From the NCBI GenBank assembly GCA_021740625.1, contig JAIOZK010000014.1, forward strand, positions 1 through 64,000: DNA of 64,000 nt, written 5' to 3'. The notes beneath the pieces were generated by a model. It had not been told where the DNA came from. It saw only the letters and a list, made by a program, of their open reading frames with translations, and did not search any database. This DNA is from Bacteroidales bacterium. GTDB lineage: Bacteria; Bacteroidota; Bacteroidia; Bacteroidales; JAIOZK01. Of this stretch, positions 1-64,000 are shown piece after piece. Position 1 is the first letter of the stretch. Each line of letters starts with the position of its first letter. A program made the translations under genes and the position numbers.

Positions 1-2
1 TT

Positions 3-2192
3 CATGGCAACGACTGGGTGGGCGGCCTTGCGGGTTATTCTTCGGGAACGATCAGCAATTGCGCAGTATTGGGGGGAGATATTACAGGCAATGATTATGT
101 AGGAGGTCTTATCGGAGATAATCAAAACTCAGTTTCCAGTTGTTACACCGATATAAATGGAGCAGGTTCTGTCTATGGGGTAAGTAAAATTGGGGGTATT
201 GCAGGCCTGAATGATGGTTCCCTAAATAATTCCTACTGTCATTCAACAGTTACCGGACAGTTTAATGTAGGGGGTATTGTGGGGTATAATGATGGCGCGG
301 GAAATATATCTAAATGCTACAGCACCGGATCAGTAAGCGTTTCCGGTTCTTCGGGCGGCCTGGTTGGCTATAATAACTTTGGCACTGTTACCGGCTCCTT
401 CTGGAATATTATTACATCTAATCAGCCCACCAGTTCAGGAGGTACCGGACTATATACCGGGCAAATGCAGGAGGCCGGCACTTACCTTTCAGAGGGCTGG
501 GATTTCACTTTAAGCGGTAGCACCTGGGCCATGAACGATTCCTACAACAACGGTTATCCCTTCTTACGTTGGCAGGGCATGACCTCTGCTCATATATGGC
601 TGGGAACCACCTCGACAGATTGGAGCACGGCAGGAAACTGGAGTGAGAACAGTATTCCTTCAGAAAAAGTGATCATACCCGATGCAACAGCCACTGATGA
701 TGCTGTCCTTGCCAGTGATGCAACTTCCACCATTTCCCAGCTTAATGTGGAAACCGACGGTTCCCTGACAGTTCAAAGTGCCTCTTCCGGAACCGGGTCG
801 CTGATTGTTACAGGATCAGCATCCGGGAATGTAAACGTTCAAAGATATCTGGATGTCATTGCGAAAAGTCCCAAATGGCACTACGTTTCTGCACCTGTTT
901 CGGGTGTTGATATTGATGATGATTTCATGACAGGTAATTCAATCTACTCTCCTAATGGTGGAACCAACTACAACTTTTACCGCTGGGATGAAGACTCCGA
1001 CTACTGGATTATCTACGGTTCCACGGGCAACCCGGAAGCATTTAACGATGCTACATTTCTTAACGCCAAAGGATACGCTCTCTCCCGCTCCTCAGAAGGA
1101 ACAATAAATTATACAGGAACAATGCGTACGGAGGATGTAACTTACAGTGCAACCTATACCAGCGGGCAGGGAGCCGGCTGGAACCTGATAGGCAATCCTT
1201 TTACAAGTGCGCTTGCCGTAACCACTGACGCCGCAACCGATGACAAATTCCTTACCAATACAACGAATGCATCACTTCTTGATGACAACTATACGGCCCT
1301 CTATATCTGGGATGAAGGAACAGGATATGCCTATGGGGAGGATGACTACAAAGTGATCGGCAATCCTGTTTTGGGTTCATACACCCAGATCGACCAGGAT
1401 TATGTACAGCCCGGGCAGGCTTTCATGGTGAAAGTAAGCTCATCAGGTAATCTTGAATTCAATGAAGATATGCAGGCCCATGCCGATGTTGGTTTCTTCA
1501 AGGAAAAAGAAACCTGGCCCTTTCTGGAACTGCTTTTCACCGGCCAGGGGCTTTCCAACACAACAGCCATAGGCTTTCATGAAGGGATGACAAAAGGTTT
1601 GGATCCATCCTATGATGTGGGTAAACTGAAAGGAAATCCCAATATCGCACTCTACACCCGCCTGGTTGAAGACAACGGCATTGATTTCGCCATTCAGGCA
1701 TTGCCTTTGTTTGAAGGAGATTATTCCGTTCCGCTTGGCATCGACCTGAGCCAGGCCGGTGAATACAGCTTTGAAGTTATTGGGATGAAACAAATACCCG
1801 AAGATGTCCATGTATATTTTGAAGACAAACAAAACCAGGTAGCCCTTAATTTAAGAGAAACCACAAAATATACTTGTATGCTGAATGAGGCTGAAAGCAT
1901 CATCGACCGCTTTATGCTGCATTTCACCCTGACGCCTTTCGGTACCGATGAGGTTGATGTTAAAACCGGTAAAATTAAGATTTGGTCAAGCATCAATACC
2001 ATAAACCTCCACAATCCCGATCAGATCAAAGGAACAGTGAAAATATTCAACCTGTACGGGCAACAGATTATGCAAACAAAACTGAATGGCAACCAACAAC
2101 AAAAGATCAATATCGAAGTTCCTGCAGCTTATTACCTGGTAAATGTGATCAGTGAAAAAGCCATGATCAGCGAGAAGGTCTTTGTTTATTAA
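3..2192 (+). CDS. GLUG-repeat T9SS surface protein, 5'-truncated by window edge
   Basis: The reading frame is open to the left edge, so the true start lies outside the window; the GTG at 18 is only an internal codon. The first ~190 visible residues are GLUG-type repeats (VGGLAGY, VGGLIGD, GGIAGLN, GGIVGYN, GGLVGYN), a fold found in secreted bacterial adhesins. A ~530-residue C-terminal region follows, starting near 591. It is almost the same as the end of the giant protein at 4622-12823. The last ~75 residues resemble a T9SS type A sorting domain (VKIFNLYGQQI, then YYLVNVISEKAMISEKVFV), so export and surface attachment by T9SS is expected. The ligand is unknown. A small membrane protein gene follows 43 bases downstream, as it does after the second copy. 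Confidence 0.85.
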   Translation, partial: HGNDWVGGLAGYSSGTISNCAVLGGDITGNDYVGGLIGDNQNSVSSCYTDINGAGSVYGVSKIGGIAGLNDGSLNNSYCHSTVTGQFNVGGIVGYNDGAGNISKCYSTGSVSVSGSSGGLVGYNNFGTVTGSFWNIITSNQPTSSGGTGLYTGQMQEAGTYLSEGWDFTLSGSTWAMNDSYNNGYPFLRWQGMTSAHIWLGTTSTDWSTAGNWSENSIPSEKVIIPDATATDDAVLASDATSTISQLNVETDGSLTVQSASSGTGSLIVTGSASGNVNVQRYLDVIAKSPKWHYVSAPVSGVDIDDDFMTGNSIYSPNGGTNYNFYRWDEDSDYWIIYGSTGNPEAFNDATFLNAKGYALSRSSEGTINYTGTMRTEDVTYSATYTSGQGAGWNLIGNPFTSALAVTTDAATDDKFLTNTTNASLLDDNYTALYIWDEGTGYAYGEDDYKVIGNPVLGSYTQIDQDYVQPGQAFMVKVSSSGNLEFNEDMQAHADVGFFKEKETWPFLELLFTGQGLSNTTAIGFHEGMTKGLDPSYDVGKLKGNPNIALYTRLVEDNGIDFAIQALPLFEGDYSVPLGIDLSQAGEYSFEVIGMKQIPEDVHVYFEDKQNQVALNLRETTKYTCMLNEAESIIDRFMLHFTLTPFGTDEVDVKTGKIKIWSSINTINLHNPDQIKGTVKIFNLYGQQIMQTKLNGNQQQKINIEVPAAYYLVNVISEKAMISEKVFVY

Positions 2193-2198
2193 AAACTT

Positions 2199-2222
2199 AA
2201 CAATTGAGCAATCGAGCAATGA
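2199..2222. repeat. Octamer tandem array, 3 units
   Basis: Units AACAATTG, AGCAATCG and AGCAATGA start six bases after the stop codon of the preceding gene. The homologous place after the giant protein (12830-12925) holds 12 such units, so the array differs in copy number between the two cassettes. Confidence 0.7.
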
Positions 2223-2235
2223 AAAGATGAAAAAG

Positions 2236-2451
2236 ATGAAAAAGCAAATAATAACTTTAGCACTGATCACCGGCCTTTTATTACCCCTGGGTCTCTTTTC
2301 CCAGGATGTTCCTCCTCCCCCGCCACCGGGGCATGATCAAACCGGCAACCAATCCGGTGGCCGGGGTGCTCCTATTGGCAGTGGGCTGCTTATCCTTCTG
2401 GGATTGGGTGGCGTTTATGGGGGATATAAAATCTATCGAAAAAAGAAATAA
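2236..2451 (+). CDS. Small secreted proline-rich protein with C-terminal membrane anchor (copy 1)
   Basis: The 71-residue product has a signal peptide (MKKQIITLALITGLLLPLGLFSQ), then a PPPPPPGHD stretch, a Gly-rich spacer and a tail made of a GAPIGSG motif, a hydrophobic segment (LLILLGLGGVYGGY) and a basic end (KIYRKKK). I chose the ATG at 2236 because it aligns with the start of its paralogue at 12931; an ATG at 2227 in the same frame would add MKK. The short motif, hydrophobic helix and basic cluster together look like an envelope-sorting signal (exosortase- or rhombosortase-type), but that is inference and no processing enzyme is visible nearby. Similar small ORFs are common in Bacteroidota; their function is not known to me. 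Confidence 0.8.
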   Translation: MKKQIITLALITGLLLPLGLFSQDVPPPPPPGHDQTGNQSGGRGAPIGSGLLILLGLGGVYGGYKIYRKKK

Positions 2452-2551
2452 CGAATAGAATAGCTGATTAGGTACTTTGCAAACTGATCTAAGTTCAAAC
2501 ACATAATCAATACAGATCTTAACGAATTTCTCTGCCTTGAAATTTTACTGC

Positions 2552-2579
2552 TTTGAACCCGACAAATAGTTTACTTTTG
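2552..2579 (+). promoter_or_regulatory. Bacteroidota-type promoter for the AraC regulator
   Basis: TTTG at 2552-2555 and TACTTTTG at 2572-2579 (a match to TAnnTTTG), spaced 16 bases, slightly short of the usual ~19. The ATG follows at 2596, so the 5' leader would be only about ten bases. Confidence 0.45.
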
Positions 2580-2595
2580 TTAAAAATACAGGCAG

Positions 2596-3795
2596 ATGCT
2601 TTTGTCTTTATCAATTATAGGGATCGTACTATCCGCGATCCTGCTATTTTTTAATGCCAGGAGGATTGCTTCATCCATTTACCTGGGGGCCTTTTTTTTC
2701 CTTGTAAGCCTGTATTGTTTTATTGAATATTCAGTAATTTATTCAAAGTCTGTACCCCTGGCAGCCGTCATTTTCATCAATGTAGGTTTTTTATCCTATC
2801 TCACAGGCCCTATGCTATATTTGTATTTCAGGAGCGTACTCAGTGATAATGCAAAACTCAAACGAAGGGATCTATGGCATTTGTTGCCCATGTTAATTTT
2901 CCTTTTCGGGACAATCAACTACATTTTCACTCCCTGGTCCTTCAAAATTGAGATTGCAACAAAACTGATTGAAGATTCAAATTTTATCGGGGCATTCGAT
3001 CATGTTTATTTATATCAGATAATCCCCAAACATCTGGTTTACCTAAGCCGTCCGGTTTTGATCCTCATTTATGCCCTTGCTTCATTGGTAGCATTGGTCC
3101 GTTTTATCAGGAAAAAGACAGAAACAAAAGTTTTCTCCCATCAAAAATATATCGTCAAATGGCTCATGGTTCTGTTGGGCTTTTTATTCATTTTAATCAT
3201 AAGCCATATTTTTCTTTTAAAAGAAAGTTTTGAACTGAAAGATTCAGTCCCATTCTTTACGCTCAATTTCATGCAAGTCCTTTCGCTAATTGGGCTCACC
3301 GGCTTGTTAATCTCACTTTTCTTTTTTCCCGGCATTTTGTATGGATTGCCCCAATTGCCTGTACCAGAAACTTCAAATAGGTCCAAAATTAAAAACCATG
3401 AAGCTTACCGGGTATATCTGCCAGAAAACAAAGCAACATTTGAATCTGAATATCTGAATTCTATTCAACTGAAAGCCGATGCATGCATGAAAGAACTCCA
3501 ACCTTACCTGCATCCCGATTGCAATCTTGCTTATCTTGCCAGGCTTACGAAAATACCGGCACATCATTTTTCGTTTTTATTCAGAGAAATCAAGAATCAA
3601 TCTTTCAATGACTACAGAAATGAATGGCGCATAAAGCATGCAAAATTACTCATATCGGAGGGTAGGTCTTCCGAATTATCCATGGAAGGAATTGGGATGG
3701 CATCCGGCTTTTCTTCGCGTAATACTTTTTATAATGCCTTTAGAAAAAATGAGGGTATTTCCCCTGGTTTATATGCTGCTAAATTGAAAGAATAA
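2596..3795 (+). CDS. Membrane-anchored AraC-family transcriptional regulator
   Basis: 399 residues. The N-terminal ~240 residues form about seven hydrophobic helices (for example IIGIVLSAILLFF, YLGAFFFLVSLYCF, VLSLIGLTGLLISLFF). A linker follows, and residues ~290-399 are an AraC-type HTH domain (LAYLARLTKIPAHHFSFLFRE, then IGMASGFSSRNTFYNAFRKNEGISP). This 7TM-AraC architecture is common in Bacteroidota and is presumed to sense a signal in or at the membrane and act directly on DNA. The gene stands alone between cell-surface genes, so its target cannot be read from context; the downstream lipoprotein and giant adhesin are possible targets (inference). Confidence 0.85.
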   Translation: MLLSLSIIGIVLSAILLFFNARRIASSIYLGAFFFLVSLYCFIEYSVIYSKSVPLAAVIFINVGFLSYLTGPMLYLYFRSVLSDNAKLKRRDLWHLLPMLIFLFGTINYIFTPWSFKIEIATKLIEDSNFIGAFDHVYLYQIIPKHLVYLSRPVLILIYALASLVALVRFIRKKTETKVFSHQKYIVKWLMVLLGFLFILIISHIFLLKESFELKDSVPFFTLNFMQVLSLIGLTGLLISLFFFPGILYGLPQLPVPETSNRSKIKNHEAYRVYLPENKATFESEYLNSIQLKADACMKELQPYLHPDCNLAYLARLTKIPAHHFSFLFREIKNQSFNDYRNEWRIKHAKLLISEGRSSELSMEGIGMASGFSSRNTFYNAFRKNEGISPGLYAAKLKE

Positions 3796-3954
3796 AATGA
3801 ATCAATCACTGATGTTTTATTCAAAGCAAATAGAAGTATTTTATATGATAACTGTCAGACTCCCACTCTTTCCCATTTCCCGCTAATTTGTCCTGTTTTT
3901 CAAAAATGCGACAGATTAAATCATGTCGTTTCCCGAAATTCAATTCGCCTGTAC

Positions 3955-3962
3955 TACATTTG
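3955..3962 (+). promoter_or_regulatory. Candidate -7 promoter box (TACATTTG)
   Basis: An exact match to TAnnTTTG lies 37 bases before the ATG at 4000. No well-placed TTTG upstream box is seen (a TTTC lies 22 bases upstream). The rest of 3796-3999 holds nothing else recognisable. Confidence 0.35.
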
Positions 3963-3999
3963 AAAGTAATAATCTTATATCGTATTCAAAACTTGATTT

Positions 4000-4482
4000 A
4001 TGAAAAAGAACTTTTTTATTATAGCACTATTAATGGGCCTTACATTTTCAGCCTGTACGAAAAAAAGTCCTGAACTTTCTGAACAAGAAAAAACACAAAT
4101 TGAGAATCAAATTCTGGGTGAATGGGAGAAAATATGCTTTGGTATTGAAAATTCAGATAGTGAAGTCTATGCATCATTCATTGATCCTGATTTTATCCAG
4201 ATGGCTTCCAATGGGTCGGTGTTTTATTCAAAAGAAGAATATATTAACAAGGTACGAAACTGGTTTAGTACAAGAGCAAACACAGAAATTCAACAGGAAA
4301 AAATCATTGTCACGGCACTTACTGAGAATATTGCATTTCTTGATCAGGAATCTGATTTTCTGGTAACCTACAAAGAAGGAAATGTTCAACGTGTTCACCA
4401 TGCGGTTTCATTGGTGTTTGAAAAGGAAGCATCAGGATGGATGATAATTCATGGACATGAATCATTTATAGAGATACAATGA
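4000..4482 (+). CDS. SnoaL/DUF4440-like lipoprotein
   Basis: 160 residues starting with a lipoprotein signal (MKKNFFIIALLMGLTFSAC; the lipobox Cys is residue 19). The mature part reads like a nuclear-transport-factor-2 fold of the SnoaL/DUF4440 group: an N-terminal helix (ILGEWEKICFGIENSDSEVYASF), DPDFIQMASNGSVFYSKEEYI, then alternating strands ending in SGWMIIHGHESF. Members of this group include enzymes and ligand-binding proteins, so no activity can be assigned. It is expected to sit on the periplasmic face of a membrane. Confidence 0.7.
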   Translation: MKKNFFIIALLMGLTFSACTKKSPELSEQEKTQIENQILGEWEKICFGIENSDSEVYASFIDPDFIQMASNGSVFYSKEEYINKVRNWFSTRANTEIQQEKIIVTALTENIAFLDQESDFLVTYKEGNVQRVHHAVSLVFEKEASGWMIIHGHESFIEIQ

Positions 4483-4621
4483 TTTTTTATACCCTGTCGC
4501 TACATTTTATTATCATGTACTGAATTTCAAAATCGGGACAAGTACTCCATGCCCGCGTAGCAAATGCCTTTTATTCTAACTTAACTTTATCGCACTTACT
4601 TTTTCCAATAATCAAAGTCTG

Positions 4622-7600
4622 ATGAAAAATCTACAAAAAGGGATAATTACAATTATCATTGTTGCGATTGCCACATGCAATCTGATGGCAACAGTTATTT
4701 ACGTAAACAACTCCGCAACCGGTGCCAACAACGGCACAAGTTGGACGGATGCTTACGAATCTTTACAAACCGCACTTGACAATGCCTCTTCTGGGGATGA
4801 AATATGGGTGGCAAGAGCAACCTACAAACCCAGTTCTGATTATGGTTTGGGAGGCGGTTCGCGATATTATCATTTTAGATTGATTGAAGGTGTGCAAATC
4901 TTTGGCGGATTTGCCGGCACGGAAACAGCCGTCAGCCAAAGGATAAATTTTGGTTCTGGTGAAGCAAACGAAACAATTTTAAGTGGCGACTTGAGCAGCA
5001 ACGATGATTTTGATGTAACAAACGGCGGATATCAGGGAACAAGCGGAGACGACAATTGCTACCATGTTTTCTATCATCCCGATGGTTTGAACCTCACAAA
5101 CGCTTCGATCCTTGACGGCTTTACCATCACCGGAGGAAACGCAAACGGGGCAACCGATCCGCACAACAAAGCCGGAGCTTTGTATCTTTATTCATCTTCA
5201 CCCAGGATTTACAATGTCATCTTTCAGTACAACCAGGCGACAGATCTCGGTGGTGCAGCCTACATGTACTACCATGGATCGGAATTTACGAATGTTTCGT
5301 TCATCGAAAATATTTCAGGTGGCGGAGGGGCAACATACCTTAGCTATGGCGGCACGATTTTCAGTAATGCCATATTTACAGGAAACGTCTCATCCGGCGA
5401 TGGAGGGGCTTTATCTACACATTCATCTCAGCCGGCGCTCAACAATACTTTATTTTCATCAAATACAGCAAGCAACAATGGCGGGGCAATTATTTTTTAT
5501 TCAAACTCCGTTGAAATCAATGTCGATCTAAATAATGTTACATCTTCGGATAATCATGCGGGCGGAAGCGGCGGCGCCATTCGTTTTGCATCCAACAATG
5601 CAGTATCGGAGTTAAACATTAACAACAGTATTATTTGGGATAACACGGCTACAACTTCCGGAAATGAATTATCGCTAATCAGCACAGGAACGACCACACT
5701 GAATTATTCCTGTTATAAAAATGAAACCAATGATGTGGAAGTTTTAAACGGAACACTCACTGCTACAAATAACAACATCACACTCGTCCCCGTATTTGTT
5801 GATCCGGCTGCAGGTGATTTCAGGATCGGTGGTTTTTCTCCATGTAAAGATAGCGGGAAGAATGATTATAATGGCATGGCAACCGATATACGCGGAGAGA
5901 CCAGGATACAGAACACTACCATCGACATGGGCGCTTATGAATGGACAAACGGAGTTGATCCCCAAATTAATGGCGAAAATGTGCTCTATGTAAACATCAA
6001 TGCTTCCGGGGCAAATAACGGTGCAAGCTGGGCTGATGCTTACTCTTCATTTCAAACCGCACTCGACAATTCCATTTCGGACTGTGATATCTGGGTGGCA
6101 AAAGGAACCTACATACCAAGTTCTGATAACGGACTGGGCGGCGGATCGCGTTACTATCATTTCGAAATAAAACACCAGGTTGATGTCTATGGCGGTTTTG
6201 CAGGTACAGAAACAAGTATTGATGAACGTGAAAATTACGGACAGGGCGAAGCCAACGAAACCATTTTCAGCGGCGACTTAAACGGCGATGATGTGGGCTT
6301 TGCCAATAATACCGAAAATTGCTATCATGTTATTTACAATACGACTTCGATAACCGCTACCTATTTGGATGGTGTTACGGTTTCCGGTGGTAATGCCAAT
6401 GGAACAGGCGATCATGCAAAGGGAGGCGGTATGTTTAACTCCTCGACATCCAGGCCATTGTTGAACCATGTGATTTTTTCAGGCAATTCGGCTGTATATG
6501 GCGGTGGAGTATACGGTTATAGCAGTTCAGTGACTCACACCAATGTTTCTTATAATAACAACATCGCGGACTATGGCGCTGCAATTTGCATCCAGGGGGG
6601 AATTACAGAAACAAAGTTACACAATTGCATTATTTCGGGGAACAAGGCAAATGTTGATGGTGGTGGTGTTTTTATTGAAGGAGCCAGGTTTCTTCCGATC
6701 AATACGACCATTACCGGTAATCATGCTGATGGAAACGGAGGGGGTTTACATGCGAATAATAGTAATGGGCCTCAATCGGATCTAAAAAATTCAATTCTGT
6801 GGGGAAATACCGCAAACAATAGCGGAGCACAAATTTATATTAATAATACCAGCTATCCCCATCCATATATTTACAATTGTGATATTGAGGGAGGCTCTGC
6901 AGGTATTGGGCTTAGTTCCGGAACGTATTCAGGTATCTATTCTAACAATATTGATGGCGACCCGAATTTTGTAACTGACGTCCCTTCTCCGGCGCCAAGT
7001 GCGGGTGGTGATTTACATCTAACCAATGATTATCCTGCCAGTACTTCTTCCTGTTTTGAAGCGGGAAATAATGCTTATTTGGAATTTGGTCCTACCACCG
7101 ATTTTGATGGCGAAAACCGCATCCAGGTTGAGCATGTTGACATAGGCGCTTACGAAGGTGGAAATTATTCCACCTCACCCATCATTTATGTGGACATAAA
7201 TGCTACGGGAAACAACGACGGGATTAGCTGGGCGAATGCTTTTACCGATTTGCAGTGGGCATTGCTGATTGCACGCACCTGCCCGGGCTTTACTACCATT
7301 AATGTGGCCGCCGGCACCTATAAACCTACAAGCGGCACCGACCGGGCAATCTCATTTGCAATGGTTAACGGCATTTCAATACTGGGTGGTTATCCTACCG
7401 GCGGAGGTACACGCGACTGGGAAACCAACGAAACCATTCTGAGCGGCGATTTAAGTGGTAATGACGATTTTGATGTAACAAATCACGGATTCCAGGGCAC
7501 AAGTGGTGACGATAACAGTTATCATGTTATTTATAACGATTCCTTAATCAACCTGAATACTACGGCTGTATTGGATGGTTTTACCATTTCCGGCGGATAT

Positions 7601-10600
7601 GCACCAATTGAAGCTACAGGTACCTATCCCAATTTTGTACCCGGCTCTGGAGGAGGAATGTGCAATCTTTCCGCTTCTCCAGGTATTGTTAACTGCACCT
7701 TCACCAGTAATCAGGCAATTCACCAAGGCGCCGGCATGCTTAATTACAATGGTTCATCGCCCGATGTAAGCAACTGTAGCTTCTATGAAAATATAACAAA
7801 TTGGTCGACTGCCAGCTATGGCTCAGGTATGGCTAACTATCATGGTAGCAGTCCAAGTGTTGACTCTTGTGATTTCATATCGAATTATTCCAGTATGGGT
7901 GGTGCCGGTATGTATAATGCAACAGATTGTGACGTATTGGTAACCAATTGTATATTTTCCGAAAATGTAGCTTTTTTTGAACCGATTCACCAGCAGCCAA
8001 ACGGAGGAGGCGGGATGGTTAATTTAGAAAACCATCCTGTGATTATTGATTGCATATTTTCCGGGAATGTAGCGGAGTATCAAGGCGATGGTGGGGCAAT
8101 GTACAATTACTTGGCGGCTGTAACACTTACCAATGTTGTTTTTATAAACAATACAGCAGAGCATTTTGGTGGTGCAATACGTACGGCTTCTTGTTGGGAA
8201 TCTGTTTACTCCAACTGTACTTTTTTCGGAAACTCAACAGATTGGTATGGTGGCGCAATATATTTCTTAAATAGTACAGGGCTTTATGAAAATTCAATTT
8301 TCTGGGGAAACACAGCGGGAACGGCAGGTGATCAGATTTGCTTTACTCTTGACCATGGGGAAACCGATTTTTATCATTGCGATATACAGGGCGGCACGGC
8401 AGCCTTCGGCTTTACTGATGGTAGCGGAACCTACACGGGAAACTATATAAACAATATAGATGCAGACCCATTATTTGTTGATGCTTTAAATGAAGACTTA
8501 AGACTTTACGGAAATTCACCTGCTGTGAATACCGGCGAAAACAGTTATAATGCAGAACCTACCGATCTGCGCGGGCAGGCACGTATCCAAAACACAACCA
8601 TAGATATGGGTGCCTATGAATGGACAGCAGGCCTTGATCCCTATATGAGCACTGGAAATACGATTTATGTTGATGTGAACGCATCGGGAGCAAATGATGG
8701 ATCAGGCTGGACAGATGCCTTTAATTCCTTACAATCTGCCATGGATGTTGCTATTTCAGGCAATGAAATCTGGGTGGCAAAAGGAACATATAGACCAAGC
8801 TATGATTATGGACTGGGAGGCGGTTCCCGATTCTATCATTTTAGAATGATTGAAGGTGTAGAAATCTATGGTGGATTTGCCGGCACGGAAACAGCCGTAA
8901 GCCAAAGGACAAACTTTGGATCGGGCGAAGCCAACGAAACCATCCTAAGCGGCGATTTGAGCAGCAATGATGATTTTGATGCAAGCAACGGCGGATATCA
9001 GGGCACAAGTGGCGATGATAATTGCTACCATGTTTTATATCATCCAGACGGATTGAATCTGACAAGCGCAACAGTTTTTGATGGTTTTACCATAACCGGC
9101 GGGAACGCAAACGGAGCCGCCGATCCGCACAACAAAGCCGGAGCTTTGTATCTTTATTCATCGTCGCCAACCATACAAAATGTATACTTTCATTCCAACA
9201 TGGCGACAGGTTTCGGTGGCGCAGCGTACATGTACAACAGCACATCAGCATTATCAACTGTTTCCTTCACCGAAAATATTTCCGGTGGCGGTGGCGCTTT
9301 TTACATCAGTTATGCCAGCCCGGTTTTGAATGATTGTATATTTACAGGAAACGTGTCATCCGGCGATGGCGGCGCATTTTCCACCCATTCATCCTCGCCA
9401 ACGCTCACCAATGCTTTGTTCTCCTCCAATACGGCCGGGAACAATGGCGGGGCGATTATCTTTTATTCAAACTCTGTTCAGTATAATGCCACTTTAAATA
9501 ATGTAACATTTTCAGATAATATAGCCACTGCAAATGGCGGGGGCATACGTTTTGCCTCCAATAATGCAGCATCAATACTCAACATCAATAACAGCATCCT
9601 TTGGGGAAACACGGCCACAACTTCCGGAAATGAATTGTCGCTGGTCAGCACAGGAACCACTACACTGAATTATTCCTGTTATAAAAATGAAACGAATGAT
9701 GTTGTGCTTACCAATGGAACGCTAACTGCTACAAATAACAATACCACATTCAATCCCGGATTTGTTGATCCTGCTTCAGATGATTTCAGGATCAGGGGAT
9801 TTTCTCCCTGCAAGAATAACGGGTTAAATGGGTATAATGCATTGACATTCGATATACGCGGAGAGGACAGGATACAGAACACGACCATCGACATGGGCGC
9901 TTACGAGTGGACAGATGGAACTGACCCCCTGTACAATGCTGATAATGTGGTTTTTGTAGATATTGATGCATCGGGGGCAAATAATGGTTCAAACTGGACA
10001 GAGGCTTTTACCTCATTGCAGTCGGCACTGAATGGCGCCACATCGGGCGTCAAAATATGGGTAGCAAAAGGGACCTACAAGCCGGAATACGATTACGGTT
10101 TATTGGGGGGGCCACATGTATATCACTTCCGCCTGATTGAAGGCGTGGAAATTTATGGCGGTTTTGCCGGTACGGAAACAGCTGTTAGCCAAAGAACAAA
10201 CTTTGGTCTGGGCGAGGCCAACGAAACCATACTAAGCGGTGATTTGAGCGGCAACGATGATTTTGATGTAAACAACGGTGGCTACCAGGGTACAAGCGGT
10301 GATGACAACTGCGCCCATGTTTTGTATCATCCCGATGGCTTGAACCTCACCAGCGCTTCGATTCTTGACGGTTTTACCATCACCGGTGGGAACGCTAATG
10401 GGCCTGATCCACACATCAAAGCCGGAGGTTTGTATCTTTATGATTCATCGCCCACCATTCAAAATGTAATATTTAAATCAAATCAGGCAATAGAACTCGG
10501 CGGTGCGGTTTACGTTTACAACAGCACATCGGAATTTTCGAATGTTTCGTTCATCGAAAATATTTCCGCCGGTGGCGGCGGACTTTATGTTTCAACAGGA

Positions 10601-12823
10601 AGTCCTGTTATGAATAATTCTGTATTCACAGGCAATGTTTCTTCCGCCGATGGTGGCGCTTTATCCACGCATTCATCGTCACCAACGCTCACCAATGCTT
10701 TGTTCTCATCGAACTCGGCCGGGAACAATGGCGGTGCAATTATCTTTTATTCATCTTCTGTTCAATTCAATGCCACACTCAGTAATGTTACGCTTTCGGA
10801 TAACCAGGCTGGTGTAAGTGGCGGAGGTATCCGCTTTGCTTCGAATAATGCAGCATCAACACTCAACATTAACAACAGCATAATCTGGGGCAACACAGCC
10901 CCAACTTCCGGAAATGAATTGTCGCTGGTCAGCAATGGGAACACCACGATGAATTATTCCTGTTTTAAAAATGCAACGAATGATGTGCAGGTGCAAAACG
11001 GAACTTTTACTATCACCAATAACAATCATTCAAGCAATCCCCTTTTCGTAAATACTTCCGGCGACTTTCGCCTTTTTGGCAACTCGCCTTGCATTAATAC
11101 CGGATTGAACAGCTACAACAGCTTATTGGAAGATATCCGTGGACAAACCCGTATTCAGAACACAAGCATCGATATGGGCGCTTATGAATGGACCAGCGGA
11201 CTTGACCCCGCCACCAATGTGCTTAGCTGGACCGGCAATTCCAGTTCCGATTGGAACATTTCCGGCAATTGGTCGGGAGATATTGTGCCAACACAGAATT
11301 ATGATGTGAATATTCCCCTCACGGCCCACCAGCCGGAAATTGGATCAGCCGAGCATGCCAATTGCAATAACCTGAGCATAGATAACGACGCCAGCCTGAA
11401 CATCCTGAGCGACGCCTCCGGCACGGGATCCCTCATCGTTTCAGGCACAGCTACCGGCAATATCAACGTACAACGCTATCTTGATGTGAACGACAAATCA
11501 AGCAAATGGCATTATGTTTCTGCTCCGGTTTCAGGACAGCTCATCAATGATGATTTCATGACAAACAATTCGATCTATTCACCCAATGGGGGTACAAATT
11601 ATAATTTTTACCGCTGGGATGAAGACACCGATTACTGGATCATTTATGGTTCCACAGGCAACCCGGAAGCTTTTGGGGATGAAAGCTTAGTGGCCGGAAG
11701 GGGCTATACTATGTCGCGTTCTTCCAGTGGTGTAGTTTCTTTTGAAGGCAGCATCCGAACAAATGATGTAACATACGGTGCAAGCTATACCAGCGGGCAG
11801 GGAGCCGGCTGGAACCTGGTGGGCAATCCTTTTACCAGCGCGTTAGCCGTAACCACAGACGCCACAACAGATGACAAATTCCTTAACAATACAACAAATG
11901 CATCACTTCTTGATGACAACTACACGGCCCTTTATATCTGGGATGAGGGAACAGGATATACCTATGGAGGAGATGATTACAAAGTGATCTGCAATCTTGT
12001 AACCGGTTCATACACACAAATCGATCAGGATTATGTACAGCCCGGGCAGGCTTTCATGGTGAAGGTCAGCTCTTCGGGCAACCTGCAGTTTACCCGCAAC
12101 ATGCAGGCACATGCCGATGTTGGGTTCTTTAAGGAAAAAGAAACCTGGCCCTTCCTGGAATTGCTTGTCACAGGACAGGGGCTTTCCAACACAACAGCCA
12201 TAGGCTTTCATGAAGGTATGACCAAAGGACTGGATCCATCCTATGATGTGGGTAAACTGAAAGGAAATCCCGATATCGCACTCTACACCCGCCTGCTTGA
12301 AGACAACGGCATTGATTTCGCCATTCAGGCATTGCCTTTGTTTGAAGGAGATTATTCAGTTCCACTTGGCATCGACTTAAGCCAGATCGGTGAATACAGC
12401 TTTGAAGTGATTGGCCTGGAACAAATACCCGATGAAGTCCATGTTTATTTTGAAGACAAACAAAACGAAGTTAGCCTCAATTTAAGAGAAACCACAAATT
12501 ATACCTGTTTGCTGAATGAGGCCCAAAGCATTACCGACCGCTTTATGTTGCATTTCACCCTGACGCCTTTCGGTACCGAAGAGATCAATGCCAAAGCATG
12601 TAATCTTAAGATCTGGTCAACGTATAATACCATCAAGCTCTATAATCCCGACCAAATCAAGGGAACAATAAAAATTTTCAACCTGTATGGGCAACAAATC
12701 ATGCAAACAAAGCTAAACGGTAATCAGCAGCAACAAATACATATTGAAGTTCCTGCAGCTTATTACCTGGTAAATGTGATAAATGAAAAAGCCATAATCA
12801 GCGATAAGGTATTTGTTTATTAA
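4622..12823 (+). CDS. Giant five-module beta-helix T9SS surface protein
   Basis: 2733 residues with a signal peptide (~1-23). Five tandem modules of ~400-490 residues begin at residues 25, 454, 854, 1347 and 1776. Each opens with [VI]xYV[ND].[ND]A[ST]G.N[ND]G, contains a right-handed parallel beta-helix (Omp/pectate-lyase-like) region rich in GGA and NNGGA turns, and closes with DIRG..RIQNTTIDMGAYEW. From residue ~2200 comes a ~530-residue tail shared with the gene at the left edge, ending in a T9SS type A-like sorting domain. The expected role is a large exported adhesin or a polysaccharide-facing surface protein. I see no catalytic residues that would prove lyase activity. The first and fourth modules have exactly the same length (429 residues), pointing to recent internal duplication or gene conversion. 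Confidence 0.9.
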   Translation: MKNLQKGIITIIIVAIATCNLMATVIYVNNSATGANNGTSWTDAYESLQTALDNASSGDEIWVARATYKPSSDYGLGGGSRYYHFRLIEGVQIFGGFAGTETAVSQRINFGSGEANETILSGDLSSNDDFDVTNGGYQGTSGDDNCYHVFYHPDGLNLTNASILDGFTITGGNANGATDPHNKAGALYLYSSSPRIYNVIFQYNQATDLGGAAYMYYHGSEFTNVSFIENISGGGGATYLSYGGTIFSNAIFTGNVSSGDGGALSTHSSQPALNNTLFSSNTASNNGGAIIFYSNSVEINVDLNNVTSSDNHAGGSGGAIRFASNNAVSELNINNSIIWDNTATTSGNELSLISTGTTTLNYSCYKNETNDVEVLNGTLTATNNNITLVPVFVDPAAGDFRIGGFSPCKDSGKNDYNGMATDIRGETRIQNTTIDMGAYEWTNGVDPQINGENVLYVNINASGANNGASWADAYSSFQTALDNSISDCDIWVAKGTYIPSSDNGLGGGSRYYHFEIKHQVDVYGGFAGTETSIDERENYGQGEANETIFSGDLNGDDVGFANNTENCYHVIYNTTSITATYLDGVTVSGGNANGTGDHAKGGGMFNSSTSRPLLNHVIFSGNSAVYGGGVYGYSSSVTHTNVSYNNNIADYGAAICIQGGITETKLHNCIISGNKANVDGGGVFIEGARFLPINTTITGNHADGNGGGLHANNSNGPQSDLKNSILWGNTANNSGAQIYINNTSYPHPYIYNCDIEGGSAGIGLSSGTYSGIYSNNIDGDPNFVTDVPSPAPSAGGDLHLTNDYPASTSSCFEAGNNAYLEFGPTTDFDGENRIQVEHVDIGAYEGGNYSTSPIIYVDINATGNNDGISWANAFTDLQWALLIARTCPGFTTINVAAGTYKPTSGTDRAISFAMVNGISILGGYPTGGGTRDWETNETILSGDLSGNDDFDVTNHGFQGTSGDDNSYHVIYNDSLINLNTTAVLDGFTISGGYAPIEATGTYPNFVPGSGGGMCNLSASPGIVNCTFTSNQAIHQGAGMLNYNGSSPDVSNCSFYENITNWSTASYGSGMANYHGSSPSVDSCDFISNYSSMGGAGMYNATDCDVLVTNCIFSENVAFFEPIHQQPNGGGGMVNLENHPVIIDCIFSGNVAEYQGDGGAMYNYLAAVTLTNVVFINNTAEHFGGAIRTASCWESVYSNCTFFGNSTDWYGGAIYFLNSTGLYENSIFWGNTAGTAGDQICFTLDHGETDFYHCDIQGGTAAFGFTDGSGTYTGNYINNIDADPLFVDALNEDLRLYGNSPAVNTGENSYNAEPTDLRGQARIQNTTIDMGAYEWTAGLDPYMSTGNTIYVDVNASGANDGSGWTDAFNSLQSAMDVAISGNEIWVAKGTYRPSYDYGLGGGSRFYHFRMIEGVEIYGGFAGTETAVSQRTNFGSGEANETILSGDLSSNDDFDASNGGYQGTSGDDNCYHVLYHPDGLNLTSATVFDGFTITGGNANGAADPHNKAGALYLYSSSPTIQNVYFHSNMATGFGGAAYMYNSTSALSTVSFTENISGGGGAFYISYASPVLNDCIFTGNVSSGDGGAFSTHSSSPTLTNALFSSNTAGNNGGAIIFYSNSVQYNATLNNVTFSDNIATANGGGIRFASNNAASILNINNSILWGNTATTSGNELSLVSTGTTTLNYSCYKNETNDVVLTNGTLTATNNNTTFNPGFVDPASDDFRIRGFSPCKNNGLNGYNALTFDIRGEDRIQNTTIDMGAYEWTDGTDPLYNADNVVFVDIDASGANNGSNWTEAFTSLQSALNGATSGVKIWVAKGTYKPEYDYGLLGGPHVYHFRLIEGVEIYGGFAGTETAVSQRTNFGLGEANETILSGDLSGNDDFDVNNGGYQGTSGDDNCAHVLYHPDGLNLTSASILDGFTITGGNANGPDPHIKAGGLYLYDSSPTIQNVIFKSNQAIELGGAVYVYNSTSEFSNVSFIENISAGGGGLYVSTGSPVMNNSVFTGNVSSADGGALSTHSSSPTLTNALFSSNSAGNNGGAIIFYSSSVQFNATLSNVTLSDNQAGVSGGGIRFASNNAASTLNINNSIIWGNTAPTSGNELSLVSNGNTTMNYSCFKNATNDVQVQNGTFTITNNNHSSNPLFVNTSGDFRLFGNSPCINTGLNSYNSLLEDIRGQTRIQNTSIDMGAYEWTSGLDPATNVLSWTGNSSSDWNISGNWSGDIVPTQNYDVNIPLTAHQPEIGSAEHANCNNLSIDNDASLNILSDASGTGSLIVSGTATGNINVQRYLDVNDKSSKWHYVSAPVSGQLINDDFMTNNSIYSPNGGTNYNFYRWDEDTDYWIIYGSTGNPEAFGDESLVAGRGYTMSRSSSGVVSFEGSIRTNDVTYGASYTSGQGAGWNLVGNPFTSALAVTTDATTDDKFLNNTTNASLLDDNYTALYIWDEGTGYTYGGDDYKVICNLVTGSYTQIDQDYVQPGQAFMVKVSSSGNLQFTRNMQAHADVGFFKEKETWPFLELLVTGQGLSNTTAIGFHEGMTKGLDPSYDVGKLKGNPDIALYTRLLEDNGIDFAIQALPLFEGDYSVPLGIDLSQIGEYSFEVIGLEQIPDEVHVYFEDKQNEVSLNLRETTNYTCLLNEAQSITDRFMLHFTLTPFGTEEINAKACNLKIWSTYNTIKLYNPDQIKGTIKIFNLYGQQIMQTKLNGNQQQQIHIEVPAAYYLVNVINEKAIISDKVFVY
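4694..5980 (+). repeat. Beta-helix module 1 of 5
   Basis: 1287 bp, in frame. Opens with VIYVNNSATGANNG and ends with DMGAYEW...GENV. Closest to module 4, which has the same length. Confidence 0.8.
5981..7180 (+). repeat. Beta-helix module 2 of 5 (divergent)
   Basis: 1200 bp. Opens with VLYVNINASGANNG. Shares the front segment with the others but has a different helical body and a shortened closing motif (VDIGAYEGG). Confidence 0.75.
7181..8659 (+). repeat. Beta-helix module 3 of 5 (longest, divergent)
   Basis: 1479 bp. Opens with IIYVDINATGNNDG. Lacks the GLGGGSRYYHF segment of the others and has extra helix coils. Confidence 0.75.
8660..9946 (+). repeat. Beta-helix module 4 of 5
   Basis: 1287 bp, the same length as module 1. 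Opens with TIYVDVNASGANDG. Long identical runs with modules 1 and 5 (FAGTETAVSQRTNFG, ANETILSGDLS). Confidence 0.8.
9947..11218 (+). repeat. Beta-helix module 5 of 5
   Basis: 1272 bp. Opens with VVFVDIDASGANNG. Closely similar to modules 1 and 4 and directly followed by the shared C-terminal tail. Confidence 0.8.
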
Positions 12824-12829
12824 AAACTT

Positions 12830-12925
12830 AACAATCGAACAATTGAGCAATTGAGCAATTGAGCAATTGAGCAATTGAGCAATTGAACAATTGAACAATC
12901 GAACAATGAAACAATGAAACAATAA
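12830..12925. repeat. Octamer tandem array, 12 units
   Basis: Twelve consecutive 8-bp units: AACAATCG, AACAATTG, five AGCAATTG, AACAATTG, AACAATCG, two AACAATGA, AACAATAA. It lies between the giant gene's stop codon and the ATG of the small protein, where it could alter spacing or transcript structure by slippage. There are no spacers, so it is not a CRISPR array. Confidence 0.9.
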
Positions 12926-12930
12926 AAAAG

Positions 12931-13161
12931 ATGAAAAAGCAGATAATAACTTTAGCACTGATCACCGGCCTATTATTACCCATGGGTCTCTTTTCCCAGG
13001 ATGTTCCTCCTCCCCCGCCACCGGGGCATGACCAAACCAAAAACCAATCTGGCGGCCGGGGTGCTCCTATTGGTAGCGGACTGCTCATTTTGCTGGGACT
13101 GGGAGGTGTTTATTGCGGGTATAAGGTCTATCAGAAAAAAAGAAAGCCTTTGTTCGAATAG
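12931..13161 (+). CDS. Small secreted proline-rich protein with C-terminal membrane anchor (copy 2)
   Basis: 76 residues, nearly the same as the protein at 2236-2451: a signal peptide, PPPPPPGHDQ, GGRGAPIGSG, one hydrophobic segment (LLILLGLGGVYCGY) and a basic tail extended to QKKRKPLFE. Differences include a Cys replacing Gly in the membrane segment and a longer C-terminus. It lies 107 bases after the giant adhesin gene with an octamer array between, and is probably co-transcribed. Keeping this gene beside both adhesin tails suggests the two products act together, but no function is known to me. Confidence 0.8.
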   Translation: MKKQIITLALITGLLLPMGLFSQDVPPPPPPGHDQTKNQSGGRGAPIGSGLLILLGLGGVYCGYKVYQKKRKPLFE

Positions 13162-13342
13162 CCATCTTTATTGAGGACAACAGACGCAAACCCCTTCAGG
13201 CTTACTTATCGTATTTTTTTCATATTTTTACATTTCGATGAACCAAACCATTTGACTTCGGCCGGGCATGCAGTTGTTGCATATACACTTGCTCCCGGAC
13301 TGATGCAAAGATCGCAATACAAATCAAAAGCAGATCAACGTA

Positions 13343-15793
13343 ATGGAAGAAGAAAAGCTCAGTCATGTGACCCATGAAGCCCTCAAAGCAAGCGAGCGAA
13401 GATTTGTGGAAACCAGCGAATTGTTGCCGCAACCCATCTGGGAAGCTGACAATAAAGGTTATTTTACATACACAAACAGGGCTGGATTTAAAACCATGGG
13501 ATTTAATAAGGATGATCTCAAAAAAGGGATTCATTTTACCGATATAATAGCCAAAAAAGACAGGGAGAGAATAAAACGAAACTTTTTAAAAAGACTCCGG
13601 GGTGAAGAAATATCCAATAGTGAATACACCTGCCTCAGAAAAGATGGCAGCACTTTTCCAGCACTTATTTATACATCCAGGATTTTACAAAACAACAAGT
13701 TACTTGGCGTTAGAGGGATTACCCTCGACATAAGCAGTCAAAAAGAGTCCGAACTAAAGCTACAGAAAAACCTGCGTCAGCAGGAATTGCTATCAGAAAT
13801 CGCTCTGACTTTGAATTCACTTGCCGGTTTTGATGAAAAGATCAACCCTATCCTGCAGAAAGTGGGGGAGCATACCCAGGTTAGCCGGGTTTATATCTTT
13901 GAAGATTCTCCTGATGGAAACAGCACAAGCAATACTTTTGAATGGTGCAACAAGGATATTGCAGCCCAAATAGATGAATTACAAGGCATTCCTTATGAAA
14001 TGATCCCTTCTTGGAGAAAGATATTATTGCAAAAAGGCAGGGTATATTCCGAAGATATTACTGAATTGCCAGAGGATGTCAGAGCCATCCTTGAACCCCA
14101 AAATATAAAATCCATCATCGTTTACCCCCTTTTCGTCAGAGAGAGATTTTTCGGTTTTATTGGTTTTGATGAGTGTGTAAGACATAAAAAATGGGATAAA
14201 TCGGAGCTTGAGTTGTTGAAAACCATTACCGGAATGATCGCCAATGATTATGAAAAAGAACTCTCAGAAAAATCCCTTAAAGAAAGCGAAGCAAAAAACA
14301 ACGCTATTCTTGAATCAATTCCCGACATTCTCTTTCACCTCACAAAAGAAGGTAAAATATTAAGTTACAGGAACAACTACAGTGAAACGCTGGCATATAC
14401 ACCCGAAACTTTCATCAACAACAATATTTTCAGTTTGTTTCCCAATGACTTCTCATTAAAGCTGCAAAACGCCATCAGGGAATGCATGAAGAAGGGATTT
14501 TACAAAATGGATTACAGCATGTATCTGAACAACAAAACCCAGCATTTCGAAGCCAGACTGGCAAAAATGAATGAGCATGAAATTATTTCCATTGTGAGAA
14601 ATGTCTCCGACCGAATTGAATATGAAAGCATGCTTAAGAAGGAAAGGGATAAAGCCAGAAAAGCCAATAAAATCAAAACCGATTTTCTATCTACCATGAG
14701 CCATGAAATCAGAACACCACTGAATGCAGTTGTTGGCCTCACCAATATTCTACTGATGGAGCATCCCAAAAAGTCCCAAATTGAAACACTTTCTACCCTT
14801 AAATTCTCTTCCCAAAACCTTTTGAACATTATTAACAACATCCTCGATTACAATAAGCTGTCGAGCAATAAGGTGAACCTTGAACAGATCGATTTCAACG
14901 TCTTTGAGCTCCTAAAAGGAATGCATTATGCCATGAACAACCTGGCCAGGAATAAAAATATCGGACTTACTTATCATATTGAAGAAGGAATTCCGCAAAT
15001 ACTTGTTGGCGACAGCACACGTTTATTGCAGGTTATCAACAACCTGGTCAGCAATTCCATCAAATTCACCCGGGACGGAGAAGTTAAGGTACGGGTTGAA
15101 ATGAATAAAAAAACACCAAAAAATGTAGAATTAAAATTCAGGGTAATCGATACGGGTATTGGTATTCCAAAAGATAAGATCAAAAGCATTTTCAAAGATT
15201 TCAAACAAGCATCCAGCAGCACGACAAGAGAATTTGGTGGTACCGGCCTGGGGCTGGCCATTGTAAAAAAACTATTAAAAATGATGCGTTCTGATATTCA
15301 TGTAATATCGAACCCGGGAAAGGGCTCTGAGTTTTTCTTTAATCTGAAGCTTAAAGTAGGAGATAAAAAGATCTTCCGGGCCAGCCACAAAAAGAACATA
15401 AATCCCAACACACTCAGAGGAGTTAGGGTTTTACTGGTTGAGGATAACAAAATCAATCAGATAGTGGCAAGACGATTTCTGGATGACTGGAATTGTATTA
15501 CAGATTTTGCCGAAAACGGGCAAGTTGCCGTTGAAAAAGTCAAAGCTAACGATTACAACATTGTTTTAATGGATCTGCAAATGCCGGTAATGGATGGTTA
15601 CAAAGCAACAACAGAGATCAGGAAATACAAAAACGGCAAATTCAAAAACCTGCCCATTATTGCACTTTCGGCTTCCGCACTGGGTGAGATAGAAACCAAA
15701 GCCGAAAAATTTGGAATGGACGATTTTGTTGTGAAACCTTTTGATCCGGAATATCTTTTTTCAATCATGGTAAAACATACAGGCAAAAAATGA
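13343..15793 (+). CDS. Hybrid sensor histidine kinase/response regulator (PAS-GAF-PAS-HisKA-HATPase-REC)
   Basis: 816 residues without a signal peptide or clear membrane segment, so probably cytoplasmic. Domains: PAS (~20-130), GAF (~145-300), PAS (~315-425), HisKA with phospho-acceptor His454 in MSHEIRTPLNA, HATPase with N box NNLVSNSIKF, G1 DTGIGIPKD and G2 GGTGLGLAIVKK, then REC with phospho-acceptor Asp744 in VLMDLQMPVMDG and the conserved Lys in VVKPFD. All catalytic motifs are intact. There is no DNA-binding domain and no response regulator gene adjacent, so the output must pass through an unlinked phosphotransfer partner. The sensed signal is unknown. The stretch 15794-16007 after it holds only an 8-bp inverted repeat (15819-15826 with 15856-15863). 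Confidence 0.92.
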   Translation: MEEEKLSHVTHEALKASERRFVETSELLPQPIWEADNKGYFTYTNRAGFKTMGFNKDDLKKGIHFTDIIAKKDRERIKRNFLKRLRGEEISNSEYTCLRKDGSTFPALIYTSRILQNNKLLGVRGITLDISSQKESELKLQKNLRQQELLSEIALTLNSLAGFDEKINPILQKVGEHTQVSRVYIFEDSPDGNSTSNTFEWCNKDIAAQIDELQGIPYEMIPSWRKILLQKGRVYSEDITELPEDVRAILEPQNIKSIIVYPLFVRERFFGFIGFDECVRHKKWDKSELELLKTITGMIANDYEKELSEKSLKESEAKNNAILESIPDILFHLTKEGKILSYRNNYSETLAYTPETFINNNIFSLFPNDFSLKLQNAIRECMKKGFYKMDYSMYLNNKTQHFEARLAKMNEHEIISIVRNVSDRIEYESMLKKERDKARKANKIKTDFLSTMSHEIRTPLNAVVGLTNILLMEHPKKSQIETLSTLKFSSQNLLNIINNILDYNKLSSNKVNLEQIDFNVFELLKGMHYAMNNLARNKNIGLTYHIEEGIPQILVGDSTRLLQVINNLVSNSIKFTRDGEVKVRVEMNKKTPKNVELKFRVIDTGIGIPKDKIKSIFKDFKQASSSTTREFGGTGLGLAIVKKLLKMMRSDIHVISNPGKGSEFFFNLKLKVGDKKIFRASHKKNINPNTLRGVRVLLVEDNKINQIVARRFLDDWNCITDFAENGQVAVEKVKANDYNIVLMDLQMPVMDGYKATTEIRKYKNGKFKNLPIIALSASALGEIETKAEKFGMDDFVVKPFDPEYLFSIMVKHTGKK

Positions 15794-16007
15794 ATCGCAT
15801 TGCAATATTGGCTGGAAGATATTGAGTGTGATTCGCAATTTCGTATGCAGTTTTTCTCAATATGTAGAATTTCTAGGTACTTTTGCAAAGTGTTTCCAAC
15901 AAACACAAGATTGACACATCTCTTAAACGTCAGAGAATTTTATTGTTTAATAACGCTGACATTCACAAGAATTAAAAAATAAAATAGCTTATTTTCAATG
16001 TAATTCC

Positions 16008-16955
16008 TTAGCCTGCTTTTAAAGCAGCATATTGCTGTATTTCGTGGAATGAATGATACAATTCTTTCACATGGGTTAGAGGATACAAAGCCTGCAGTAT
16101 TATATCTTTGTTTGTGAACATCTCCGCCCACATGCTCCAGTACTCTTTCATTTTATTTAGCACATTTCTTTCGCGGAGCATCCTTTGCTGCAGTGCATCC
16201 AGCAGATCAAACTGGAAATTCCAGAATCTCGCATCAGCATCTTCCGGGCTGAGTACCCCGGAGATTTTTTCGGCCAGAAAAAGGTCTTTGAACAAACCAC
16301 GGCCCAGCATCCAGTGAATCACTTCCGGAAATCTTGTTTTCATATCAAGGTAAATTTCCCGGGTCCAAATATCCCCGCTATAAATCACCGGCATCTTTGC
16401 CTTTCTCAACCATTCTTCAAAAACAGAATAATGGATATCCCCTTCATACATCTGCGTCCCCACCCTGGGATGGATCACCAGGAAATCCAACGGATAGCGG
16501 TTATAAGCTTCCATCAAAGCATTTGCTTCTTCAACGGATTCATAGCCTAACCTGGTCTTAATGGAAAATTTTATATCCATGGCAGGAATTATTTTGGAGA
16601 GAATGGAATCGATATCCCCGGGAAAAGGCAAAAGCCCCGATCCTCTTTTCTTTCTGGCAATGGCCCGCACCGGGCATCCCAGGTTCCAGTTCATGGAATC
16701 ATAGCCCAGGTCTTTCAATGATTTGGCCATGGTAATGAAAAGTTCCGGATCATTGCCCATCACCTGTGGAATAATTTTCATACCTCCACGATTGTTTTCG
16801 GGAAGCAGGTCTTTGAGATGGGTCAATTTGACTTTCTTTCCTCTGACCAGGGAAACAAAAGGAGCAATGGCCATATCAATGCCGCTGAAATGCCTGGCAT
16901 AGGCATTTCTGAAAACATAATCCGTATATCCCTGAAGCGGTGCTAAAAAAATCAT
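16008..16955 (-). CDS. tRNA-dihydrouridine synthase family protein
   Basis: 315 residues, the usual Dus length. This flavoprotein family reduces uridine in tRNA to dihydrouridine using NAD(P)H. The N-terminus IFLAPLQGYTDYVFR matches the FMN-binding start of Dus enzymes. The catalytic Cys is present at residue 94 in NWNLGCPV, followed by RGSGLL in place of the usual GxGSALL. KTRLGYES and the IHPR and GDI/GRG phosphate-binding segments follow. It converges with the kinase gene and is divergent from the phosphatase gene at 17025. Several Dus subfamilies exist and I cannot fix the modified position from sequence alone. Confidence 0.85.
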   Translation of the reverse strand: MIFLAPLQGYTDYVFRNAYARHFSGIDMAIAPFVSLVRGKKVKLTHLKDLLPENNRGGMKIIPQVMGNDPELFITMAKSLKDLGYDSMNWNLGCPVRAIARKKRGSGLLPFPGDIDSILSKIIPAMDIKFSIKTRLGYESVEEANALMEAYNRYPLDFLVIHPRVGTQMYEGDIHYSVFEEWLRKAKMPVIYSGDIWTREIYLDMKTRFPEVIHWMLGRGLFKDLFLAEKISGVLSPEDADARFWNFQFDLLDALQQRMLRERNVLNKMKEYWSMWAEMFTNKDIILQALYPLTHVKELYHSFHEIQQYAALKAG

Positions 16956-16977
16956 CGTATTTTCGCTTACAAATATC

Positions 16978-16985
16978 TAATTTTG
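16978..16985 (+). promoter_or_regulatory. Candidate -7 box (TAATTTTG) for the metallophosphatase gene
   Basis: An exact TAnnTTTG match 39 bases before the ATG at 17025. The alternative upstream TTG start at 16983 lies inside this box, which argues for the ATG. Confidence 0.4.
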
Positions 16986-17024
16986 TATTCTTATTCCGGC
17001 AAAAAGATTGTGCAAAGGATTTTT

Positions 17025-17726
17025 ATGAGATATGCAATAGGAGACATACACGGCTGTTATCAGAACTTGCAAAAACTTGTGGAAGATAAGATCAAACCCG
17101 GGATCCATGACAGAATCATTTTCCTGGGCGATTATATCGATCGTGGCCCAAACAGTAAAGCTGTGGTCGATTACATTTTCTCCCTCCTGGCTCAGGGTTT
17201 AAACTGCTTTTTTTTAAGAGGCAATCATGAAGAAATGCTTCTGGAATCTGCAAACCATGCAGCAATGTACCGGACCTGGATCATGAACGGCGGACATACA
17301 ACATTGAAGAATTTCGGAATTGATCATCACAACAGATTGAAGCAAAAATCCATTCAGCATATTCCTGAAAAACATTTGAGTTTCTTCAGGAACACTCAAT
17401 ATTACATAGATACAGAGGAGGATTATTTCTTTGTTCATGCTGCCTTAAATTTTAAGATCAGGAATCCGCTTGACGATAAAAGGGCCATGGTTTGGAAGCG
17501 GGAGGTATCTTACAAGAAAAAATTCTTCGGGAAAAAGAAACTTGTATACGGTCACACACCAGTCCCACTGGAGCATATCCGGCATCAAATTGAATCGGGA
17601 AGCGATACGATCAATCTGGATGCCGGTTGTGTATATAATAACATTGACAAACTCGGAAACCTCGTTGCCCTGAACCTCGACAACATGGAATTGCTGGTAC
17701 AGCCGAATATCGAAAAACCATATTAA
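17025..17726 (+). CDS. Metallophosphatase, PrpA/ApaH-like serine/threonine phosphatase family
   Basis: 233 residues from the ATG at 17025 (MRYAIGDIHGCYQNL). The metal-binding blocks of the calcineurin-like PPP family are in order: GDIHG, then FLGDYIDRGPNS, then LRGNHEEM, with later histidines in FVHAAL and VYGHTPV. Such enzymes hydrolyse phosphoprotein or diadenosine tetraphosphate (Ap4A); the short length and the C-terminal GHTPV block fit bacterial PrpA/PrpE types. The frame extends upstream to a TTG at 16983, which I rejected. A heptamer array begins at its stop codon. Confidence 0.88.
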   Translation: MRYAIGDIHGCYQNLQKLVEDKIKPGIHDRIIFLGDYIDRGPNSKAVVDYIFSLLAQGLNCFFLRGNHEEMLLESANHAAMYRTWIMNGGHTTLKNFGIDHHNRLKQKSIQHIPEKHLSFFRNTQYYIDTEEDYFFVHAALNFKIRNPLDDKRAMVWKREVSYKKKFFGKKKLVYGHTPVPLEHIRHQIESGSDTINLDAGCVYNNIDKLGNLVALNLDNMELLVQPNIEKPY

Positions 17727-17760
17727 ATATCCAATATCCAACATTCAATATCCAATGATC
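17726..17760. repeat. Heptamer tandem array (AATATCC), 5 units
   Basis: Five 7-bp units directly at the stop codon: AATATCC, AATATCC, AACATTC, AATATCC, AATGATC. A second period-7 signal sits at 17841-17868 in the same intergenic region. Confidence 0.75.
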
Positions 17761-17840
17761 AACTGTTCAACCATCAATTGGATTATTTGCCTGACGGAAG
17801 TCAGCTTGGTTATTGTGTATTGATTATTTGACATTTATCC

Positions 17841-17868
17841 AGAATCAAGTATTCAGAATCAAGTATCC
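17841..17868. repeat. 14-bp direct repeat (two double heptamers)
   Basis: AGAATCAAGTATTC followed at once by AGAATCAAGTATCC, one mismatch in 14. The period is twice seven. It lies in the 293-bp gap before the moxR gene; the rest of that gap shows only a candidate promoter box. Confidence 0.7.
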
Positions 17869-17983
17869 TCAAAACCCAAAAAGTGTCGCAAGCTCAAATC
17901 ACACATTGATACACTTCGACTACACTCTTCCTCTTTCTTTTTGCTTTAACTTTTTTTAACACGCCTCTGACATAAGCATTTAA

Positions 17984-17991
17984 TAAATTTG
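17984..17991 (+). promoter_or_regulatory. Candidate -7 box (TAAATTTG) for the Bat operon
   Basis: An exact TAnnTTTG match 28 bases before the ATG at 18020. No TTTG is found at the ideal distance upstream; a T-rich run lies at 17951-17957. Confidence 0.4.
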
Positions 17992-18019
17992 CGTTTCTGA
18001 ATAAAACAGCAAAAAAGAT

Positions 18020-19012
18020 ATGAAAGAAACCGACATCAAGGAATTAAACGAACGCATACAAAAAGAGAGTGCATTTGTTGACATGCTCAACCTGGAAATG
18101 CACAAGGTGATTATCGGACAGAAACACATGCTAGAAAGCATGCTGATCGGATTGCTGTCGAACGGACACATTCTGCTGGAAGGGGTTCCCGGCCTGGCCA
18201 AAACGCTGGCCATAAAATCCCTTGCCAGGACCATCGAAGCAAAATACAGCAGGATTCAGTTCACACCGGATCTACTCCCCGCCGACTTGCTGGGTACCAT
18301 GGTATACAGCCAGAAAAAAGAAGAGTTCCAGGTAAAAAAGGGACCCATCTTTGCCAACTTCATCCTGGCCGATGAGATCAACCGCTCCCCGGCAAAGGTG
18401 CAGAGCGCTTTGCTCGAAGCCATGCAGGAAAAACAGATCACCATCGGTGAAAACACCTACAGCCTGGATGAGCCTTTCCTGGTAATGGCCACACAAAACC
18501 CCCTGGAGCAGGAAGGAACCTATCCCCTGCCTGAAGCGCAGGTCGATCGTTTCATGCTGAAGGTGATCATCAATTATCCTACAAAGGATGAGGAAAAACA
18601 TATCATCCGTGAAAACATCACCGGTGCTTTCCCGGAAACAAAAGCCATCATAAAACCGACAGATATTTTAAAAGCCCGGGGCATCGTACGCGAAGTTTAC
18701 CTGGATGAAAAAATCGAAAACTATATCACAGATATCGTTTTTGCCACGCGTTATCCCGCTGAAAACAAGTTAAAGAAATTTGACGGGATGATCTCATACG
18801 GTGGTTCACCACGCGCCAGCATCAACCTCGCGCTGGCTGCCAAAGCCTTTGCCTTTATCAAAAGGCGTGGTTACGTAATCCCCGAAGATATCCGTGCCGT
18901 TGCTTATGATGTAATGCGTCACCGGATCGGATTAACCTACGAGGCAGAAGCGGAAAATATCACAACAGAGGATATCATCAGTGAAATATTGAACACGGTT
19001 GAAGTTCCTTAA
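18020..19012 (+). CDS. MoxR-family AAA+ ATPase, first gene of Bat operon
   Basis: 330 residues, typical for MoxR. Walker A is GVPGLAKT (55-62); Walker B is ILADEINR with Asp118 and Glu119. The sensor 1 region MATQNPLEQEGTYPLPEAQ and a lid domain with SPRA-like GGSPRASI follow. MoxR ATPases act as chaperone-like remodelers for VWA proteins encoded next door. Here the order MoxR, DUF58, BatD-like, BatA, BatB, BatC, BatD, BatE matches the Bacteroidota aerotolerance operon, so the partner proteins are probably BatA and BatB. The gene is cytoplasmic with no signal peptide. Confidence 0.93.
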   Translation: MKETDIKELNERIQKESAFVDMLNLEMHKVIIGQKHMLESMLIGLLSNGHILLEGVPGLAKTLAIKSLARTIEAKYSRIQFTPDLLPADLLGTMVYSQKKEEFQVKKGPIFANFILADEINRSPAKVQSALLEAMQEKQITIGENTYSLDEPFLVMATQNPLEQEGTYPLPEAQVDRFMLKVIINYPTKDEEKHIIRENITGAFPETKAIIKPTDILKARGIVREVYLDEKIENYITDIVFATRYPAENKLKKFDGMISYGGSPRASINLALAAKAFAFIKRRGYVIPEDIRAVAYDVMRHRIGLTYEAEAENITTEDIISEILNTVEVP

Positions 19013-19013
19013 C

Positions 19014-19037
19014 CCTTCGACCCTTCGACCCTTCGAC
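19014..19037. repeat. Octamer array (CCTTCGAC), 3 units
   Basis: Three CCTTCGAC units two bases after the moxR stop codon. They run into TTCGCTCAGGG, making the semi-palindrome CCCTTCGACTTCGCTCAGGG, a type seen scattered between genes in many bacteria. Confidence 0.75.
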
Positions 19038-19110
19038 TTCGCTCAGGGTGACCGGGGAAGGAATTCAGGTTAACCTGGCCGGAAATTCAGGGCACCCGGA
19101 CCGGAAATAG

Positions 19111-20043
19111 ATGTCAAACCAAAAACAACAAACAATAAACAACAAACAACAAACTTCAAACGGAACATTGGAAGCAAAAGAGATATTCAAGAAAGTAAGG
19201 CAGATCGAGATCAAGACACGGGGCTTATCAAACCAGATATTCTCCGGTCATTACCACAGCGTGTTCAAAGGACGCGGGATGGCCTTTAGCGAGGTTCGTG
19301 AATACATGTACGGGGACGATATCAGGAACATCGACTGGAATGTAACCGCACGCTTCAACCATCCTTATGTGAAGATTTTCGAGGAGGAACGCGAATTGAC
19401 AGTGATGCTGATGGTAGACGTAAGCGGCTCGAATGAATTCGGAACCAAAAAGCAACTGAAAGAAGAACTCATCACTGAAATCTCAGCCGTGCTTGCATTT
19501 TCCGCTATCCAGAACAACGATAAGGTCGGGGTGATCTTTTTCAGCGATAAAATCGAAAAATTCATACCTCCGAACAAGGGAACCAAGCATATTCTGAGGA
19601 TCATCCGCGAACTGATCGATTTCAAACCCGAACACAGGGAAACCGACATTGCCGGAGCGCTTAGGTTTTTGACCAATGCCATCAAGAAAAGATGCATCGC
19701 CTTCTTGATCTCAGATTTTATCAATACCGGTTTCGAAGATGCCGTGCAGATCGCCAGCAGGAAACATGACCTGATCGGCCTGAGGATATACGACAGACGG
19801 GAAACTGAAATGCCAGCCATTGGTATGATCAGGGTTAAAAATGCTGAAACCGGTAAAAGCATGTGGATCGACACCAGCGATAAAAAACTCCGCAATATCT
19901 TCAGGCAGAAAATACAGGAACATGGGTTTTACCTGAAAAACGTCTTCCTGAAGTCGGGCATTGATCATGCCAGCATTGCAACGGATCAGGATTATGTGAA
20001 ACCACTTGTAAACTTGTTTAAAAAGAGAGAGGCCAGGAGATAA
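19111..20043 (+). CDS. DUF58 domain protein (Bat operon); start uncertain
   Basis: 310 residues from the ATG. The DUF58 signature REYMYGDDIRNIDWNVTAR is followed by a VWA-like fold with MLMVDVSGS. DUF58 proteins regularly accompany MoxR and probably link the ATPase to the membrane VWA proteins. The start needs care: residues 6-17 are encoded by a heptamer array (19126-19160), and family members normally begin near EAKEIFKKVRQIEIKTRG. A TTG at 19168 would give exactly that N-terminus. Two bases separate the stop codon from the next gene. Confidence 0.88.
   Translation: MSNQKQQTINNKQQTSNGTLEAKEIFKKVRQIEIKTRGLSNQIFSGHYHSVFKGRGMAFSEVREYMYGDDIRNIDWNVTARFNHPYVKIFEEERELTVMLMVDVSGSNEFGTKKQLKEELITEISAVLAFSAIQNNDKVGVIFFSDKIEKFIPPNKGTKHILRIIRELIDFKPEHRETDIAGALRFLTNAIKKRCIAFLISDFINTGFEDAVQIASRKHDLIGLRIYDRRETEMPAIGMIRVKNAETGKSMWIDTSDKKLRNIFRQKIQEHGFYLKNVFLKSGIDHASIATDQDYVKPLVNLFKKREARR
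19126..19160. repeat. Heptamer tandem array (CAACAAA), 5 units at DUF58 start
   Basis: Units CAACAAA, CAATAAA, CAACAAA, CAACAAA, CTTCAAA. Seven is not a multiple of three, so the array gives a Gln/Asn/Lys-rich non-repeating peptide when read as code. This suggests it is intergenic repeat DNA rather than selected protein. Confidence 0.7.
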
Positions 20044-20044
20044 G

Positions 20045-21037
20045 ATGATGCTGAAATACAAATTAATATTGCTCACGATCCTGTTATTTGCCGGTTTTGC
20101 TTCACCGGCACAACAAACCCGCATATCGGCAAAACTTGAAAAGGACAGCATCCTGATCGGTGACCAGATAACATTTGATCTGCTGTTTACAGGACCCGCC
20201 AAGGCAAAGGTAAACTGGCCTGTTTTCCAGGACACCCTGACTTCAGAGATTGAAATCATCAACAGTTCCGGGTTGGATTCTGCAAGGAAAAACAACCTGC
20301 TTGAACTTTCGCAACAATATACCATTACCTCTTTTGACTCCGGCACACATAGTATAGGTCCTTTCAGGATTGCTTTCAACATGCCCGATGATACCACAAG
20401 TTATATTGGCATTTCAGACATACAGGATCTGCATGTGCTGACCGTTCCCGTGGATACCACCAAAGCCATCAAGCCCATCAAAGGCCCTATGGATGCTCCC
20501 CTTACCTTTGCCGAAATCTTGCCCTGGTTGTTGACCGGAATCGGATTGCTGATCATTGCAGCCGCCATTTGGTATTATACCTATGCCCGCAAAAGAGCAA
20601 AACCCCTGATCCCGGTACGGCAAAAACCAAAGTTACCACCTCACATCCAGGCACTGAACGATCTGGAACAACTGAAACAAAAGAAACTCTGGCAGGAAGG
20701 AAAACTCAAAGAATACTATACCGAACTAACGGATATCATCAGGATTTACATAGAAGAAAGGTTTGACATCATGGCCATGGAAATGACCAGCTTCGAAATT
20801 ATGGAACATTTGCAGGCGCTGCATCCGGATGGAGAATCTCTGGAAAAGATCGCATCCACTTTTTCACTGGCCGACATGGTAAAATTTGCCAAAGAAAAAC
20901 CACTGCCTTCAGACAACGACACAAGCTGGCTGAATGCAAAGTATTTTGTAGAAAACAGCTTCCGGAGAAAAGAGGAAAATGAACCGGAAGAGGAAAACAA
21001 AGCATTAACAGAAAAAGTGCAGAAGGAAAATGAGTAG
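20045..21037 (+). CDS. BatD-like/DUF4381-like membrane protein of Bat operon
   Basis: 330 residues. Signal peptide (to about residue 23, FASPAQQ), an extracytoplasmic beta-rich domain beginning TRISAKLEKDSILIGDQITFDLLF (the start resembles a BatD immunoglobulin-like repeat), one membrane helix at ~160-180 (ILPWLLTGIGLLIIAAAIWYY), then a cytoplasmic helical domain with YYTELTDIIRIYIEERF like that of the BatD C-terminus. It resembles a short BatD. It is tightly packed: two bases after DUF58 and overlapping batA by 8 bases. The likely role is a membrane scaffold next to BatA and BatB. Confidence 0.75.
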   Translation: MMLKYKLILLTILLFAGFASPAQQTRISAKLEKDSILIGDQITFDLLFTGPAKAKVNWPVFQDTLTSEIEIINSSGLDSARKNNLLELSQQYTITSFDSGTHSIGPFRIAFNMPDDTTSYIGISDIQDLHVLTVPVDTTKAIKPIKGPMDAPLTFAEILPWLLTGIGLLIIAAAIWYYTYARKRAKPLIPVRQKPKLPPHIQALNDLEQLKQKKLWQEGKLKEYYTELTDIIRIYIEERFDIMAMEMTSFEIMEHLQALHPDGESLEKIASTFSLADMVKFAKEKPLPSDNDTSWLNAKYFVENSFRRKEENEPEEENKALTEKVQKENE

Positions 21038-22034
21038 TCTGTGGAAAAACATAGAATTTGCCAACCCGGAGTTTTTCTGGTTGTTGCTGTTGATACCTGC
21101 CCTGATTGCCTGGTACTGGCTCAGGCACAAGAGCAGGCATGCAGAAATACAGTTATCGACAACTTCGGTATTTGAAAAAAACAGGAAAAGTCTCAGGCAG
21201 TATCTGATACATTTACTTTTTGTACTCAGAATGCTTGCCCTGGCATTGCTCATCATTGCCCTGGCCCGGCCACAAAGCAGTTCCAGCAAAAAGAATGTTT
21301 CTGTGGAAGGGATCGACATTGTTATGGCACTTGACATCTCCTCCAGCATGCTGGCCAGGGACCTGAAACCCGACCGGCTGGAGGCGGCCAAAAGTGTGGC
21401 CCAGGATTTCATCAATGGCAGGCCCAACGACCGGGTCAGCCTGGTAGTCTTCAGCAAGGAAACCTTCACACAGGTCCCACTAACAACAGATCACTCTGTG
21501 CTCAGCAATATTTTCAAAGATATCAAAAGCGGTATACTGGAAGATGGTACCGCCATTGGCGACGGACTGGCGACTGCCGTGAACCGGCTCAAGGAAAGCA
21601 AAGCCGTGAGCAAGGTGATTATTTTGCTCACCGATGGCGAGAACAATGCAGGAGCCCTGGATCCGAAATCTGCTGCAGAAATTGCAGAGATGTATGGCAT
21701 CAGGATCTATACGATAGGCGTGGGTAGCAGAGGTACGGCCCCCTACCCTGTTTCTACGGCTTTTGGCACACATATGCAGCAGATAGAGGTTAAAATTGAC
21801 GAGGAACTTCTGAAAGAAATTGCAGCCATGACCGATGGAAGATATTTCAGGGCTACCAGCAATCAGAAACTGGAAGATATATACGATGAAATCGATAAAC
21901 TTGAAAAATCCAAGATCGATGTCACCGAATTCACACGCAAACACGAGGAATTCCTGCTGCTGGCGCTGATCGCCCTGGGATTGTTTGTTGTTGAGTTTTT
22001 ATTGAGGAACACGGTTTTTAAAACATTGCCATAA
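21030..22034 (+). CDS. batA: BatA, VWA-domain membrane protein
   Basis: 334 residues. Two N-terminal membrane helices (FFWLLLLIPALIAWYWL and LRMLALALLIIALA), a VWA domain with the MIDAS motif DISSS starting at Asp102 and the distal TDGEN, and a C-terminal helix (LLLALIALGLFVVEFLL). VWA domains bind partners through a metal at the MIDAS site; all metal ligands look intact. BatA is part of the Bacteroidota aerotolerance complex, first linked to oxygen tolerance in Bacteroides. The stop codon abuts the batB start with no gap, a sign of translational coupling. Confidence 0.9.
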   Translation: MSSLWKNIEFANPEFFWLLLLIPALIAWYWLRHKSRHAEIQLSTTSVFEKNRKSLRQYLIHLLFVLRMLALALLIIALARPQSSSSKKNVSVEGIDIVMALDISSSMLARDLKPDRLEAAKSVAQDFINGRPNDRVSLVVFSKETFTQVPLTTDHSVLSNIFKDIKSGILEDGTAIGDGLATAVNRLKESKAVSKVIILLTDGENNAGALDPKSAAEIAEMYGIRIYTIGVGSRGTAPYPVSTAFGTHMQQIEVKIDEELLKEIAAMTDGRYFRATSNQKLEDIYDEIDKLEKSKIDVTEFTRKHEEFLLLALIALGLFVVEFLLRNTVFKTLP

Positions 22035-23072
22035 ATGAATCTTTTAAGATTTGAAAACATAGAATTTTTATATGCATTGCTGATGATACCGGTTTTCATC
22101 ATCATTTTCATCCTGATGATGAACTGGAAAAAAAGATCATTCAGGAAATTTGGAGAATGGCAGATCCTTTCACAACTAATCCCCTTTTATTCCCGCAGCA
22201 GAGCCATCACCAAGTTTTTTGTACTGATGCTGGCATATATTTTTCTGGTCATCGGCATTGCCAATCCACAGGTAGGAAGCAAACTGCAGGAGGTGGAACG
22301 CAAAGGGATCGATATAATGATCGCCCTGGACGTATCCAGCAGCATGCTTTCTGAGGACATTAAGCCCAGCCGCCTGGAGCGTGCGAAAAAATCCATTTCC
22401 GATCTGATCGATGGTTTATCGGGCGACCGCATCGGCATCATTATATTCGCCGGAAGAGCTTACCTGCAGTTACCCATTACAACGGACTACGCTGCTGCCA
22501 AGCTTTTCCTGTCGACCATCTCCACCGACATCGTACCAACACAGGGTACCGCCATCGGGCAGGCCATCGAAATGGCTGTTAATTCATTCGACGACAATGA
22601 TCACAGCAAAGCCATTATTATTATCACCGATGGGGAAAACCATGAAGGAGATGCTGTAGAACAGGCCAGGCTGGCTGCCGAAAAAGATATCGATGTGTAT
22701 GCCATCGGCATGGGGCTGCCCGAAGGTGCACCCATCCCCATCGTAAATCGTTATGGAAATAAGGTGGGATATAAAAAAGACCGGCAGGGCAATACGGTCA
22801 TCACCAAGTTGAATGAAACCATGTTACAGCAGATCGCATCTGCCGGAAATGGCATTTATGTCACTGCCAATAACAGCAGTGCAGGACTGGAAAAGATCTT
22901 TGAAGAGATAGAAGCAATGGAAAAGACCGAATTCGAAAGCAGGGTATTCTCAGATTATGAAGATCGCTTTCAATATTTTATCGCAGTTGCAGTTTTATTG
23001 TTAACATTGGAACTGATTATTCTCGACAGAAAAAGCAAATGGTCGGATAAGTTCAGGCTATTTGGCCATTAA
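22035..23072 (+). CDS. batB: BatB, VWA-domain membrane protein
   Basis: 345 residues with the same layout as BatA: membrane helices near residues 11-30 (ALLMIPVFIIIFILMM) and 55-75, a VWA domain with MIDAS DVSSS at Asp99 and TDGENHEGDA, and a C-terminal helix (FIAVAVLLLTLELIIL). BatA and BatB look like an ancient tandem duplication. The start directly follows the batA stop codon (TAAATG). It probably forms a complex with BatA and the TPR proteins BatC and BatE. Confidence 0.9.
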   Translation: MNLLRFENIEFLYALLMIPVFIIIFILMMNWKKRSFRKFGEWQILSQLIPFYSRSRAITKFFVLMLAYIFLVIGIANPQVGSKLQEVERKGIDIMIALDVSSSMLSEDIKPSRLERAKKSISDLIDGLSGDRIGIIIFAGRAYLQLPITTDYAAAKLFLSTISTDIVPTQGTAIGQAIEMAVNSFDDNDHSKAIIIITDGENHEGDAVEQARLAAEKDIDVYAIGMGLPEGAPIPIVNRYGNKVGYKKDRQGNTVITKLNETMLQQIASAGNGIYVTANNSSAGLEKIFEEIEAMEKTEFESRVFSDYEDRFQYFIAVAVLLLTLELIILDRKSKWSDKFRLFGH

Positions 23073-23094
23073 TTTGTAAAATGGGAGGAAATCT

Positions 23095-23877
23095 ATGTTA
23101 AAAAGAATCTTCGTCATATTATTCGTGCTGGCATATCTGCCGGGCATGGCCCAATCCGATAATAAACTGGTCAGGGAGGGCAACAAGAAATATGAAGAAG
23201 GTCTTTTCGAGGAAGCGGAAGTGGATTACCGCAAAGCACTTGAAAAGAACGAGAACTCGTTGAAAGGAGAATTCAACCTGGGAGATGCCATCTACCAGCA
23301 GAATAATTTCACCGAATCTGCCAAAGTATTCAATGAGATCACCCGGAAGTTTGCCGACAAAAAGGTAAGGGCCGAAGCCTTTCATAATCTGGGCAATTCC
23401 TACCTGGAAGACAAAAAGTACAAAGAAAGCATAGAAGCATATAAGAATGCTTTGCGGCTGAATCCGCAGGATTACGATACCAAGTACAATCTTTCCTACG
23501 CAAAGGAGAAATTGAAAGAACAACAACAGCAACAGCAGCAACAAAACCAGAATCAAAAAAAGAATCAGGACCAACAGGATAGTCAACAAGATAAGCAAAA
23601 GCAAAAGCAGGATCAACAACAAAACCAACAACAGCAGCAGCAGGACCAACAGCGAAAACAACAGCAACAACAAAACCAACAGCAGCAGCAAAAACCAGGA
23701 GAGCAAAAGGATCAGCAAGAAAAACAACAGGCACAATCACAGCCCAGGAAAATATCCAAAGAAGATGCACAAAGGATGCTGCAGGCATTGAAAGACGATG
23801 AAAAAGAAACCATGAAAAAACTGTTGAAATTACAGGCACAAAAATCAAAATCAGTCAAAACAGAAAAGGACTGGTAA
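23095..23877 (+). CDS. batC: BatC, TPR protein with long Gln-rich tail
   Basis: 260 residues. Signal peptide (MLKRIFVILFVLAYLPGMAQ), then about three TPR units (KKYEEGLFEEAEVDYRKALE, GDAIYQQNNFTESAKVFNE, GNSYLEDKKYKESIEAYKNA), then residues ~142-220 of almost pure Gln with Lys, Asp and Asn, and a charged end (EDAQRMLQALKDDEKETMKK). The Gln-rich stretch is coded by mixed CAA/CAG and is probably a flexible linker. TPR repeats suggest protein binding in the periplasm, most likely the VWA domains of BatA/BatB (inference). It lies 22 bases after batB. Confidence 0.88.
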   Translation: MLKRIFVILFVLAYLPGMAQSDNKLVREGNKKYEEGLFEEAEVDYRKALEKNENSLKGEFNLGDAIYQQNNFTESAKVFNEITRKFADKKVRAEAFHNLGNSYLEDKKYKESIEAYKNALRLNPQDYDTKYNLSYAKEKLKEQQQQQQQQNQNQKKNQDQQDSQQDKQKQKQDQQQNQQQQQQDQQRKQQQQQNQQQQQKPGEQKDQQEKQQAQSQPRKISKEDAQRMLQALKDDEKETMKKLLKLQAQKSKSVKTEKDW

Positions 23878-23895
23878 ACGAATAACAATCGGACT

Positions 23896-25746
23896 ATGAA
23901 ATACATCATAGCAAGCATATTAATCGCAGGTAACCTGTTAAGCGGCAAACTACCGGCACAGGATACGGAATTTACTGCTTCCTGCAAAAATGTGTTACAG
24001 ACAGGCGAAAGATTCAGGCTGGTCTTTTCCCTGAATGCCAACGGATCAAATTTCCAGCCACCCGCATTTGAAAATTTCCGGGTAATAGCAGGCCCCAGTG
24101 CTTCCACAAGCAGCAGCTTTCAGAATATCAACGGCCAGGTTTCACAGTCGGTTACCAACAGTTATACTTATTATTTACAGGCTTTGAAGGAAGGAACCTT
24201 CACAATCAAACCCGCAAAGATTAATGCCAATGGCAAAGAATACGAATCAAATCCTTTAAGCATCAAAGTTGTAAAAGGATCCGCATCGCAGGCAGGGCAG
24301 CAGGGTACACAACAGAACAACAGATCGAGTCAGGATCGGGAGATACTAACGGATGATGATATTTTTCTCAGGGCAGAGATTGACAACAAGAATCCTTACC
24401 AGGGAGAACAGATCATTGTGAATTATAAGATTTATACTCGTGTTGCAGCCCGCTCTCCTTCGATAGAAAAGTTCCCTTCCTTCCCGGGTTTCTGGTCCGT
24501 TGATCTTACAGAAAGGAACAATCAGCTCGAACAAAGGCGGGAGATCATCAATGGTGAGCAGTATGTTACAGCAGTAATCAGCCAGGTGGCACTCTTCCCG
24601 CAGAAAAGCGGTGAAATGAAAATCGAGCCCATGATCGTTGATGTGCAGGTGCAGGTTCAAACCCAGCAAAGAAGAAGAACGGGAAATTCCATTTTCGACC
24701 GCTTTTTTGATGATCCTTTTTTCAATAATGTGGAATATGTTAACAAAAAACTGGTCACCGCGCCAATCAATATCAACGTAAAACCCTTGCCCTTATCCAG
24801 CCGCCCGGCAAATTTCAACGGAGCTGTGGGCAATTTCAACATGCGTTACGATCTGGATAAAAATGAAACACCAGCAAATGAACCCCTGACCTTCAAAATT
24901 ACCATATCGGGAAAAGGCAATCTGGAACTGATCGATGATCTGAACACCAGTTTCCCCCCGGATTTTGAGGTTTACGACCCCAAGAAAAGCAGCAATATCA
25001 GGAAAAATGAGAATGGTGTATCCGGCAGCGTTTCCTTTGAATACCTGATCATCCCGCGGATAGAAGGAGAATACACCATTGAACCGGTTTCTTTCAGTTA
25101 TTTTGACATTTCGGAAAACAAATACAAAACACTGAGCACACCGCAATACCGTGTCAATGTGCTCGAAGGCAAAGAATCATACTCCAATGTTTCATACAGC
25201 GGAGTAAGCCAGGAGGATGTACAATATATCGGAAGCGATATACGCCATATCCAGGTTGGAAATGTAAATTTTCACAAACTCGGTACATATTTCTTTAATT
25301 CATGGAAATTCTATTCATTCCTGTTGATCCCACTGCTAATCGCCATCCTGTTTGTATTGACCTGGAAAGTTCAGGAAAAGAAACGTAGCAATATTGGCCT
25401 GATGAAATACAAAAGGGCTACCCGGGTGGCCCGGAAAAATTTGAAACAAGCTCATAAATTCATGAAAGAAGGACTTGAGAATGAGTTTTATGAAGAGATA
25501 AGCCAGGCTTTGTGGGGCTACCTGAGTAACAAGTTTAACATTCCCAGGTCGAAACTTTCGATAGATACAGTGCACCAGACATTATCGGACCGGAAGATCA
25601 AGCGGGAGAATATCGATCAGTTTATCGAAACCCTGCATCATACGGAATATGCAAGATTTGCCCCGGGTAGTAAAGAAGAGAACAGGGAAAATATCTACCG
25701 GGAAGCCCTGGAGATCATCAGCAAAATTGAAAGGGAAATGCGTTAA
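23896..25746 (+). CDS. batD: BatD, large periplasmic oxygen-tolerance protein
   Basis: 616 residues. Signal peptide (MKYIIASILIAGNLLSGKLPAQ), a series of beta-rich domains (ENFRVIAGPSASTSSSFQNI, EIDNKNPYQGEQIIVNYKIY, YDLDKNETPANEPLTFKITI), one membrane helix at ~475-495 (YSFLLIPLLIAILFVLTW), then a cytoplasmic helical domain (FYEEISQALWGYLSNKFNIP). This is the standard BatD architecture. It should sit in the inner membrane with its domains in the periplasm as a scaffold for the complex. The gene is 18 bases after batC and 8 bases before batE. Confidence 0.9.
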   Translation: MKYIIASILIAGNLLSGKLPAQDTEFTASCKNVLQTGERFRLVFSLNANGSNFQPPAFENFRVIAGPSASTSSSFQNINGQVSQSVTNSYTYYLQALKEGTFTIKPAKINANGKEYESNPLSIKVVKGSASQAGQQGTQQNNRSSQDREILTDDDIFLRAEIDNKNPYQGEQIIVNYKIYTRVAARSPSIEKFPSFPGFWSVDLTERNNQLEQRREIINGEQYVTAVISQVALFPQKSGEMKIEPMIVDVQVQVQTQQRRRTGNSIFDRFFDDPFFNNVEYVNKKLVTAPININVKPLPLSSRPANFNGAVGNFNMRYDLDKNETPANEPLTFKITISGKGNLELIDDLNTSFPPDFEVYDPKKSSNIRKNENGVSGSVSFEYLIIPRIEGEYTIEPVSFSYFDISENKYKTLSTPQYRVNVLEGKESYSNVSYSGVSQEDVQYIGSDIRHIQVGNVNFHKLGTYFFNSWKFYSFLLIPLLIAILFVLTWKVQEKKRSNIGLMKYKRATRVARKNLKQAHKFMKEGLENEFYEEISQALWGYLSNKFNIPRSKLSIDTVHQTLSDRKIKRENIDQFIETLHHTEYARFAPGSKEENRENIYREALEIISKIEREMR

Positions 25747-25754
25747 AATTTGTC

Positions 25755-26516
25755 ATGATGAAGAAACTGATCTGTACATTAATCATTTTACTGGCAGGCA
25801 CCGCCGGCTTGCAGGCATCCTCACCCGACAGCCTTTTCCGGCAGGGCAATGCTTTTTTTAATCAGGGACTTTACAATGATGCTATTGCAGCATACCAGCG
25901 CATCTTGAACCAGGGGGATGTTTCATGGCAAATATATTATAACCTGGGCAATGCTCATTTTAAAATAGATGAACTTGCAGATGCGATCTATTTTTATGAA
26001 AAAGCCCTTAAACTGGATCCCGACAACGAGGACATACAGTATAACCTTAAAATCGCAAACAGTAAAATCGTCGATAAAATTGAACCACTTCCGGAATTCT
26101 TCCTCAAAAAATGGTGGAAAGCAATCTATTTGTATTTCTCATTAACAACATGGTCGATTCTTGTCATTGCAGGTTTTATATTATTCATCCTTTTGATGGT
26201 CACGTTTTTGATCAGCCATAATCCGGCATACAAGCGTTTTACTTTCTGGACAGGGATCCTTGTGATCCTGTTCACTGCTATTTCCTTCTGCGCTGCTTTC
26301 AAGAAATACCATGAAAACATCAAGCAGGATGAGGCTATTGTCTTCTCCCCCACCGTCACCATTAAAAGTTCTCCCAACAAAAATGCCGTCGATCTTTTTG
26401 TATTGCACGAAGGAAGCAAAGTACAAATCACCGATGAAGTAAACAACTGGTACGAAATTAAAATAGCCAACGGAAGTGTAGGTTGGCTGCCGGAGGAGAG
26501 CGTAAGAAAGTACTAG
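25755..26516 (+). CDS. batE: BatE, TPR and SH3-like membrane protein
   Basis: 253 residues. Signal peptide (to ~residue 22), TPR repeats (FRQGNAFFNQGLYNDAIAAY, NLGNAHFKIDELADAIYFYE), two membrane helices (~127-150 and ~160-178) and a C-terminal bacterial SH3-like domain (VTIKSSPNKNAVDLFVLHEG, then GSVGWLPEESVRKY). This is the classic BatE layout and closes the operon. SH3 domains of this type often bind peptidoglycan or peptides. The gene converges on the C1 peptidase gene across an intergenic heptamer array. The start could also be the second Met at 25758. Confidence 0.88.
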   Translation: MMKKLICTLIILLAGTAGLQASSPDSLFRQGNAFFNQGLYNDAIAAYQRILNQGDVSWQIYYNLGNAHFKIDELADAIYFYEKALKLDPDNEDIQYNLKIANSKIVDKIEPLPEFFLKKWWKAIYLYFSLTTWSILVIAGFILFILLMVTFLISHNPAYKRFTFWTGILVILFTAISFCAAFKKYHENIKQDEAIVFSPTVTIKSSPNKNAVDLFVLHEGSKVQITDEVNNWYEIKIANGSVGWLPEESVRKY

Positions 26517-26521
26517 ATAAT

Positions 26522-26591
26522 GGAGGCTGGAGGCTAGTGTCAAATTTCCAACTTCTAACTTCTAGCTTCTAGCTTCTAACTTCCAGCTTCA
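26522..26591. repeat. Composite heptamer array (GGAGGCT then ARCTTCY)
   Basis: Two GGAGGCT units (26522-26535), a 14-bp spacer, then six units at 26550-26591: AACTTCT, AACTTCT, AGCTTCT, AGCTTCT, AACTTCC, AGCTTCA. The same two unit types in the same order occur at 61572-61815. It lies between convergent genes. Confidence 0.8.
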
Positions 26592-26594
26592 ATA

Positions 26595-27752
26595 TCAAAG
26601 CCCAAGTTTTTTTCTGATCTTGTCCGGCAGGGCATCCTTGTTGATCATGATCGCAATGGTATTCATCCGGATGTAGGGTTCTGACATTTGCAGGAAACCA
26701 CCAAAATCATTCGAGTCCGTATCCCATGAATTCTTTGTTTTGTAATATTTCACGCCATGCTGGTCCTGGTATAGACCAACGATGTGCATCAAATGATCAT
26801 CTGTAGCCTGCTGGCTGTTGAAGGCTTTTTGCCGGGCTTCCTGGTCAATTGCTTTTTGCTCTTCGGGAATTTTGCAGGTGTTTTTCTTTTCCTCATCCGA
26901 TTTGTTATTCCAGTCTTTTGCCGGAACAATGGCAACACCATCTTTGTGCGAAAAGAACTTATCGCTAACATCACCGTCCCACATAATGGTATAATCCTTC
27001 TTCAACGCATTTTCCATGACATTTACCAGATCATCAAGCGGTACATTATAATATAGCTGATGCGACCAGTTATCCGGAACCTCAAGTATGAAAGGTTCAT
27101 AAAAAGGATGATGACTGTAAGAAGTCAATTCTATATAATCATCCGGATCAAGTTCCAGGGCTGCTGCAAATGATTCGGGTGTATACATCGATTCTTCATA
27201 TTCAAATTCTTCGGGCGTTTCTCCCAGGTATACATCCACGACTTCCTGTACGGCCTCTTTCCACTTCGGTGTGATCGTTCCACCCCTTTTCTTTATAACT
27301 GCATCCACCATTCCTTTCAGCATGGCATCCAGCTCACCGTGATTATGTTTTTCACTACCATATTTAATACCTTCATAAACTTCTTCCGGAACAATACCAT
27401 AATTATCGACGACATAAATCGCATCATGACCCTGACCGCCCGGCCCAAAATTATTTTTCCCATGGTACCTCACATACAATTCAGCTTTGTACGGGTAGGA
27501 ATGATTGATGATGAACATTTCCGACAGATCATGATGCCCCTTTCCCTTTCGGATCAGCTCACTTTCCAAAAATGAAACCGTTGCAAAATCCCAACAGGTG
27601 CCGGATCTGTGCTGATCTTTCACAGTAGTTGTTTCGACATCATAAACAGGCACAAAGAGGTATGCCGTATCTTTGTTGTCATTTACAGCCTGAGCTGCAA
27701 AACCAATCAGTAAGAAATTTAATACAAATGCACTGACAATTATATCCTTCAT
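26595..27752 (-). CDS. Secreted C1-family (bleomycin hydrolase-like) cysteine peptidase
   Basis: 385 residues from the ATG at 27752; an in-frame start at 27776 would add eight residues before the signal peptide (MKDIIVSAFVLNFLLIGFAAQA). Papain-fold catalytic elements are visible: the oxyanion Gln and nucleophile Cys in DQHRSGTCWDFA, the His in DDHLMHIVGL and the Asn in TKNSWDTDSNDFGGF. Overall spacing resembles the C1B (bleomycin hydrolase/PepC) group, with KDQHRSGTCW near the N-terminus. C1B enzymes are usually cytoplasmic aminopeptidases; here a signal peptide sends the protein out. No T9SS tail is present, so it probably acts in the periplasm. Confidence 0.85.
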   Translation of the reverse strand: MKDIIVSAFVLNFLLIGFAAQAVNDNKDTAYLFVPVYDVETTTVKDQHRSGTCWDFATVSFLESELIRKGKGHHDLSEMFIINHSYPYKAELYVRYHGKNNFGPGGQGHDAIYVVDNYGIVPEEVYEGIKYGSEKHNHGELDAMLKGMVDAVIKKRGGTITPKWKEAVQEVVDVYLGETPEEFEYEESMYTPESFAAALELDPDDYIELTSYSHHPFYEPFILEVPDNWSHQLYYNVPLDDLVNVMENALKKDYTIMWDGDVSDKFFSHKDGVAIVPAKDWNNKSDEEKKNTCKIPEEQKAIDQEARQKAFNSQQATDDHLMHIVGLYQDQHGVKYYKTKNSWDTDSNDFGGFLQMSEPYIRMNTIAIMINKDALPDKIRKKLGL

Positions 27753-27903
27753 ATTCAATAGTTTTTTGCCGGACAAAGCTATAAAAAATCTTGTGACAAG
27801 GGATTAAATTTTCCAGGCAACATCTTTCAGAAGCCCTACCGTTACCTGATTTTGCAAAACCGTTAACTTGTTTTGATTCGCATGATCCTATTAATATCCT
27901 ATA

Positions 27904-27935
27904 TTTGTGTTAACTAATAAATTAACGTAATTTTG
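27904..27935 (+). promoter_or_regulatory. Bacteroidota-type promoter for the two T9SS genes at 28050 and 31320
   Basis: TTTG at 27904-27907, a 20-base spacer, then TAATTTTG at 27928-27935. Both boxes match the consensus. The leader to the ATG at 28050 would be about 108 bases and is A/T rich. A second TAnnTTTG match (TATATTTG) overlaps the first box at 27900-27907. Confidence 0.5.
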
Positions 27936-28049
27936 TTGATATTTTTGGTTTTTTGTTCAGTCCGTGATGAAAAAAAAGTGTAACTTGCGGACTTGTTTTG
28001 CGGGAATTTATGGATTATTCTAAAATATTAATAACAAATCTTTATTGAT

Positions 28050-31000
28050 ATGAAGAACAAAGTTTTACCTTTTAATTTGCTAGTATTATTTGCTTCTGTT
28101 CTTTTGGTTTCGTTCACGGTAAAAAGTGACAACGGGGAAGGAAAAAGTGAAAGAAACGCTGCGGCGGATGCCGTAAATTATCTAACCACCCTGAGGAACA
28201 ATCAACATTCGGGGAAATTACCAATCGCCGATGTTATCAAGGCACAACAGCAGATAGCAAGTTCAAGCAATCGAGACAGCTACGAACTGGACTGGAAAGC
28301 CATAGGTCCTGATAATTTTGCAGGAAGAACCAGGGCTTTTATTTTTGACAACCAGGACCCTGAGCATAAGACCCTCATAACAGGAGCGGTTACCGGCGGT
28401 CTATGGAAATCAACCAATGCCGGTTTAAGCTGGAACAAAATAAACGGAACACAAAATCTTTTCGTTTCATGCATGGTGCAGGCTGATGATGGCACCATCT
28501 ATGTCGGAACCGGCGAATACTATCATGCAAATGATTTTTCACATTTCGGCGAAATGGGTTATTCAGGCGGTCTGGCCGGCTCCGGAATCTATAAATCAAC
28601 CGATGGTGAAAACTTCAGCTTGCTTGAATCTACCAAACCCAGTCCCAACGATGATGAAGATAGCTGGGCTTTTATCAATCAAATTGACATAGATAACAAC
28701 ACAGGGAGATTATATGCCGCTACAAATAATGGCCTAAAGTATTCGGAAGATGGGGGCGCAACATGGATGAACCCGACAATTGCAATCGATAGTGCCGCTT
28801 ACATGATAAACGCCAGCATTACCATTGTATGTGATTCTTTTGAAGTCAATGGAGATGAGATCACTTATTACAATGCAGATACTACTGACTTTACGATGGA
28901 CACCATTGCTGAAGAAAGCAGCCGGGTTACCACACCCATGCAGGAAGAAATGTGCCAGGATGTGCAGGTAGCATCCGATGGTTCTGTTATTACAAATGTT
29001 GGCGGTTATACTTTTGTATATAATGACAACGAGTTTGTTTTCAAAAATACAGCATCATATCCCGAAAATATTTACTTCATTGTGGAAGATGCAATAGACT
29101 ATAGCATTTCTGCAAGTGCAAATGACGGATCCGATACTTCTTACACATTTAACGTGGTAAATCCCTATGCACCATACAAAGGAGGAAATCAAAGTTTGCC
29201 AAATCCTGAAGCCAGTGCTGTGGGAATCTACCTGGGATCAATGAAATATGCCATCGCACCATCCGATCCCAATGTTATGTACGCCAGTGCGATCAAAGAT
29301 ATTGAGGGTAGCCTGATCAATATTTATGTGTCGGAAGACAAAGGAAATACATGGAGGATCATCCTTCCGGGAGAAAACAATTCTATCGATATCTACGGAC
29401 AGTATGGAATGTACAGCAATGCCATGCGCGTTCACCCCAATCAACCCGGTAAAATCCTCGTGGGAGCCAACCAGGTATGGGAGGGTGAAAAATTCCATCC
29501 CGAGGGTTATTACCAGTGGGAACAAAGATCCTCTCAAGTTTTTCCCCCGACATTCAATCTCTATGTTCATGCAGGACATCACGATTATATCTTCCACCCA
29601 AGCAACAATAATGAATTTGTTATCGCCACAAGCGGTGGATTGTATTACGGATTGATTTCAGGTTCTACCTATGAGTTTGAGCCGATAAAAAAATCCCTGA
29701 TAACCGGACAGTTTTACACTGTGAATCCTTCAGGCATAAAAAAATACGTTGTTGGAGGAGCACAGGACAATGGCGTTATTGCCATCGATGGAGAAGGAAA
29801 TACACCCAAAACAGGAAAACAGGTTTATGAACTGATCGAAGATGCACTATATCTTTACAATGGAAGTGGGGGATATTCCCAGATTTCCAAAATTGATCCG
29901 GCTGTTGCCGTTATCAGCAGGAATGCAACCGGTGCAAGATTCAAAAGGACGGATGATTATTTTGAAAGCTTCTCTATCTCAACTTTCATGGGTAATGATA
30001 CATCATTGATCCAGAGCACATTCCTGGTTCCAACACTGCTGTGGGAAAGTTTTGATGATCAAAACTCCAGAGATTCTGTGTATTTTCATGCAGATAAAGA
30101 ATATGCCCAGGGAGATGTCATCCAGGTTCAAAGTAACAACCGCGGTTACCCTTTCTATACAACGCTGGAGGAGGCGCTGCTTCCTGGAGATTCACTGCAG
30201 GTGCAGGATAAAGTTCAATCCAAATTTTTCATGGGTGTCAGAGACCATATATTTATGAGCCTGACAGTACTTGATTTTGGACGCAATGTAGTATGGTGGG
30301 AAATTGCCAACGATGATTATACTGAATTTACAGGCGTACCTTCATGCATGGCAAGTTCGGATGACGCCAATCAGCTTTATGTGGGTACCCAGGACGGACA
30401 TCTTTACAGAATGTCCAACATTGCAACTGCATTCACAGAAGAAACTGCAGATTGCAGCAGTGATAAATGCATCATCTCCACCAAGATGATCCCGATCATC
30501 GATCCTGCAACAGGTGAACAAAACACCCAGGCCATTACTTCGATAAGTGTGGATCCGCAGAATCCACAAAAGCTTATCGTAACCATGGCCAATTACGGAA
30601 ATGACAACTATGTATACCGCACCGATAACGCCCTTGATTCAATTCCGGATTTCAATTCAATCCAGGGTGACCTGCCCAAAATGCCGGTATACGCATCATT
30701 AATTGAAATGTCGGAAGATAATGACCTGGTGCTGATCGGCACAGAACACGGAGTTTACACTTCGGAAAACACTTCCACAACAAATCCAAGCTGGACACCT
30801 GCAAAATTAAATATGAGTGATGTACCGGTAATGATGCTCACACAGCAAACAATCAAAAAACTTCCCGATTATGTTCCCATCCCACAGGGTTCGGATACGA
30901 TCTGGGAAGAATACGCGGGAACCAACAACTATGGTGTGATTTACGCCGCCACATATGGCAGGGGATTATTCAGATCCGATAAATATCAAAAACCTGTTGA

Positions 31001-31292
31001 CATTGAAGAAAATGAATTTACGCCCCTTGCTGGCGATGTCTCCATTGATATTTATCCGAATCCTGCAATATCCAATGCCATGATAACCTTCGAACTGACA
31101 AAGGCCACTTCAACGGAAATCAGCATTTACAATATCAATGGTAAAATGCTCGACCATATCAGCCTTGGACAAAAAACAAGCGGTAAACATGAAGTTAATT
31201 ACAACATCAGCAGCCTGCCTGAAGGCATGTACTTCATCAGAATTCAGGCCGGTAATTCTCTATCTACTGCTAAATTCATGGTTGTTAAATAA
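28050..31292 (+). CDS. BNR/sortilin-like beta-propeller T9SS protein
   Basis: 1080 residues. Signal peptide (~1-26), then WKAIGPDNFAGRTRAFIFD and BNR/sortilin-type propeller blades (GGLWKSTNAGLSWNKI, GSGIYKSTDGENFSLLE, NGLKYSEDGGATWMNP, YVSEDKGNTWRIILP, GVYTSENTSTTNPSWTP). These repeats occur in sialidase-like and VPS10-like proteins; I see no sialidase active-site set, so a binding role is as likely as an enzyme. The last ~80 residues are a T9SS type A sorting domain (DIYPNPAISNAMITFEL, then PEGMYFIRIQAG). A 27-bp gap links it to the next T9SS gene. Confidence 0.85.
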   Translation: MKNKVLPFNLLVLFASVLLVSFTVKSDNGEGKSERNAAADAVNYLTTLRNNQHSGKLPIADVIKAQQQIASSSNRDSYELDWKAIGPDNFAGRTRAFIFDNQDPEHKTLITGAVTGGLWKSTNAGLSWNKINGTQNLFVSCMVQADDGTIYVGTGEYYHANDFSHFGEMGYSGGLAGSGIYKSTDGENFSLLESTKPSPNDDEDSWAFINQIDIDNNTGRLYAATNNGLKYSEDGGATWMNPTIAIDSAAYMINASITIVCDSFEVNGDEITYYNADTTDFTMDTIAEESSRVTTPMQEEMCQDVQVASDGSVITNVGGYTFVYNDNEFVFKNTASYPENIYFIVEDAIDYSISASANDGSDTSYTFNVVNPYAPYKGGNQSLPNPEASAVGIYLGSMKYAIAPSDPNVMYASAIKDIEGSLINIYVSEDKGNTWRIILPGENNSIDIYGQYGMYSNAMRVHPNQPGKILVGANQVWEGEKFHPEGYYQWEQRSSQVFPPTFNLYVHAGHHDYIFHPSNNNEFVIATSGGLYYGLISGSTYEFEPIKKSLITGQFYTVNPSGIKKYVVGGAQDNGVIAIDGEGNTPKTGKQVYELIEDALYLYNGSGGYSQISKIDPAVAVISRNATGARFKRTDDYFESFSISTFMGNDTSLIQSTFLVPTLLWESFDDQNSRDSVYFHADKEYAQGDVIQVQSNNRGYPFYTTLEEALLPGDSLQVQDKVQSKFFMGVRDHIFMSLTVLDFGRNVVWWEIANDDYTEFTGVPSCMASSDDANQLYVGTQDGHLYRMSNIATAFTEETADCSSDKCIISTKMIPIIDPATGEQNTQAITSISVDPQNPQKLIVTMANYGNDNYVYRTDNALDSIPDFNSIQGDLPKMPVYASLIEMSEDNDLVLIGTEHGVYTSENTSTTNPSWTPAKLNMSDVPVMMLTQQTIKKLPDYVPIPQGSDTIWEEYAGTNNYGVIYAATYGRGLFRSDKYQKPVDIEENEFTPLAGDVSIDIYPNPAISNAMITFELTKATSTEISIYNINGKMLDHISLGQKTSGKHEVNYNISSLPEGMYFIRIQAGNSLSTAKFMVVK

Positions 31293-31319
31293 ATTTTGTA
31301 ATCAAAAAAAATAAATACA

Positions 31320-33614
31320 ATGAAAAGGATTTTTACAGCTTTCATTTTATTATTAATCAGTGGTTTTATTCTCGCCCAGAACAGGATTTATACCCCCGAA
31401 CTTGTAGCTCCGGAAAATGGCGAGATGCACCAAAACCCGAATGTTACACTAAATTGGAATGCAGTTGCAGGAACTTCACCAGTTCACTATCAAGTGCGTT
31501 TGGACCGCGATCCGAACTTCTCAGATCCCTTCATGTCAATCACTGAGTTCTCCTCATATAAAACCAATGAATTGTTTTTTGGGGAAACTTATTTCTGGCA
31601 GGTAAGGGCCTGGGATGACGAAGACACATCATACTGGTCCGAAAAAAGATCATTTGTAGTATTGAATACCATTGAGCTGGCAAATCCATCCAATAATGAT
31701 CCGGACAATCCTCCGGATGAGGAAGTGAAATGGGAACTGATATCCGGTGCTGAGTATTTCGATATTCAGGTGGATACCAATTTCTATTTCAAACAGATCG
31801 ATGCTGAAACAAGCGATAACCTGCACGGGATTTTTACAGTAGATGAAAACAATGTATTTGTTGTTGGAGACAACGGAACAGTGCTTCACTACGATGGTAC
31901 CGTATGGAACTCCATGGAAACAGGCATTGATGCAGACCTTTACGATCTTTACTTCCTGGACGAAAATATGGGATGGGTTGTTGGCTCGGAAGGAAGTATT
32001 TATATGTATGACGGAACAACCTGGGATGATCAAAGCCCGGAAGATGACCTGGAAGGATTCAATGCGGTTTACATGATAGACGAAAATATGGGTTATACCA
32101 CGGGTACAGATGGTTTCCTTTACACTTATGATGGTACATCATGGACAAAAGATGAAACCGAATTCGGAGATGAAATGCAGGATATACAGTTTTTGAATGC
32201 AGACTTTGGCGTTGCAGCCGGTTTTGGCGGTACTATCTATGTGTATTCAGAGGGAGCATGGACCGACCAGTCGCAGGATGATGATCTTTATACCATCGTC
32301 ATCAACAGCCAGGAAGATGTTTGGGTAGCCGGTGAAAAAAGTGTGATTTATCACTGGAACGGAACCGAATGGATGCTGGTAGAAGTAGATGGCAGCGATG
32401 ATATTTTTACACTGGCAGTTTTGAATGAAAATACAGCATATGCTTTTGGTGAAGAAGGTTACCTTTTGATGTATGATGGAACAAACTGGATGGAAACAAC
32501 CAGTGGTGTCGACATTATCGTAAACGACCAGAGCTACGCAAATGGCATGGGATATGCCGTTGGTGAAAACGGACTTGTACTTGATTTCATGAATGCAGCC
32601 TTTAACAGCCCCTATTCACACATTGTCAGTGTACCATCAAACAACGATTCAACCGAATCAGTGAATTTAAGTGAGTTGCCCTTTGGAGCTAATATTTTCT
32701 GGCGTGTCAGGGCAAGGCATACACTGGATACCACAGCCTGGTCGCTGCCCAGAAACTTCTATACACTGAGTACAGTTGTACTGAGCAAACCTATTGGTGG
32801 AGAAGAAACTAACCTGATCGTCAAGCTGAAATGGAATGAGATCACTGGATTGACAGGATACCGTATCCAGGTGGACATGGATGAAACCTTTACCGATCCC
32901 GAAACCTTTTTTGTGGATTCAACTTCCATCTTTCAGAATGGACTCTGCTTCGGATGCCCTTATTACTGGAGGGTCAGGGCCGTGCACGAAACCGATATGT
33001 CTGATTGGTCAGCACCTGAAGTATTCAATACCATTGCGGCTGTGTACCTGACTTCACCGAGCAACGAGGCTACGGGAATAGGTGTGCTGCCGATTCTCGA
33101 CTGGGACAGCATTGCAGGTGCAACATCATACCAGATGCAATTTGCAGACAATGGCGGTTTCACCGAGATCATGTATGATGAGCTATTGAATGCAAATAAT
33201 CATGAGTACCAGATACAATTCAAACTTGAACAGGAAAAAGAATATTTCTGGAGAGTAAGAGCCATGACCACAAAATCACTCACACCGGATACCAGCGATT
33301 GGAGTGAGGTATACAAGTTTACAACAGAAGGTGGAATTGGTATCAACGAAGATCTTTTTAATGCGAGTTTGGATATTTATCCCAATCCCAGCCAGGGTGA
33401 AGTTTTTGTAAAACTCGACAACAAGCTCGTAAGTGAGATTGAACTGAACATCATGGATCTTGTAGGAAAATCATACATCAACCGCACGCTTGACTTTTCA
33501 GGCGGTGTAAAAGAACAAAAGATTGACGTATCATTCCTCTCCAATGGGATTTACATCATCATGTTAAATACCGGTGAAGCCACAAAAACGCAAAAATTGA
33601 TCATAGATAAATAA
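31320..33614 (+). CDS. FN3-like T9SS protein with nested seven-bladed YCF48-like propeller
   Basis: 764 residues with a signal peptide (to residue ~20). FN3-like domains have a repeated pattern [VL]xWNxx.G...YxxQVDxD..F.DP...FWRVRA. The second one is split: its front (VKWELISGAEYFDIQVDTN, ~137-154) and back (AFNSPYSHIVSV...IFWRVRA, ~427-465) flank seven repeats of YCF48/BNR type, each ending in a variant of GxxGxxYxYDGTxW (residues ~165-423). FN3-like domains continue after it, and the end is a T9SS type A tail (LDIYPNPSQGEVFVKL, then NGIYIIML). A strong terminator follows. The protein is expected on the cell surface; function unknown. Confidence 0.85.
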   Translation: MKRIFTAFILLLISGFILAQNRIYTPELVAPENGEMHQNPNVTLNWNAVAGTSPVHYQVRLDRDPNFSDPFMSITEFSSYKTNELFFGETYFWQVRAWDDEDTSYWSEKRSFVVLNTIELANPSNNDPDNPPDEEVKWELISGAEYFDIQVDTNFYFKQIDAETSDNLHGIFTVDENNVFVVGDNGTVLHYDGTVWNSMETGIDADLYDLYFLDENMGWVVGSEGSIYMYDGTTWDDQSPEDDLEGFNAVYMIDENMGYTTGTDGFLYTYDGTSWTKDETEFGDEMQDIQFLNADFGVAAGFGGTIYVYSEGAWTDQSQDDDLYTIVINSQEDVWVAGEKSVIYHWNGTEWMLVEVDGSDDIFTLAVLNENTAYAFGEEGYLLMYDGTNWMETTSGVDIIVNDQSYANGMGYAVGENGLVLDFMNAAFNSPYSHIVSVPSNNDSTESVNLSELPFGANIFWRVRARHTLDTTAWSLPRNFYTLSTVVLSKPIGGEETNLIVKLKWNEITGLTGYRIQVDMDETFTDPETFFVDSTSIFQNGLCFGCPYYWRVRAVHETDMSDWSAPEVFNTIAAVYLTSPSNEATGIGVLPILDWDSIAGATSYQMQFADNGGFTEIMYDELLNANNHEYQIQFKLEQEKEYFWRVRAMTTKSLTPDTSDWSEVYKFTTEGGIGINEDLFNASLDIYPNPSQGEVFVKLDNKLVSEIELNIMDLVGKSYINRTLDFSGGVKEQKIDVSFLSNGIYIIMLNTGEATKTQKLIIDK

Positions 33615-33640
33615 TTGGTCAAAATAATATGAATAAAAAA

Positions 33641-33673
33641 AAGGTCAATCGAAATGATTGACCTTTTTTTTAT
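33641..33673 (+). terminator. Rho-independent terminator
   Basis: A perfect 10-bp stem AAGGTCAATC / GATTGACCTT (33641-33650 with 33656-33665), loop GAAAT, followed by a run of T. It ends the two-gene T9SS unit. The A run on the left makes it potentially active for the convergent gene as well. Confidence 0.9.
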
Positions 33674-33729
33674 TTCATTTTTAATCCAGAAAATAACCAA
33701 ACACAAAACACGGAAAACAAAACACGGAA

Positions 33730-34488
33730 TCAATATATGTTGTATCTCTTTCCAAACCTGTAACTCAGGTAAAAGGCAAGAAAAACATTTTTAGGATTGT
33801 TATCAGCCATCAATTGCACCTCATTGATAAAAAGATCGACAATGGCCCCCATTTCCAGGGAATTGATTCTTGACTTGACCGGTCCGAATTCAAAAGCAAC
33901 TCCACCTTTTAAAAATATACCCGGATGAAAACCCATTTCTCCAAAACCCCGTGTAAATGGTGCTCTTCCAACCACTTCATAAATATAAAGTCCGGGCTCG
34001 AAGCGCTGCGTTTCATAGGTATTTGTAGTAGCACTTTTATTTACATAAAAATAAACCGGTTTTGCGAGACCCAGGCTGAAGCCTCCTGAATAATGGGTAC
34101 GTAACTCCACACCTCCCCAATATGGCTTTCTGTTTAAGACATGGGTATACCCCATCCCGCCCCTGAGAATAAAGAACTCATTTAACTTACCATAAACAAA
34201 ACTCTTGGAGTTGGGGTAATAAGGATTGATCGATCTGATTTGCTTTGGTGATTTCGTATTAACAAGGCTGGCTTCGTAAAAGCGGTTCTTACTTGCGTTC
34301 AGGTTTTTGCCTTTGGTAACCTGCAGACCAAATCCACGATTATGAATCAGGATTCCACCGCTGAGGGTGTGCTTATAAATTACGCTGTCTATACTGTATT
34401 CTTCGCTGGAAATCTGCTGGGCTTGCGTATTGAGGTCGCAAATAAATATACCGGCAAATAGGATCAGTATGAATATTGATGTGCGCAT
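33730..34488 (-). CDS. Predicted outer-membrane beta-barrel protein
   Basis: 252 residues with a signal peptide (MRTSIFILILFAGIFICDLNTQA, mature QQISSEEY). Alternating amphipathic strands rich in Gly and aromatics (GGILIHNRGFGLQVTKG, FFILRGGMGYTHVLNRKPYWGGVELRTHYSGGFSLGLAKPVYF) end in a barrel-type C-terminus (FLAFYLSYRFGKRYNIY). I do not recognise the family. The gene lies 19 bases downstream of the small lipoprotein stop codon and is probably co-transcribed with it. Confidence 0.65.
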   Translation of the reverse strand: MRTSIFILILFAGIFICDLNTQAQQISSEEYSIDSVIYKHTLSGGILIHNRGFGLQVTKGKNLNASKNRFYEASLVNTKSPKQIRSINPYYPNSKSFVYGKLNEFFILRGGMGYTHVLNRKPYWGGVELRTHYSGGFSLGLAKPVYFYVNKSATTNTYETQRFEPGLYIYEVVGRAPFTRGFGEMGFHPGIFLKGGVAFEFGPVKSRINSLEMGAIVDLFINEVQLMADNNPKNVFLAFYLSYRFGKRYNIY

Positions 34489-34507
34489 TACATAGCCCGC
34501 AATTTTC

Positions 34508-34636
34508 TCAGTATTTGTTATCGATCTGGTATTTGTAATGCTCTCCGTATGCAGGGCATTTGTCTACCGATTTGCAGGAGGAAGCCATCACGGCCAAAAG
34601 AAAAACTGCTGCCACAACAATTAATACTTTTTTCAT
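34508..34636 (-). CDS. Tiny lipoprotein, 42 residues
   Basis: A very short gene: the product starts MKKVLIVVAAVFLLAVMASSC with the lipobox Cys at residue 21, followed by KSVDKCPAYGEHYKYQIDNKY and TGA. The lipoprotein signal, the KCPAYG motif (a pattern I associate with small Bacteroidota lipoproteins, from memory) and the tight spacing to the downstream barrel gene support it as real. The mature peptide would be only 22 residues. An 8-bp inverted repeat TTTCTTTG-GTA-CAAAGAAA (34655-34673) lies just upstream. Role unknown; perhaps a partner of the barrel protein. Confidence 0.65.
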   Translation of the reverse strand: MKKVLIVVAAVFLLAVMASSCKSVDKCPAYGEHYKYQIDNKY

Positions 34637-34743
34637 AACTTTACTTTGCTTTAATTTCTTTGGTACAAAGAAAATCTATTTGTAGTAATATAACAAAAAA
34701 AAGATCAAGATATTGTTGGAACCTTTAACAATCAAATGAAGCC

Positions 34744-35448
34744 ATGAGTACTCCAAAACCTGAAATAGAAAAGAGCTGGGGGCTTGCTTTGGAAAATGAG
34801 TTCAGGACTGATTATTTTATGATCTTAAAGTCCTTTCTGCTCGAGGAAAGAAATAATCACCAGATTTATCCTCCCGGTCCTGAAATTTTCAATGCATTTA
34901 ATTTCACCCCTTTCGATCAGGTTAAGGTAGTAATCCTTGGGCAGGATCCTTATCATGGCAAAGGACAGGCCCACGGTCTTAGTTTTTCGGTTCCACAGGA
35001 GACAAAACCACCCCCATCACTCCAAAACATTTTCAAAGAAATAGAGAATGACCTGGGAATTCCTCCTCCAAAACACGGCAATCTGGAACACTGGGCAAAA
35101 CAGGGCGTGCTCCTTTTGAATGCAACCCTCACCGTTAGGGCCAACCAGGCCGGTTCCCACCAGGGGAAAGGATGGGAGCAATTCACAAACCAGGCCATCA
35201 GAAAGTTATCCGAAGAACGCTTTGGGATCGTTTTTTTACTCTGGGGAAAATTTGCCCAGGATAAAGAAGAGCTCATCGATACCGGACGGCACTATATATT
35301 GAAAGCTCCCCATCCTTCTCCATTTTCTGCAAACCGGGGATTTTTCGGATGCAGGCATTTCTCAAAAACCAATAAAATACTGAAAAAAATTGGCAGGCAG
35401 GAGATCGACTGGAGCCTTGGAAATTCATCAAAACCGAGAGAGCTATGA
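34744..35448 (+). CDS. ung: Uracil-DNA glycosylase (family 1)
   Basis: 234 residues, the normal length. Removes uracil from DNA as the first step of base excision repair. Motif A GQDPYHGKGQAHGL holds the catalytic Asp68; motif B APHPSPFSANRGFFGCRHF holds His190. The uracil-binding LLWGKFAQ and the LLNATLTVRANQAGSH block are also clear. The start ATG at 34744 is fitting. The stop codon overlaps the ATG of the next gene (ATGA-type overlap of 4 bases), showing translational coupling with a membrane protein of unrelated appearance. Confidence 0.96.
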   Translation: MSTPKPEIEKSWGLALENEFRTDYFMILKSFLLEERNNHQIYPPGPEIFNAFNFTPFDQVKVVILGQDPYHGKGQAHGLSFSVPQETKPPPSLQNIFKEIENDLGIPPPKHGNLEHWAKQGVLLLNATLTVRANQAGSHQGKGWEQFTNQAIRKLSEERFGIVFLLWGKFAQDKEELIDTGRHYILKAPHPSPFSANRGFFGCRHFSKTNKILKKIGRQEIDWSLGNSSKPREL

Positions 35449-36083
35449 GCAATATTTTTTCAATGGACGACCCTGATTATGATAAGCATAAACTTTTCGA
35501 TCCTATCGTGAGCTGGCAAACTTATCTGCACATGATTTTCTCAATCATTCAATTGCCCTTTTACCTGCTCATCTCTTTGCCGCTGTTTGTTTTGTTTGTT
35601 GTGGGCTTGGTCCTGATGCCTGTTTATGTTGGGTCATCCTTGCTTAATCTTGCCTTTTTATATGCCCGTTTGCTGGTTCGCATAAATAATAAAGTATGCT
35701 TTTTTCTTCTTCGCTGGGAAATCCCCAGGATCGAATCTCCCCTCCCACCGCCCAACTCAACACAAATCCAGGTATTCAGACATTTTGCTTCCAAGCGAAG
35801 GAACTGGAACCGAATTCTGTATTTTCTATTACAACCTTTTCTGGGCATTGTTTCGCTTTCGTTGTTGACACTGGTAACGATTCTGGCATTGATGATGATA
35901 TATACCCCTGTCTCCGCAATGTTCGGCCATATCCAAATTTTCAATTTATACCAAACCGATTCATTTGTTGAAGCTATATTTGCTTTCTTTATCGGTTTTG
36001 TAATCCTTGCAGGCCTCTTGCACGCAATCAATTATTGGTTCAAATTCCTGAAATATTTCAGTATTTCTTTTACAGGCAGATAA
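35445..36083 (+). CDS. Predicted multi-pass membrane protein
   Basis: 212 residues with four clear hydrophobic segments: MIFSIIQLPFYLLISLPLFVLFVVGLVL (~26-55, possibly one long or two helices), SSLLNLAFLYARLLV, FLGIVSLSLLTLVTILALMMIY and AIFAFFIGFVILAGLL. The soluble loops are basic. I do not recognise a family. It is translationally coupled to ung, but nothing in it suggests DNA repair. It is probably an inner-membrane protein of unknown function. Confidence 0.75.
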   Translation: MSNIFSMDDPDYDKHKLFDPIVSWQTYLHMIFSIIQLPFYLLISLPLFVLFVVGLVLMPVYVGSSLLNLAFLYARLLVRINNKVCFFLLRWEIPRIESPLPPPNSTQIQVFRHFASKRRNWNRILYFLLQPFLGIVSLSLLTLVTILALMMIYTPVSAMFGHIQIFNLYQTDSFVEAIFAFFIGFVILAGLLHAINYWFKFLKYFSISFTGR

Positions 36084-36121
36084 TCATACAAGTCTTGTCT
36101 GAAGGTCAAAGCCTTTGAAAA

Positions 36122-36150
36122 TTTGTTTCTTGATTTTTTTCTTATCTTGC
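36122..36150 (+). promoter_or_regulatory. Bacteroidota-type promoter for the FadL/SGNH unit
   Basis: TTTG at 36122-36125, a 17-base spacer, TATCTTGC at 36143-36150 (one mismatch to TAnnTTTG). The ATG at 36177 follows 26 bases later. The same TATCTTGC box is used in front of rdgB. Confidence 0.5.
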
Positions 36151-36176
36151 GCCCTTATTAACCAAAATTTACTACT

Positions 36177-37397
36177 ATGAGGAGGTTCATTACGTTTGGC
36201 ATCTGCCTGTTTCTCATTACTTCCATAACAGCAACAGCAGGTGGTTACCAGGTCAGGCTGCAAGGCCAGAAACAAACCGGCATCGGTCTGATTGGTTCTC
36301 CCTTCAGCTATGATGCCAGCAGCATTTTTTACAATCCGGGGAGTTTATCCTTCCTGCAGAACAAATACAATTTTACTCTTGGAGCCAGTGGTATTTTGTC
36401 TAATCATATCTTTCGTATGAAAAATACTGATTATGAAGAAAGAACTGACAATCCGCTGAGCACTCCTTTTGGAATCTACGGTTCGGGCAAGATCACAGAT
36501 AAGATCAGCATCGGCGTGGGCGCATATACACCTTATGGTAGCAGCGCCAAATGGCCTGAAGAATGGGCCGGAAGATACCTGGTCCAGGACATCTCACTGA
36601 TGGCGGTTTTTATTCAACCCACAGTGTCTTACCAGATCACCGACAAAATTGGAATTGGAGCCGGCTTCATATACGCCACCGGCAATGTCAAATTAAACCG
36701 GGCAATTCCAGGTGTGAACAATGCTATTGCCGAACTCGACGGGAATACCAGCAGCATTGGTTTTAATGTAGGTATGTACTTCAAACCCAATGAAAAACTC
36801 AGCTTCGGAGTCAACTACAGGTCTAAAATTATCATGGAAGTGGAAGAGGGTGATGCTACTTTTAGAGACGTTCCCACGGCATTGCAAACCTCCATTCCTG
36901 CCGACAATACATTTGGAGCGGAGTTGCCCCTTCCGGCCAACCTGGATTTCGGACTTGCTTATGCATTTAACGACAAGCTAACACTGGCTGCAGAAGTTAA
37001 CTGGGTGATGTGGAATATTTATGATTCTTTGAAATTCACTTTCACCAAGAACCCTGAGGGTTTGAATTCCAGCAACCCACGTTTGTACGAGGATTCCTGG
37101 ATCACAAGGATCGGGGCAGAATATAAACTGAATGAAAAATTTACTTTCAGGGGCGGTATTTATTACGACCCATCCCCTACCAACAAAGATTACTTTACTC
37201 CTGAAACAGTCAGTTTGAACACCCTTGCATTTACCCTGGGCATGACCTATTCTCCAGTACCAAGACTTGACATCGACCTGTCATACCTTCAACTGCATGG
37301 CCTGGAGGCTGATAAGCAATATGAACCGGGAGGTTTTGCCGGAACTTATAAAACCCTGACAATGATACCCGGAATAGGTCTTAATTACAGTTTTTAA
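36177..37397 (+). CDS. OmpP1/FadL/TodX-family outer-membrane transporter
   Basis: 406 residues. Signal peptide (to ~residue 21, TATAGG), then the FadL N-terminal signature (GGYQVRLQGQKQTGIGLIGSPFSYDASSIFYNPG compares with the NPA-type hatch motif), many beta strands, and a C-terminal strand ending in Phe (IPGIGLNYSF). FadL-type barrels carry long-chain fatty acids or other hydrophobic molecules across the outer membrane. The next gene is an SGNH hydrolase lipoprotein 16 bases downstream, so the pair probably hydrolyses lipid esters and takes up the product. Confidence 0.88.
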   Translation: MRRFITFGICLFLITSITATAGGYQVRLQGQKQTGIGLIGSPFSYDASSIFYNPGSLSFLQNKYNFTLGASGILSNHIFRMKNTDYEERTDNPLSTPFGIYGSGKITDKISIGVGAYTPYGSSAKWPEEWAGRYLVQDISLMAVFIQPTVSYQITDKIGIGAGFIYATGNVKLNRAIPGVNNAIAELDGNTSSIGFNVGMYFKPNEKLSFGVNYRSKIIMEVEEGDATFRDVPTALQTSIPADNTFGAELPLPANLDFGLAYAFNDKLTLAAEVNWVMWNIYDSLKFTFTKNPEGLNSSNPRLYEDSWITRIGAEYKLNEKFTFRGGIYYDPSPTNKDYFTPETVSLNTLAFTLGMTYSPVPRLDIDLSYLQLHGLEADKQYEPGGFAGTYKTLTMIPGIGLNYSF

Positions 37398-37413
37398 CCA
37401 AAATATTTAAATC

Positions 37414-38820
37414 ATGAAATATAAAGGAATCATATATATATTAATCTTAACGGTACTGGTTTCCTGCGAACCCAACCTCAAGGAAGATTTTAATTATTCA
37501 AGCGGCAAAGCCGATCTCTCTTCTTATGTTGCCATCGGTAACTCACTTACCGCAGGTTTTGCTGACGCAGCCCTCTATACATCGGGACAGGAAAATTCAT
37601 TTCCTGCAATACTGGCTGGCCAATTTAAGCTGGTTGGCGGAGGAGATTTTAAACAACCCCTGATCAACACGGAGGAAGGTGTTGGTATTTCCTCAAATGG
37701 TGGAATCGTTACCTTGACTACCAAATACAAACTGGGATTGGTGGAAGACAAAGATTGTAGCGGACAGGGTACGGGAGAATACAGCCTGAAACCCGTATTT
37801 GTTGATCCTGATCCGGATCCGGGTACACTTTTTCAACAATTGTATGCTCCACCCCTAACACCCGGCCCTTATAATAATGTAGGTGTTCCCGGGGCCATGA
37901 TCCAGCATCTGTTATTCAATCAATACGGGAATAAAAACTCGCCCTTTTCAAATCCCTACTTTGTTCGATTTGCTTCCCACGATACCACAACGGTTATTGC
38001 TGATGCCATGCTGGCAAATCCTACTTTCTTCTCACTCTGGATCGGAAGCAACGATATTCTGGGTTCCGCCCTGGTAGGTTCGGATAACGGAGTAACCCCC
38101 ACAGAAATTTTTGCCGAAGCCTACGAACTGATCCTCGATAATATTTTTGCTGTCAATTCTGATCTACAGGGGATATTGATCAACATCCCGGAAATCCACA
38201 GCATCCCGTTTTTCACTACCATTAGCGCATCTTTGCCCTGGAATGGTCTTGTACTTGACGAAGAACAGGCACTGATGCTGACACAAATCTATGAGCAGCA
38301 CGGACATCCTGAGATCAGTTTCCAGGCGGGACCCAATGCATTTGTTGTATTTGATGCAGGGAGTAATAACTATTCCAGAACAGAAGAAGGGGATCTCTTT
38401 CTGCTAACACTGCCAACGGATAAAATTAAATGTGAGGGGCTTGGGTCAGCCAGTACAAGTACACTTTCACCCAATCCTATACCGGATATGTTTATCCTCG
38501 ACAAGGATGAACAAGCATCGATCAATGCTTCCATCCAGGCCTACAATAATACCATCAATACACTGGCGGCCCAGTACGATCTGCCGGTACTGGATGCTTT
38601 TTCCATTATGCAGGACTTTGAAAGCGGGATGGCTTTCGACGGGATCAGTTTCAGTACCAGGTTCATCGAAGGAGGACTCTTTTCACTGGATGCAATACAT
38701 CTGAACGCAAGGGGTAATGCCCTGCTGGCAAATTATATGATTGAAGCAATCAATGCGCATTATGAAGCCAATATACCACAGGTAATCGTTGGTAATTATC
38801 CCGGTATTGTATTTCCGTAA
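37414..38820 (+). CDS. SGNH/GDSL-type hydrolase lipoprotein
   Basis: 468 residues. Lipoprotein signal (MKYKGIIYILILTVLVSCEP, Cys18). SGNH blocks: block I is YVAIGNSLTAGFAD, where GNSL replaces GDSL and Ser is the nucleophile; the Gly block lies near NNVGVPGA; block III is IGSNDIL; block V DAIHLNARGN carries the Asp and His of the triad (DxxH). All catalytic elements are present, so esterase/lipase activity is likely. Anchored in the outer membrane and paired with FadL. A rho-independent terminator follows the stop codon and overlaps the rdgB promoter. Confidence 0.88.
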   Translation: MKYKGIIYILILTVLVSCEPNLKEDFNYSSGKADLSSYVAIGNSLTAGFADAALYTSGQENSFPAILAGQFKLVGGGDFKQPLINTEEGVGISSNGGIVTLTTKYKLGLVEDKDCSGQGTGEYSLKPVFVDPDPDPGTLFQQLYAPPLTPGPYNNVGVPGAMIQHLLFNQYGNKNSPFSNPYFVRFASHDTTTVIADAMLANPTFFSLWIGSNDILGSALVGSDNGVTPTEIFAEAYELILDNIFAVNSDLQGILINIPEIHSIPFFTTISASLPWNGLVLDEEQALMLTQIYEQHGHPEISFQAGPNAFVVFDAGSNNYSRTEEGDLFLLTLPTDKIKCEGLGSASTSTLSPNPIPDMFILDKDEQASINASIQAYNNTINTLAAQYDLPVLDAFSIMQDFESGMAFDGISFSTRFIEGGLFSLDAIHLNARGNALLANYMIEAINAHYEANIPQVIVGNYPGIVFP

Positions 38821-38842
38821 ATCAGAATTAACAAGATATAGA

Positions 38843-38875
38843 ACGGGTAGTTTTGTCAAACTATCCGTTTTTTTT
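38843..38875 (+). terminator. Rho-independent terminator overlapping the rdgB promoter
   Basis: An 11-bp stem ACGGGTAGTTT / AAACTATCCGT with one G-T pair (38843-38853 with 38858-38868), loop TGTC, then eight T (38868-38875). It ends the FadL/SGNH transcript. Its stem-loop junction contains the TTTG box and its T run touches the -7 box of the next promoter. Confidence 0.85.
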
Positions 38876-38882
38876 ATCTTGC
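38852..38882 (+). promoter_or_regulatory. rdgB promoter, giving a nearly leaderless transcript
   Basis: TTTG at 38852-38855, an ideal 19-base spacer, TATCTTGC at 38875-38882. The ATG follows at 38889, so transcription should begin at or within a few bases of the start codon. Confidence 0.55.
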
Positions 38883-38888
38883 ACAACT

Positions 38889-39467
38889 ATGGAAATTGTA
38901 TTTGCTACCAACAACGAACATAAATTAAAGGAAATCAGGGATATTCTCGGCAATTCAATCAATATACGCAGTTTAATGGATATTGATTGTTTTGAAGAAA
39001 TCCCCGAAGAACAGGATAGCCTGGAAGGAAATGCCCGGCAAAAAGCAGAGTTTGTATATAAAAAATTTGGCAAAAACTGCTTTGCAGATGATACCGGTTT
39101 GGAGGTGGATGCCCTTGATGGGAGACCTGGTGTTCATTCTGCCAGGTACGCAGGCCCCGAGCAGGATGCACAAAAGAATATCAACAAACTACTGGAAGAG
39201 ATGCAGGGTAAAACAAACAGACGCGCAAGATTTAAAACCGTGATCTCCCTTTTCCTGAATGATATGTATTATACTTTTGAAGGCTGCATAGAGGGCGAAA
39301 TTCAGAAAACTCCATCAGGATCGGATGGCTTTGGCTATGATCCGGTATTCAGGCCCATTGGATATGAACGTTCATTCGCACAAATGCCGCTAAAAGAAAA
39401 AAACAAGATCAGTCACCGTGCAGTTGCCACAAGCAAGCTGGCCATCTTCCTGAGCAAACAGGTATAA
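38889..39467 (+). CDS. rdgB: RdgB/HAM1-type non-canonical purine NTP pyrophosphatase
   Basis: 192 residues from the ATG at 38889 (MEIVFATNNEHKLKEIRDIL). Hydrolyses ITP, dITP and XTP to monophosphates and so keeps deaminated purines out of nucleic acids. Family motifs: TNNEHK, CFADDTGLEVDALDGRPGVHSARYAG, EGCIEGEI and GSDGFGYDPVF, and the C-terminal SHRAVA. The frame extends 12 codons further upstream, but that would place the start inside the terminator hairpin, so I chose 38889. A short heptamer array follows the stop codon. Confidence 0.95.
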   Translation: MEIVFATNNEHKLKEIRDILGNSINIRSLMDIDCFEEIPEEQDSLEGNARQKAEFVYKKFGKNCFADDTGLEVDALDGRPGVHSARYAGPEQDAQKNINKLLEEMQGKTNRRARFKTVISLFLNDMYYTFEGCIEGEIQKTPSGSDGFGYDPVFRPIGYERSFAQMPLKEKNKISHRAVATSKLAIFLSKQV

Positions 39468-39477
39468 AGCAGGGTAT

Positions 39478-39498
39478 CTGCCGAGTGCCGACAGCCAA
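39478..39498. repeat. Short heptamer array (STGCCGA), 3 units
   Basis: CTGCCGA, GTGCCGA, CAGCCAA, ten bases after the rdgB stop codon and just before the convergent ddl stop. Degenerate, but with the same 7-bp period as other arrays in the window. Confidence 0.5.
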
Positions 39499-39501
39499 CA
39501 T

Positions 39502-40503
39502 TTACTCCCGTCCACCTGCTTCTTTTCTGTAAAGCGCATCTTCTATGGCCATCTCAAACAATTCCCCCCTGGAAATCCCCATTTCTTCGGCCTCCTGTGG
39601 AACAATGCTTGCTTCGGATAATCCTGGTACCGTATTGGCCTCCAGGAAAAACATTCCCTTTTCATTAAAGATATAATCAAATCTCACGATGCCTTTGCAA
39701 TTGAGCTGGTTATACAAATAAGAAGACAGCATTTTACACTCCTTTTCGATTTCAGGAGCAACCCGGGCAGGTGTAATTTCATCGGCCATGCCTTTGGTAT
39801 ACTTTGCTTCATAATCGAAAAAGTCATTTTTACTGACAATCTCTGTCAAAGGCATTACGATCAATTGCTCTTTGTAGCGGATCACACCGCATGTGATCTC
39901 AGTCCCCTGAATATACTCCTCAGCCAGTATTTCATCATCCTCCCTGAAAGCGACCCTGATGGCTTCATCCAGTTCCTCATTCCGCATCACCCTGCTGATC
40001 CCCACACTTGAGCCACCCTTGTTGGGTTTTAAAAAACAGGGCACACCCAGTTCTTTGATAATTTTATTTTTAATATCATGATCTCCTTTCTGAAAATAAA
40101 GTGTATTGGCCTGCAAAATCCCGAATTGCTCAACCACGGCTTTTGAATATCTTTTATCGAATGTCAGTGCCGAAACGATCCAGTCGGAGGTTGAGTACGG
40201 AATATTCATCATTTCAAGGTATCCCTGCACTTTTCCGTCTTCTCCGGGCGTGCCGTGGATGGCTATAAAAACGCAATCGAAGCGTATTTTTTCATCATCG
40301 ATCAGCAGAGAAAAATCATTCTTATCGATGAAATACTTCTGATCATGTATTTCACAGAACCAGTTGCTGCCCTGGAAAATGATCAGATAGGCTTCATATT
40401 TTTCTTTGTCCAGTGAATTCTGTACAACATTTCCGCTGTTGATGGATACTTCATATTCCCCGGAATCTCCCCCGGCAAGGATGGCGATTTTTTTTCGGCT
40501 CAT
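39502..40503 (-). CDS. ddl: D-alanine--D-alanine ligase
   Basis: 333 residues. ATP-grasp enzyme that joins two D-Ala for peptidoglycan precursors. Visible motifs: N-terminal AILAGGDSGEYEVS (close to the usual GGxSxExxVS), IHGTPGEDGKVQGYLEMM (83-100), the Gly loop LKPNKGGSSVGISRV (~158-172), AEEYIQGTEITCGVI and the Mg-binding FLEANTVPGLSEAS. Length and motifs are normal. It is divergent from the PASTA-protein gene across 150 bases, a placement that fits cell-wall function for both. Confidence 0.95.
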   Translation of the reverse strand: MSRKKIAILAGGDSGEYEVSINSGNVVQNSLDKEKYEAYLIIFQGSNWFCEIHDQKYFIDKNDFSLLIDDEKIRFDCVFIAIHGTPGEDGKVQGYLEMMNIPYSTSDWIVSALTFDKRYSKAVVEQFGILQANTLYFQKGDHDIKNKIIKELGVPCFLKPNKGGSSVGISRVMRNEELDEAIRVAFREDDEILAEEYIQGTEITCGVIRYKEQLIVMPLTEIVSKNDFFDYEAKYTKGMADEITPARVAPEIEKECKMLSSYLYNQLNCKGIVRFDYIFNEKGMFFLEANTVPGLSEASIVPQEAEEMGISRGELFEMAIEDALYRKEAGGRE

Positions 40504-40653
40504 AAATTTTCAGCTATGTCAATTAGTAACGTATTCCTCGGGTTTTGATTATCTTTGCTTACAGCAAACAATAAAGGGCCGGAAACTCAGTTATAATGAT
40601 AATTTGCCGTAATTCCGGTATCTGCATGTAAGCCAAAGTAAAAGTACAAATAA

Positions 40654-41520
40654 ATGCGGTTTTTTCGATTTCTCAAAAAAAGGATGTTTTATATCAATCT
40701 CGGAATCGCGGTCATTATCACTGCCATCCTTTTCTTACTTGTTTTCTGGGTTTTGTCGATTTACACCCGGCATGGAGATACCATACTGGTCCCTGATTTC
40801 ACCGGTTCCACCCTGGAAGACATCAGAAATGAAAACCTACAGAAAGAGTTCAGCTTTATTGTAATGGACTCGGTCTATGACCCTGATGCAGAGAAAGGCA
40901 GCATCATACAGCAGGATCCTTTACCATATGCAAAAGTTAAAAAAGGCAGGAAGATTTATATTACCATTGTGGCAAAACTTCCCGAAAAAGTACCCATGCC
41001 TAACCTGGTCGATCTCAGCCTGCGGCAGGCCCTTGTTGAGCTAAAAACATCTGATCTGAAAGTCAATTATCTTAACTATGTATCACATTTTGCCGAAAAT
41101 GCAATCTTGGCCCAAATGTATCTCGGCGATACCATCAAACCGGGAACCCTGATCAAGGTAGGAACAAGAATAGATCTGGTTATCGGACGGGGTTTGTCGA
41201 ACAACAAAGTTCCTGTACCTTTCCTGATCGGGAAAAAGAAAAGCCGCGCCCATGACCTGATCTACAAAGGAACTTTCAACATCGGAAAAGAATACTATCT
41301 GGATGTTGAAGATACTTCCAGCGTAAGGGTTTATAAGCAAGAACCCGCCTGGGATTCTGACACTTTGTTACCCCATGGGGATTACATCAACATTTGGTAT
41401 CGTTCGGAACTGAATTTCGATTTTGATAAATATCTCGAGAGTTTGTTACCCGATACCACTGCAATGGATTCCACAACACTTGACCCATTGGAATTAAGAG
41501 AACTTCAAGAACAAGAATAA
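40654..41520 (+). CDS. PASTA-domain membrane protein without kinase domain
   Basis: 288 residues. A short cytoplasmic end, one membrane helix (~15-38, INLGIAVIITAILFLLVFWVL), then three PASTA domains: ~44-110 (ILVPDFTGSTLEDI), ~112-178 (VPMPNLVDLSLRQALVEL) and ~182-248 (VPVPFLIGKKKSRAHDLI), then an acidic tail. PASTA domains bind peptidoglycan stems or muropeptides and in Gram-positives sit on Ser/Thr kinases and penicillin-binding proteins; here neither is present. Next to ddl, a cell-wall sensing or anchoring role is plausible (inference). A candidate TATCTTTG box lies at 40550-40557 in the divergent spacer. Two bases separate it from the next gene. Confidence 0.88.
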   Translation: MRFFRFLKKRMFYINLGIAVIITAILFLLVFWVLSIYTRHGDTILVPDFTGSTLEDIRNENLQKEFSFIVMDSVYDPDAEKGSIIQQDPLPYAKVKKGRKIYITIVAKLPEKVPMPNLVDLSLRQALVELKTSDLKVNYLNYVSHFAENAILAQMYLGDTIKPGTLIKVGTRIDLVIGRGLSNNKVPVPFLIGKKKSRAHDLIYKGTFNIGKEYYLDVEDTSSVRVYKQEPAWDSDTLLPHGDYINIWYRSELNFDFDKYLESLLPDTTAMDSTTLDPLELRELQEQE

Positions 41521-41522
41521 GC

Positions 41523-43643
41523 ATGAAGAAATTAGCATATATTATTTTTCTGCTGGCATTTGCACATATTTCCTTTTCTCAGGAATATGTGGTCGGGCTG
41601 GGAGAGAATCCTGTCCTCAAAGAATACCTTAAAAAAGAAGCTGAAACAAGTCTTAAATCAAGCAAACTTGAAACCTGGACTCCTGTGGTACTTCCTTTTT
41701 TCGACGATTTCAAGAAATCGGGCCCCTATCCCGATACATCCCGCTGGCTCGATAATGAAGCATTTGTGAACAAAGATTTTGGTAAATTCTCAGCCAACCT
41801 GGGCGTGGCAACACTGGATGCCATTGATGCCAACGGTTACATTTATTCCAATGCCAGTGTTTTTCCCTTTCTAGCCGACCGTTTAACTTCCAGACCCATC
41901 CGGCTCGATTCGGTCTTCGAACCCATACCCGCTGCCATTACAACACAGGACTCGGTATATTTTAGTTTTTTCTATCAGCCCCAGGGTTACGGTGATCATC
42001 CCCAGGAACAGGATTCCCTGGTTTTGCAATTCGGCCATTACGGTGAAGATTCCGTATTTTATTCAATAGATTCCATTCAAGTTGCATTAAGTGATTACCT
42101 GATCAGTCCAAATGACACTGTCTTTCCGGGTGACACCCTTTACAGTCCCTGCGATTCAACCCTGGGTATGCCGGTTTTCGACACGCTGTATTATGATGAC
42201 TATGTAATGGTTCCCTGTGATTCAATCTATTATCCTGAAATTAACTGGAATGATGTGTGGAGCACCCAGGGCATGAAACTTGACAGTTTCCAGAAATACA
42301 ATGGGACTTATTCGAAGCAGGTGATCATCCCCATACTGGACAGTGCAAAGTATTACCGTCCCGATTTTTTCTTTCGCTTTTTCAACTATGCAAGCCTGGA
42401 TGAAACGGCATCTCTCAGGAGCAATTCTGATATGTGGAACATCGATTATGTATACCTGAACATTGGCAGATCGGCCGCAGATACCTTTTATCGCGACATC
42501 GGATTTGTGGAACGCTCACCTTCCATGATCAGGGATTATGAAATGATGCCTTACGATCAGTACCTCACAAATCCAACCAATTCCCTCAAAGATACCTTTC
42601 AGTTATACATCACAAATCTGGACGATAACACCTTTAATACCGTTTATGATTACAAATTGAGTAATGCTGACGGTACTTTCGAAAGGGAATACAATGGAGG
42701 AGTTTGCAATCTTCCGCCATTCACCCAGTCTTACGCATATCAAAATTGCAATGATTGCCCGCAGCATGCCTGTCCCCCCTGGAAATTTCTTTTTCCGCTG
42801 GATTATTCTAAAGAAAGTGAGGTTTTTAAAATTGAACATACCATCCTTGGCGACATAACATCCTCAGATACCATACGCGACACCATGACTTATTACCAGC
42901 GTTTCTATAATTTTTATGCCTATGATGACGGAGTTCCCGAATCAGGATACGGGGTATTTGGCAATGGCGCCAAGGTGGGGCTTCGTTATACACTCAACCG
43001 CCCCGACACCATGCATGGTGTTCAGATGTTCGTGAACAGGACACAGAACAATGCCAACGATATTTATTTTCACCTTGCCGTATGGCGCGATAACAATGGC
43101 ACTCCTGGAGAATTGATTTATATCAAAGAAAATATAAAACCTCAGTTTTCCCAGTCACTCAACCGGATTAGCTATTATGAATTTGATGAACCGGTTCCTG
43201 TAAACAACGTTTTCCACGTTGGATGGATACAGGATGAAAACAAATACCTCAATGTAGGCTTCGACCGTTTCAACAATGCCCGTGAACAACTGCACTATTA
43301 TGTGCCCGGAAGCGGATGGTTTGAATCCATTTATGAAGGAGCTCTCATGATCAGACCTGTGATGAGTGATAAATTTATCACTGCCCTGGATGAGAAACCT
43401 TCCACAGAATCATCACTGAGTATTTTCCCCAATCCGGTGAAAAGCGGCATCCTGAACATCAGAATCAGCGGAATGAATATTTCTTTCACTTACAAACTAT
43501 TTAATTCGTATGGACAGTTGATCAGGAGTGGCAGAGATGACAATAGAATACAAACTGCCAATCTTGCCAGTGGTATGTACCTCCTGCAAGTTAGACTTGA
43601 AAATGGTGAAGTTGTGACCAGGAAAATCATGATCGCGAGATAG
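41523..43643 (+). CDS. T9SS type A sorting-domain protein, function unknown
   Basis: 706 residues. Signal peptide (MKKLAYIIFLLAFAHISFSQ), an N-terminal region with LPFFDDFKKSGPYPDTSRWLD (a jelly-roll-like start common in Bacteroidota surface proteins), a Ser/Thr/Asp-rich middle with repeated DSVYFSF and DTV-type strands, a Cys-rich spot (CNDCPQHACPPW), and a T9SS type A tail (LSIFPNPVKSGILNIRI, then ASGMYLLQVRLENGE). No catalytic motif recognised. It sits between the PASTA and RluD genes, an arrangement I recall from other Bacteroidota. The TAG stop codon is part of an inverted repeat arm (43641-43653). Confidence 0.82.
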   Translation: MKKLAYIIFLLAFAHISFSQEYVVGLGENPVLKEYLKKEAETSLKSSKLETWTPVVLPFFDDFKKSGPYPDTSRWLDNEAFVNKDFGKFSANLGVATLDAIDANGYIYSNASVFPFLADRLTSRPIRLDSVFEPIPAAITTQDSVYFSFFYQPQGYGDHPQEQDSLVLQFGHYGEDSVFYSIDSIQVALSDYLISPNDTVFPGDTLYSPCDSTLGMPVFDTLYYDDYVMVPCDSIYYPEINWNDVWSTQGMKLDSFQKYNGTYSKQVIIPILDSAKYYRPDFFFRFFNYASLDETASLRSNSDMWNIDYVYLNIGRSAADTFYRDIGFVERSPSMIRDYEMMPYDQYLTNPTNSLKDTFQLYITNLDDNTFNTVYDYKLSNADGTFEREYNGGVCNLPPFTQSYAYQNCNDCPQHACPPWKFLFPLDYSKESEVFKIEHTILGDITSSDTIRDTMTYYQRFYNFYAYDDGVPESGYGVFGNGAKVGLRYTLNRPDTMHGVQMFVNRTQNNANDIYFHLAVWRDNNGTPGELIYIKENIKPQFSQSLNRISYYEFDEPVPVNNVFHVGWIQDENKYLNVGFDRFNNAREQLHYYVPGSGWFESIYEGALMIRPVMSDKFITALDEKPSTESSLSIFPNPVKSGILNIRISGMNISFTYKLFNSYGQLIRSGRDDNRIQTANLASGMYLLQVRLENGEVVTRKIMIAR

Positions 43644-43822
43644 AACACGGATGGCGCAGAAAATGAGGATTTTCAAGGAATTTTTTCAGGGCTATCATTT
43701 GCAATAATCTTACCGATCAAAAAGCATTCATATCAATCTAAAGGGTTTTTAATCAAGATACAAGCAATAGATATGATTTATTAACTGTGTTCATCTGCTT
43801 TTTCAACCTCATCCGCGTTCTA
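43641..43822. repeat. Intergenic element with imperfect 13-bp inverted ends
   Basis: TAGAACACGGATG at 43641-43653 and CATCCGCGTTCTA at 43810-43822 are inverted copies with one mismatch. They bracket about 156 bases of A/T-rich DNA with no ORF. The left arm includes the stop codon of the upstream gene. This looks like one copy of an intergenic repeat rather than an insertion sequence. Confidence 0.6.
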
Positions 43823-43863
43823 TCAGGCAGCTTCTTCCTATCTTTACACCAATAAATCAATCA

Positions 43864-44904
43864 ATGAACACGAATCCCAAGAAAGACGAAGAGTCTTCAG
43901 AGCTTTTTGAGCATTACCGCTTTGATGTGGATCCCGGACAAAAGCCCCTAAGGCTGGACAAGTTCCTGATGCTGCGCATTGAAAATGCCTCCAGGAACAA
44001 GATACAGAATGCCATCAAGGCCGGAAATGTGCTGGTGAATGATCAGGAAGCAAAATCAAGTTATAAGGTAAAACCCGGGGATATCATTACCATTGTTCTT
44101 GAGCATCCGCGCAGGGAGGTGGAAATTATTCCTCAGAATATCCCAATCAATGTTGTTTATGAAGACAAAGATATCATGCTGATCAACAAGGCACCTGATA
44201 TGGTGGTGCATCCCGGGCATGCCAATTATGAAGGAACATTGCTGAATGCCATTGCCTGGCACCTGGAGCATCACTCCAAAACACCCAATCCCGAAAGGCA
44301 GGCCTATCTGGTGCATCGCATTGATAAGGATACTACCGGGCTGCTGTTGGCCGCCAAAACGGAATTGGCACAATCAAAACTGGGATACCAGTTCTTTCAT
44401 CATACGGCAAAAAGAAAATACCAGGCACTTGTCTGGGGTGATTTCGAAGAAGATGAAGGAACCATAACAGGACATATAGGACGTGATCAGAAAGATAGAA
44501 GGCGAATGTCAGTATATGAAGACGGAAGTTATGGAAAAGAGGCTGTTACACATTACAGGGTATTGAAACGCTATGGATATGTAAGCCTTGTAGAATGCGA
44601 GCTGGAAACAGGGAGAACACATCAGATCAGGGCACACTTCAAACATATCAAACACCCCCTCTTCAATGATGCTGTTTATGGTGGTGATATCATCCTGAAA
44701 GGAACAACTTTCTCCAAATACAAGCAATTCATAGACAACTGCTTTCGTCTGCTTCCCAGGCAGGCCTTGCATGCCAAATCACTGGGTTTTGTTCATCCCA
44801 CGAGCAAAAAAGAGATGTATTTCGATTCTGAATTACCAGAAGATATGCAGGCGGTACTTAAAAAATGGGATACGTATACGAAGGACAGGTTATCAAAAGA
44901 ATAA
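43864..44904 (+). CDS. rluD: RluA-family pseudouridine synthase (RluD type)
   Basis: 346 residues. Isomerises uridines in 23S rRNA. N-terminal S4 RNA-binding domain (~25-85, RLDKFLMLRIENASRNKIQ), then the catalytic domain with VYEDKDIMLINKAPDMVVHP, the catalytic Asp154 in VHRIDKDTTGLLL, and VECELETGRTHQIRAHF. RluD acts on helix 69 in E. coli; the length, S4 domain and motifs suit RluD better than RluA or RluC, though site specificity is inferred. Confidence 0.9.
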   Translation: MNTNPKKDEESSELFEHYRFDVDPGQKPLRLDKFLMLRIENASRNKIQNAIKAGNVLVNDQEAKSSYKVKPGDIITIVLEHPRREVEIIPQNIPINVVYEDKDIMLINKAPDMVVHPGHANYEGTLLNAIAWHLEHHSKTPNPERQAYLVHRIDKDTTGLLLAAKTELAQSKLGYQFFHHTAKRKYQALVWGDFEEDEGTITGHIGRDQKDRRRMSVYEDGSYGKEAVTHYRVLKRYGYVSLVECELETGRTHQIRAHFKHIKHPLFNDAVYGGDIILKGTTFSKYKQFIDNCFRLLPRQALHAKSLGFVHPTSKKEMYFDSELPEDMQAVLKKWDTYTKDRLSKE

Positions 44905-44988
44905 AGCAGAATAAAATACAAAAGGGTTTTGCTGGGATTTGCTAACCACAAAACTTTCTCCATGGTGCAAATTCTAATTTAAAACAAC

Positions 44989-46848
44989 TTATTTTATCAA
45001 TAGAACTTTATGCGTACTCACGGCCTCCTGGGTTTCGATCCTGACAAAATACAGGTCGGATGCCAGTGCGGAAAGATCAATTTGTACTTTTTCATTCACA
45101 GCCATAAAGCGGGCATTCATCATATTTTGCCCTATTTTATTGTATATCATGATCTCCAACAGCTTGACTTCATTCGAACCCAGGTAAATCTCAATTGTAT
45201 TCCTTGTTGGATTGGGCCCCACCAATGGCCTTACATTGATCATATTCTTCCTCAGCAAGGTATCGGTATACATATCATTGCTTGCGATCAGTTTTACATC
45301 ATACCGGCCAATATTTTGATATAGGATTCCGGAAGGGTTTTTCTCGGAGGAAGTGGCGGGTTCTCCCCCTTCAAAGTGCCATTCCCATTTGTCGGGATTG
45401 CCAATGGAAATATCTGTATAATCAGCGGCACTCCCAACAGCCACTGTGTCATGAAGTGCTTCAAAATCTGCAACCACTACATTCTGATTGTATCCCATAC
45501 CCGGCAGAGATTGCACGCCAGATTTTTGGGGATCCAGCCAGGGAGCCAGCCTGTGAGCATCATCCGTACTTTCCGATTCCCAGGAATACCAAAACTTACC
45601 ATAATAATCATGACCCTCTAGGTTCTGGCAGGAAGCGGTTCCCCCGGTCAGGGCACCAACGATCTTCTTTTCACTGTTAAACAAAGGGGCACCTGAAGAG
45701 CCTCCCTCCGTAACGCCATGATTGCTCTGGGTTTGTGCCCAGACAACTTTCCAGTATTTTTCATCAGGATCTTCCTGCTGGGAAGCATAAGGAGTTGAAA
45801 CCAGTGTTTCGGTATAGGTCGATATCTTTTTTATATCTCCCTGCGGGTGATGTATGGTCACACCCGAAGGGGAGGGAACATTGCTCCTGCTCCAGCCATT
45901 GAAATAAGGCTTGTAATCTGCAGGCACTGCTGCAGTAATTTCCAACAATTTAAAATCAGATCCCAGGCTGGTCCCGTATTTACTTTTGGCCCGCAATGAT
46001 GACCCGATCATGGTTTTTGATGCAGGCTGTTGGGCAGGATTCGTGCATTCTGAGGACTCATAGTTAAAATAAAAGACCCACTGACTATAATCAAGCGGAG
46101 TGGATGTTTTGCCACAATGATTGGCCGTAAGAAAATAGGGCTTGTTATCCAGATTGGTATTATTTACCAGGCTTCCGCTGCACCAGAACTGGCTGCCGTT
46201 ATCTTTCACAATAATGCGTGCAATCCCGTTGATCTGATTGTTCCAGTTATCGCCTTCGGGGCATCTAACATTCACTTCGCAGGGACCGGCATCCCCGAAA
46301 CCATTGATATCTTTATAGAAATAAGCTATTTCATTGATATGCACAAATGCATCCTGTTCCTTGCCTTCAGGCAGATATAAATCAATGATCAGGGAAGATC
46401 CCCTTACAGGCTCAGTGGCAAAAAGCCGATTCTCGCGGTTGTTGTGTCTGGTAAATGCCCCGAAAATGTTTTCATGTCCGGGATCATATACAAAAAGTCT
46501 GGCTCCTTGCGGTAGATAGAAATCATCATAATATAAACCAAGTGCACAGGCATCATCAGAAGAGATTTCTAGCCGGTAGATAAATCCCTTTTTCGTAACA
46601 TACACAGAACCGTCCTGAAGCAGATCAATGCTGGTTTTTACAGAAACTCCTATCTGTTCGCGTTTCATAAGATCTTCACTTCTACCCTGGTCGGGTTTTA
46701 TATCAGGGCGTACAATATGGATCGATTGAAGATAATCATTCGAAAGATTCAGGGCAAGACTTGCCGGCTTTCCCCCCATGCTGATCTGACCTTTGGAGGT
46801 CATCACAACCATAATCAATAAACCGACAATCAACAGAATCCTTTTCAT
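44989..46848 (-). CDS. Lysyl endopeptidase-like trypsin-fold T9SS protease (copy A)
   Basis: 619 residues from the ATG at 46848 (MKRILLIVGLLIMVVMTSKGQ); a longer frame to 46896 would run into the inverted-repeat element. Propeptide-like region, then a serine protease domain with the triad in FLTANHCGK (His244), SDFKLLE (Asp298) and EGGSSGAPLF (Ser385). HHPQGDIKKIST matches the Achromobacter lysyl endopeptidase group. After it comes a PKD domain (DISIGNPDKWEWHFEGGEP) and a T9SS type A tail (GPNPTRNTIEIYL, then SDLYFVRIETQE). A secreted digestive or maturation protease, paralogous to 47060-49264. Confidence 0.88.
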   Translation of the reverse strand: MKRILLIVGLLIMVVMTSKGQISMGGKPASLALNLSNDYLQSIHIVRPDIKPDQGRSEDLMKREQIGVSVKTSIDLLQDGSVYVTKKGFIYRLEISSDDACALGLYYDDFYLPQGARLFVYDPGHENIFGAFTRHNNRENRLFATEPVRGSSLIIDLYLPEGKEQDAFVHINEIAYFYKDINGFGDAGPCEVNVRCPEGDNWNNQINGIARIIVKDNGSQFWCSGSLVNNTNLDNKPYFLTANHCGKTSTPLDYSQWVFYFNYESSECTNPAQQPASKTMIGSSLRAKSKYGTSLGSDFKLLEITAAVPADYKPYFNGWSRSNVPSPSGVTIHHPQGDIKKISTYTETLVSTPYASQQEDPDEKYWKVVWAQTQSNHGVTEGGSSGAPLFNSEKKIVGALTGGTASCQNLEGHDYYGKFWYSWESESTDDAHRLAPWLDPQKSGVQSLPGMGYNQNVVVADFEALHDTVAVGSAADYTDISIGNPDKWEWHFEGGEPATSSEKNPSGILYQNIGRYDVKLIASNDMYTDTLLRKNMINVRPLVGPNPTRNTIEIYLGSNEVKLLEIMIYNKIGQNMMNARFMAVNEKVQIDLSALASDLYFVRIETQEAVSTHKVLLIK

Positions 46849-46885
46849 ATAATTCAGGTATGTATCAAACAAAAGTAAGAAAAAC

Positions 46886-47033
46886 AGGCTGTCCAAAAAG
46901 TGCAGTGTTTCGTCAGGCTGATCGCCTTGCCTGCCGGCTAGGCAGGGAGTCGGAAGCCTAAAGATCGTTGATTATCAGCACATCTCGACTGCGATGTGAC
47001 ACAAACAACTTTTGCGCACTTTTTGGACAGCCT
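46886..47033. mobile_element. MITE-like element with perfect 18-bp terminal inverted repeats
   Basis: AGGCTGTCCAAAAAGTGC at 46886-46903 and its exact reverse complement at 47016-47033 bound a 148-bp non-coding segment. An internal palindromic stretch (TGCCTGCCGGCTAGGCA at 46928-46944) lies inside. No transposase is present, so it could only move in trans. No clear target-site duplication is visible. It sits between the two protease paralogues. Confidence 0.7.
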
Positions 47034-47059
47034 CCTATCAAAAGGAGCATGTCTTTGTT

Positions 47060-49264
47060 TTATTTCACCAGCGATACCTTATCGATAAAGATATCATCGT
47101 CTACTTTTATGTTCAAATAATATACGCCTTCGGGTTGATCCTCAATATCGATGCTCAGCGTATTTTTACTATTTGTGCTTTCCAGATTTTGTACCAGGTT
47201 CCCGCCCAGGTCATATACTTTCACAATTGCATGATCATAATCCAGGTTCAGGAATTCAAGTGTGAATGCTCCTGTTGTGGGGTTCGGAAAAAGTTTGATA
47301 TTCTGCACCTCATCGTTTTCATCAATTCCAACCCATACCACATTGATATAATCTTCTTTCACCATTGTTTTGGATCCTCCGCCATTGGTTGCTGTCAAGC
47401 TGACGTCGTAAAGTCCGGAAGCATAGTATTTGATATTTTCCGGGTTTTGATCCGTGGAGCTGTTTGGCGTACCACCTTCAAATGCCCACTCCCAGGCAAA
47501 AGGTTCTCCGCTTGTCAGGTCAAAAAAGTTGACTGACTCAAAAGGTGAAAGCATGGTCGTATCCGATGTAAAATCAGTACCGGGAAGTTCAACAAAATTC
47601 ACATAGATATAATCTTCTTTGGTCAGATCTCCTGTACCATCCGGGTTGGTGGCAACCAGTTGTACATTGTACCAACCTGAATCCGCAAATACGACTTTGG
47701 GATCTTTAACATAGTAGTTAACAGAATCGGTTCCTTCGATGGTCCATTCCCACTCATTGGGATAATTTTCCGAAAGATCATAAAACTGCAGGGAATCTCC
47801 CATGTTCACGATGGCAGTATCCGATGTAAAGTCCACAATGGGAGGACTGTCTTCCCAGGATACGCCATCACAATAATTCCATTCCAGTTCATTCGGATCA
47901 AGCCAGTCTTTCAGACGATATGCGGCTGTACTGCCGTTCTGATCCCATGAATAAGAAAACTTACCATAAAATGCCGGCGAAGGACTCTCACATGAGCTAC
48001 TGGCATAACCGCCTGTCAGATCGCCCACAACATGATGATTCTGATTAAACAAGGGTGAGCCGGAAGATCCGCCTTGTGTGATAGACCTGCCATTGGGTGT
48101 ATAAGACCAGAACAAGCGCCAGTGTGTATTGGGTGTTGAAACCCAGGATGATGAATAAACCGGATTGTAGGTAGTCGATATTTTTTTAATATCTCCATCC
48201 GGATGATGGATACACACTGCGCTGTCAGCAGGAACATTTCTTTTGTCCCATCCATTAAAATATGGGTCATAACTGGTAGGCACTGAATTGTTCAACTCTA
48301 CAAGGTAAAAATCGGATCCCAGGATATCTTCCGGATCTGGTCCGGCCAGGTGATCCCAGGCTTTCAGATCGGCACCTGTCACCGTCTGGTTAGAGGGGCC
48401 ATAAGTCCCGTTGCAGGTGGAAGCTTCATAATTAAAATAGAAAACCCACTGGTTCAGGTCACTGGCTGAGGCACCGTAGCCACAGTGTGAAGCTGTCAGC
48501 ACATAAGGCGTCCTGTCCCACTCTGTATTGTTGATCAGGGTTCCTGAACAAAGCGCATAATACCAGCCTACTTTCATGTATTGTTTTACAACGCCTTTCT
48601 TTTCCTTTTGCCAGTCATCACCTTCTTCGCAATTCACATTAATCATACACCACCATGAGGCTGTGCCCCGCTCTCCTTCAAGATGCGGAAAAGCTGCCTG
48701 CTTATAGTTGTATGCAATCTCAGAAATGTGGATCCTGGCTTCTTCGTTGACATTCTCCGGCTGATAATACTCCAGAATTGCTACATCTCCGCCCACCAAC
48801 TGGGTGGCAAAAAGGCCTGAAGAATGATTGTTATAGGATGTAAAGGCACCCAGTACATCTTCGTGAGATTCATTGTATACGTAAAGCTCCCCACCTTTGG
48901 GCAGGTAAAAGTCATCAAAATAAACACCTGTTGCAATATTACCTTCACTGTGCAAGGCAAGTCTCCAGATTTTCCCACCATTGGGAAGTACTGTCCAGGT
49001 TCCGGCCTGATCAATTCCAACTCCAACCGGTACACTAACGCCAACACGCAATGGAATGGCCTTATTTTTATTTTCCTCATCCTCGGCAATCAATGCCTCT
49101 ACGTCTGGAGCCGGAAAATTTTTAATTTCAAAATCTTTTGATATTGACCGTTCAATAAAGCTCGGTGGCGTTCCTCCCTGGCTGATTTGGGAATATGCAT
49201 GATATCCCGTAGCAAAAACCAGCACAAAAACCAACACCGTGGTAGTAAGTACTTTTTTCATCAT
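47060..49264 (-). CDS. Lysyl endopeptidase-like trypsin-fold T9SS protease with two PKD domains (copy B)
   Basis: 734 residues. Signal peptide (to ~residue 26, GYHAYSQ), ~170-residue propeptide, protease domain with VLTASHCGY (His260), LGSDFYLVEL (Asp318) and QGGSSGSPLF (Ser401), and the group motif IHHPDGDIKKIST. Two PKD domains follow (FYDLSENYPNEWEWTIEG and FFDLTSGEPFAWEWAFEGG), then a T9SS type A tail (KLFPNPTTGAFTLEFL, then PEGVYYLNIKVDD). The order and spacing match copy A, which has one PKD domain, so they are tandem paralogues. Exported protease of the cell surface or medium; specificity for Lys is inferred. Confidence 0.9.
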   Translation of the reverse strand: MMKKVLTTTVLVFVLVFATGYHAYSQISQGGTPPSFIERSISKDFEIKNFPAPDVEALIAEDEENKNKAIPLRVGVSVPVGVGIDQAGTWTVLPNGGKIWRLALHSEGNIATGVYFDDFYLPKGGELYVYNESHEDVLGAFTSYNNHSSGLFATQLVGGDVAILEYYQPENVNEEARIHISEIAYNYKQAAFPHLEGERGTASWWCMINVNCEEGDDWQKEKKGVVKQYMKVGWYYALCSGTLINNTEWDRTPYVLTASHCGYGASASDLNQWVFYFNYEASTCNGTYGPSNQTVTGADLKAWDHLAGPDPEDILGSDFYLVELNNSVPTSYDPYFNGWDKRNVPADSAVCIHHPDGDIKKISTTYNPVYSSSWVSTPNTHWRLFWSYTPNGRSITQGGSSGSPLFNQNHHVVGDLTGGYASSSCESPSPAFYGKFSYSWDQNGSTAAYRLKDWLDPNELEWNYCDGVSWEDSPPIVDFTSDTAIVNMGDSLQFYDLSENYPNEWEWTIEGTDSVNYYVKDPKVVFADSGWYNVQLVATNPDGTGDLTKEDYIYVNFVELPGTDFTSDTTMLSPFESVNFFDLTSGEPFAWEWAFEGGTPNSSTDQNPENIKYYASGLYDVSLTATNGGGSKTMVKEDYINVVWVGIDENDEVQNIKLFPNPTTGAFTLEFLNLDYDHAIVKVYDLGGNLVQNLESTNSKNTLSIDIEDQPEGVYYLNIKVDDDIFIDKVSLVK

Positions 49265-49287
49265 TTGTCTATACTTTAATTATGGTA

Positions 49288-49315
49288 CAAAGATAAGGAT
49301 AATAGATTTATCAAG
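49288..49315 (-). promoter_or_regulatory. Bacteroidota-type promoter for protease copy B
   Basis: On the minus strand: CTTG (plus-strand 49312-49315), a 16-base spacer, TATCTTTG (49288-49295), an exact TAnnTTTG match. The ATG at 49264 follows 23 bases after the box. Confidence 0.5.
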
Positions 49316-49445
49316 TATTTTTTCTTGTTTTTCATTAACCTTTTAGCTTTCATCAGTAATTTATTAAAATCATTCTTTGACAAGAAATCTTGTATCCATG
49401 AATTACACAAATATTTGTTCATTCACTGGATGATACATTCTGAAA

Positions 49446-49484
49446 CAAAAATGCCCCGAACGCATGCCTGCAAACCCGGGGCAT
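49446..49484 (-). terminator. Rho-independent terminator of the five-gene surface operon
   Basis: On the minus strand an 8-bp GC-rich stem ATGCCCCG / CGGGGCAT (plus-strand 49477-49484 with 49451-49458) with an 18-base loop that has further pairing, followed by a short T run. It lies 39 bases beyond the stop codon of the lipase-like gene. The rest of 49265-49450 holds the promoter of protease copy B and nothing else recognisable. Confidence 0.75.
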
Positions 49485-49522
49485 AAAAAAATGAAAACTG
49501 CTTATGAGAATCTACTTTTGTT

Positions 49523-51580
49523 TCAATTTTTCACCAGTTTATAGTTATATGTAATATTATCAAGCTTTACAGATAAGAAATACATTCCTGAAGGATAATC
49601 TGAAAGGTCTATCCTGCAGCGATCAGTCTTTACCTTGTCTAATTGCAGCAAAACCTCCCCCATTTGTGAGCTGACCTCCAGGCTTGCAAAATATGGAACA
49701 TAGTCCAGGTAAAATACTCCATCCGAAGGATTAGGATACAACAAAGGCCGATAACTATTCTTCAGGCTTTTTTCATCCTGGTAACGCGATATCACTTCAT
49801 ATTCCTTAAAATTCTGCCCGGATCCATTACAACTCACACTCAGTTCTTCCGAAATGTTCAGGATTACTTCAGCCCCATTCATTGCCACAAAACCTTCATT
49901 CAGATTGATCTCGCTTTTTGCATCTACGGTTAGCTGAGCATTGCCGGCCACATTTACCTGGCCGGAAGGTAACAGGCTTGTAACATTTTCCCCTGCCTGC
50001 ACCTCATCACCATGCATATGGATTGGTTCGCTGATGGTCCGGTTTTGCAAATACATATTGGTAAATAACAATTCATTCACAATAGGTTCGACCAGTTCAT
50101 CCGGCAATACATCGTGATAGGTTGTCTGGTTGGGTTCGAGGGTAACATCAAATCGTGAAGTACCATTGACTTTATCTAATGCGCTTTCATATGAGATATA
50201 AGTAGGATCCTTAATACGTGTCAAATAAACCACCGGATCCCCGAGAATCTGATAAACATATATGGCCGGCAACCACCAGTAATACCTGAGTGTCACGGGT
50301 GCCATGGTTGTTAGATCTATTGGGAAATATGAACCTGGCAATTTCTCATCTTCAGTTAAATCAAAGCTTTCTACTTGTCCCTGAAATGGGCCAAACTCCC
50401 AGGTTATTTCAAACCAGGTACCTGTATTTGGATTTGGTTGATCTGTTGAGAATGCCACTCCAATGTTCCTGGTCAGGTGCGGATACCCATCACCGTTCAG
50501 GTTGTTGATCTCTTGCTGAAAAGCATCAAAAACACTTCCAGAAGGATCAAAAGTATTGTACCACAACTGTTGTTTTGCAGCATCATTGTTGAGTGCATGA
50601 TTTCCATAATCATTTCCTTGCTGGTGGTTTTTTTTGTAATCCTGCAAAGGTTGTGATATGATTGCTCCCTGATGCGGAGAATCAATAGCTATGTAGGTAT
50701 GTACCGGAAGTGGATTATTTTGCTCCTCAGCTTTGGCCAGGGCATAGCGGGAAATCATCCCTCCCATGCTCACTCCGCCAGCCACTAACAATTGGTTGGG
50801 GTATAATGTCGCAAGGAATCTTGTTGCCGCTGTAAAAACCATGGCATTGATCCCAATATCCTGCGTACCAAGTCTGTTGTCTAGCAAGTACACATCATAA
50901 TCATGATCGATCAGGCATTCGATCAGGTCATCTGCCGCCGAATAATACATTTCCTGGGGATTGGTATTGTAAGCATCAAATCCTTCAGAGAAAATCAGGG
51001 GTTTATTATTCCCTGGTGTATCATCCTGCCAGAGGCGCAGGGTATTTCCGTAGTTATCTTTATATAGTGCATCTGAAGCCGGGATAACTACAATCTCATA
51101 TTCACGGTAAAATTCTTGTCCTGTGGCGACCATGATGATAACTTCGAGAGTATATTCACCTATATCAGGAAAATAATCAGCGGATTCATACCAAACTACA
51201 TCCTGTTTCGAAGAACCGTTGTAAACATTGAACCAGCCGCCATTGTCAATATTCGCCTCTATATTCACCATAAACTCATAGGCATAGGTATCGCCACAGC
51301 GGGTTGAAAAATTGATATAGTTATTATTCTGTTGTATGTAAATAGGTACTTTTTCCTTGGGATGCACATAGATATGCACACCCTGGCTGATATTATTCAC
51401 TTGTTGCCATACATATACATCCGGATCCTCTGGGGTTTCACCGATAATTACATAGGAAGCCGTTTGTTTTTTCCAGTCGTCACAGATCTGGGAAACTCCC
51501 GGATTTGTGTTAAAAACAAAAAAAGCCATTATCAGATATAAAAGTGGATGTTTATTCTTTGTTTTAATTTTTGTTTTCAT
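49523..51580 (-). CDS. Lipase-like alpha/beta-hydrolase with T9SS tail
   Basis: 685 residues with an N-terminal membrane/signal segment (HPLLYLIMAFFVFNTNPGVSQ). An N-terminal beta-rich domain is followed by an alpha/beta-hydrolase: nucleophile elbow GGVSMGGMISRYALAK (GxSxG), preceded by DVYLLDNRLGTQDI and followed by IAIDSPHQGA. Then come a repetitive strand domain (LLPSGQVNVAGNAQLTVDAK, typical before T9SS tails) and a type A tail (LLYPNPSDGVFYLDY, then SGMYFLSVKLDN). An esterase or lipase at the cell surface is likely; the substrate is unknown. Last gene of the five-gene operon, 15 bases after the barrel gene. Confidence 0.82.
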   Translation of the reverse strand: MKTKIKTKNKHPLLYLIMAFFVFNTNPGVSQICDDWKKQTASYVIIGETPEDPDVYVWQQVNNISQGVHIYVHPKEKVPIYIQQNNNYINFSTRCGDTYAYEFMVNIEANIDNGGWFNVYNGSSKQDVVWYESADYFPDIGEYTLEVIIMVATGQEFYREYEIVVIPASDALYKDNYGNTLRLWQDDTPGNNKPLIFSEGFDAYNTNPQEMYYSAADDLIECLIDHDYDVYLLDNRLGTQDIGINAMVFTAATRFLATLYPNQLLVAGGVSMGGMISRYALAKAEEQNNPLPVHTYIAIDSPHQGAIISQPLQDYKKNHQQGNDYGNHALNNDAAKQQLWYNTFDPSGSVFDAFQQEINNLNGDGYPHLTRNIGVAFSTDQPNPNTGTWFEITWEFGPFQGQVESFDLTEDEKLPGSYFPIDLTTMAPVTLRYYWWLPAIYVYQILGDPVVYLTRIKDPTYISYESALDKVNGTSRFDVTLEPNQTTYHDVLPDELVEPIVNELLFTNMYLQNRTISEPIHMHGDEVQAGENVTSLLPSGQVNVAGNAQLTVDAKSEINLNEGFVAMNGAEVILNISEELSVSCNGSGQNFKEYEVISRYQDEKSLKNSYRPLLYPNPSDGVFYLDYVPYFASLEVSSQMGEVLLQLDKVKTDRCRIDLSDYPSGMYFLSVKLDNITYNYKLVKN

Positions 51581-51595
51581 GGTAATAAGTTTTTT

Positions 51596-52309
51596 TTATT
51601 GAATGCTCCAGCCCAGGCACAATTTGAAATTGACGGACGGAAAGATCTTATCTCCTGTATCATATTCTTTGGAATAGAGGAATTCATTCTCAGATCCACC
51701 TGAATCGATTTTATCCACTGAATTGCTTGTAACAAACCGTAAGCCCAATCCAATACTATTTTCAATCAGAAGCTTCTTAAAAATTCTTCCCTGGTATCCA
51801 ATTACAAAATGCAAATTGAACTGATTTCTGTTCACGTAATAATCATTGGAAATCACATATCCGTTGGGACCATTTACATAATGGGATTGGTTCCTTTTGG
51901 CGCGGGTATATTGATACATCAATTCCGGGCCAATATAGACCCCGATCAGATCTGGTTTGTCCTTTTGAATATAGTATCGTAATTGAGATCCGGACCGGAT
52001 GCCATTGATTTTTTCAACACTCACGACACCAATCTCTCCCTTGAGAGCATTGTTTCTGAATATATACGTAAAAAATTGCTGAAAACTCAGGTGGTTGTTC
52101 AGGTTCTTTTCAACCCCAAAGGCCATTCCACTGCTGTTTGTGACCATATCACCGGCTATTGAACCATAGATATTAAATTTTACCACCCAATCAAATTGAT
52201 CTGGCTTTTCATTTTTTTCCTGGGCTTTCATTAGAATTGGCATACTGGATAAAACCAGGATCAGGAATATTGCCAGTATTCCTTTCAAGGCATTGCTAAG
52301 GTTTTTCAT
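51596..52309 (-). CDS. Predicted outer-membrane beta-barrel protein
   Basis: 237 residues. Signal peptide (MKNLSNALKGILAIFLILVLSSMPILMKAQ), then strand-rich sequence with typical barrel alternation (KFNIYGSIAGDMVTNSSGMAFGVEK, HFVIGYQGRIFKKLLIENSIGLGLRFV) and a C-terminal aromatic strand (VNFKLCLGWSIQ). Family not recognised. Its start overlaps the end of the upstream tail-fiber-like gene by 14 bases, so translation is probably coupled. Perhaps an anchor or partner for that protein (inference). Confidence 0.7.
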   Translation of the reverse strand: MKNLSNALKGILAIFLILVLSSMPILMKAQEKNEKPDQFDWVVKFNIYGSIAGDMVTNSSGMAFGVEKNLNNHLSFQQFFTYIFRNNALKGEIGVVSVEKINGIRSGSQLRYYIQKDKPDLIGVYIGPELMYQYTRAKRNQSHYVNGPNGYVISNDYYVNRNQFNLHFVIGYQGRIFKKLLIENSIGLGLRFVTSNSVDKIDSGGSENEFLYSKEYDTGDKIFPSVNFKLCLGWSIQ

Positions 52310-54101
52310 AGTTTTGTGTTTGTTCGTATAACATTGATTTTATTTTGTCATTTTCTTTCTTCAATTCAAAAATATACAATGTCAACTCTTCCAGCTTTTT
52401 AAGCAGCAGGGCATTCATGCTGGCAACATCCAGGCCATCTTCCATAACTTCCTGTTCACTGGGCATACCGGGTAAATGCTTGTTTTTCCGCACAAATTGC
52501 TGCAATTCCTCCAGGGATTGCAGTTCATAATCTTCCTCAAACACGCAATCCCACCATGCATCCACGCTCACACGCACATGATTGCTTTCAATGTCACCAT
52601 TCACTTTGAGCGTTGCGGCTGTATTCGGGTCGCCGATCACAACTTCAGAATTGGCCCTGACCGACATTACCTGCCCGGCCTCCGTGTGGAACTCAACCCG
52701 GCCTGAACTTCCTTTTGCGTACAACTTAATGGAACCGGTATTATCATAATTACTGGCCAGGCTCATGTGGGCACCATCTTCTGTTCCTGTTCCTGCAAAA
52801 ATCTTGAACCCATTCCAGTTGTCACGGCCCCCTTTGATATTCCCATCGATTCTCATATTATCGCCCAGGTGCAGTGACTCCATAGGAGACTCTGTTCCAA
52901 TCCCGACCCGAATTGGTAATAAAGTATAAACATTGTTGCCTGAAACCACCCAGTCACCATCATCAATGGAAACAGGATCAATCCAGGAAGCCACTCCCTG
53001 CTCATCACATTGTAATACGAAACCGTTTCCGGCATTATTGAGTAATTGAAATTCGTTTGTCTTCAACTTACCATTGACATCAAGTTTGCTGTTTTCACCA
53101 GGATGCATCGTATTGATCCCTACCCTTCCGGTATTGTCCACATACATTGCATTTGTAAAATCACCGACCGGTTCACCCTGCAATCCGCTTGTTGCTGTCT
53201 GAAAACCAATGCCTCCGGAGGGATCAAAGCTGATCATGGAGGCGGGACCATTCACAAGATGATAAAAACGCTCATAGGCATAGGTTGCGTTGTATGCAAT
53301 GGTCTTATATCCTTCGGAAAGATCGTTAAAAGCCCATCTGTCACCCAGTTGCAACCTTGCCGTAGGTTGTGCGGTACCAATGCCCACAAAACCTGCCACA
53401 CGAAAAATATTGCCTGAATGACCATATTCTTCCCACAAAGCCTCAGGGAGCGGTGCCCAATCAGCAATACCTTCGGCATTGGATGTCAACACATAACCAT
53501 CTTCCATGCTTCCATTGGGCATGGCGAAGCCCTTGCAGGTGAGTCCCCCGTTAACTTCCAGCTCGGATCGTGGACTGCTTGTTCCGATTCCTACTTTTCC
53601 GAAGCTGCTGCCTATTTCCGTTGGGCCCACAAAAAGTGTTGGGGAAGTGCTGTTGAAGCCTATCATCAGGCTGTTGCTAATATTGTTTTCCAATGCTAAG
53701 CCTGAGACGGAAGAACCCAGCGCTATGCTACCTGTTGCATTTGCCTCAACGTATCGTCCGATTGCCAGCGACTGCTCCGCGTTTGCCCTGGCATATTGCC
53801 CAAAGGCAAATGAAAGATTGTTGGCAAAGTTTTGGGATCCCAGTGCAACTGAATACGCACCGGGGCTTTCCGACAATCTTCCCATGCTGATTGAGGAATA
53901 TCCAGAGGACTCGTTGTTGTATCCTGCGCTAAACGAATAATCGCCACTCGCAACATTCCCGAGACCCACTGCAGTTGCATTAACCCCGGAAGCAGTATTA
54001 CCATTGCATTCCAGGCAGGGGGTTTGTGAAAACCCTGTATTGGTGATGAATATCACAAAAAGAAATATTAAACTGATTAACTTGACATAACTTGTTTTCA
54101 T
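52296..54101 (-). CDS. Tail-fiber/trimeric-autotransporter-head-like surface protein
   Basis: 601 residues. Signal peptide (to ~residue 26), then YadA-head-type repeats with the SxAxGxxxxAxG pattern (ATAVGLGNVASGDYSFSAG, SVALGSQNFANNLSFAFG, SIALGSSVSG), then repeated strand segments (FVGIGTAQPTARLQLGD, RVGINTMHPGENSKLDVNGK, RVGIGTESPMESLHLGD) as in Bacteroidota tail-fiber-like proteins. The end has the DCVFEEDYELQSLEELQQF and HLPGMPSEQEV signature followed by a coiled coil (LLLKKLEELTLYIFELKKEN). Such coiled coils suggest a trimer. It has no T9SS tail and no YadA barrel, so the export and anchoring route is not evident; the overlapping barrel gene is a candidate partner. Confidence 0.82.
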   Translation of the reverse strand: MKTSYVKLISLIFLFVIFITNTGFSQTPCLECNGNTASGVNATAVGLGNVASGDYSFSAGYNNESSGYSSISMGRLSESPGAYSVALGSQNFANNLSFAFGQYARANAEQSLAIGRYVEANATGSIALGSSVSGLALENNISNSLMIGFNSTSPTLFVGPTEIGSSFGKVGIGTSSPRSELEVNGGLTCKGFAMPNGSMEDGYVLTSNAEGIADWAPLPEALWEEYGHSGNIFRVAGFVGIGTAQPTARLQLGDRWAFNDLSEGYKTIAYNATYAYERFYHLVNGPASMISFDPSGGIGFQTATSGLQGEPVGDFTNAMYVDNTGRVGINTMHPGENSKLDVNGKLKTNEFQLLNNAGNGFVLQCDEQGVASWIDPVSIDDGDWVVSGNNVYTLLPIRVGIGTESPMESLHLGDNMRIDGNIKGGRDNWNGFKIFAGTGTEDGAHMSLASNYDNTGSIKLYAKGSSGRVEFHTEAGQVMSVRANSEVVIGDPNTAATLKVNGDIESNHVRVSVDAWWDCVFEEDYELQSLEELQQFVRKNKHLPGMPSEQEVMEDGLDVASMNALLLKKLEELTLYIFELKKENDKIKSMLYEQTQNYEKP

Positions 54102-54120
54102 AGTGCTTTCGTTTTTGGGG

Positions 54121-55602
54121 TTAATATTTTATCCATTTCCCGGATTCGTGTACTTGTGAACCGGAAGAAATTGTATAATAATAAATTCCGGAAGGCAGGT
54201 TTGGTACATCTATTTTCGTTTTCCTTTCTTTTACTCTGAGGGATTTCCAGAGTTTACCTTCCATACTGTATAATTTGAACACTCCTCTTTTAAGATCGGA
54301 ATTTAAAGTAAAATGATCCAAACCAGGATTAGGATATAATTTCACATTCAAGGGACCGGGACTCCTGAGATCAGGACTTGAAGTAATAAGATCTTCCTTT
54401 TTCAATTTCAGGATATAGATATCCTTTTCATAGCCCTGTGTCATATAATCGTAAGTTGATGCCGCCACCAGGCAACCGCCATCGGAGGTGGCCAGGATAT
54501 TGCTGGTCCAGTAGTACCTGTCGCCACCAAAGCGATACTCGAACCTGGGTTCCAGCGACCTGTCCAATTGCCCTACCATAATATAGTTATACACATCCGG
54601 GTAAAACCACGGAAACACATCATGGTCGCCGGCATAGAAGATACTATCCGGGTGCCTGAAGTCGAGGGATTGACTCCAGGCCGGATAGTCGATGGTGTCG
54701 GTTGCACCCATGTAGTGGATATCCGCTGAATCGATCAAAAATGAAGAATCAGTTTCAATAATGCCAATATCTTGATCCTGTGGACCGGGCTCAAGAAAAG
54801 GGTAACAAGATTGAAAAAGAAGAGTTGTATCTGTGATCCATTCGACATCAATATAACCACTTGCTAATCCAAGATCGTTTGCATGCTTATAATTAAAATT
54901 CGTATCAAATACAATCCTTGTTTCTCCTCCTGCAGGATTAACATTTCCATACCCACCTCCAAAAATCCATAGGTCACTACTATCATTAGAGAATTCAACA
55001 TCCCAAACTGTATTGCCATTTCCAAGCGAATCATTTAAACCTTTGCGAATCACATTTAGTGATTTATCAATACGAGCAAAGAAAATATGACGTTTATTTT
55101 CGGGAGGATCTGAGACGAATCCAGTAATGTAGTATCCATTCTCAGCTTTTAAAAGATGCTGTCCATAAACATAGGGATAACCTTGGAAATTGATAGTTAT
55201 GGATTTCTGCATTATTAGATTTGTATCAAGCTTCGCAATGTACAAATCGTGTATGTATGTTGGAGGATATAAAACTGAACCCACAATTATATACATCCCA
55301 TCATTCATTATATCTCCTTTGTAGAAGTATAAATTTTTATTTTCCAATGAGTATTTATATTCAACTGTATCACCTGAAGGACTGATTTTAATAATTAGCC
55401 CCTTATTTAACTCTGGATATGAAGGACTACCTTCCCAGCCAATAGCGAGAAATGCACCATTATCCAGTTCCTCAAGATCTGATATTTCCTCGTTAATTGT
55501 AGTGGAACGAACAAATTCAAATGAATGCTGAGGCCACATTTTGATAGGTTTAACACTTAAAGCTACAAATAAAATTATTACTATTGTTCTCATATAAATC
55601 AA
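54121..55602 (-). CDS. T9SS-tailed protein with delta-60-repeat/propeller-like strands
   Basis: 493 residues; the start could be MIYMRTIVI or the ATG three codons later (MRTIVIILFVALSVKPIKMWPQ). Repeated strand patterns (GAFLAIGWEGSPSYPELNKG, YIIVGSVLYPPTYIHDLYIAKLD, GYYITGFVSDPPENKRHIFFARID, GCLVAASTYDYMTQGYEKDI) resemble propeller-like repeats seen in surface proteins. T9SS type A tail at the end (LYPNPGLDHFTLNSD, then SGIYYYTISSGSQ). Function unknown. It overlaps the upstream lipoprotein gene by 4 bases and is followed after 19 bases by the tail-fiber-like gene. Confidence 0.78.
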   Translation of the reverse strand: MIYMRTIVIILFVALSVKPIKMWPQHSFEFVRSTTINEEISDLEELDNGAFLAIGWEGSPSYPELNKGLIIKISPSGDTVEYKYSLENKNLYFYKGDIMNDGMYIIVGSVLYPPTYIHDLYIAKLDTNLIMQKSITINFQGYPYVYGQHLLKAENGYYITGFVSDPPENKRHIFFARIDKSLNVIRKGLNDSLGNGNTVWDVEFSNDSSDLWIFGGGYGNVNPAGGETRIVFDTNFNYKHANDLGLASGYIDVEWITDTTLLFQSCYPFLEPGPQDQDIGIIETDSSFLIDSADIHYMGATDTIDYPAWSQSLDFRHPDSIFYAGDHDVFPWFYPDVYNYIMVGQLDRSLEPRFEYRFGGDRYYWTSNILATSDGGCLVAASTYDYMTQGYEKDIYILKLKKEDLITSSPDLRSPGPLNVKLYPNPGLDHFTLNSDLKRGVFKLYSMEGKLWKSLRVKERKTKIDVPNLPSGIYYYTISSGSQVHESGKWIKY

Positions 55603-56666
55603 TCAATTGAAATTGGAAATGGTTCTTCGTCCTCATATACAACAAACCTTTTTCCCATAGTAAGCATGGGTTGATGATAAATATATAGGTCATAAATACT
55701 GCTGCTATAACTAAATGTATAAACACTCTCAAAATACTTCCCTTCAGGATTGCTATTTTCCAACCAATCAGATATAATATCGTCCAATCCATCCAGATAA
55801 AAATCCATTTCATGTATCGCCAAGGGTGTTTGACCATAATCAAGGCATTTGGTTTCATCAGTTATTGTAGCAACACTTTCACTAGCATAATAGATAAAAT
55901 AGTCACAATAATTATCCGTATTACCATCGGGATTGGGATAATTATCCCATTCAAACTGTACGGTTTCCAGATCATAATAATGATACTTCTTGTTGGGCGG
56001 AGGTGCAGGCTTGTATTTGAACATCAATTCCTCGTCAATAATATTGGGCGCTCCTTTGGATCCCGAATAGTCGCATTTGTATGAATCCCGCAGCCACCAG
56101 TATTCGTCATCCGGATCAAAGTCCCCATTGGCATCCAGCATGCTTTGCAAAGAAGAACCTGTACCGATGTGGGCAATGGCCATTAACTGCATATTATCAC
56201 TTGCATCGGTTCCCAGCGCTTCGAAAACCACAGCAATAAGTTTTTTGCTTGTATCCGAAATATCCCGGTATGCCTGGCGAATGCTGTCGACAGCTTCGTT
56301 ATAAGCATCTGTCACATCATCCATCAGAGCTTCATTGTTCTGATCGACAGGATATTCAAGATAAGTTGTATCCCAGATCATATTGTTGTATGTACTGGCA
56401 GGGAAACAATATGTATAATTAAAGGTGGCATCAAGATAGAAAAAAGCGGAATCCAGGGAAACTTTGTCCCCGCTTTTCAATTGCGTACCATTTCGCTGCT
56501 GATCGGCCAGATCCATAAAATGATGGACCCGCTCTTTAAAAATTTGCAGTTCTGTCAATTCTTTGCTTTGACCCGAATTGATGGAGGGTTGGTCTTTGGA
56601 ACATTTCATCAATACCAATACCGCTGGTATCAGCATCAATGCAATCATTAATTTTTGTTTTCTCAT
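55599..56666 (-). CDS. Lipoprotein of unknown family, first gene of surface operon
   Basis: 355 residues. Lipoprotein signal (MRKQKLMIALMLIPAVLVLMKCSKD, Cys22). The mature protein has helical parts (LQIFKERVHHFMDLADQQ, VTDAYNEAVDSIRQAYRDISD) and an acidic, Asp/Tyr-rich second half with a Pro patch (KYKPAPPPNKKYHYYD). I do not recognise the family. It opens a minus-strand operon with a T9SS propeller protein, a tail-fiber-like protein, a barrel protein and a lipase-like protein. A candidate -7 box lies ~115 bases upstream. Confidence 0.75.
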   Translation of the reverse strand: MRKQKLMIALMLIPAVLVLMKCSKDQPSINSGQSKELTELQIFKERVHHFMDLADQQRNGTQLKSGDKVSLDSAFFYLDATFNYTYCFPASTYNNMIWDTTYLEYPVDQNNEALMDDVTDAYNEAVDSIRQAYRDISDTSKKLIAVVFEALGTDASDNMQLMAIAHIGTGSSLQSMLDANGDFDPDDEYWWLRDSYKCDYSGSKGAPNIIDEELMFKYKPAPPPNKKYHYYDLETVQFEWDNYPNPDGNTDNYCDYFIYYASESVATITDETKCLDYGQTPLAIHEMDFYLDGLDDIISDWLENSNPEGKYFESVYTFSYSSSIYDLYIYHQPMLTMGKRFVVYEDEEPFPISID

Positions 56667-56780
56667 GATTTAAGGGTTTAGGTTAATAACTGTCTTACCC
56701 GGAAACTTAAAAACCCAAACAACCCTCAACTGAATGAGAACTCATGATGTTGATGACTTGCTCACCGCAGATGGTTGTTT

Positions 56781-56788
56781 CAAATATA
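56781..56788 (-). promoter_or_regulatory. Candidate -7 box (TATATTTG, minus strand) for the surface operon
   Basis: An exact TAnnTTTG match on the minus strand ~115 bases before the lipoprotein ATG. No convincing TTTG at the right distance upstream. Confidence 0.35.
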
Positions 56789-56994
56789 TACCTTTCGGAA
56801 GGAAATTGTCCCACAATTTATGTAATTTTTTTCCATTCTAAATAACACAAAATCCAAAAGCCTTATTCATGTAGCGACAAAAACACCTCAAAGAACCTTA
56901 TTTAAATTTGCCAGAGCGTTTTTCAAAATAAAAATGCTAAAGCATATTCGATCCATTCGCAAAGAAGCGGGCATTTTATTTCTCAATTAATCCT

Positions 56995-57002
56995 TACTTT
57001 TG
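56995..57002 (+). promoter_or_regulatory. Candidate -7 box (TACTTTTG) for the MFS operon
   Basis: An exact TAnnTTTG match with TTTT 17 bases upstream (56974-56977). It lies 21 bases before the ATG at 57024; the alternative TTG start at 57000 would fall inside the box. Confidence 0.4.
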
Positions 57003-57023
57003 AGGCTTGATAAAAACTTGAGC

Positions 57024-58439
57024 ATGGAACAAATTAAAAGAACACTTCGTGACAAGCCTTCCGCACGCTGGGCAATGATGGTAATCGTGAGCTTCCTGAT
57101 GGCAGCAAACTATTACTTTTATGATGCCCTTTCACCATTGAAAGATATTCTAACAGAAAAACTTGATTTCAGTTCGCAGGATTTTGGGATCGTGGCAGGA
57201 TTCTATGCTTTTCCAAATACCTTTCTCTTAATGGCCATTTTAGGAGGAATCATACTCGATAAACTTGGGATCAGACCAACCGGATTGCTTTTCGCCGTCT
57301 TTATGCTTGTTGGCGCAATATTGACCGCTTACGGGGCAAGTGATTACTACAGACATGGAGGCATTGGTTATGCCTTGATGAATTCATTCTGGCCTTCCTG
57401 GTCGCCGGAATTGAAAATGATGTCGCTTGGCATGCTGATCTTCGGCCTGGGAGCCGAAACAAGTATCGTGGTTGCAAGCAAAGTCATTGTAAAATGGTTC
57501 AAAGGTTATGAAATTGCACTGGCTTTTGCATTAAACCTGGGGATTGCAAGAATCGGAACCGCTCTGGCCTTTAATTTTTCCGAAAGGCTGATAAGACCTG
57601 ATTTCTGGACAGCCCCGATCTGGTTTGCTACAATGCTGTTACTGATAGGTTTTCTGGTTTTCCTGATTTATATCATGTATGATATCAAACTCGACAAACA
57701 GCAGAAACAACAGGTAAATTTGCTGGACAAGGAAGATGAATTTCATATTTCAGATCTGGGCAAACTGGTAACCAACCGTTCATTTCTTTTCATCACAGCA
57801 CTTTGTGTTACCTTTTATGCCGGAGTATTTCCTTTCCTTAAATTTGCACCCGATTTCTTCTATCATAAATTCGGTGTTTCTACTACGCGAGCCGGGGATA
57901 TCGCTTCAATGTTGCCGTACGGGACAGTTTTATTTACACCAATATTCGGATGGTTTGTGGATAAATACGGCCGAAGTGCTTCACTCATGATTTATGGTTC
58001 CCTGTTATTGTTTCTCGTACACCTGCTGTTTGGGTTAACCTCATTCAATGTCTATTTCCTGATGGTGATCCTCGGAATAGCATTTTCTCTCGTACCTGCT
58101 GCCATGTGGCCGGCGGTTGCCAAAATCGTACCAATACAGCGGATCGGAACCGCTTATGGTTTTATGTTCTCTTTGCAAAACCTTGGACTTTTTGGTGTAC
58201 CCATACTTGCAGGAAGCATACTGGACGCAACCAATCCCGGCATTACACCGGAAATGATCAAAGCCGGTTCAAATCTTCACTATACCCCAACGATACTGAT
58301 GTTTGCGGGATTTGGAATTATAGGCTTTATCTTTGCCCTGCTCCTGAAGTGGGACGACAAAACTTCAGGCTATGGCCTCGAACTTCCCTCGAACGTTACC
58401 CATAAAGATATTGAACAGGAAACCAAAGCAGAAGTCTAA
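57024..58439 (+). CDS. MFS transporter (first of tandem pair)
   Basis: 471 residues from the ATG at 57024 (MEQIKRTLRDKPSARWAMM). About twelve hydrophobic helices, with MFS signature GGIILDKLGIRPTG between helices 2 and 3 and the related FVDKYGRSASLM between 8 and 9. The last periplasmic loop is short (PGITPEMIKAGSNLHY). It ends DDKTSGYGLELPSN, the same as its neighbour. The substrate is not clear; the operon with alkaline phosphatase suggests an organic anion, phosphate ester product or nucleoside-type substrate (inference). Four bases before the second transporter gene. Confidence 0.88.
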   Translation: MEQIKRTLRDKPSARWAMMVIVSFLMAANYYFYDALSPLKDILTEKLDFSSQDFGIVAGFYAFPNTFLLMAILGGIILDKLGIRPTGLLFAVFMLVGAILTAYGASDYYRHGGIGYALMNSFWPSWSPELKMMSLGMLIFGLGAETSIVVASKVIVKWFKGYEIALAFALNLGIARIGTALAFNFSERLIRPDFWTAPIWFATMLLLIGFLVFLIYIMYDIKLDKQQKQQVNLLDKEDEFHISDLGKLVTNRSFLFITALCVTFYAGVFPFLKFAPDFFYHKFGVSTTRAGDIASMLPYGTVLFTPIFGWFVDKYGRSASLMIYGSLLLFLVHLLFGLTSFNVYFLMVILGIAFSLVPAAMWPAVAKIVPIQRIGTAYGFMFSLQNLGLFGVPILAGSILDATNPGITPEMIKAGSNLHYTPTILMFAGFGIIGFIFALLLKWDDKTSGYGLELPSNVTHKDIEQETKAEV

Positions 58440-58442
58440 TTT

Positions 58443-60452
58443 ATGAATGCATTACAAAGATCACTGAAAGATTCTGTTGGCATCAGGTGGGCCATTCTTT
58501 TCCTGATCGCCTTTGTGCAGGCAGCCAACTATTATTTTTATGATGCCATCTCTCCTCTGAAACGACTGCTGGAAGAGAACTTCAACATCACCTCGGCTGA
58601 TTACGGCATGTTCGTGGCCGCCTATTCCATTCCAAATACCTTTCTGCTCATGGCTGTGCTGGGCGGGATCATCCTGGATAAGCTGGGTATACGCCGCACA
58701 GGCTTCCTTTTTGTCGGTATGATGGCCCTGGGTGGATTGCTAACTGCTTATGGTGCCAGCGAATACTTCAGCAGTGGTGGTTTCGCTTATGGATTTTTCA
58801 ATTCATTCCTGAGCAATTATTCTCCAGAGTTGAAAATGATGGTGCTGGGTCGTTTTTTCTTCGGGTTGGGTGCCGAGACAAGCATCGTGGTCGTGAGCAA
58901 GATCATCGTGAAATGGTTCAAAGGCAAAGAACTGGCCTTGGCTTTCGGGATGAAGATCGGACTGGCAAGGGCCGGTTCGGCACTGGCATTATTCTATTCG
59001 GCCGAGATTGCAGAAGCTTCTTCACACTGGACCATCGCCATATGGTTTGCTGCCATTATGCTGCTGGTTGCATTCCTGGCTTTCCTGGTATACGCAATTT
59101 TTGACGTCAGGATTGACAGGCAACTCAAGGGAGAAACGGATCTGCTAAAGAAAGATGAACAGTTTAGCTTCAGGGATCTGGGTAAATTACTCACCAATAA
59201 ATCTTTCATTTTCATTACCCTGCTCTGTGTTACTTTTTATTCGGCAGTCTTTCCATTCCAGGCTTATTCCCCCGACTTCCTGCTCAACAAATTTGGCATG
59301 GGGCTTTCGCAAAGCGGAAAGATCGCTTCCATATTATACTGGGTAACAATGTTTGCCACGCCCCTTTTCGGACTGGTTGTGGATAAATTCGGTCGCAGCG
59401 CCACACTGATGATCTTTGGGTCGATCCTGCTAACCCTGATCCATCTAACATTTGCTCTTACCTATTTCAATCCGATCGTGCCCCTCGTTTTGCTGGGCAT
59501 CGCCATTGCCCTGGTACCCGCGGCCATGTGGCCTGCAGTGGCCAAGATCGTTCCCGAGAAAAGGATCGGTTCAGCCTATGGAGCTATGTTTTCGGTACAG
59601 AACCTGGGTCTGTTCCTCTTCCCTATCTTTGCCGGCCTCATACTTGATGCTACCAATAAAAATGCGGATATTTTCCTGGGTCCCGACCAAACTTCCATGA
59701 TCAAAAATACCAAGGTTTTTGAAGGACAATATCTGGATGATAACAACCAGGTGATCCAAAACAAAGCTCTCCTGGCTTCTCTTACTTTATATGCCCTGCC
59801 GGATGACACAATGCCCTCAAGGTCGCAGGAAGTTATTGAAAAACAAGCTTCTGCCACAGGCGAGATCATCTGGACTGAATATTATCAAACCCGCTCCAAC
59901 CGGTCAGGCATTTTCAGAGACACGCTTGGTACAGACAGCACCGAGAAAATAAACATTGCGTATTTCAATATTGATCCGGAAAGCCAGATCATCAGCATCT
60001 ATACTGCAGGAGAGAAAAGCAAGGAGATAATCTCGACAAGTCAATTCGAAATACCTGTTGATCAAGATTTCATCAAACTGGAAATTGAGGTTGATGAGAA
60101 AAACAAAAGTTTGTTGAAAGCTTCAGAAAAAGTTAATATAAGTTTAACCGATACTTCCAGCAAACAATTAATTTTGGCCGAGAAACACAAGGTGTTTTTT
60201 AATGATGCGGGACAGCTCAGCCTGAAAGTTGGAAAGGGCGAGATCGAATATGCAAATATCCAATACCTTGACTGGGATAAGAATATCGTAATCAAAGTCA
60301 GAACACCGCTGGATTACACATATACTATCCTGATGTTTGCCGTGCTTGGCCTGTTCGGACTATTCTTCGCCATCCTGCTAAAAAGGGAGGATAAGAAAGC
60401 CGGATACGGATTGGAGCTGCCCTCTAACAAAAAAGCCAAAAATTCTGAATAA
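58443..60452 (+). CDS. MFS transporter with ~200-residue periplasmic insertion (second of tandem pair)
   Basis: 669 residues. The helices and motifs (GGIILDKLGIRRTG, VVDKFGRSATLM, ALVPAAMWPAVAKIVP) closely match the upstream paralogue, so this is a tandem duplication. Between the last two helices, residues ~405-620 replace a 16-residue loop with a soluble domain. The second half of it looks beta-rich (IISIYTAGEKSKEIISTSQF, FIKLEIEVDEKNKSLLKASE, GQLSLKVGKGEIEYANIQYL), a strand pattern resembling carbohydrate-binding jelly-roll/LamG-type domains. With the standard MFS topology this loop is periplasmic. It starts three bases after the first gene and is followed after one base by the phosphatase. 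Confidence 0.88.
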   Translation: MNALQRSLKDSVGIRWAILFLIAFVQAANYYFYDAISPLKRLLEENFNITSADYGMFVAAYSIPNTFLLMAVLGGIILDKLGIRRTGFLFVGMMALGGLLTAYGASEYFSSGGFAYGFFNSFLSNYSPELKMMVLGRFFFGLGAETSIVVVSKIIVKWFKGKELALAFGMKIGLARAGSALALFYSAEIAEASSHWTIAIWFAAIMLLVAFLAFLVYAIFDVRIDRQLKGETDLLKKDEQFSFRDLGKLLTNKSFIFITLLCVTFYSAVFPFQAYSPDFLLNKFGMGLSQSGKIASILYWVTMFATPLFGLVVDKFGRSATLMIFGSILLTLIHLTFALTYFNPIVPLVLLGIAIALVPAAMWPAVAKIVPEKRIGSAYGAMFSVQNLGLFLFPIFAGLILDATNKNADIFLGPDQTSMIKNTKVFEGQYLDDNNQVIQNKALLASLTLYALPDDTMPSRSQEVIEKQASATGEIIWTEYYQTRSNRSGIFRDTLGTDSTEKINIAYFNIDPESQIISIYTAGEKSKEIISTSQFEIPVDQDFIKLEIEVDEKNKSLLKASEKVNISLTDTSSKQLILAEKHKVFFNDAGQLSLKVGKGEIEYANIQYLDWDKNIVIKVRTPLDYTYTILMFAVLGLFGLFFAILLKREDKKAGYGLELPSNKKAKNSE

Positions 60453-60453
60453 C

Positions 60454-61557
60454 ATGAAAAAGTATTTTTATTTGATCATCTTGTTTGCAATCATAACAGC
60501 AAGTTGTGATATAAAAAAGGAGCAAAAAGCAAACACGGAACAACAACCCAAAAAGCCGAAAAACATCATCCTGATGATTGGCGATGGAATGGGTTTAACA
60601 CAAATGTATGCTACTTACAAAGTAAAAAAAGACAACATGAATATTGCCCGTTGCCGGCACATTGGCCTGGTTAATACCAGTTCAATCGATGAACTAATCA
60701 CAGATTCAGCGGCCAGTGGGACAGCTATGGCCACAGGAGAGAAAACGAGGAATGGGCATATTTCGGTAGATACTGCTGGCAAAAGGCTCAAAACCATCCT
60801 TGAGGTTGCAGAAGCCAATGGCAAAGCGAGTGGCCTGGTAGCCACCGCAGCAATCACACATGCCACCCCGGCATCTTTCATTGCACACAATCCTGACAGG
60901 AATGATTACGAAGCCATCGCCACTGATTTCCTGGATACCGGAATTGATGTGTTTATCGGGGGTGGACTGGATCATTTCGATAAACGTGAAGATGGGCTCT
61001 TGCTGACAGATAGCCTGAAAGCCAGGGGATATGATGTCATGACGGAAAAAGAGGAGCTGCTTAACTACCAGGGTAATCAACTTGCAGCTTTGCTTTACGC
61101 AAAACATCCACCCAAAGTGTATGAAGGCAGGCAGGACTTCCTGGAAAAAGCAAGCAACAAAGCCATAGAAACTCTGGACAAGGATAAAGACGGGTTTTTC
61201 CTGATGATCGAAAGTTCACAGATAGACTGGGGAGGACACGACAATGATGCCGATTATGTGATTCAGGAAACCGTTGAGTTTGATGATATCGTAGGCAAAG
61301 TGCTGGATTTTGCAGAGAAAGACGGGGAAACGCTGGTCATCATTACTGCTGACCACGAAACCGGAGGCATGACCGTGACAGGCGGTTCTTTAGATGGTGA
61401 AAATCTGGAATACCATTTCTCAACCGGGCATCATACACCTTTGTTCGTCCCTTTGTTTGCATACGGACCAGGTGCTGAAGAATTCACCGGGATCTATGAA
61501 AACACAGCCATCTTTGACAAAATGATGCAGGTCTTCGGATTTGAAAATAAAGAATGA
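60454..61557 (+). CDS. Alkaline phosphatase, PhoA-family lipoprotein
   Basis: 367 residues. Lipoprotein signal (MKKYFYLIILFAIITASC, Cys18). Metal and catalytic motifs of the PhoA family: MIGDGMGLTQ (Asp44), TDSAASGTAMATGEKT with nucleophile Ser85, MIESSQIDWGGHDND, ITADHETGG and the late STGHHTPLFVPLFAYG. It should hydrolyse phosphomonoesters on the periplasmic or cell surface side. The gene is directly coupled to two MFS transporters, giving a scavenging unit: the phosphatase releases a product that the transporters import (inference). A heptamer array follows the stop codon. Confidence 0.9.
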   Translation: MKKYFYLIILFAIITASCDIKKEQKANTEQQPKKPKNIILMIGDGMGLTQMYATYKVKKDNMNIARCRHIGLVNTSSIDELITDSAASGTAMATGEKTRNGHISVDTAGKRLKTILEVAEANGKASGLVATAAITHATPASFIAHNPDRNDYEAIATDFLDTGIDVFIGGGLDHFDKREDGLLLTDSLKARGYDVMTEKEELLNYQGNQLAALLYAKHPPKVYEGRQDFLEKASNKAIETLDKDKDGFFLMIESSQIDWGGHDNDADYVIQETVEFDDIVGKVLDFAEKDGETLVIITADHETGGMTVTGGSLDGENLEYHFSTGHHTPLFVPLFAYGPGAEEFTGIYENTAIFDKMMQVFGFENKE

Positions 61558-61571
61558 TGATTACTTTTGTG

Positions 61572-61707
61572 GGCTGGAGGCTGGAGGCTGAAGGCTGGAG
61601 GCTGGATGCTGGAGGCTGGAGGCTGGAGGCTGGATGCTACTGGAGGCTGGAGGCTGGAGGCTGGAGGCTGGAGGCTGGATGCTACTGGAGGCTGGAGGCT
61701 GGAGGCT
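61572..61707. repeat. Heptamer tandem array (GGAGGCT), 18 units
   Basis: Eighteen 7-bp units, mostly GGAGGCT with variants GAAGGCT (one) and GGATGCT (three), interrupted twice by ACT after a GGATGCT. The pattern (GGAGGCT)n-GGATGCT-ACT is itself a higher-order repeat. It begins 15 bases after the phosphatase stop codon. Confidence 0.92.
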
Positions 61708-61753
61708 GGGATGAATTACGGGGTGCCGGATTAAAAAAGCAATTAATTTTTCC

Positions 61754-61815
61754 AGCTTCAAACTTCTAACTTCCAACTTCTAATAATTTCTAACTTCTAA
61801 TAATTTCTAACTTCA
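61754..61815. repeat. ARCTTCY heptamer array, partner of the GGAGGCT array
   Basis: AGCTTCA, AACTTCT, AACTTCC, AACTTCT, then two AATAATTTCT-AACTTCT-type units, ending 11 bases before the hldD start. The same pair of arrays in the same order is at 26522-26591. Between the two arrays, 61708-61753 shows nothing. Confidence 0.8.
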
Positions 61816-61826
61816 AAATACTAATC

Positions 61827-62792
61827 ATGATCATACTTACAGGCGCAGCAGGTTTTATAGGGAGTTGCATACTTACAGGATTGAATGAGTCGGGCAGGGA
61901 AGATATTGTCCTGGTGGATGACTTTTCAAAAACAGAAAAGAAAAAGAATTACGAAGGCAAAAAATACACATGCAAAATATCCCGGGATGAGTTTTTTCAC
62001 TGGTTTGAAGATAATCACGAACAAATTGATTTCGTGATTCACATCGGAGCAAGAACGGATACCACAGAATTTGATGTGGAGGTATTTAACAAACTTAACC
62101 TCAATTACAGCAAAAAGGTCTGGGAATTATGCAGCGAAAATAAAATTCCATTGATCTATGCATCTTCGGCTGCCACTTACGGCATGGGTGATCTGGGATA
62201 TAAAGATGATCATGATCTTCCGTACAAACTAAAACCACTGAATCCCTATGGAGAATCGAAAAATGAATTCGACAAATGGGCTTTGCAGCAGGGTAAGAAA
62301 CCTCCGGCCTGGTATGGTTTGAAGTTTTTCAATGTGTATGGCCCCAATGAATACCATAAAGGCAGAATGGCATCGGTGATCCTGCATGCTTTCGGCCAGA
62401 TTCAAAAAACGGGCAAGGTGAAACTGTTCCGCTCCCACAATCCGGAATTTGAAGATGGTAAACAACTCCGGGATTTTGTTTATGTAAAAGATGTGGTGGA
62501 TGTGATCGAATTCCTGATGAATCATGGCAAAGACTCAGGCCTATACAACCTGGGGACGGGCAGGGCAAAAACTTTTCTGGACCTGGCTCATGCAACCTTC
62601 TCAGCCCTTGATCTGGAGCCAAAAATTGAATTCATCGACACACCGGAAGACATCCGGGACAAATACCAGTATTTCACCGAAGCCAACATGCGGAAACTAA
62701 GATCGGCCGGGTACAGCAATGAATTCACTTCCCTCGAAGAGGGCATCCGGGATTATGTGCAGAATTATTTGATGGAAAATAATCATTATTGA
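61827..62792 (+). CDS. hldD: ADP-L-glycero-D-manno-heptose 6-epimerase
   Basis: 321 residues. NAD(P)-dependent short-chain dehydrogenase-type epimerase that makes ADP-L-glycero-D-manno-heptose for the LPS inner core. Rossmann motif TGAAGFIGSCI at the N-terminus, VDDFSK, IHIGARTDTTE, the catalytic YGESKNEFD with Tyr and Lys, then FFNVYGPNEYHKGRMASV, a stretch typical of HldD. Length and motifs are standard. It shows the organism has a heptose-containing lipopolysaccharide core. No other LPS gene lies next to it. Confidence 0.92.
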   Translation: MIILTGAAGFIGSCILTGLNESGREDIVLVDDFSKTEKKKNYEGKKYTCKISRDEFFHWFEDNHEQIDFVIHIGARTDTTEFDVEVFNKLNLNYSKKVWELCSENKIPLIYASSAATYGMGDLGYKDDHDLPYKLKPLNPYGESKNEFDKWALQQGKKPPAWYGLKFFNVYGPNEYHKGRMASVILHAFGQIQKTGKVKLFRSHNPEFEDGKQLRDFVYVKDVVDVIEFLMNHGKDSGLYNLGTGRAKTFLDLAHATFSALDLEPKIEFIDTPEDIRDKYQYFTEANMRKLRSAGYSNEFTSLEEGIRDYVQNYLMENNHY

Positions 62793-62828
62793 TTTCGCCG
62801 CCCCTGCCAGGAAAGCATAAATTGTAAA

Positions 62829-63446
62829 TCAGTCAACAACAATACTGATAACGAAAAAGTGATCGATTAGACTATTTATTTCTTCGATTTTCTCAGTATA
62901 ACAGAATCTGTCAATTTTACGTCCATTAAAGTCCTGCTTCCATGCACATCCTAACATCAACACAGGATATTTTCCTTTTCCCTGGATTTTTGGAGAGGCA
63001 AATTCCCTGAATTTATGCTTGCCGTGTTCATGAAGTGAATACTTCATTTCACGATCAGAAAAATTCATGTTCCGGTACCTGGCAATATATCTTATCGTAC
63101 TATCGGTTTCTTGTTTGGTGATGATCCTCAGAAAGCTTGTATCCTGGTTTACACTTAAATCAAATCCGAAAGATTTCATAGTTTGCATACCCTCCTCATC
63201 AACGAATAAAACTGAATCTACACATTCGTGGTTAAGGTACTCTTCCTGAAGGATATTTACGGAGTAGGTGCTATCTGAAACAAGAGCAAATTTGTAAATA
63301 TTTAAACCAATAAACTCAAGTGAAGCATAGATATCTTCTTCCTCAATAAAACCCCTGCTATACTGCGCCTTTGAAGCAGAGAATGAGACAGTCAAAAGAA
63401 CGGCAATGACCAATTTAACTGACAAGACTTTAGAAACTGTTTTCAT
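62829..63446 (-). CDS. Small secreted protein of unknown function
   Basis: 205 residues with a signal peptide (MKTVSKVLSVKLVIAVLLTVSFSASKAQ). The mature protein is rich in charged residues and strands (FIEEEDIYASLEFIGLNIYKF, DSTIRYIARYRNMNFSDREM) and has four Cys (HECVDS, LGCAWK, RFCYTE plus none in a visible motif). No family recognised. It converges on hldD. The spacer upstream (63447-63582) holds an 8-bp stem-loop TACCCAGC / GCTGGGTA at 63532-63556. Confidence 0.7.
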   Translation of the reverse strand: MKTVSKVLSVKLVIAVLLTVSFSASKAQYSRGFIEEEDIYASLEFIGLNIYKFALVSDSTYSVNILQEEYLNHECVDSVLFVDEEGMQTMKSFGFDLSVNQDTSFLRIITKQETDSTIRYIARYRNMNFSDREMKYSLHEHGKHKFREFASPKIQGKGKYPVLMLGCAWKQDFNGRKIDRFCYTEKIEEINSLIDHFFVISIVVD

Positions 63447-63531
63447 AATTGTAAGATCTTTTATATTTTATGTTGGCTCTTCCCTTATAGATTGTTAGTC
63501 AGCCAGTAGGCGGACAAGTTTTTCCTTTTAA

Positions 63532-63556
63532 TACCCAGCTGCTCTGCGGCTGGGTA
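63532..63556. other. Stem-loop between MerR gene and secreted-protein gene
   Basis: A perfect 8-bp stem TACCCAGC (63532-63539) / GCTGGGTA (63549-63556) with a 9-base loop. It lies 27 bases after the MerR stop codon. There is no T run right after it on the minus strand, so it is at best a weak terminator. Confidence 0.4.
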
Positions 63557-63582
63557 GTTCATTCCTTATCGGGCAGATTATT

Positions 63583-63903
63583 TTACAAGTTATCCTTCAG
63601 CTCGATCAAAAATGCTTTAATCTTTTTGAGTGACTGCACCACTTCGGCCGAACGCATGGTTTCCTCACGGTTTTGTTTGATCTTTTTGCGGGCACCCTCT
63701 AAGGTAAATCCCCTTTCTTTTACCAGATGAAAAATCAGATGAAAGTTATCGATATCATTTTTTGTGAACAGCCGGTTTCCCTTTTTATTCTTTTTGGGTT
63801 TGATGATATCAAATTCCTGTTCCCAGAATCGTATCAGGGAAGTATTCACATCAAACATCCCGGCAACTTCACCAATGGTATAATAAAGTTTTTGGCTCGT
63901 CAT
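63583..63903 (-). CDS. MerR-family transcriptional regulator
   Basis: 106 residues from the ATG at 63903 (MTSQKLYYTIGEVAGMFDVN). N-terminal MerR winged HTH (~8-75: YTIGEVAGMFDVNTSLIRFW, then IIKPKKNKKGNRLFTKNDID) followed by a short helical tail (LEGARKKIKQNREE) and no effector domain, as in the short regulators common in Bacteroidota. The frame extends upstream to 63960, but that would overlap the end of the upstream gene, which stops at 63911; I chose the ATG 7 bases after that stop. Target unknown. Confidence 0.85.
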   Translation of the reverse strand: MTSQKLYYTIGEVAGMFDVNTSLIRFWEQEFDIIKPKKNKKGNRLFTKNDIDNFHLIFHLVKERGFTLEGARKKIKQNREETMRSAEVVQSLKKIKAFLIELKDNL

Positions 63904-63910
63904 AAAGGAA

Positions 63911-64000
63911 TTAATCCATTGTTTGGGTTGGAATTGTTGACAATTCCAGCATCTTTTCAAATTGTTCGGGTGTCAGGTCATTGAAGAAGTAGTAGATCGG
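63911..64000 (-). CDS. C-terminal end of an upstream gene, cut by window edge
   Basis: Thirty codons are visible on the minus strand, open to the right edge and ending YYFFNDLTPEQFEKMLEL-STIPTQTMD then TAA. The frame is coding-like and sits 7 bases before the MerR start, so the two are probably one operon. The NDLTPEQ.EKM ending reminds me of the C-terminus of M23-type metallopeptidases that precede such MerR genes in Bacteroidota, but this is from memory and weak. Confidence 0.55.
   Translation of the reverse strand, partial: PIYYFFNDLTPEQFEKMLELSTIPTQTMD

Follow-up and report, generated by a model that had tools for sequence, protein, structure and literature searches.

The window, by which we mean the whole 64,000-nucleotide stretch that was analysed, contains two genes for T9SS surface proteins, at 3-2192 (copy A) and 4622-12823 (copy B), with different passengers, a similar tail, and a small gene behind each (Table 1). 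The copy B gene encodes 2733 residues and begins with a signal peptide and five beta-helix modules; its N-terminus, MKNLQKGIITIIIVAIATCNLMA, was judged by eye to be a Sec signal peptide. The copy A gene carries GLUG repeats, and its 5' end, with the start, lies off the contig. A type A T9SS sorting domain (TIGR04183 / PF18962) was found at the C-terminus of both copies: TIGR04183 scored 24.6 bits in copy A, above the cut-off of 23, and 21.3 bits in copy B, just below it, and the Por_Secre_tail matches in the two copies, at 1e-5 and 2e-4, fell just below the Pfam cut-off. The small proteins are 74-76 residues long, 92% identical, and each encoded on the same strand as the preceding tail gene. 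An octamer array lies between the two genes, with 11.8 units in copy B and two to three in copy A. These observations confirm in sequence an earlier note on this DNA, which had placed tail, T9SS end, octamers, and small gene in the same order in both copies, and the Pfam and NCBIfam matches bear out its statement that the passengers are unlike (GLUG repeats at 2e-7 in copy A versus Chlam_PMP at 1e-28 and five choice_anch_Q modules in copy B). Its inclusion of the octamer array in the cassette did not hold; the same octamers occur genome-wide, at ~20 sites, and the array was rejected as part of the unit.

Table 1. Positions of the features of copies A and B in the window
Feature	Position	Strand	Basis
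Passenger, copy A: GLUG repeats; 5' end of gene beyond contig start	3-599	+	PF07581, E 2e-7
Linker, copy A: WxG..S.DW...NWS type, diverged from copy B	600-794	+	~50% DNA identity to copy B and sister-species tail
RemA/RemZ-type tail, copy A	795-2189	+	84% to copy B (last 430 residues); PDB RemZ, E 9e-57 with tail profile; Por_Secre_tail
Type A T9SS CTD, copy A	~1998-2189	+	
Small PID-CTERM-like gene, copy A; start ATG 2227 or 2236	2227-2451	+	NF046080, 20.1 bits (cut-off 26); family alignment
Sorting segment, small gene of copy A	~2371-2442	+	
Passenger, copy B: signal peptide and five Chlam_PMP / choice_anch_Q beta-helix modules	4622-11218	+	PF02415, E 1e-28; NF041518, five stretches
Linker, copy B; DNA similarity to sister-species GLUG gene L150 starts at 11219	11219-11425	+	blastn 83%, 11219-13136; alignment
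RemA/RemZ-type tail, copy B	11426-12820	+	Similarity to copy A; RemZ profile match; CTD model
Type A T9SS CTD, copy B	~12629-12820	+	
Octamer array between the two genes of copy B; microsatellite, genome-wide	12830-12923	+	
Small PID-CTERM-like gene, copy B	12931-13161	+	92% to copy A; family alignment
Sorting segment, small gene of copy B	~13063-13137	+	

The tail profiles matched, over their full length, the C-terminal 430-470 residues of RemA and RemZ (PDB 8gl6, 8gl8), with E values between 1e-54 and 1e-57. Positions 3-403 of 404 in tail profile A8 aligned to RemZ (E 9e-57), and positions 4-432 of 433 in tail profile A7 aligned to RemA (E about 5e-55). Judged by these alignments, the tail is homologous to the C-terminal region of the Flavobacterium johnsoniae gliding adhesin RemA and of RemZ, a RemA homologue that has been trapped in the T9SS translocon (PMC10994853). 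The tail model had a mean pLDDT of 73, and its CTD superposed on the RemZ CTD with an rmsd of 2.0 Å; the predicted CTD fold of copy B lay within 2.0-2.3 Å of the RemA and RemZ CTDs. A Foldseek search with the tail model returned only CTD and generic beta-sandwich matches, which did not assign the stalk fold. The likeness to RemA and RemZ extends over the C-terminal tail, the CTD fold, and the C-terminal conserved Lys, which is kept in the tail, while the passengers here differ. The host genome encodes SprA (TIGR04189, 2625 bits), and the surface protein is probably exported by Sec and the T9SS and displayed.

Tails A and B share 84% protein identity over the last 430 residues and 77% over 530 columns. 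At the DNA level, identity between the copies, taken in 60-nt blocks, stays mostly at 67-98% between ~811/11442 and the end of the small gene, falls to chance directly past its stop codon, and is only ~50% upstream of ~790/11420. The shared DNA had been proposed to start at 591/11219; the match there is a weak one between linkers of the WxG..DW..NWS type and not a trace of recent duplication, and strong similarity sets in at ~790/11420. Against the sister species, on the other hand, the boundary at 11219 proved sharp. In that species, which belongs to the same genus, a GLUG gene (L150) matches the linker, tail, and small gene of copy B at 83% DNA identity over 11219-13136 (blastn), and copy A matches it only from 786. 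Because the match begins at 11219, copy B is a composite: its passenger is of the beta-helix kind, its tail is that of a GLUG-type gene, and the two meet at ~11219.

The three tails are mosaic. Copy B is closer to the sister-species gene in the linker and the first part of the tail (90-96% in most blocks), and copies A and B are more alike in a later tail stretch and in the small gene (96% vs 76%). In a maximum chi-square test of this mosaic, the observed value was not reached in 2000 permutations for two of the three comparisons and was reached in 64 for the third. These patterns support recombination or conversion between cassettes. We consider it probable that, in this lineage, joint duplication of tail and small gene and their recombination onto different passengers gave the six display cassettes. 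The direction could also have been a tail replacement, in which tail and small gene were copied by gene conversion onto an existing beta-helix gene in place of its own tail. Such a replacement fits the small gene and parts of the tail, where A and B are nearer to each other than either is to the sister species (96% vs 76%), and it fits the nearest beta-helix relative (L115), which bears another tail; however, the linker and early tail of copy B are nearer to the sister GLUG gene, so that a single simple conversion tract is insufficient, and we regard replacement as possible but on the doubtful side. It concerns direction only and is compatible with joint duplication and recombination of tail and small gene.

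In the host genome (4.0 Mb, 52 contigs), both the tail and the small gene occur six times, always tail then small gene. The six passengers consist of GLUG repeats; beta-helix modules; two laminin-G domains; a short passenger with a relative in the sister species, where it carries a cohesin domain; a 322-residue passenger; and fibronectin III with MAM. All six copies look like complete genes, except that copy A runs off the contig. Phase or antigenic variation, with passengers switched by DNA rearrangement, might be read from the repeated tail and small-gene segments next to unlike passengers and from the octamer array between the genes. Yet all six genes are apparently functional, no silent passenger fragments were seen beside them, the longest exact word common to the two window copies is 61 nt, and the octamers are genome-wide. 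A switching system was rejected on these grounds and is very improbable. Since the six copies look complete and come without silent cassettes or long identical repeats, any surface variation, for which the earlier note had seen a possible source here, would be evolutionary in scale and not a matter of switching.

Among 60 order-level relatives, 46 of 59 small-gene matches start 15-268 nt after a same-strand tail. When named GTDB records were collected by tail alone, 36 tail and small-gene pairs were found among 99 tail ORFs (80 loci). Six occurrences of the pair in this genome, with further ones in dozens of other genomes, exclude chance. The small gene had been expected always to follow the tail, and this failed: no small-gene match lies behind 104 of the 150 tails listed from order-level relatives, nor behind about half of those collected by tail sequence alone. 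Of 27 lone tails that were inspected, 25 had a further 640-700 nt past the tail, and no small gene was present in it; Polaribacter and Winogradskyella have related tails without a PID-CTERM gene. Conversely, some small genes are solitary or lie beside xrtX with no T9SS cargo upstream. Obligate pairing was therefore rejected in view of the many lone tails, and because about half of the tails lack a nearby small gene, the tail can work without one. Over a 160-tail tree, the small gene is gained or lost ~36 times, which is many, though fewer than the 53.5 changes obtained when labels are shuffled.

Where both are present, tail and small protein vary together. Over 43 cassettes their distances correlate with r 0.52, and with r 0.74 when both members of a pair come from the same genome; 2000 permutations within genomes never reached the observed correlation. 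The passengers behave differently. The 38 that could be compared fall into 23 unrelated groups, and the Pfam types in front of the tail comprise GLUG, Chlam_PMP, LamG, cohesin, fn3/MAM, BNR_assoc_N, LTD, beta-propeller, Shr-like, sortilin-like, and Ig; a search of relatives thus returned many types of passenger, not one. Furthermore, homologous passengers were found on well-separated tails. The passengers of L119 and L138 are 55% identical over 565 aa (tails, 31%), those of L116 and L147 43% over 1206 aa (tails, 28%), those of copy B and L115 37% over 1240 aa (tails, 27%), and those of L113 and L142 45% over 353 aa (tails, 26%). In a maximum-likelihood tail tree, the tails of each of these four pairs lie in different strongly supported clades, and four passenger types, as classified by these matches, recur on different tail clades. 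Since beta-helix and GLUG passengers are repeat proteins, part of the copy B-L115 and L113-L142 similarity could be convergent; the L119-L138 and L116-L147 similarities are less exposed to this objection. At the level of sequence, tail and small gene are co-inherited while passengers are exchanged. The modular cassette proposed earlier, in which tail and small partner are kept and passengers exchanged, is supported, with the correction that the small gene does not accompany every tail.

The small protein was then compared across cassettes. Hydropathy shows a signal peptide, a TM helix, and a net positive C-terminal end in each of the 46 small proteins, and each also carries a Pro-rich spacer, 15-39 residues long; in the alignment, an AP(I/V/L)(G/D)-type motif precedes the helix in almost every one. 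The partner is a one-TM protein of 67-88 residues and not a PorP/SprF-like outer-membrane barrel. The NCBIfam model NF046080 (PID-CTERM), which is numbered consecutively with NF046081 (exosortase X) and NF046082 (XrtX-associated membrane protein), matched five of the six small proteins of this genome at 18.2-23.7 bits, below its curated cut-off of 26, and gave no match to the sixth; the relatives L058 and L061 scored above the cut-off (36.5 and 34.3 bits). In a further relative (L246), a T9SS cargo is followed by consecutive genes for PID-CTERM, XrtX, and the associated protein, although PID-CTERM and the associated protein score slightly under their cut-offs at this locus. We infer that the small protein is a PID-CTERM-like, exosortase-type substrate. 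The idea of a novel orphan family was dropped once the PID-CTERM and XrtX links appeared, and probable membership of the exosortase (XrtX/PID-CTERM) system is the main point that goes beyond the earlier note.

In a class-level survey of 296 genomes that were at least 90% complete, the small gene was found in 137 and a match to the XrtX model in 176. An XrtX-type exosortase was present in 135 of the 137 small-gene-positive genomes versus 41 of the 159 negative ones (Fisher, 1e-43), counts that include other exosortases, which the XrtX model also matches. Because the genomes are related and not independent, the genus-level figure is the fairer one: all 84 of 84 small-gene-positive genera had an XrtX match (4e-32). 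Among order-level relatives, 15 of 16 small-gene-positive genomes had an exosortase, the exception being a genome that is 79% complete; PF09721 alone missed XrtX homologues in three of four small-gene-positive relatives, and the XrtX model found them. An exosortase gene begins directly downstream of the small gene, at a distance of 16-243 nt, in 63 of the 144 cases listed from class genomes. Rows of T9SS cargo, small gene, and XrtX were found in five genomes (G053, G065, G120, G183, and G279). A long T9SS-like gene ends 12-63 nt before the small gene in ~9 of 20 inspected class-level loci, and an NCBIfam scan of five such upstream cargoes put four above the T9SS CTD cut-off and one below. In their recurrence, these gene neighborhoods link the small gene both to XrtX and to T9SS type A adhesins, so that two sorting systems hitherto investigated apart appear to act on the same surface proteins.

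The unit is probably a surface-display cassette in which the small protein docks or retains its cognate tail after exosortase processing. The product of the first gene would run from a variable passenger through a RemA/RemZ-type stalk to a type A CTD and be exported by Sec and the T9SS. The second gene would supply a tiny protein that is exported by Sec and stays in the inner membrane through the helix at its C-terminus. An XrtX-type exosortase would cut this protein near APIGG and join it to a carrier lipid or surface glycan. The most likely role of the resulting Pro/Gly-rich peptide of 15-40 residues would be to dock or retain the cognate stalk or CTD region at the surface as its dedicated partner, so that the small protein would anchor the cargo. 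A more specific suggestion, that two sorting systems converge and that the PID-CTERM peptide, attached by XrtX to a surface lipid or glycan, forms a platform on which RemA-type adhesins with recombined passengers dock through a cognate stalk, is put forward only tentatively. Docking of this kind would be comparable in its logic to SprF for SprB.

Two other roles were weighed against docking. The small protein could act as an export helper: at the inner membrane or within the periplasm it would keep hold of the cargo, or pilot it, up to its uptake by the T9SS, with XrtX then freeing it. The TM helix would suit such a helper, since it would seat the small protein in the inner membrane until cleavage, and the order of cargo and partner is that of type B cargo and SprF shuttles; type A CTD cargoes, however, use the common PorV shuttle (PMC12618676), and a small gene is missing from half of the RemA-type tails, which makes this role rather unlikely. 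Alternatively, the small gene could encode an XrtX substrate with a job of its own, such as exopolysaccharide attachment, and merely be co-transcribed with the tail gene and carried along by duplication. Stand-alone small genes, the many tails without one, and the many class genomes with one small gene, often beside xrtX, are in line with mere linkage, but no more than 268 nt separate 46 of 59 small genes from a tail, co-inheritance of the two is seen within genomes, and independent rows of cargo, small gene, and XrtX occur in several families; we consider linkage alone unlikely as well. Sequence data cannot separate docking, export help, and linkage. Operon linkage could also reflect common regulation rather than binding.

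Besides RemA and RemZ, the cassettes resemble three known systems in part. They share with XrtX/PID-CTERM (NF046080, NF046081, NF046082) the layout, the synteny, the co-occurrence with XrtX homologues, and, in relatives, the three-gene rows; here, however, six small-gene copies lie behind T9SS adhesins and not beside xrtX, and the motif is mostly APIGG or APIGSG, not PIDGG. As in SprB/SprF with its type B CTD (PMC9143113, PMC12618676), a T9SS surface protein is followed immediately by a partner gene, but the CTD here is type A and the partner a tiny exosortase-type protein instead of an outer-membrane barrel. The RemA-family tail and the PID-CTERM/XrtX small protein are each of a known kind, and their recurring pairing with exchanged passengers did not turn up in the literature covered. 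No paper mentioning PID-CTERM, or PIDGG together with an exosortase, was found in that literature, which holds few subscription journals, and the available parts of papers on exosortases and the T9SS did not contain the tail-small gene pairing, its amplification, or the row of cargo, PID-CTERM, and XrtX. A link of this kind, joining XrtX/PID-CTERM to T9SS type A adhesins time and again, appears to be new. It offers a concrete candidate substrate family for XrtX, which is related to XrtF, and so bears on what exosortases act on and are for in Bacteroidota; the gene order ties these candidates to a class of T9SS adhesins and so poses a testable question. It also shows clearly how, across a phylum, adhesin heads are swapped while the secretion tail beneath them is conserved.

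For PEP-CTERM proteins, export, cleavage by an exosortase, and attachment to a lipid or glycan have been proposed (PMC7468200, PMC12188702), and F. johnsoniae with mutated XrtF no longer shows surface colonisation or biofilm (PMC10936215, PMC12188702). Compared with the PEP-CTERM/exosortase system, the present one is alike in its tripartite C-terminal signal and in an exosortase near polysaccharide genes; it differs in that the substrate has only ~75 residues and is paired with T9SS cargo. The host's own exosortases lie elsewhere in the genome, at C47 (XrtX-like) and C26. C47, the best XrtX match, scores 87 bits against a curated cut-off of 170, and it lies near pepcterm_polyde- and pepcterm_femAB-like genes (polysaccharide deacetylase and FemAB, both matches below cut-off), a kind familiar from exosortase loci.

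Arrays of the CAATNGARC octamer were found at about 20 sites across the source genome, one of them in the window, between the copy B surface-protein gene and its small PID-CTERM-like gene. The backwards-read version of the pattern had zero occurrences in this genome. Another protein in the window weakly matched the profile of the RemA/RemZ-type tail (E = 8e-6), with no small-gene match adjoining it. The window also holds a tandem duplication, two neighboring paralogous membrane transporter-like genes whose starts are closely similar, and a tandem array.

Elsewhere in the genome, a gene for an XrtX-like exosortase lies near a PEP-CTERM-type polysaccharide deacetylase gene and a FemAB-like gene; the exosortase ORF has in-frame repeats of low complexity (FASFAPF, RTERTER) on either side. 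A second gene of the exosortase/archaeosortase family is followed by one for a 210-residue membrane protein, which matched no NCBIfam model. Immediately upstream of one cassette (surface-protein gene plus small gene) lies a row of more long secreted-looking genes, two of which have T9SS-like ends.

Features in the window and on other contigs of the source genome (G000)
Location	Feature	Locus
12830-12923	Octamer array	
44992-46971	Weakly tail-like protein	
56991-60449	Transporter-like gene pair	
61572-61709	GGCTGGA / 45-nt array, ~19 units	
G000:C47:112000-119000	XrtX-like exosortase	L109
G000:C26:14538-14966	Second exosortase/archaeosortase-family gene	L021, L108
G000:C17:1-9000, minus strand	Long secreted-looking genes	L016
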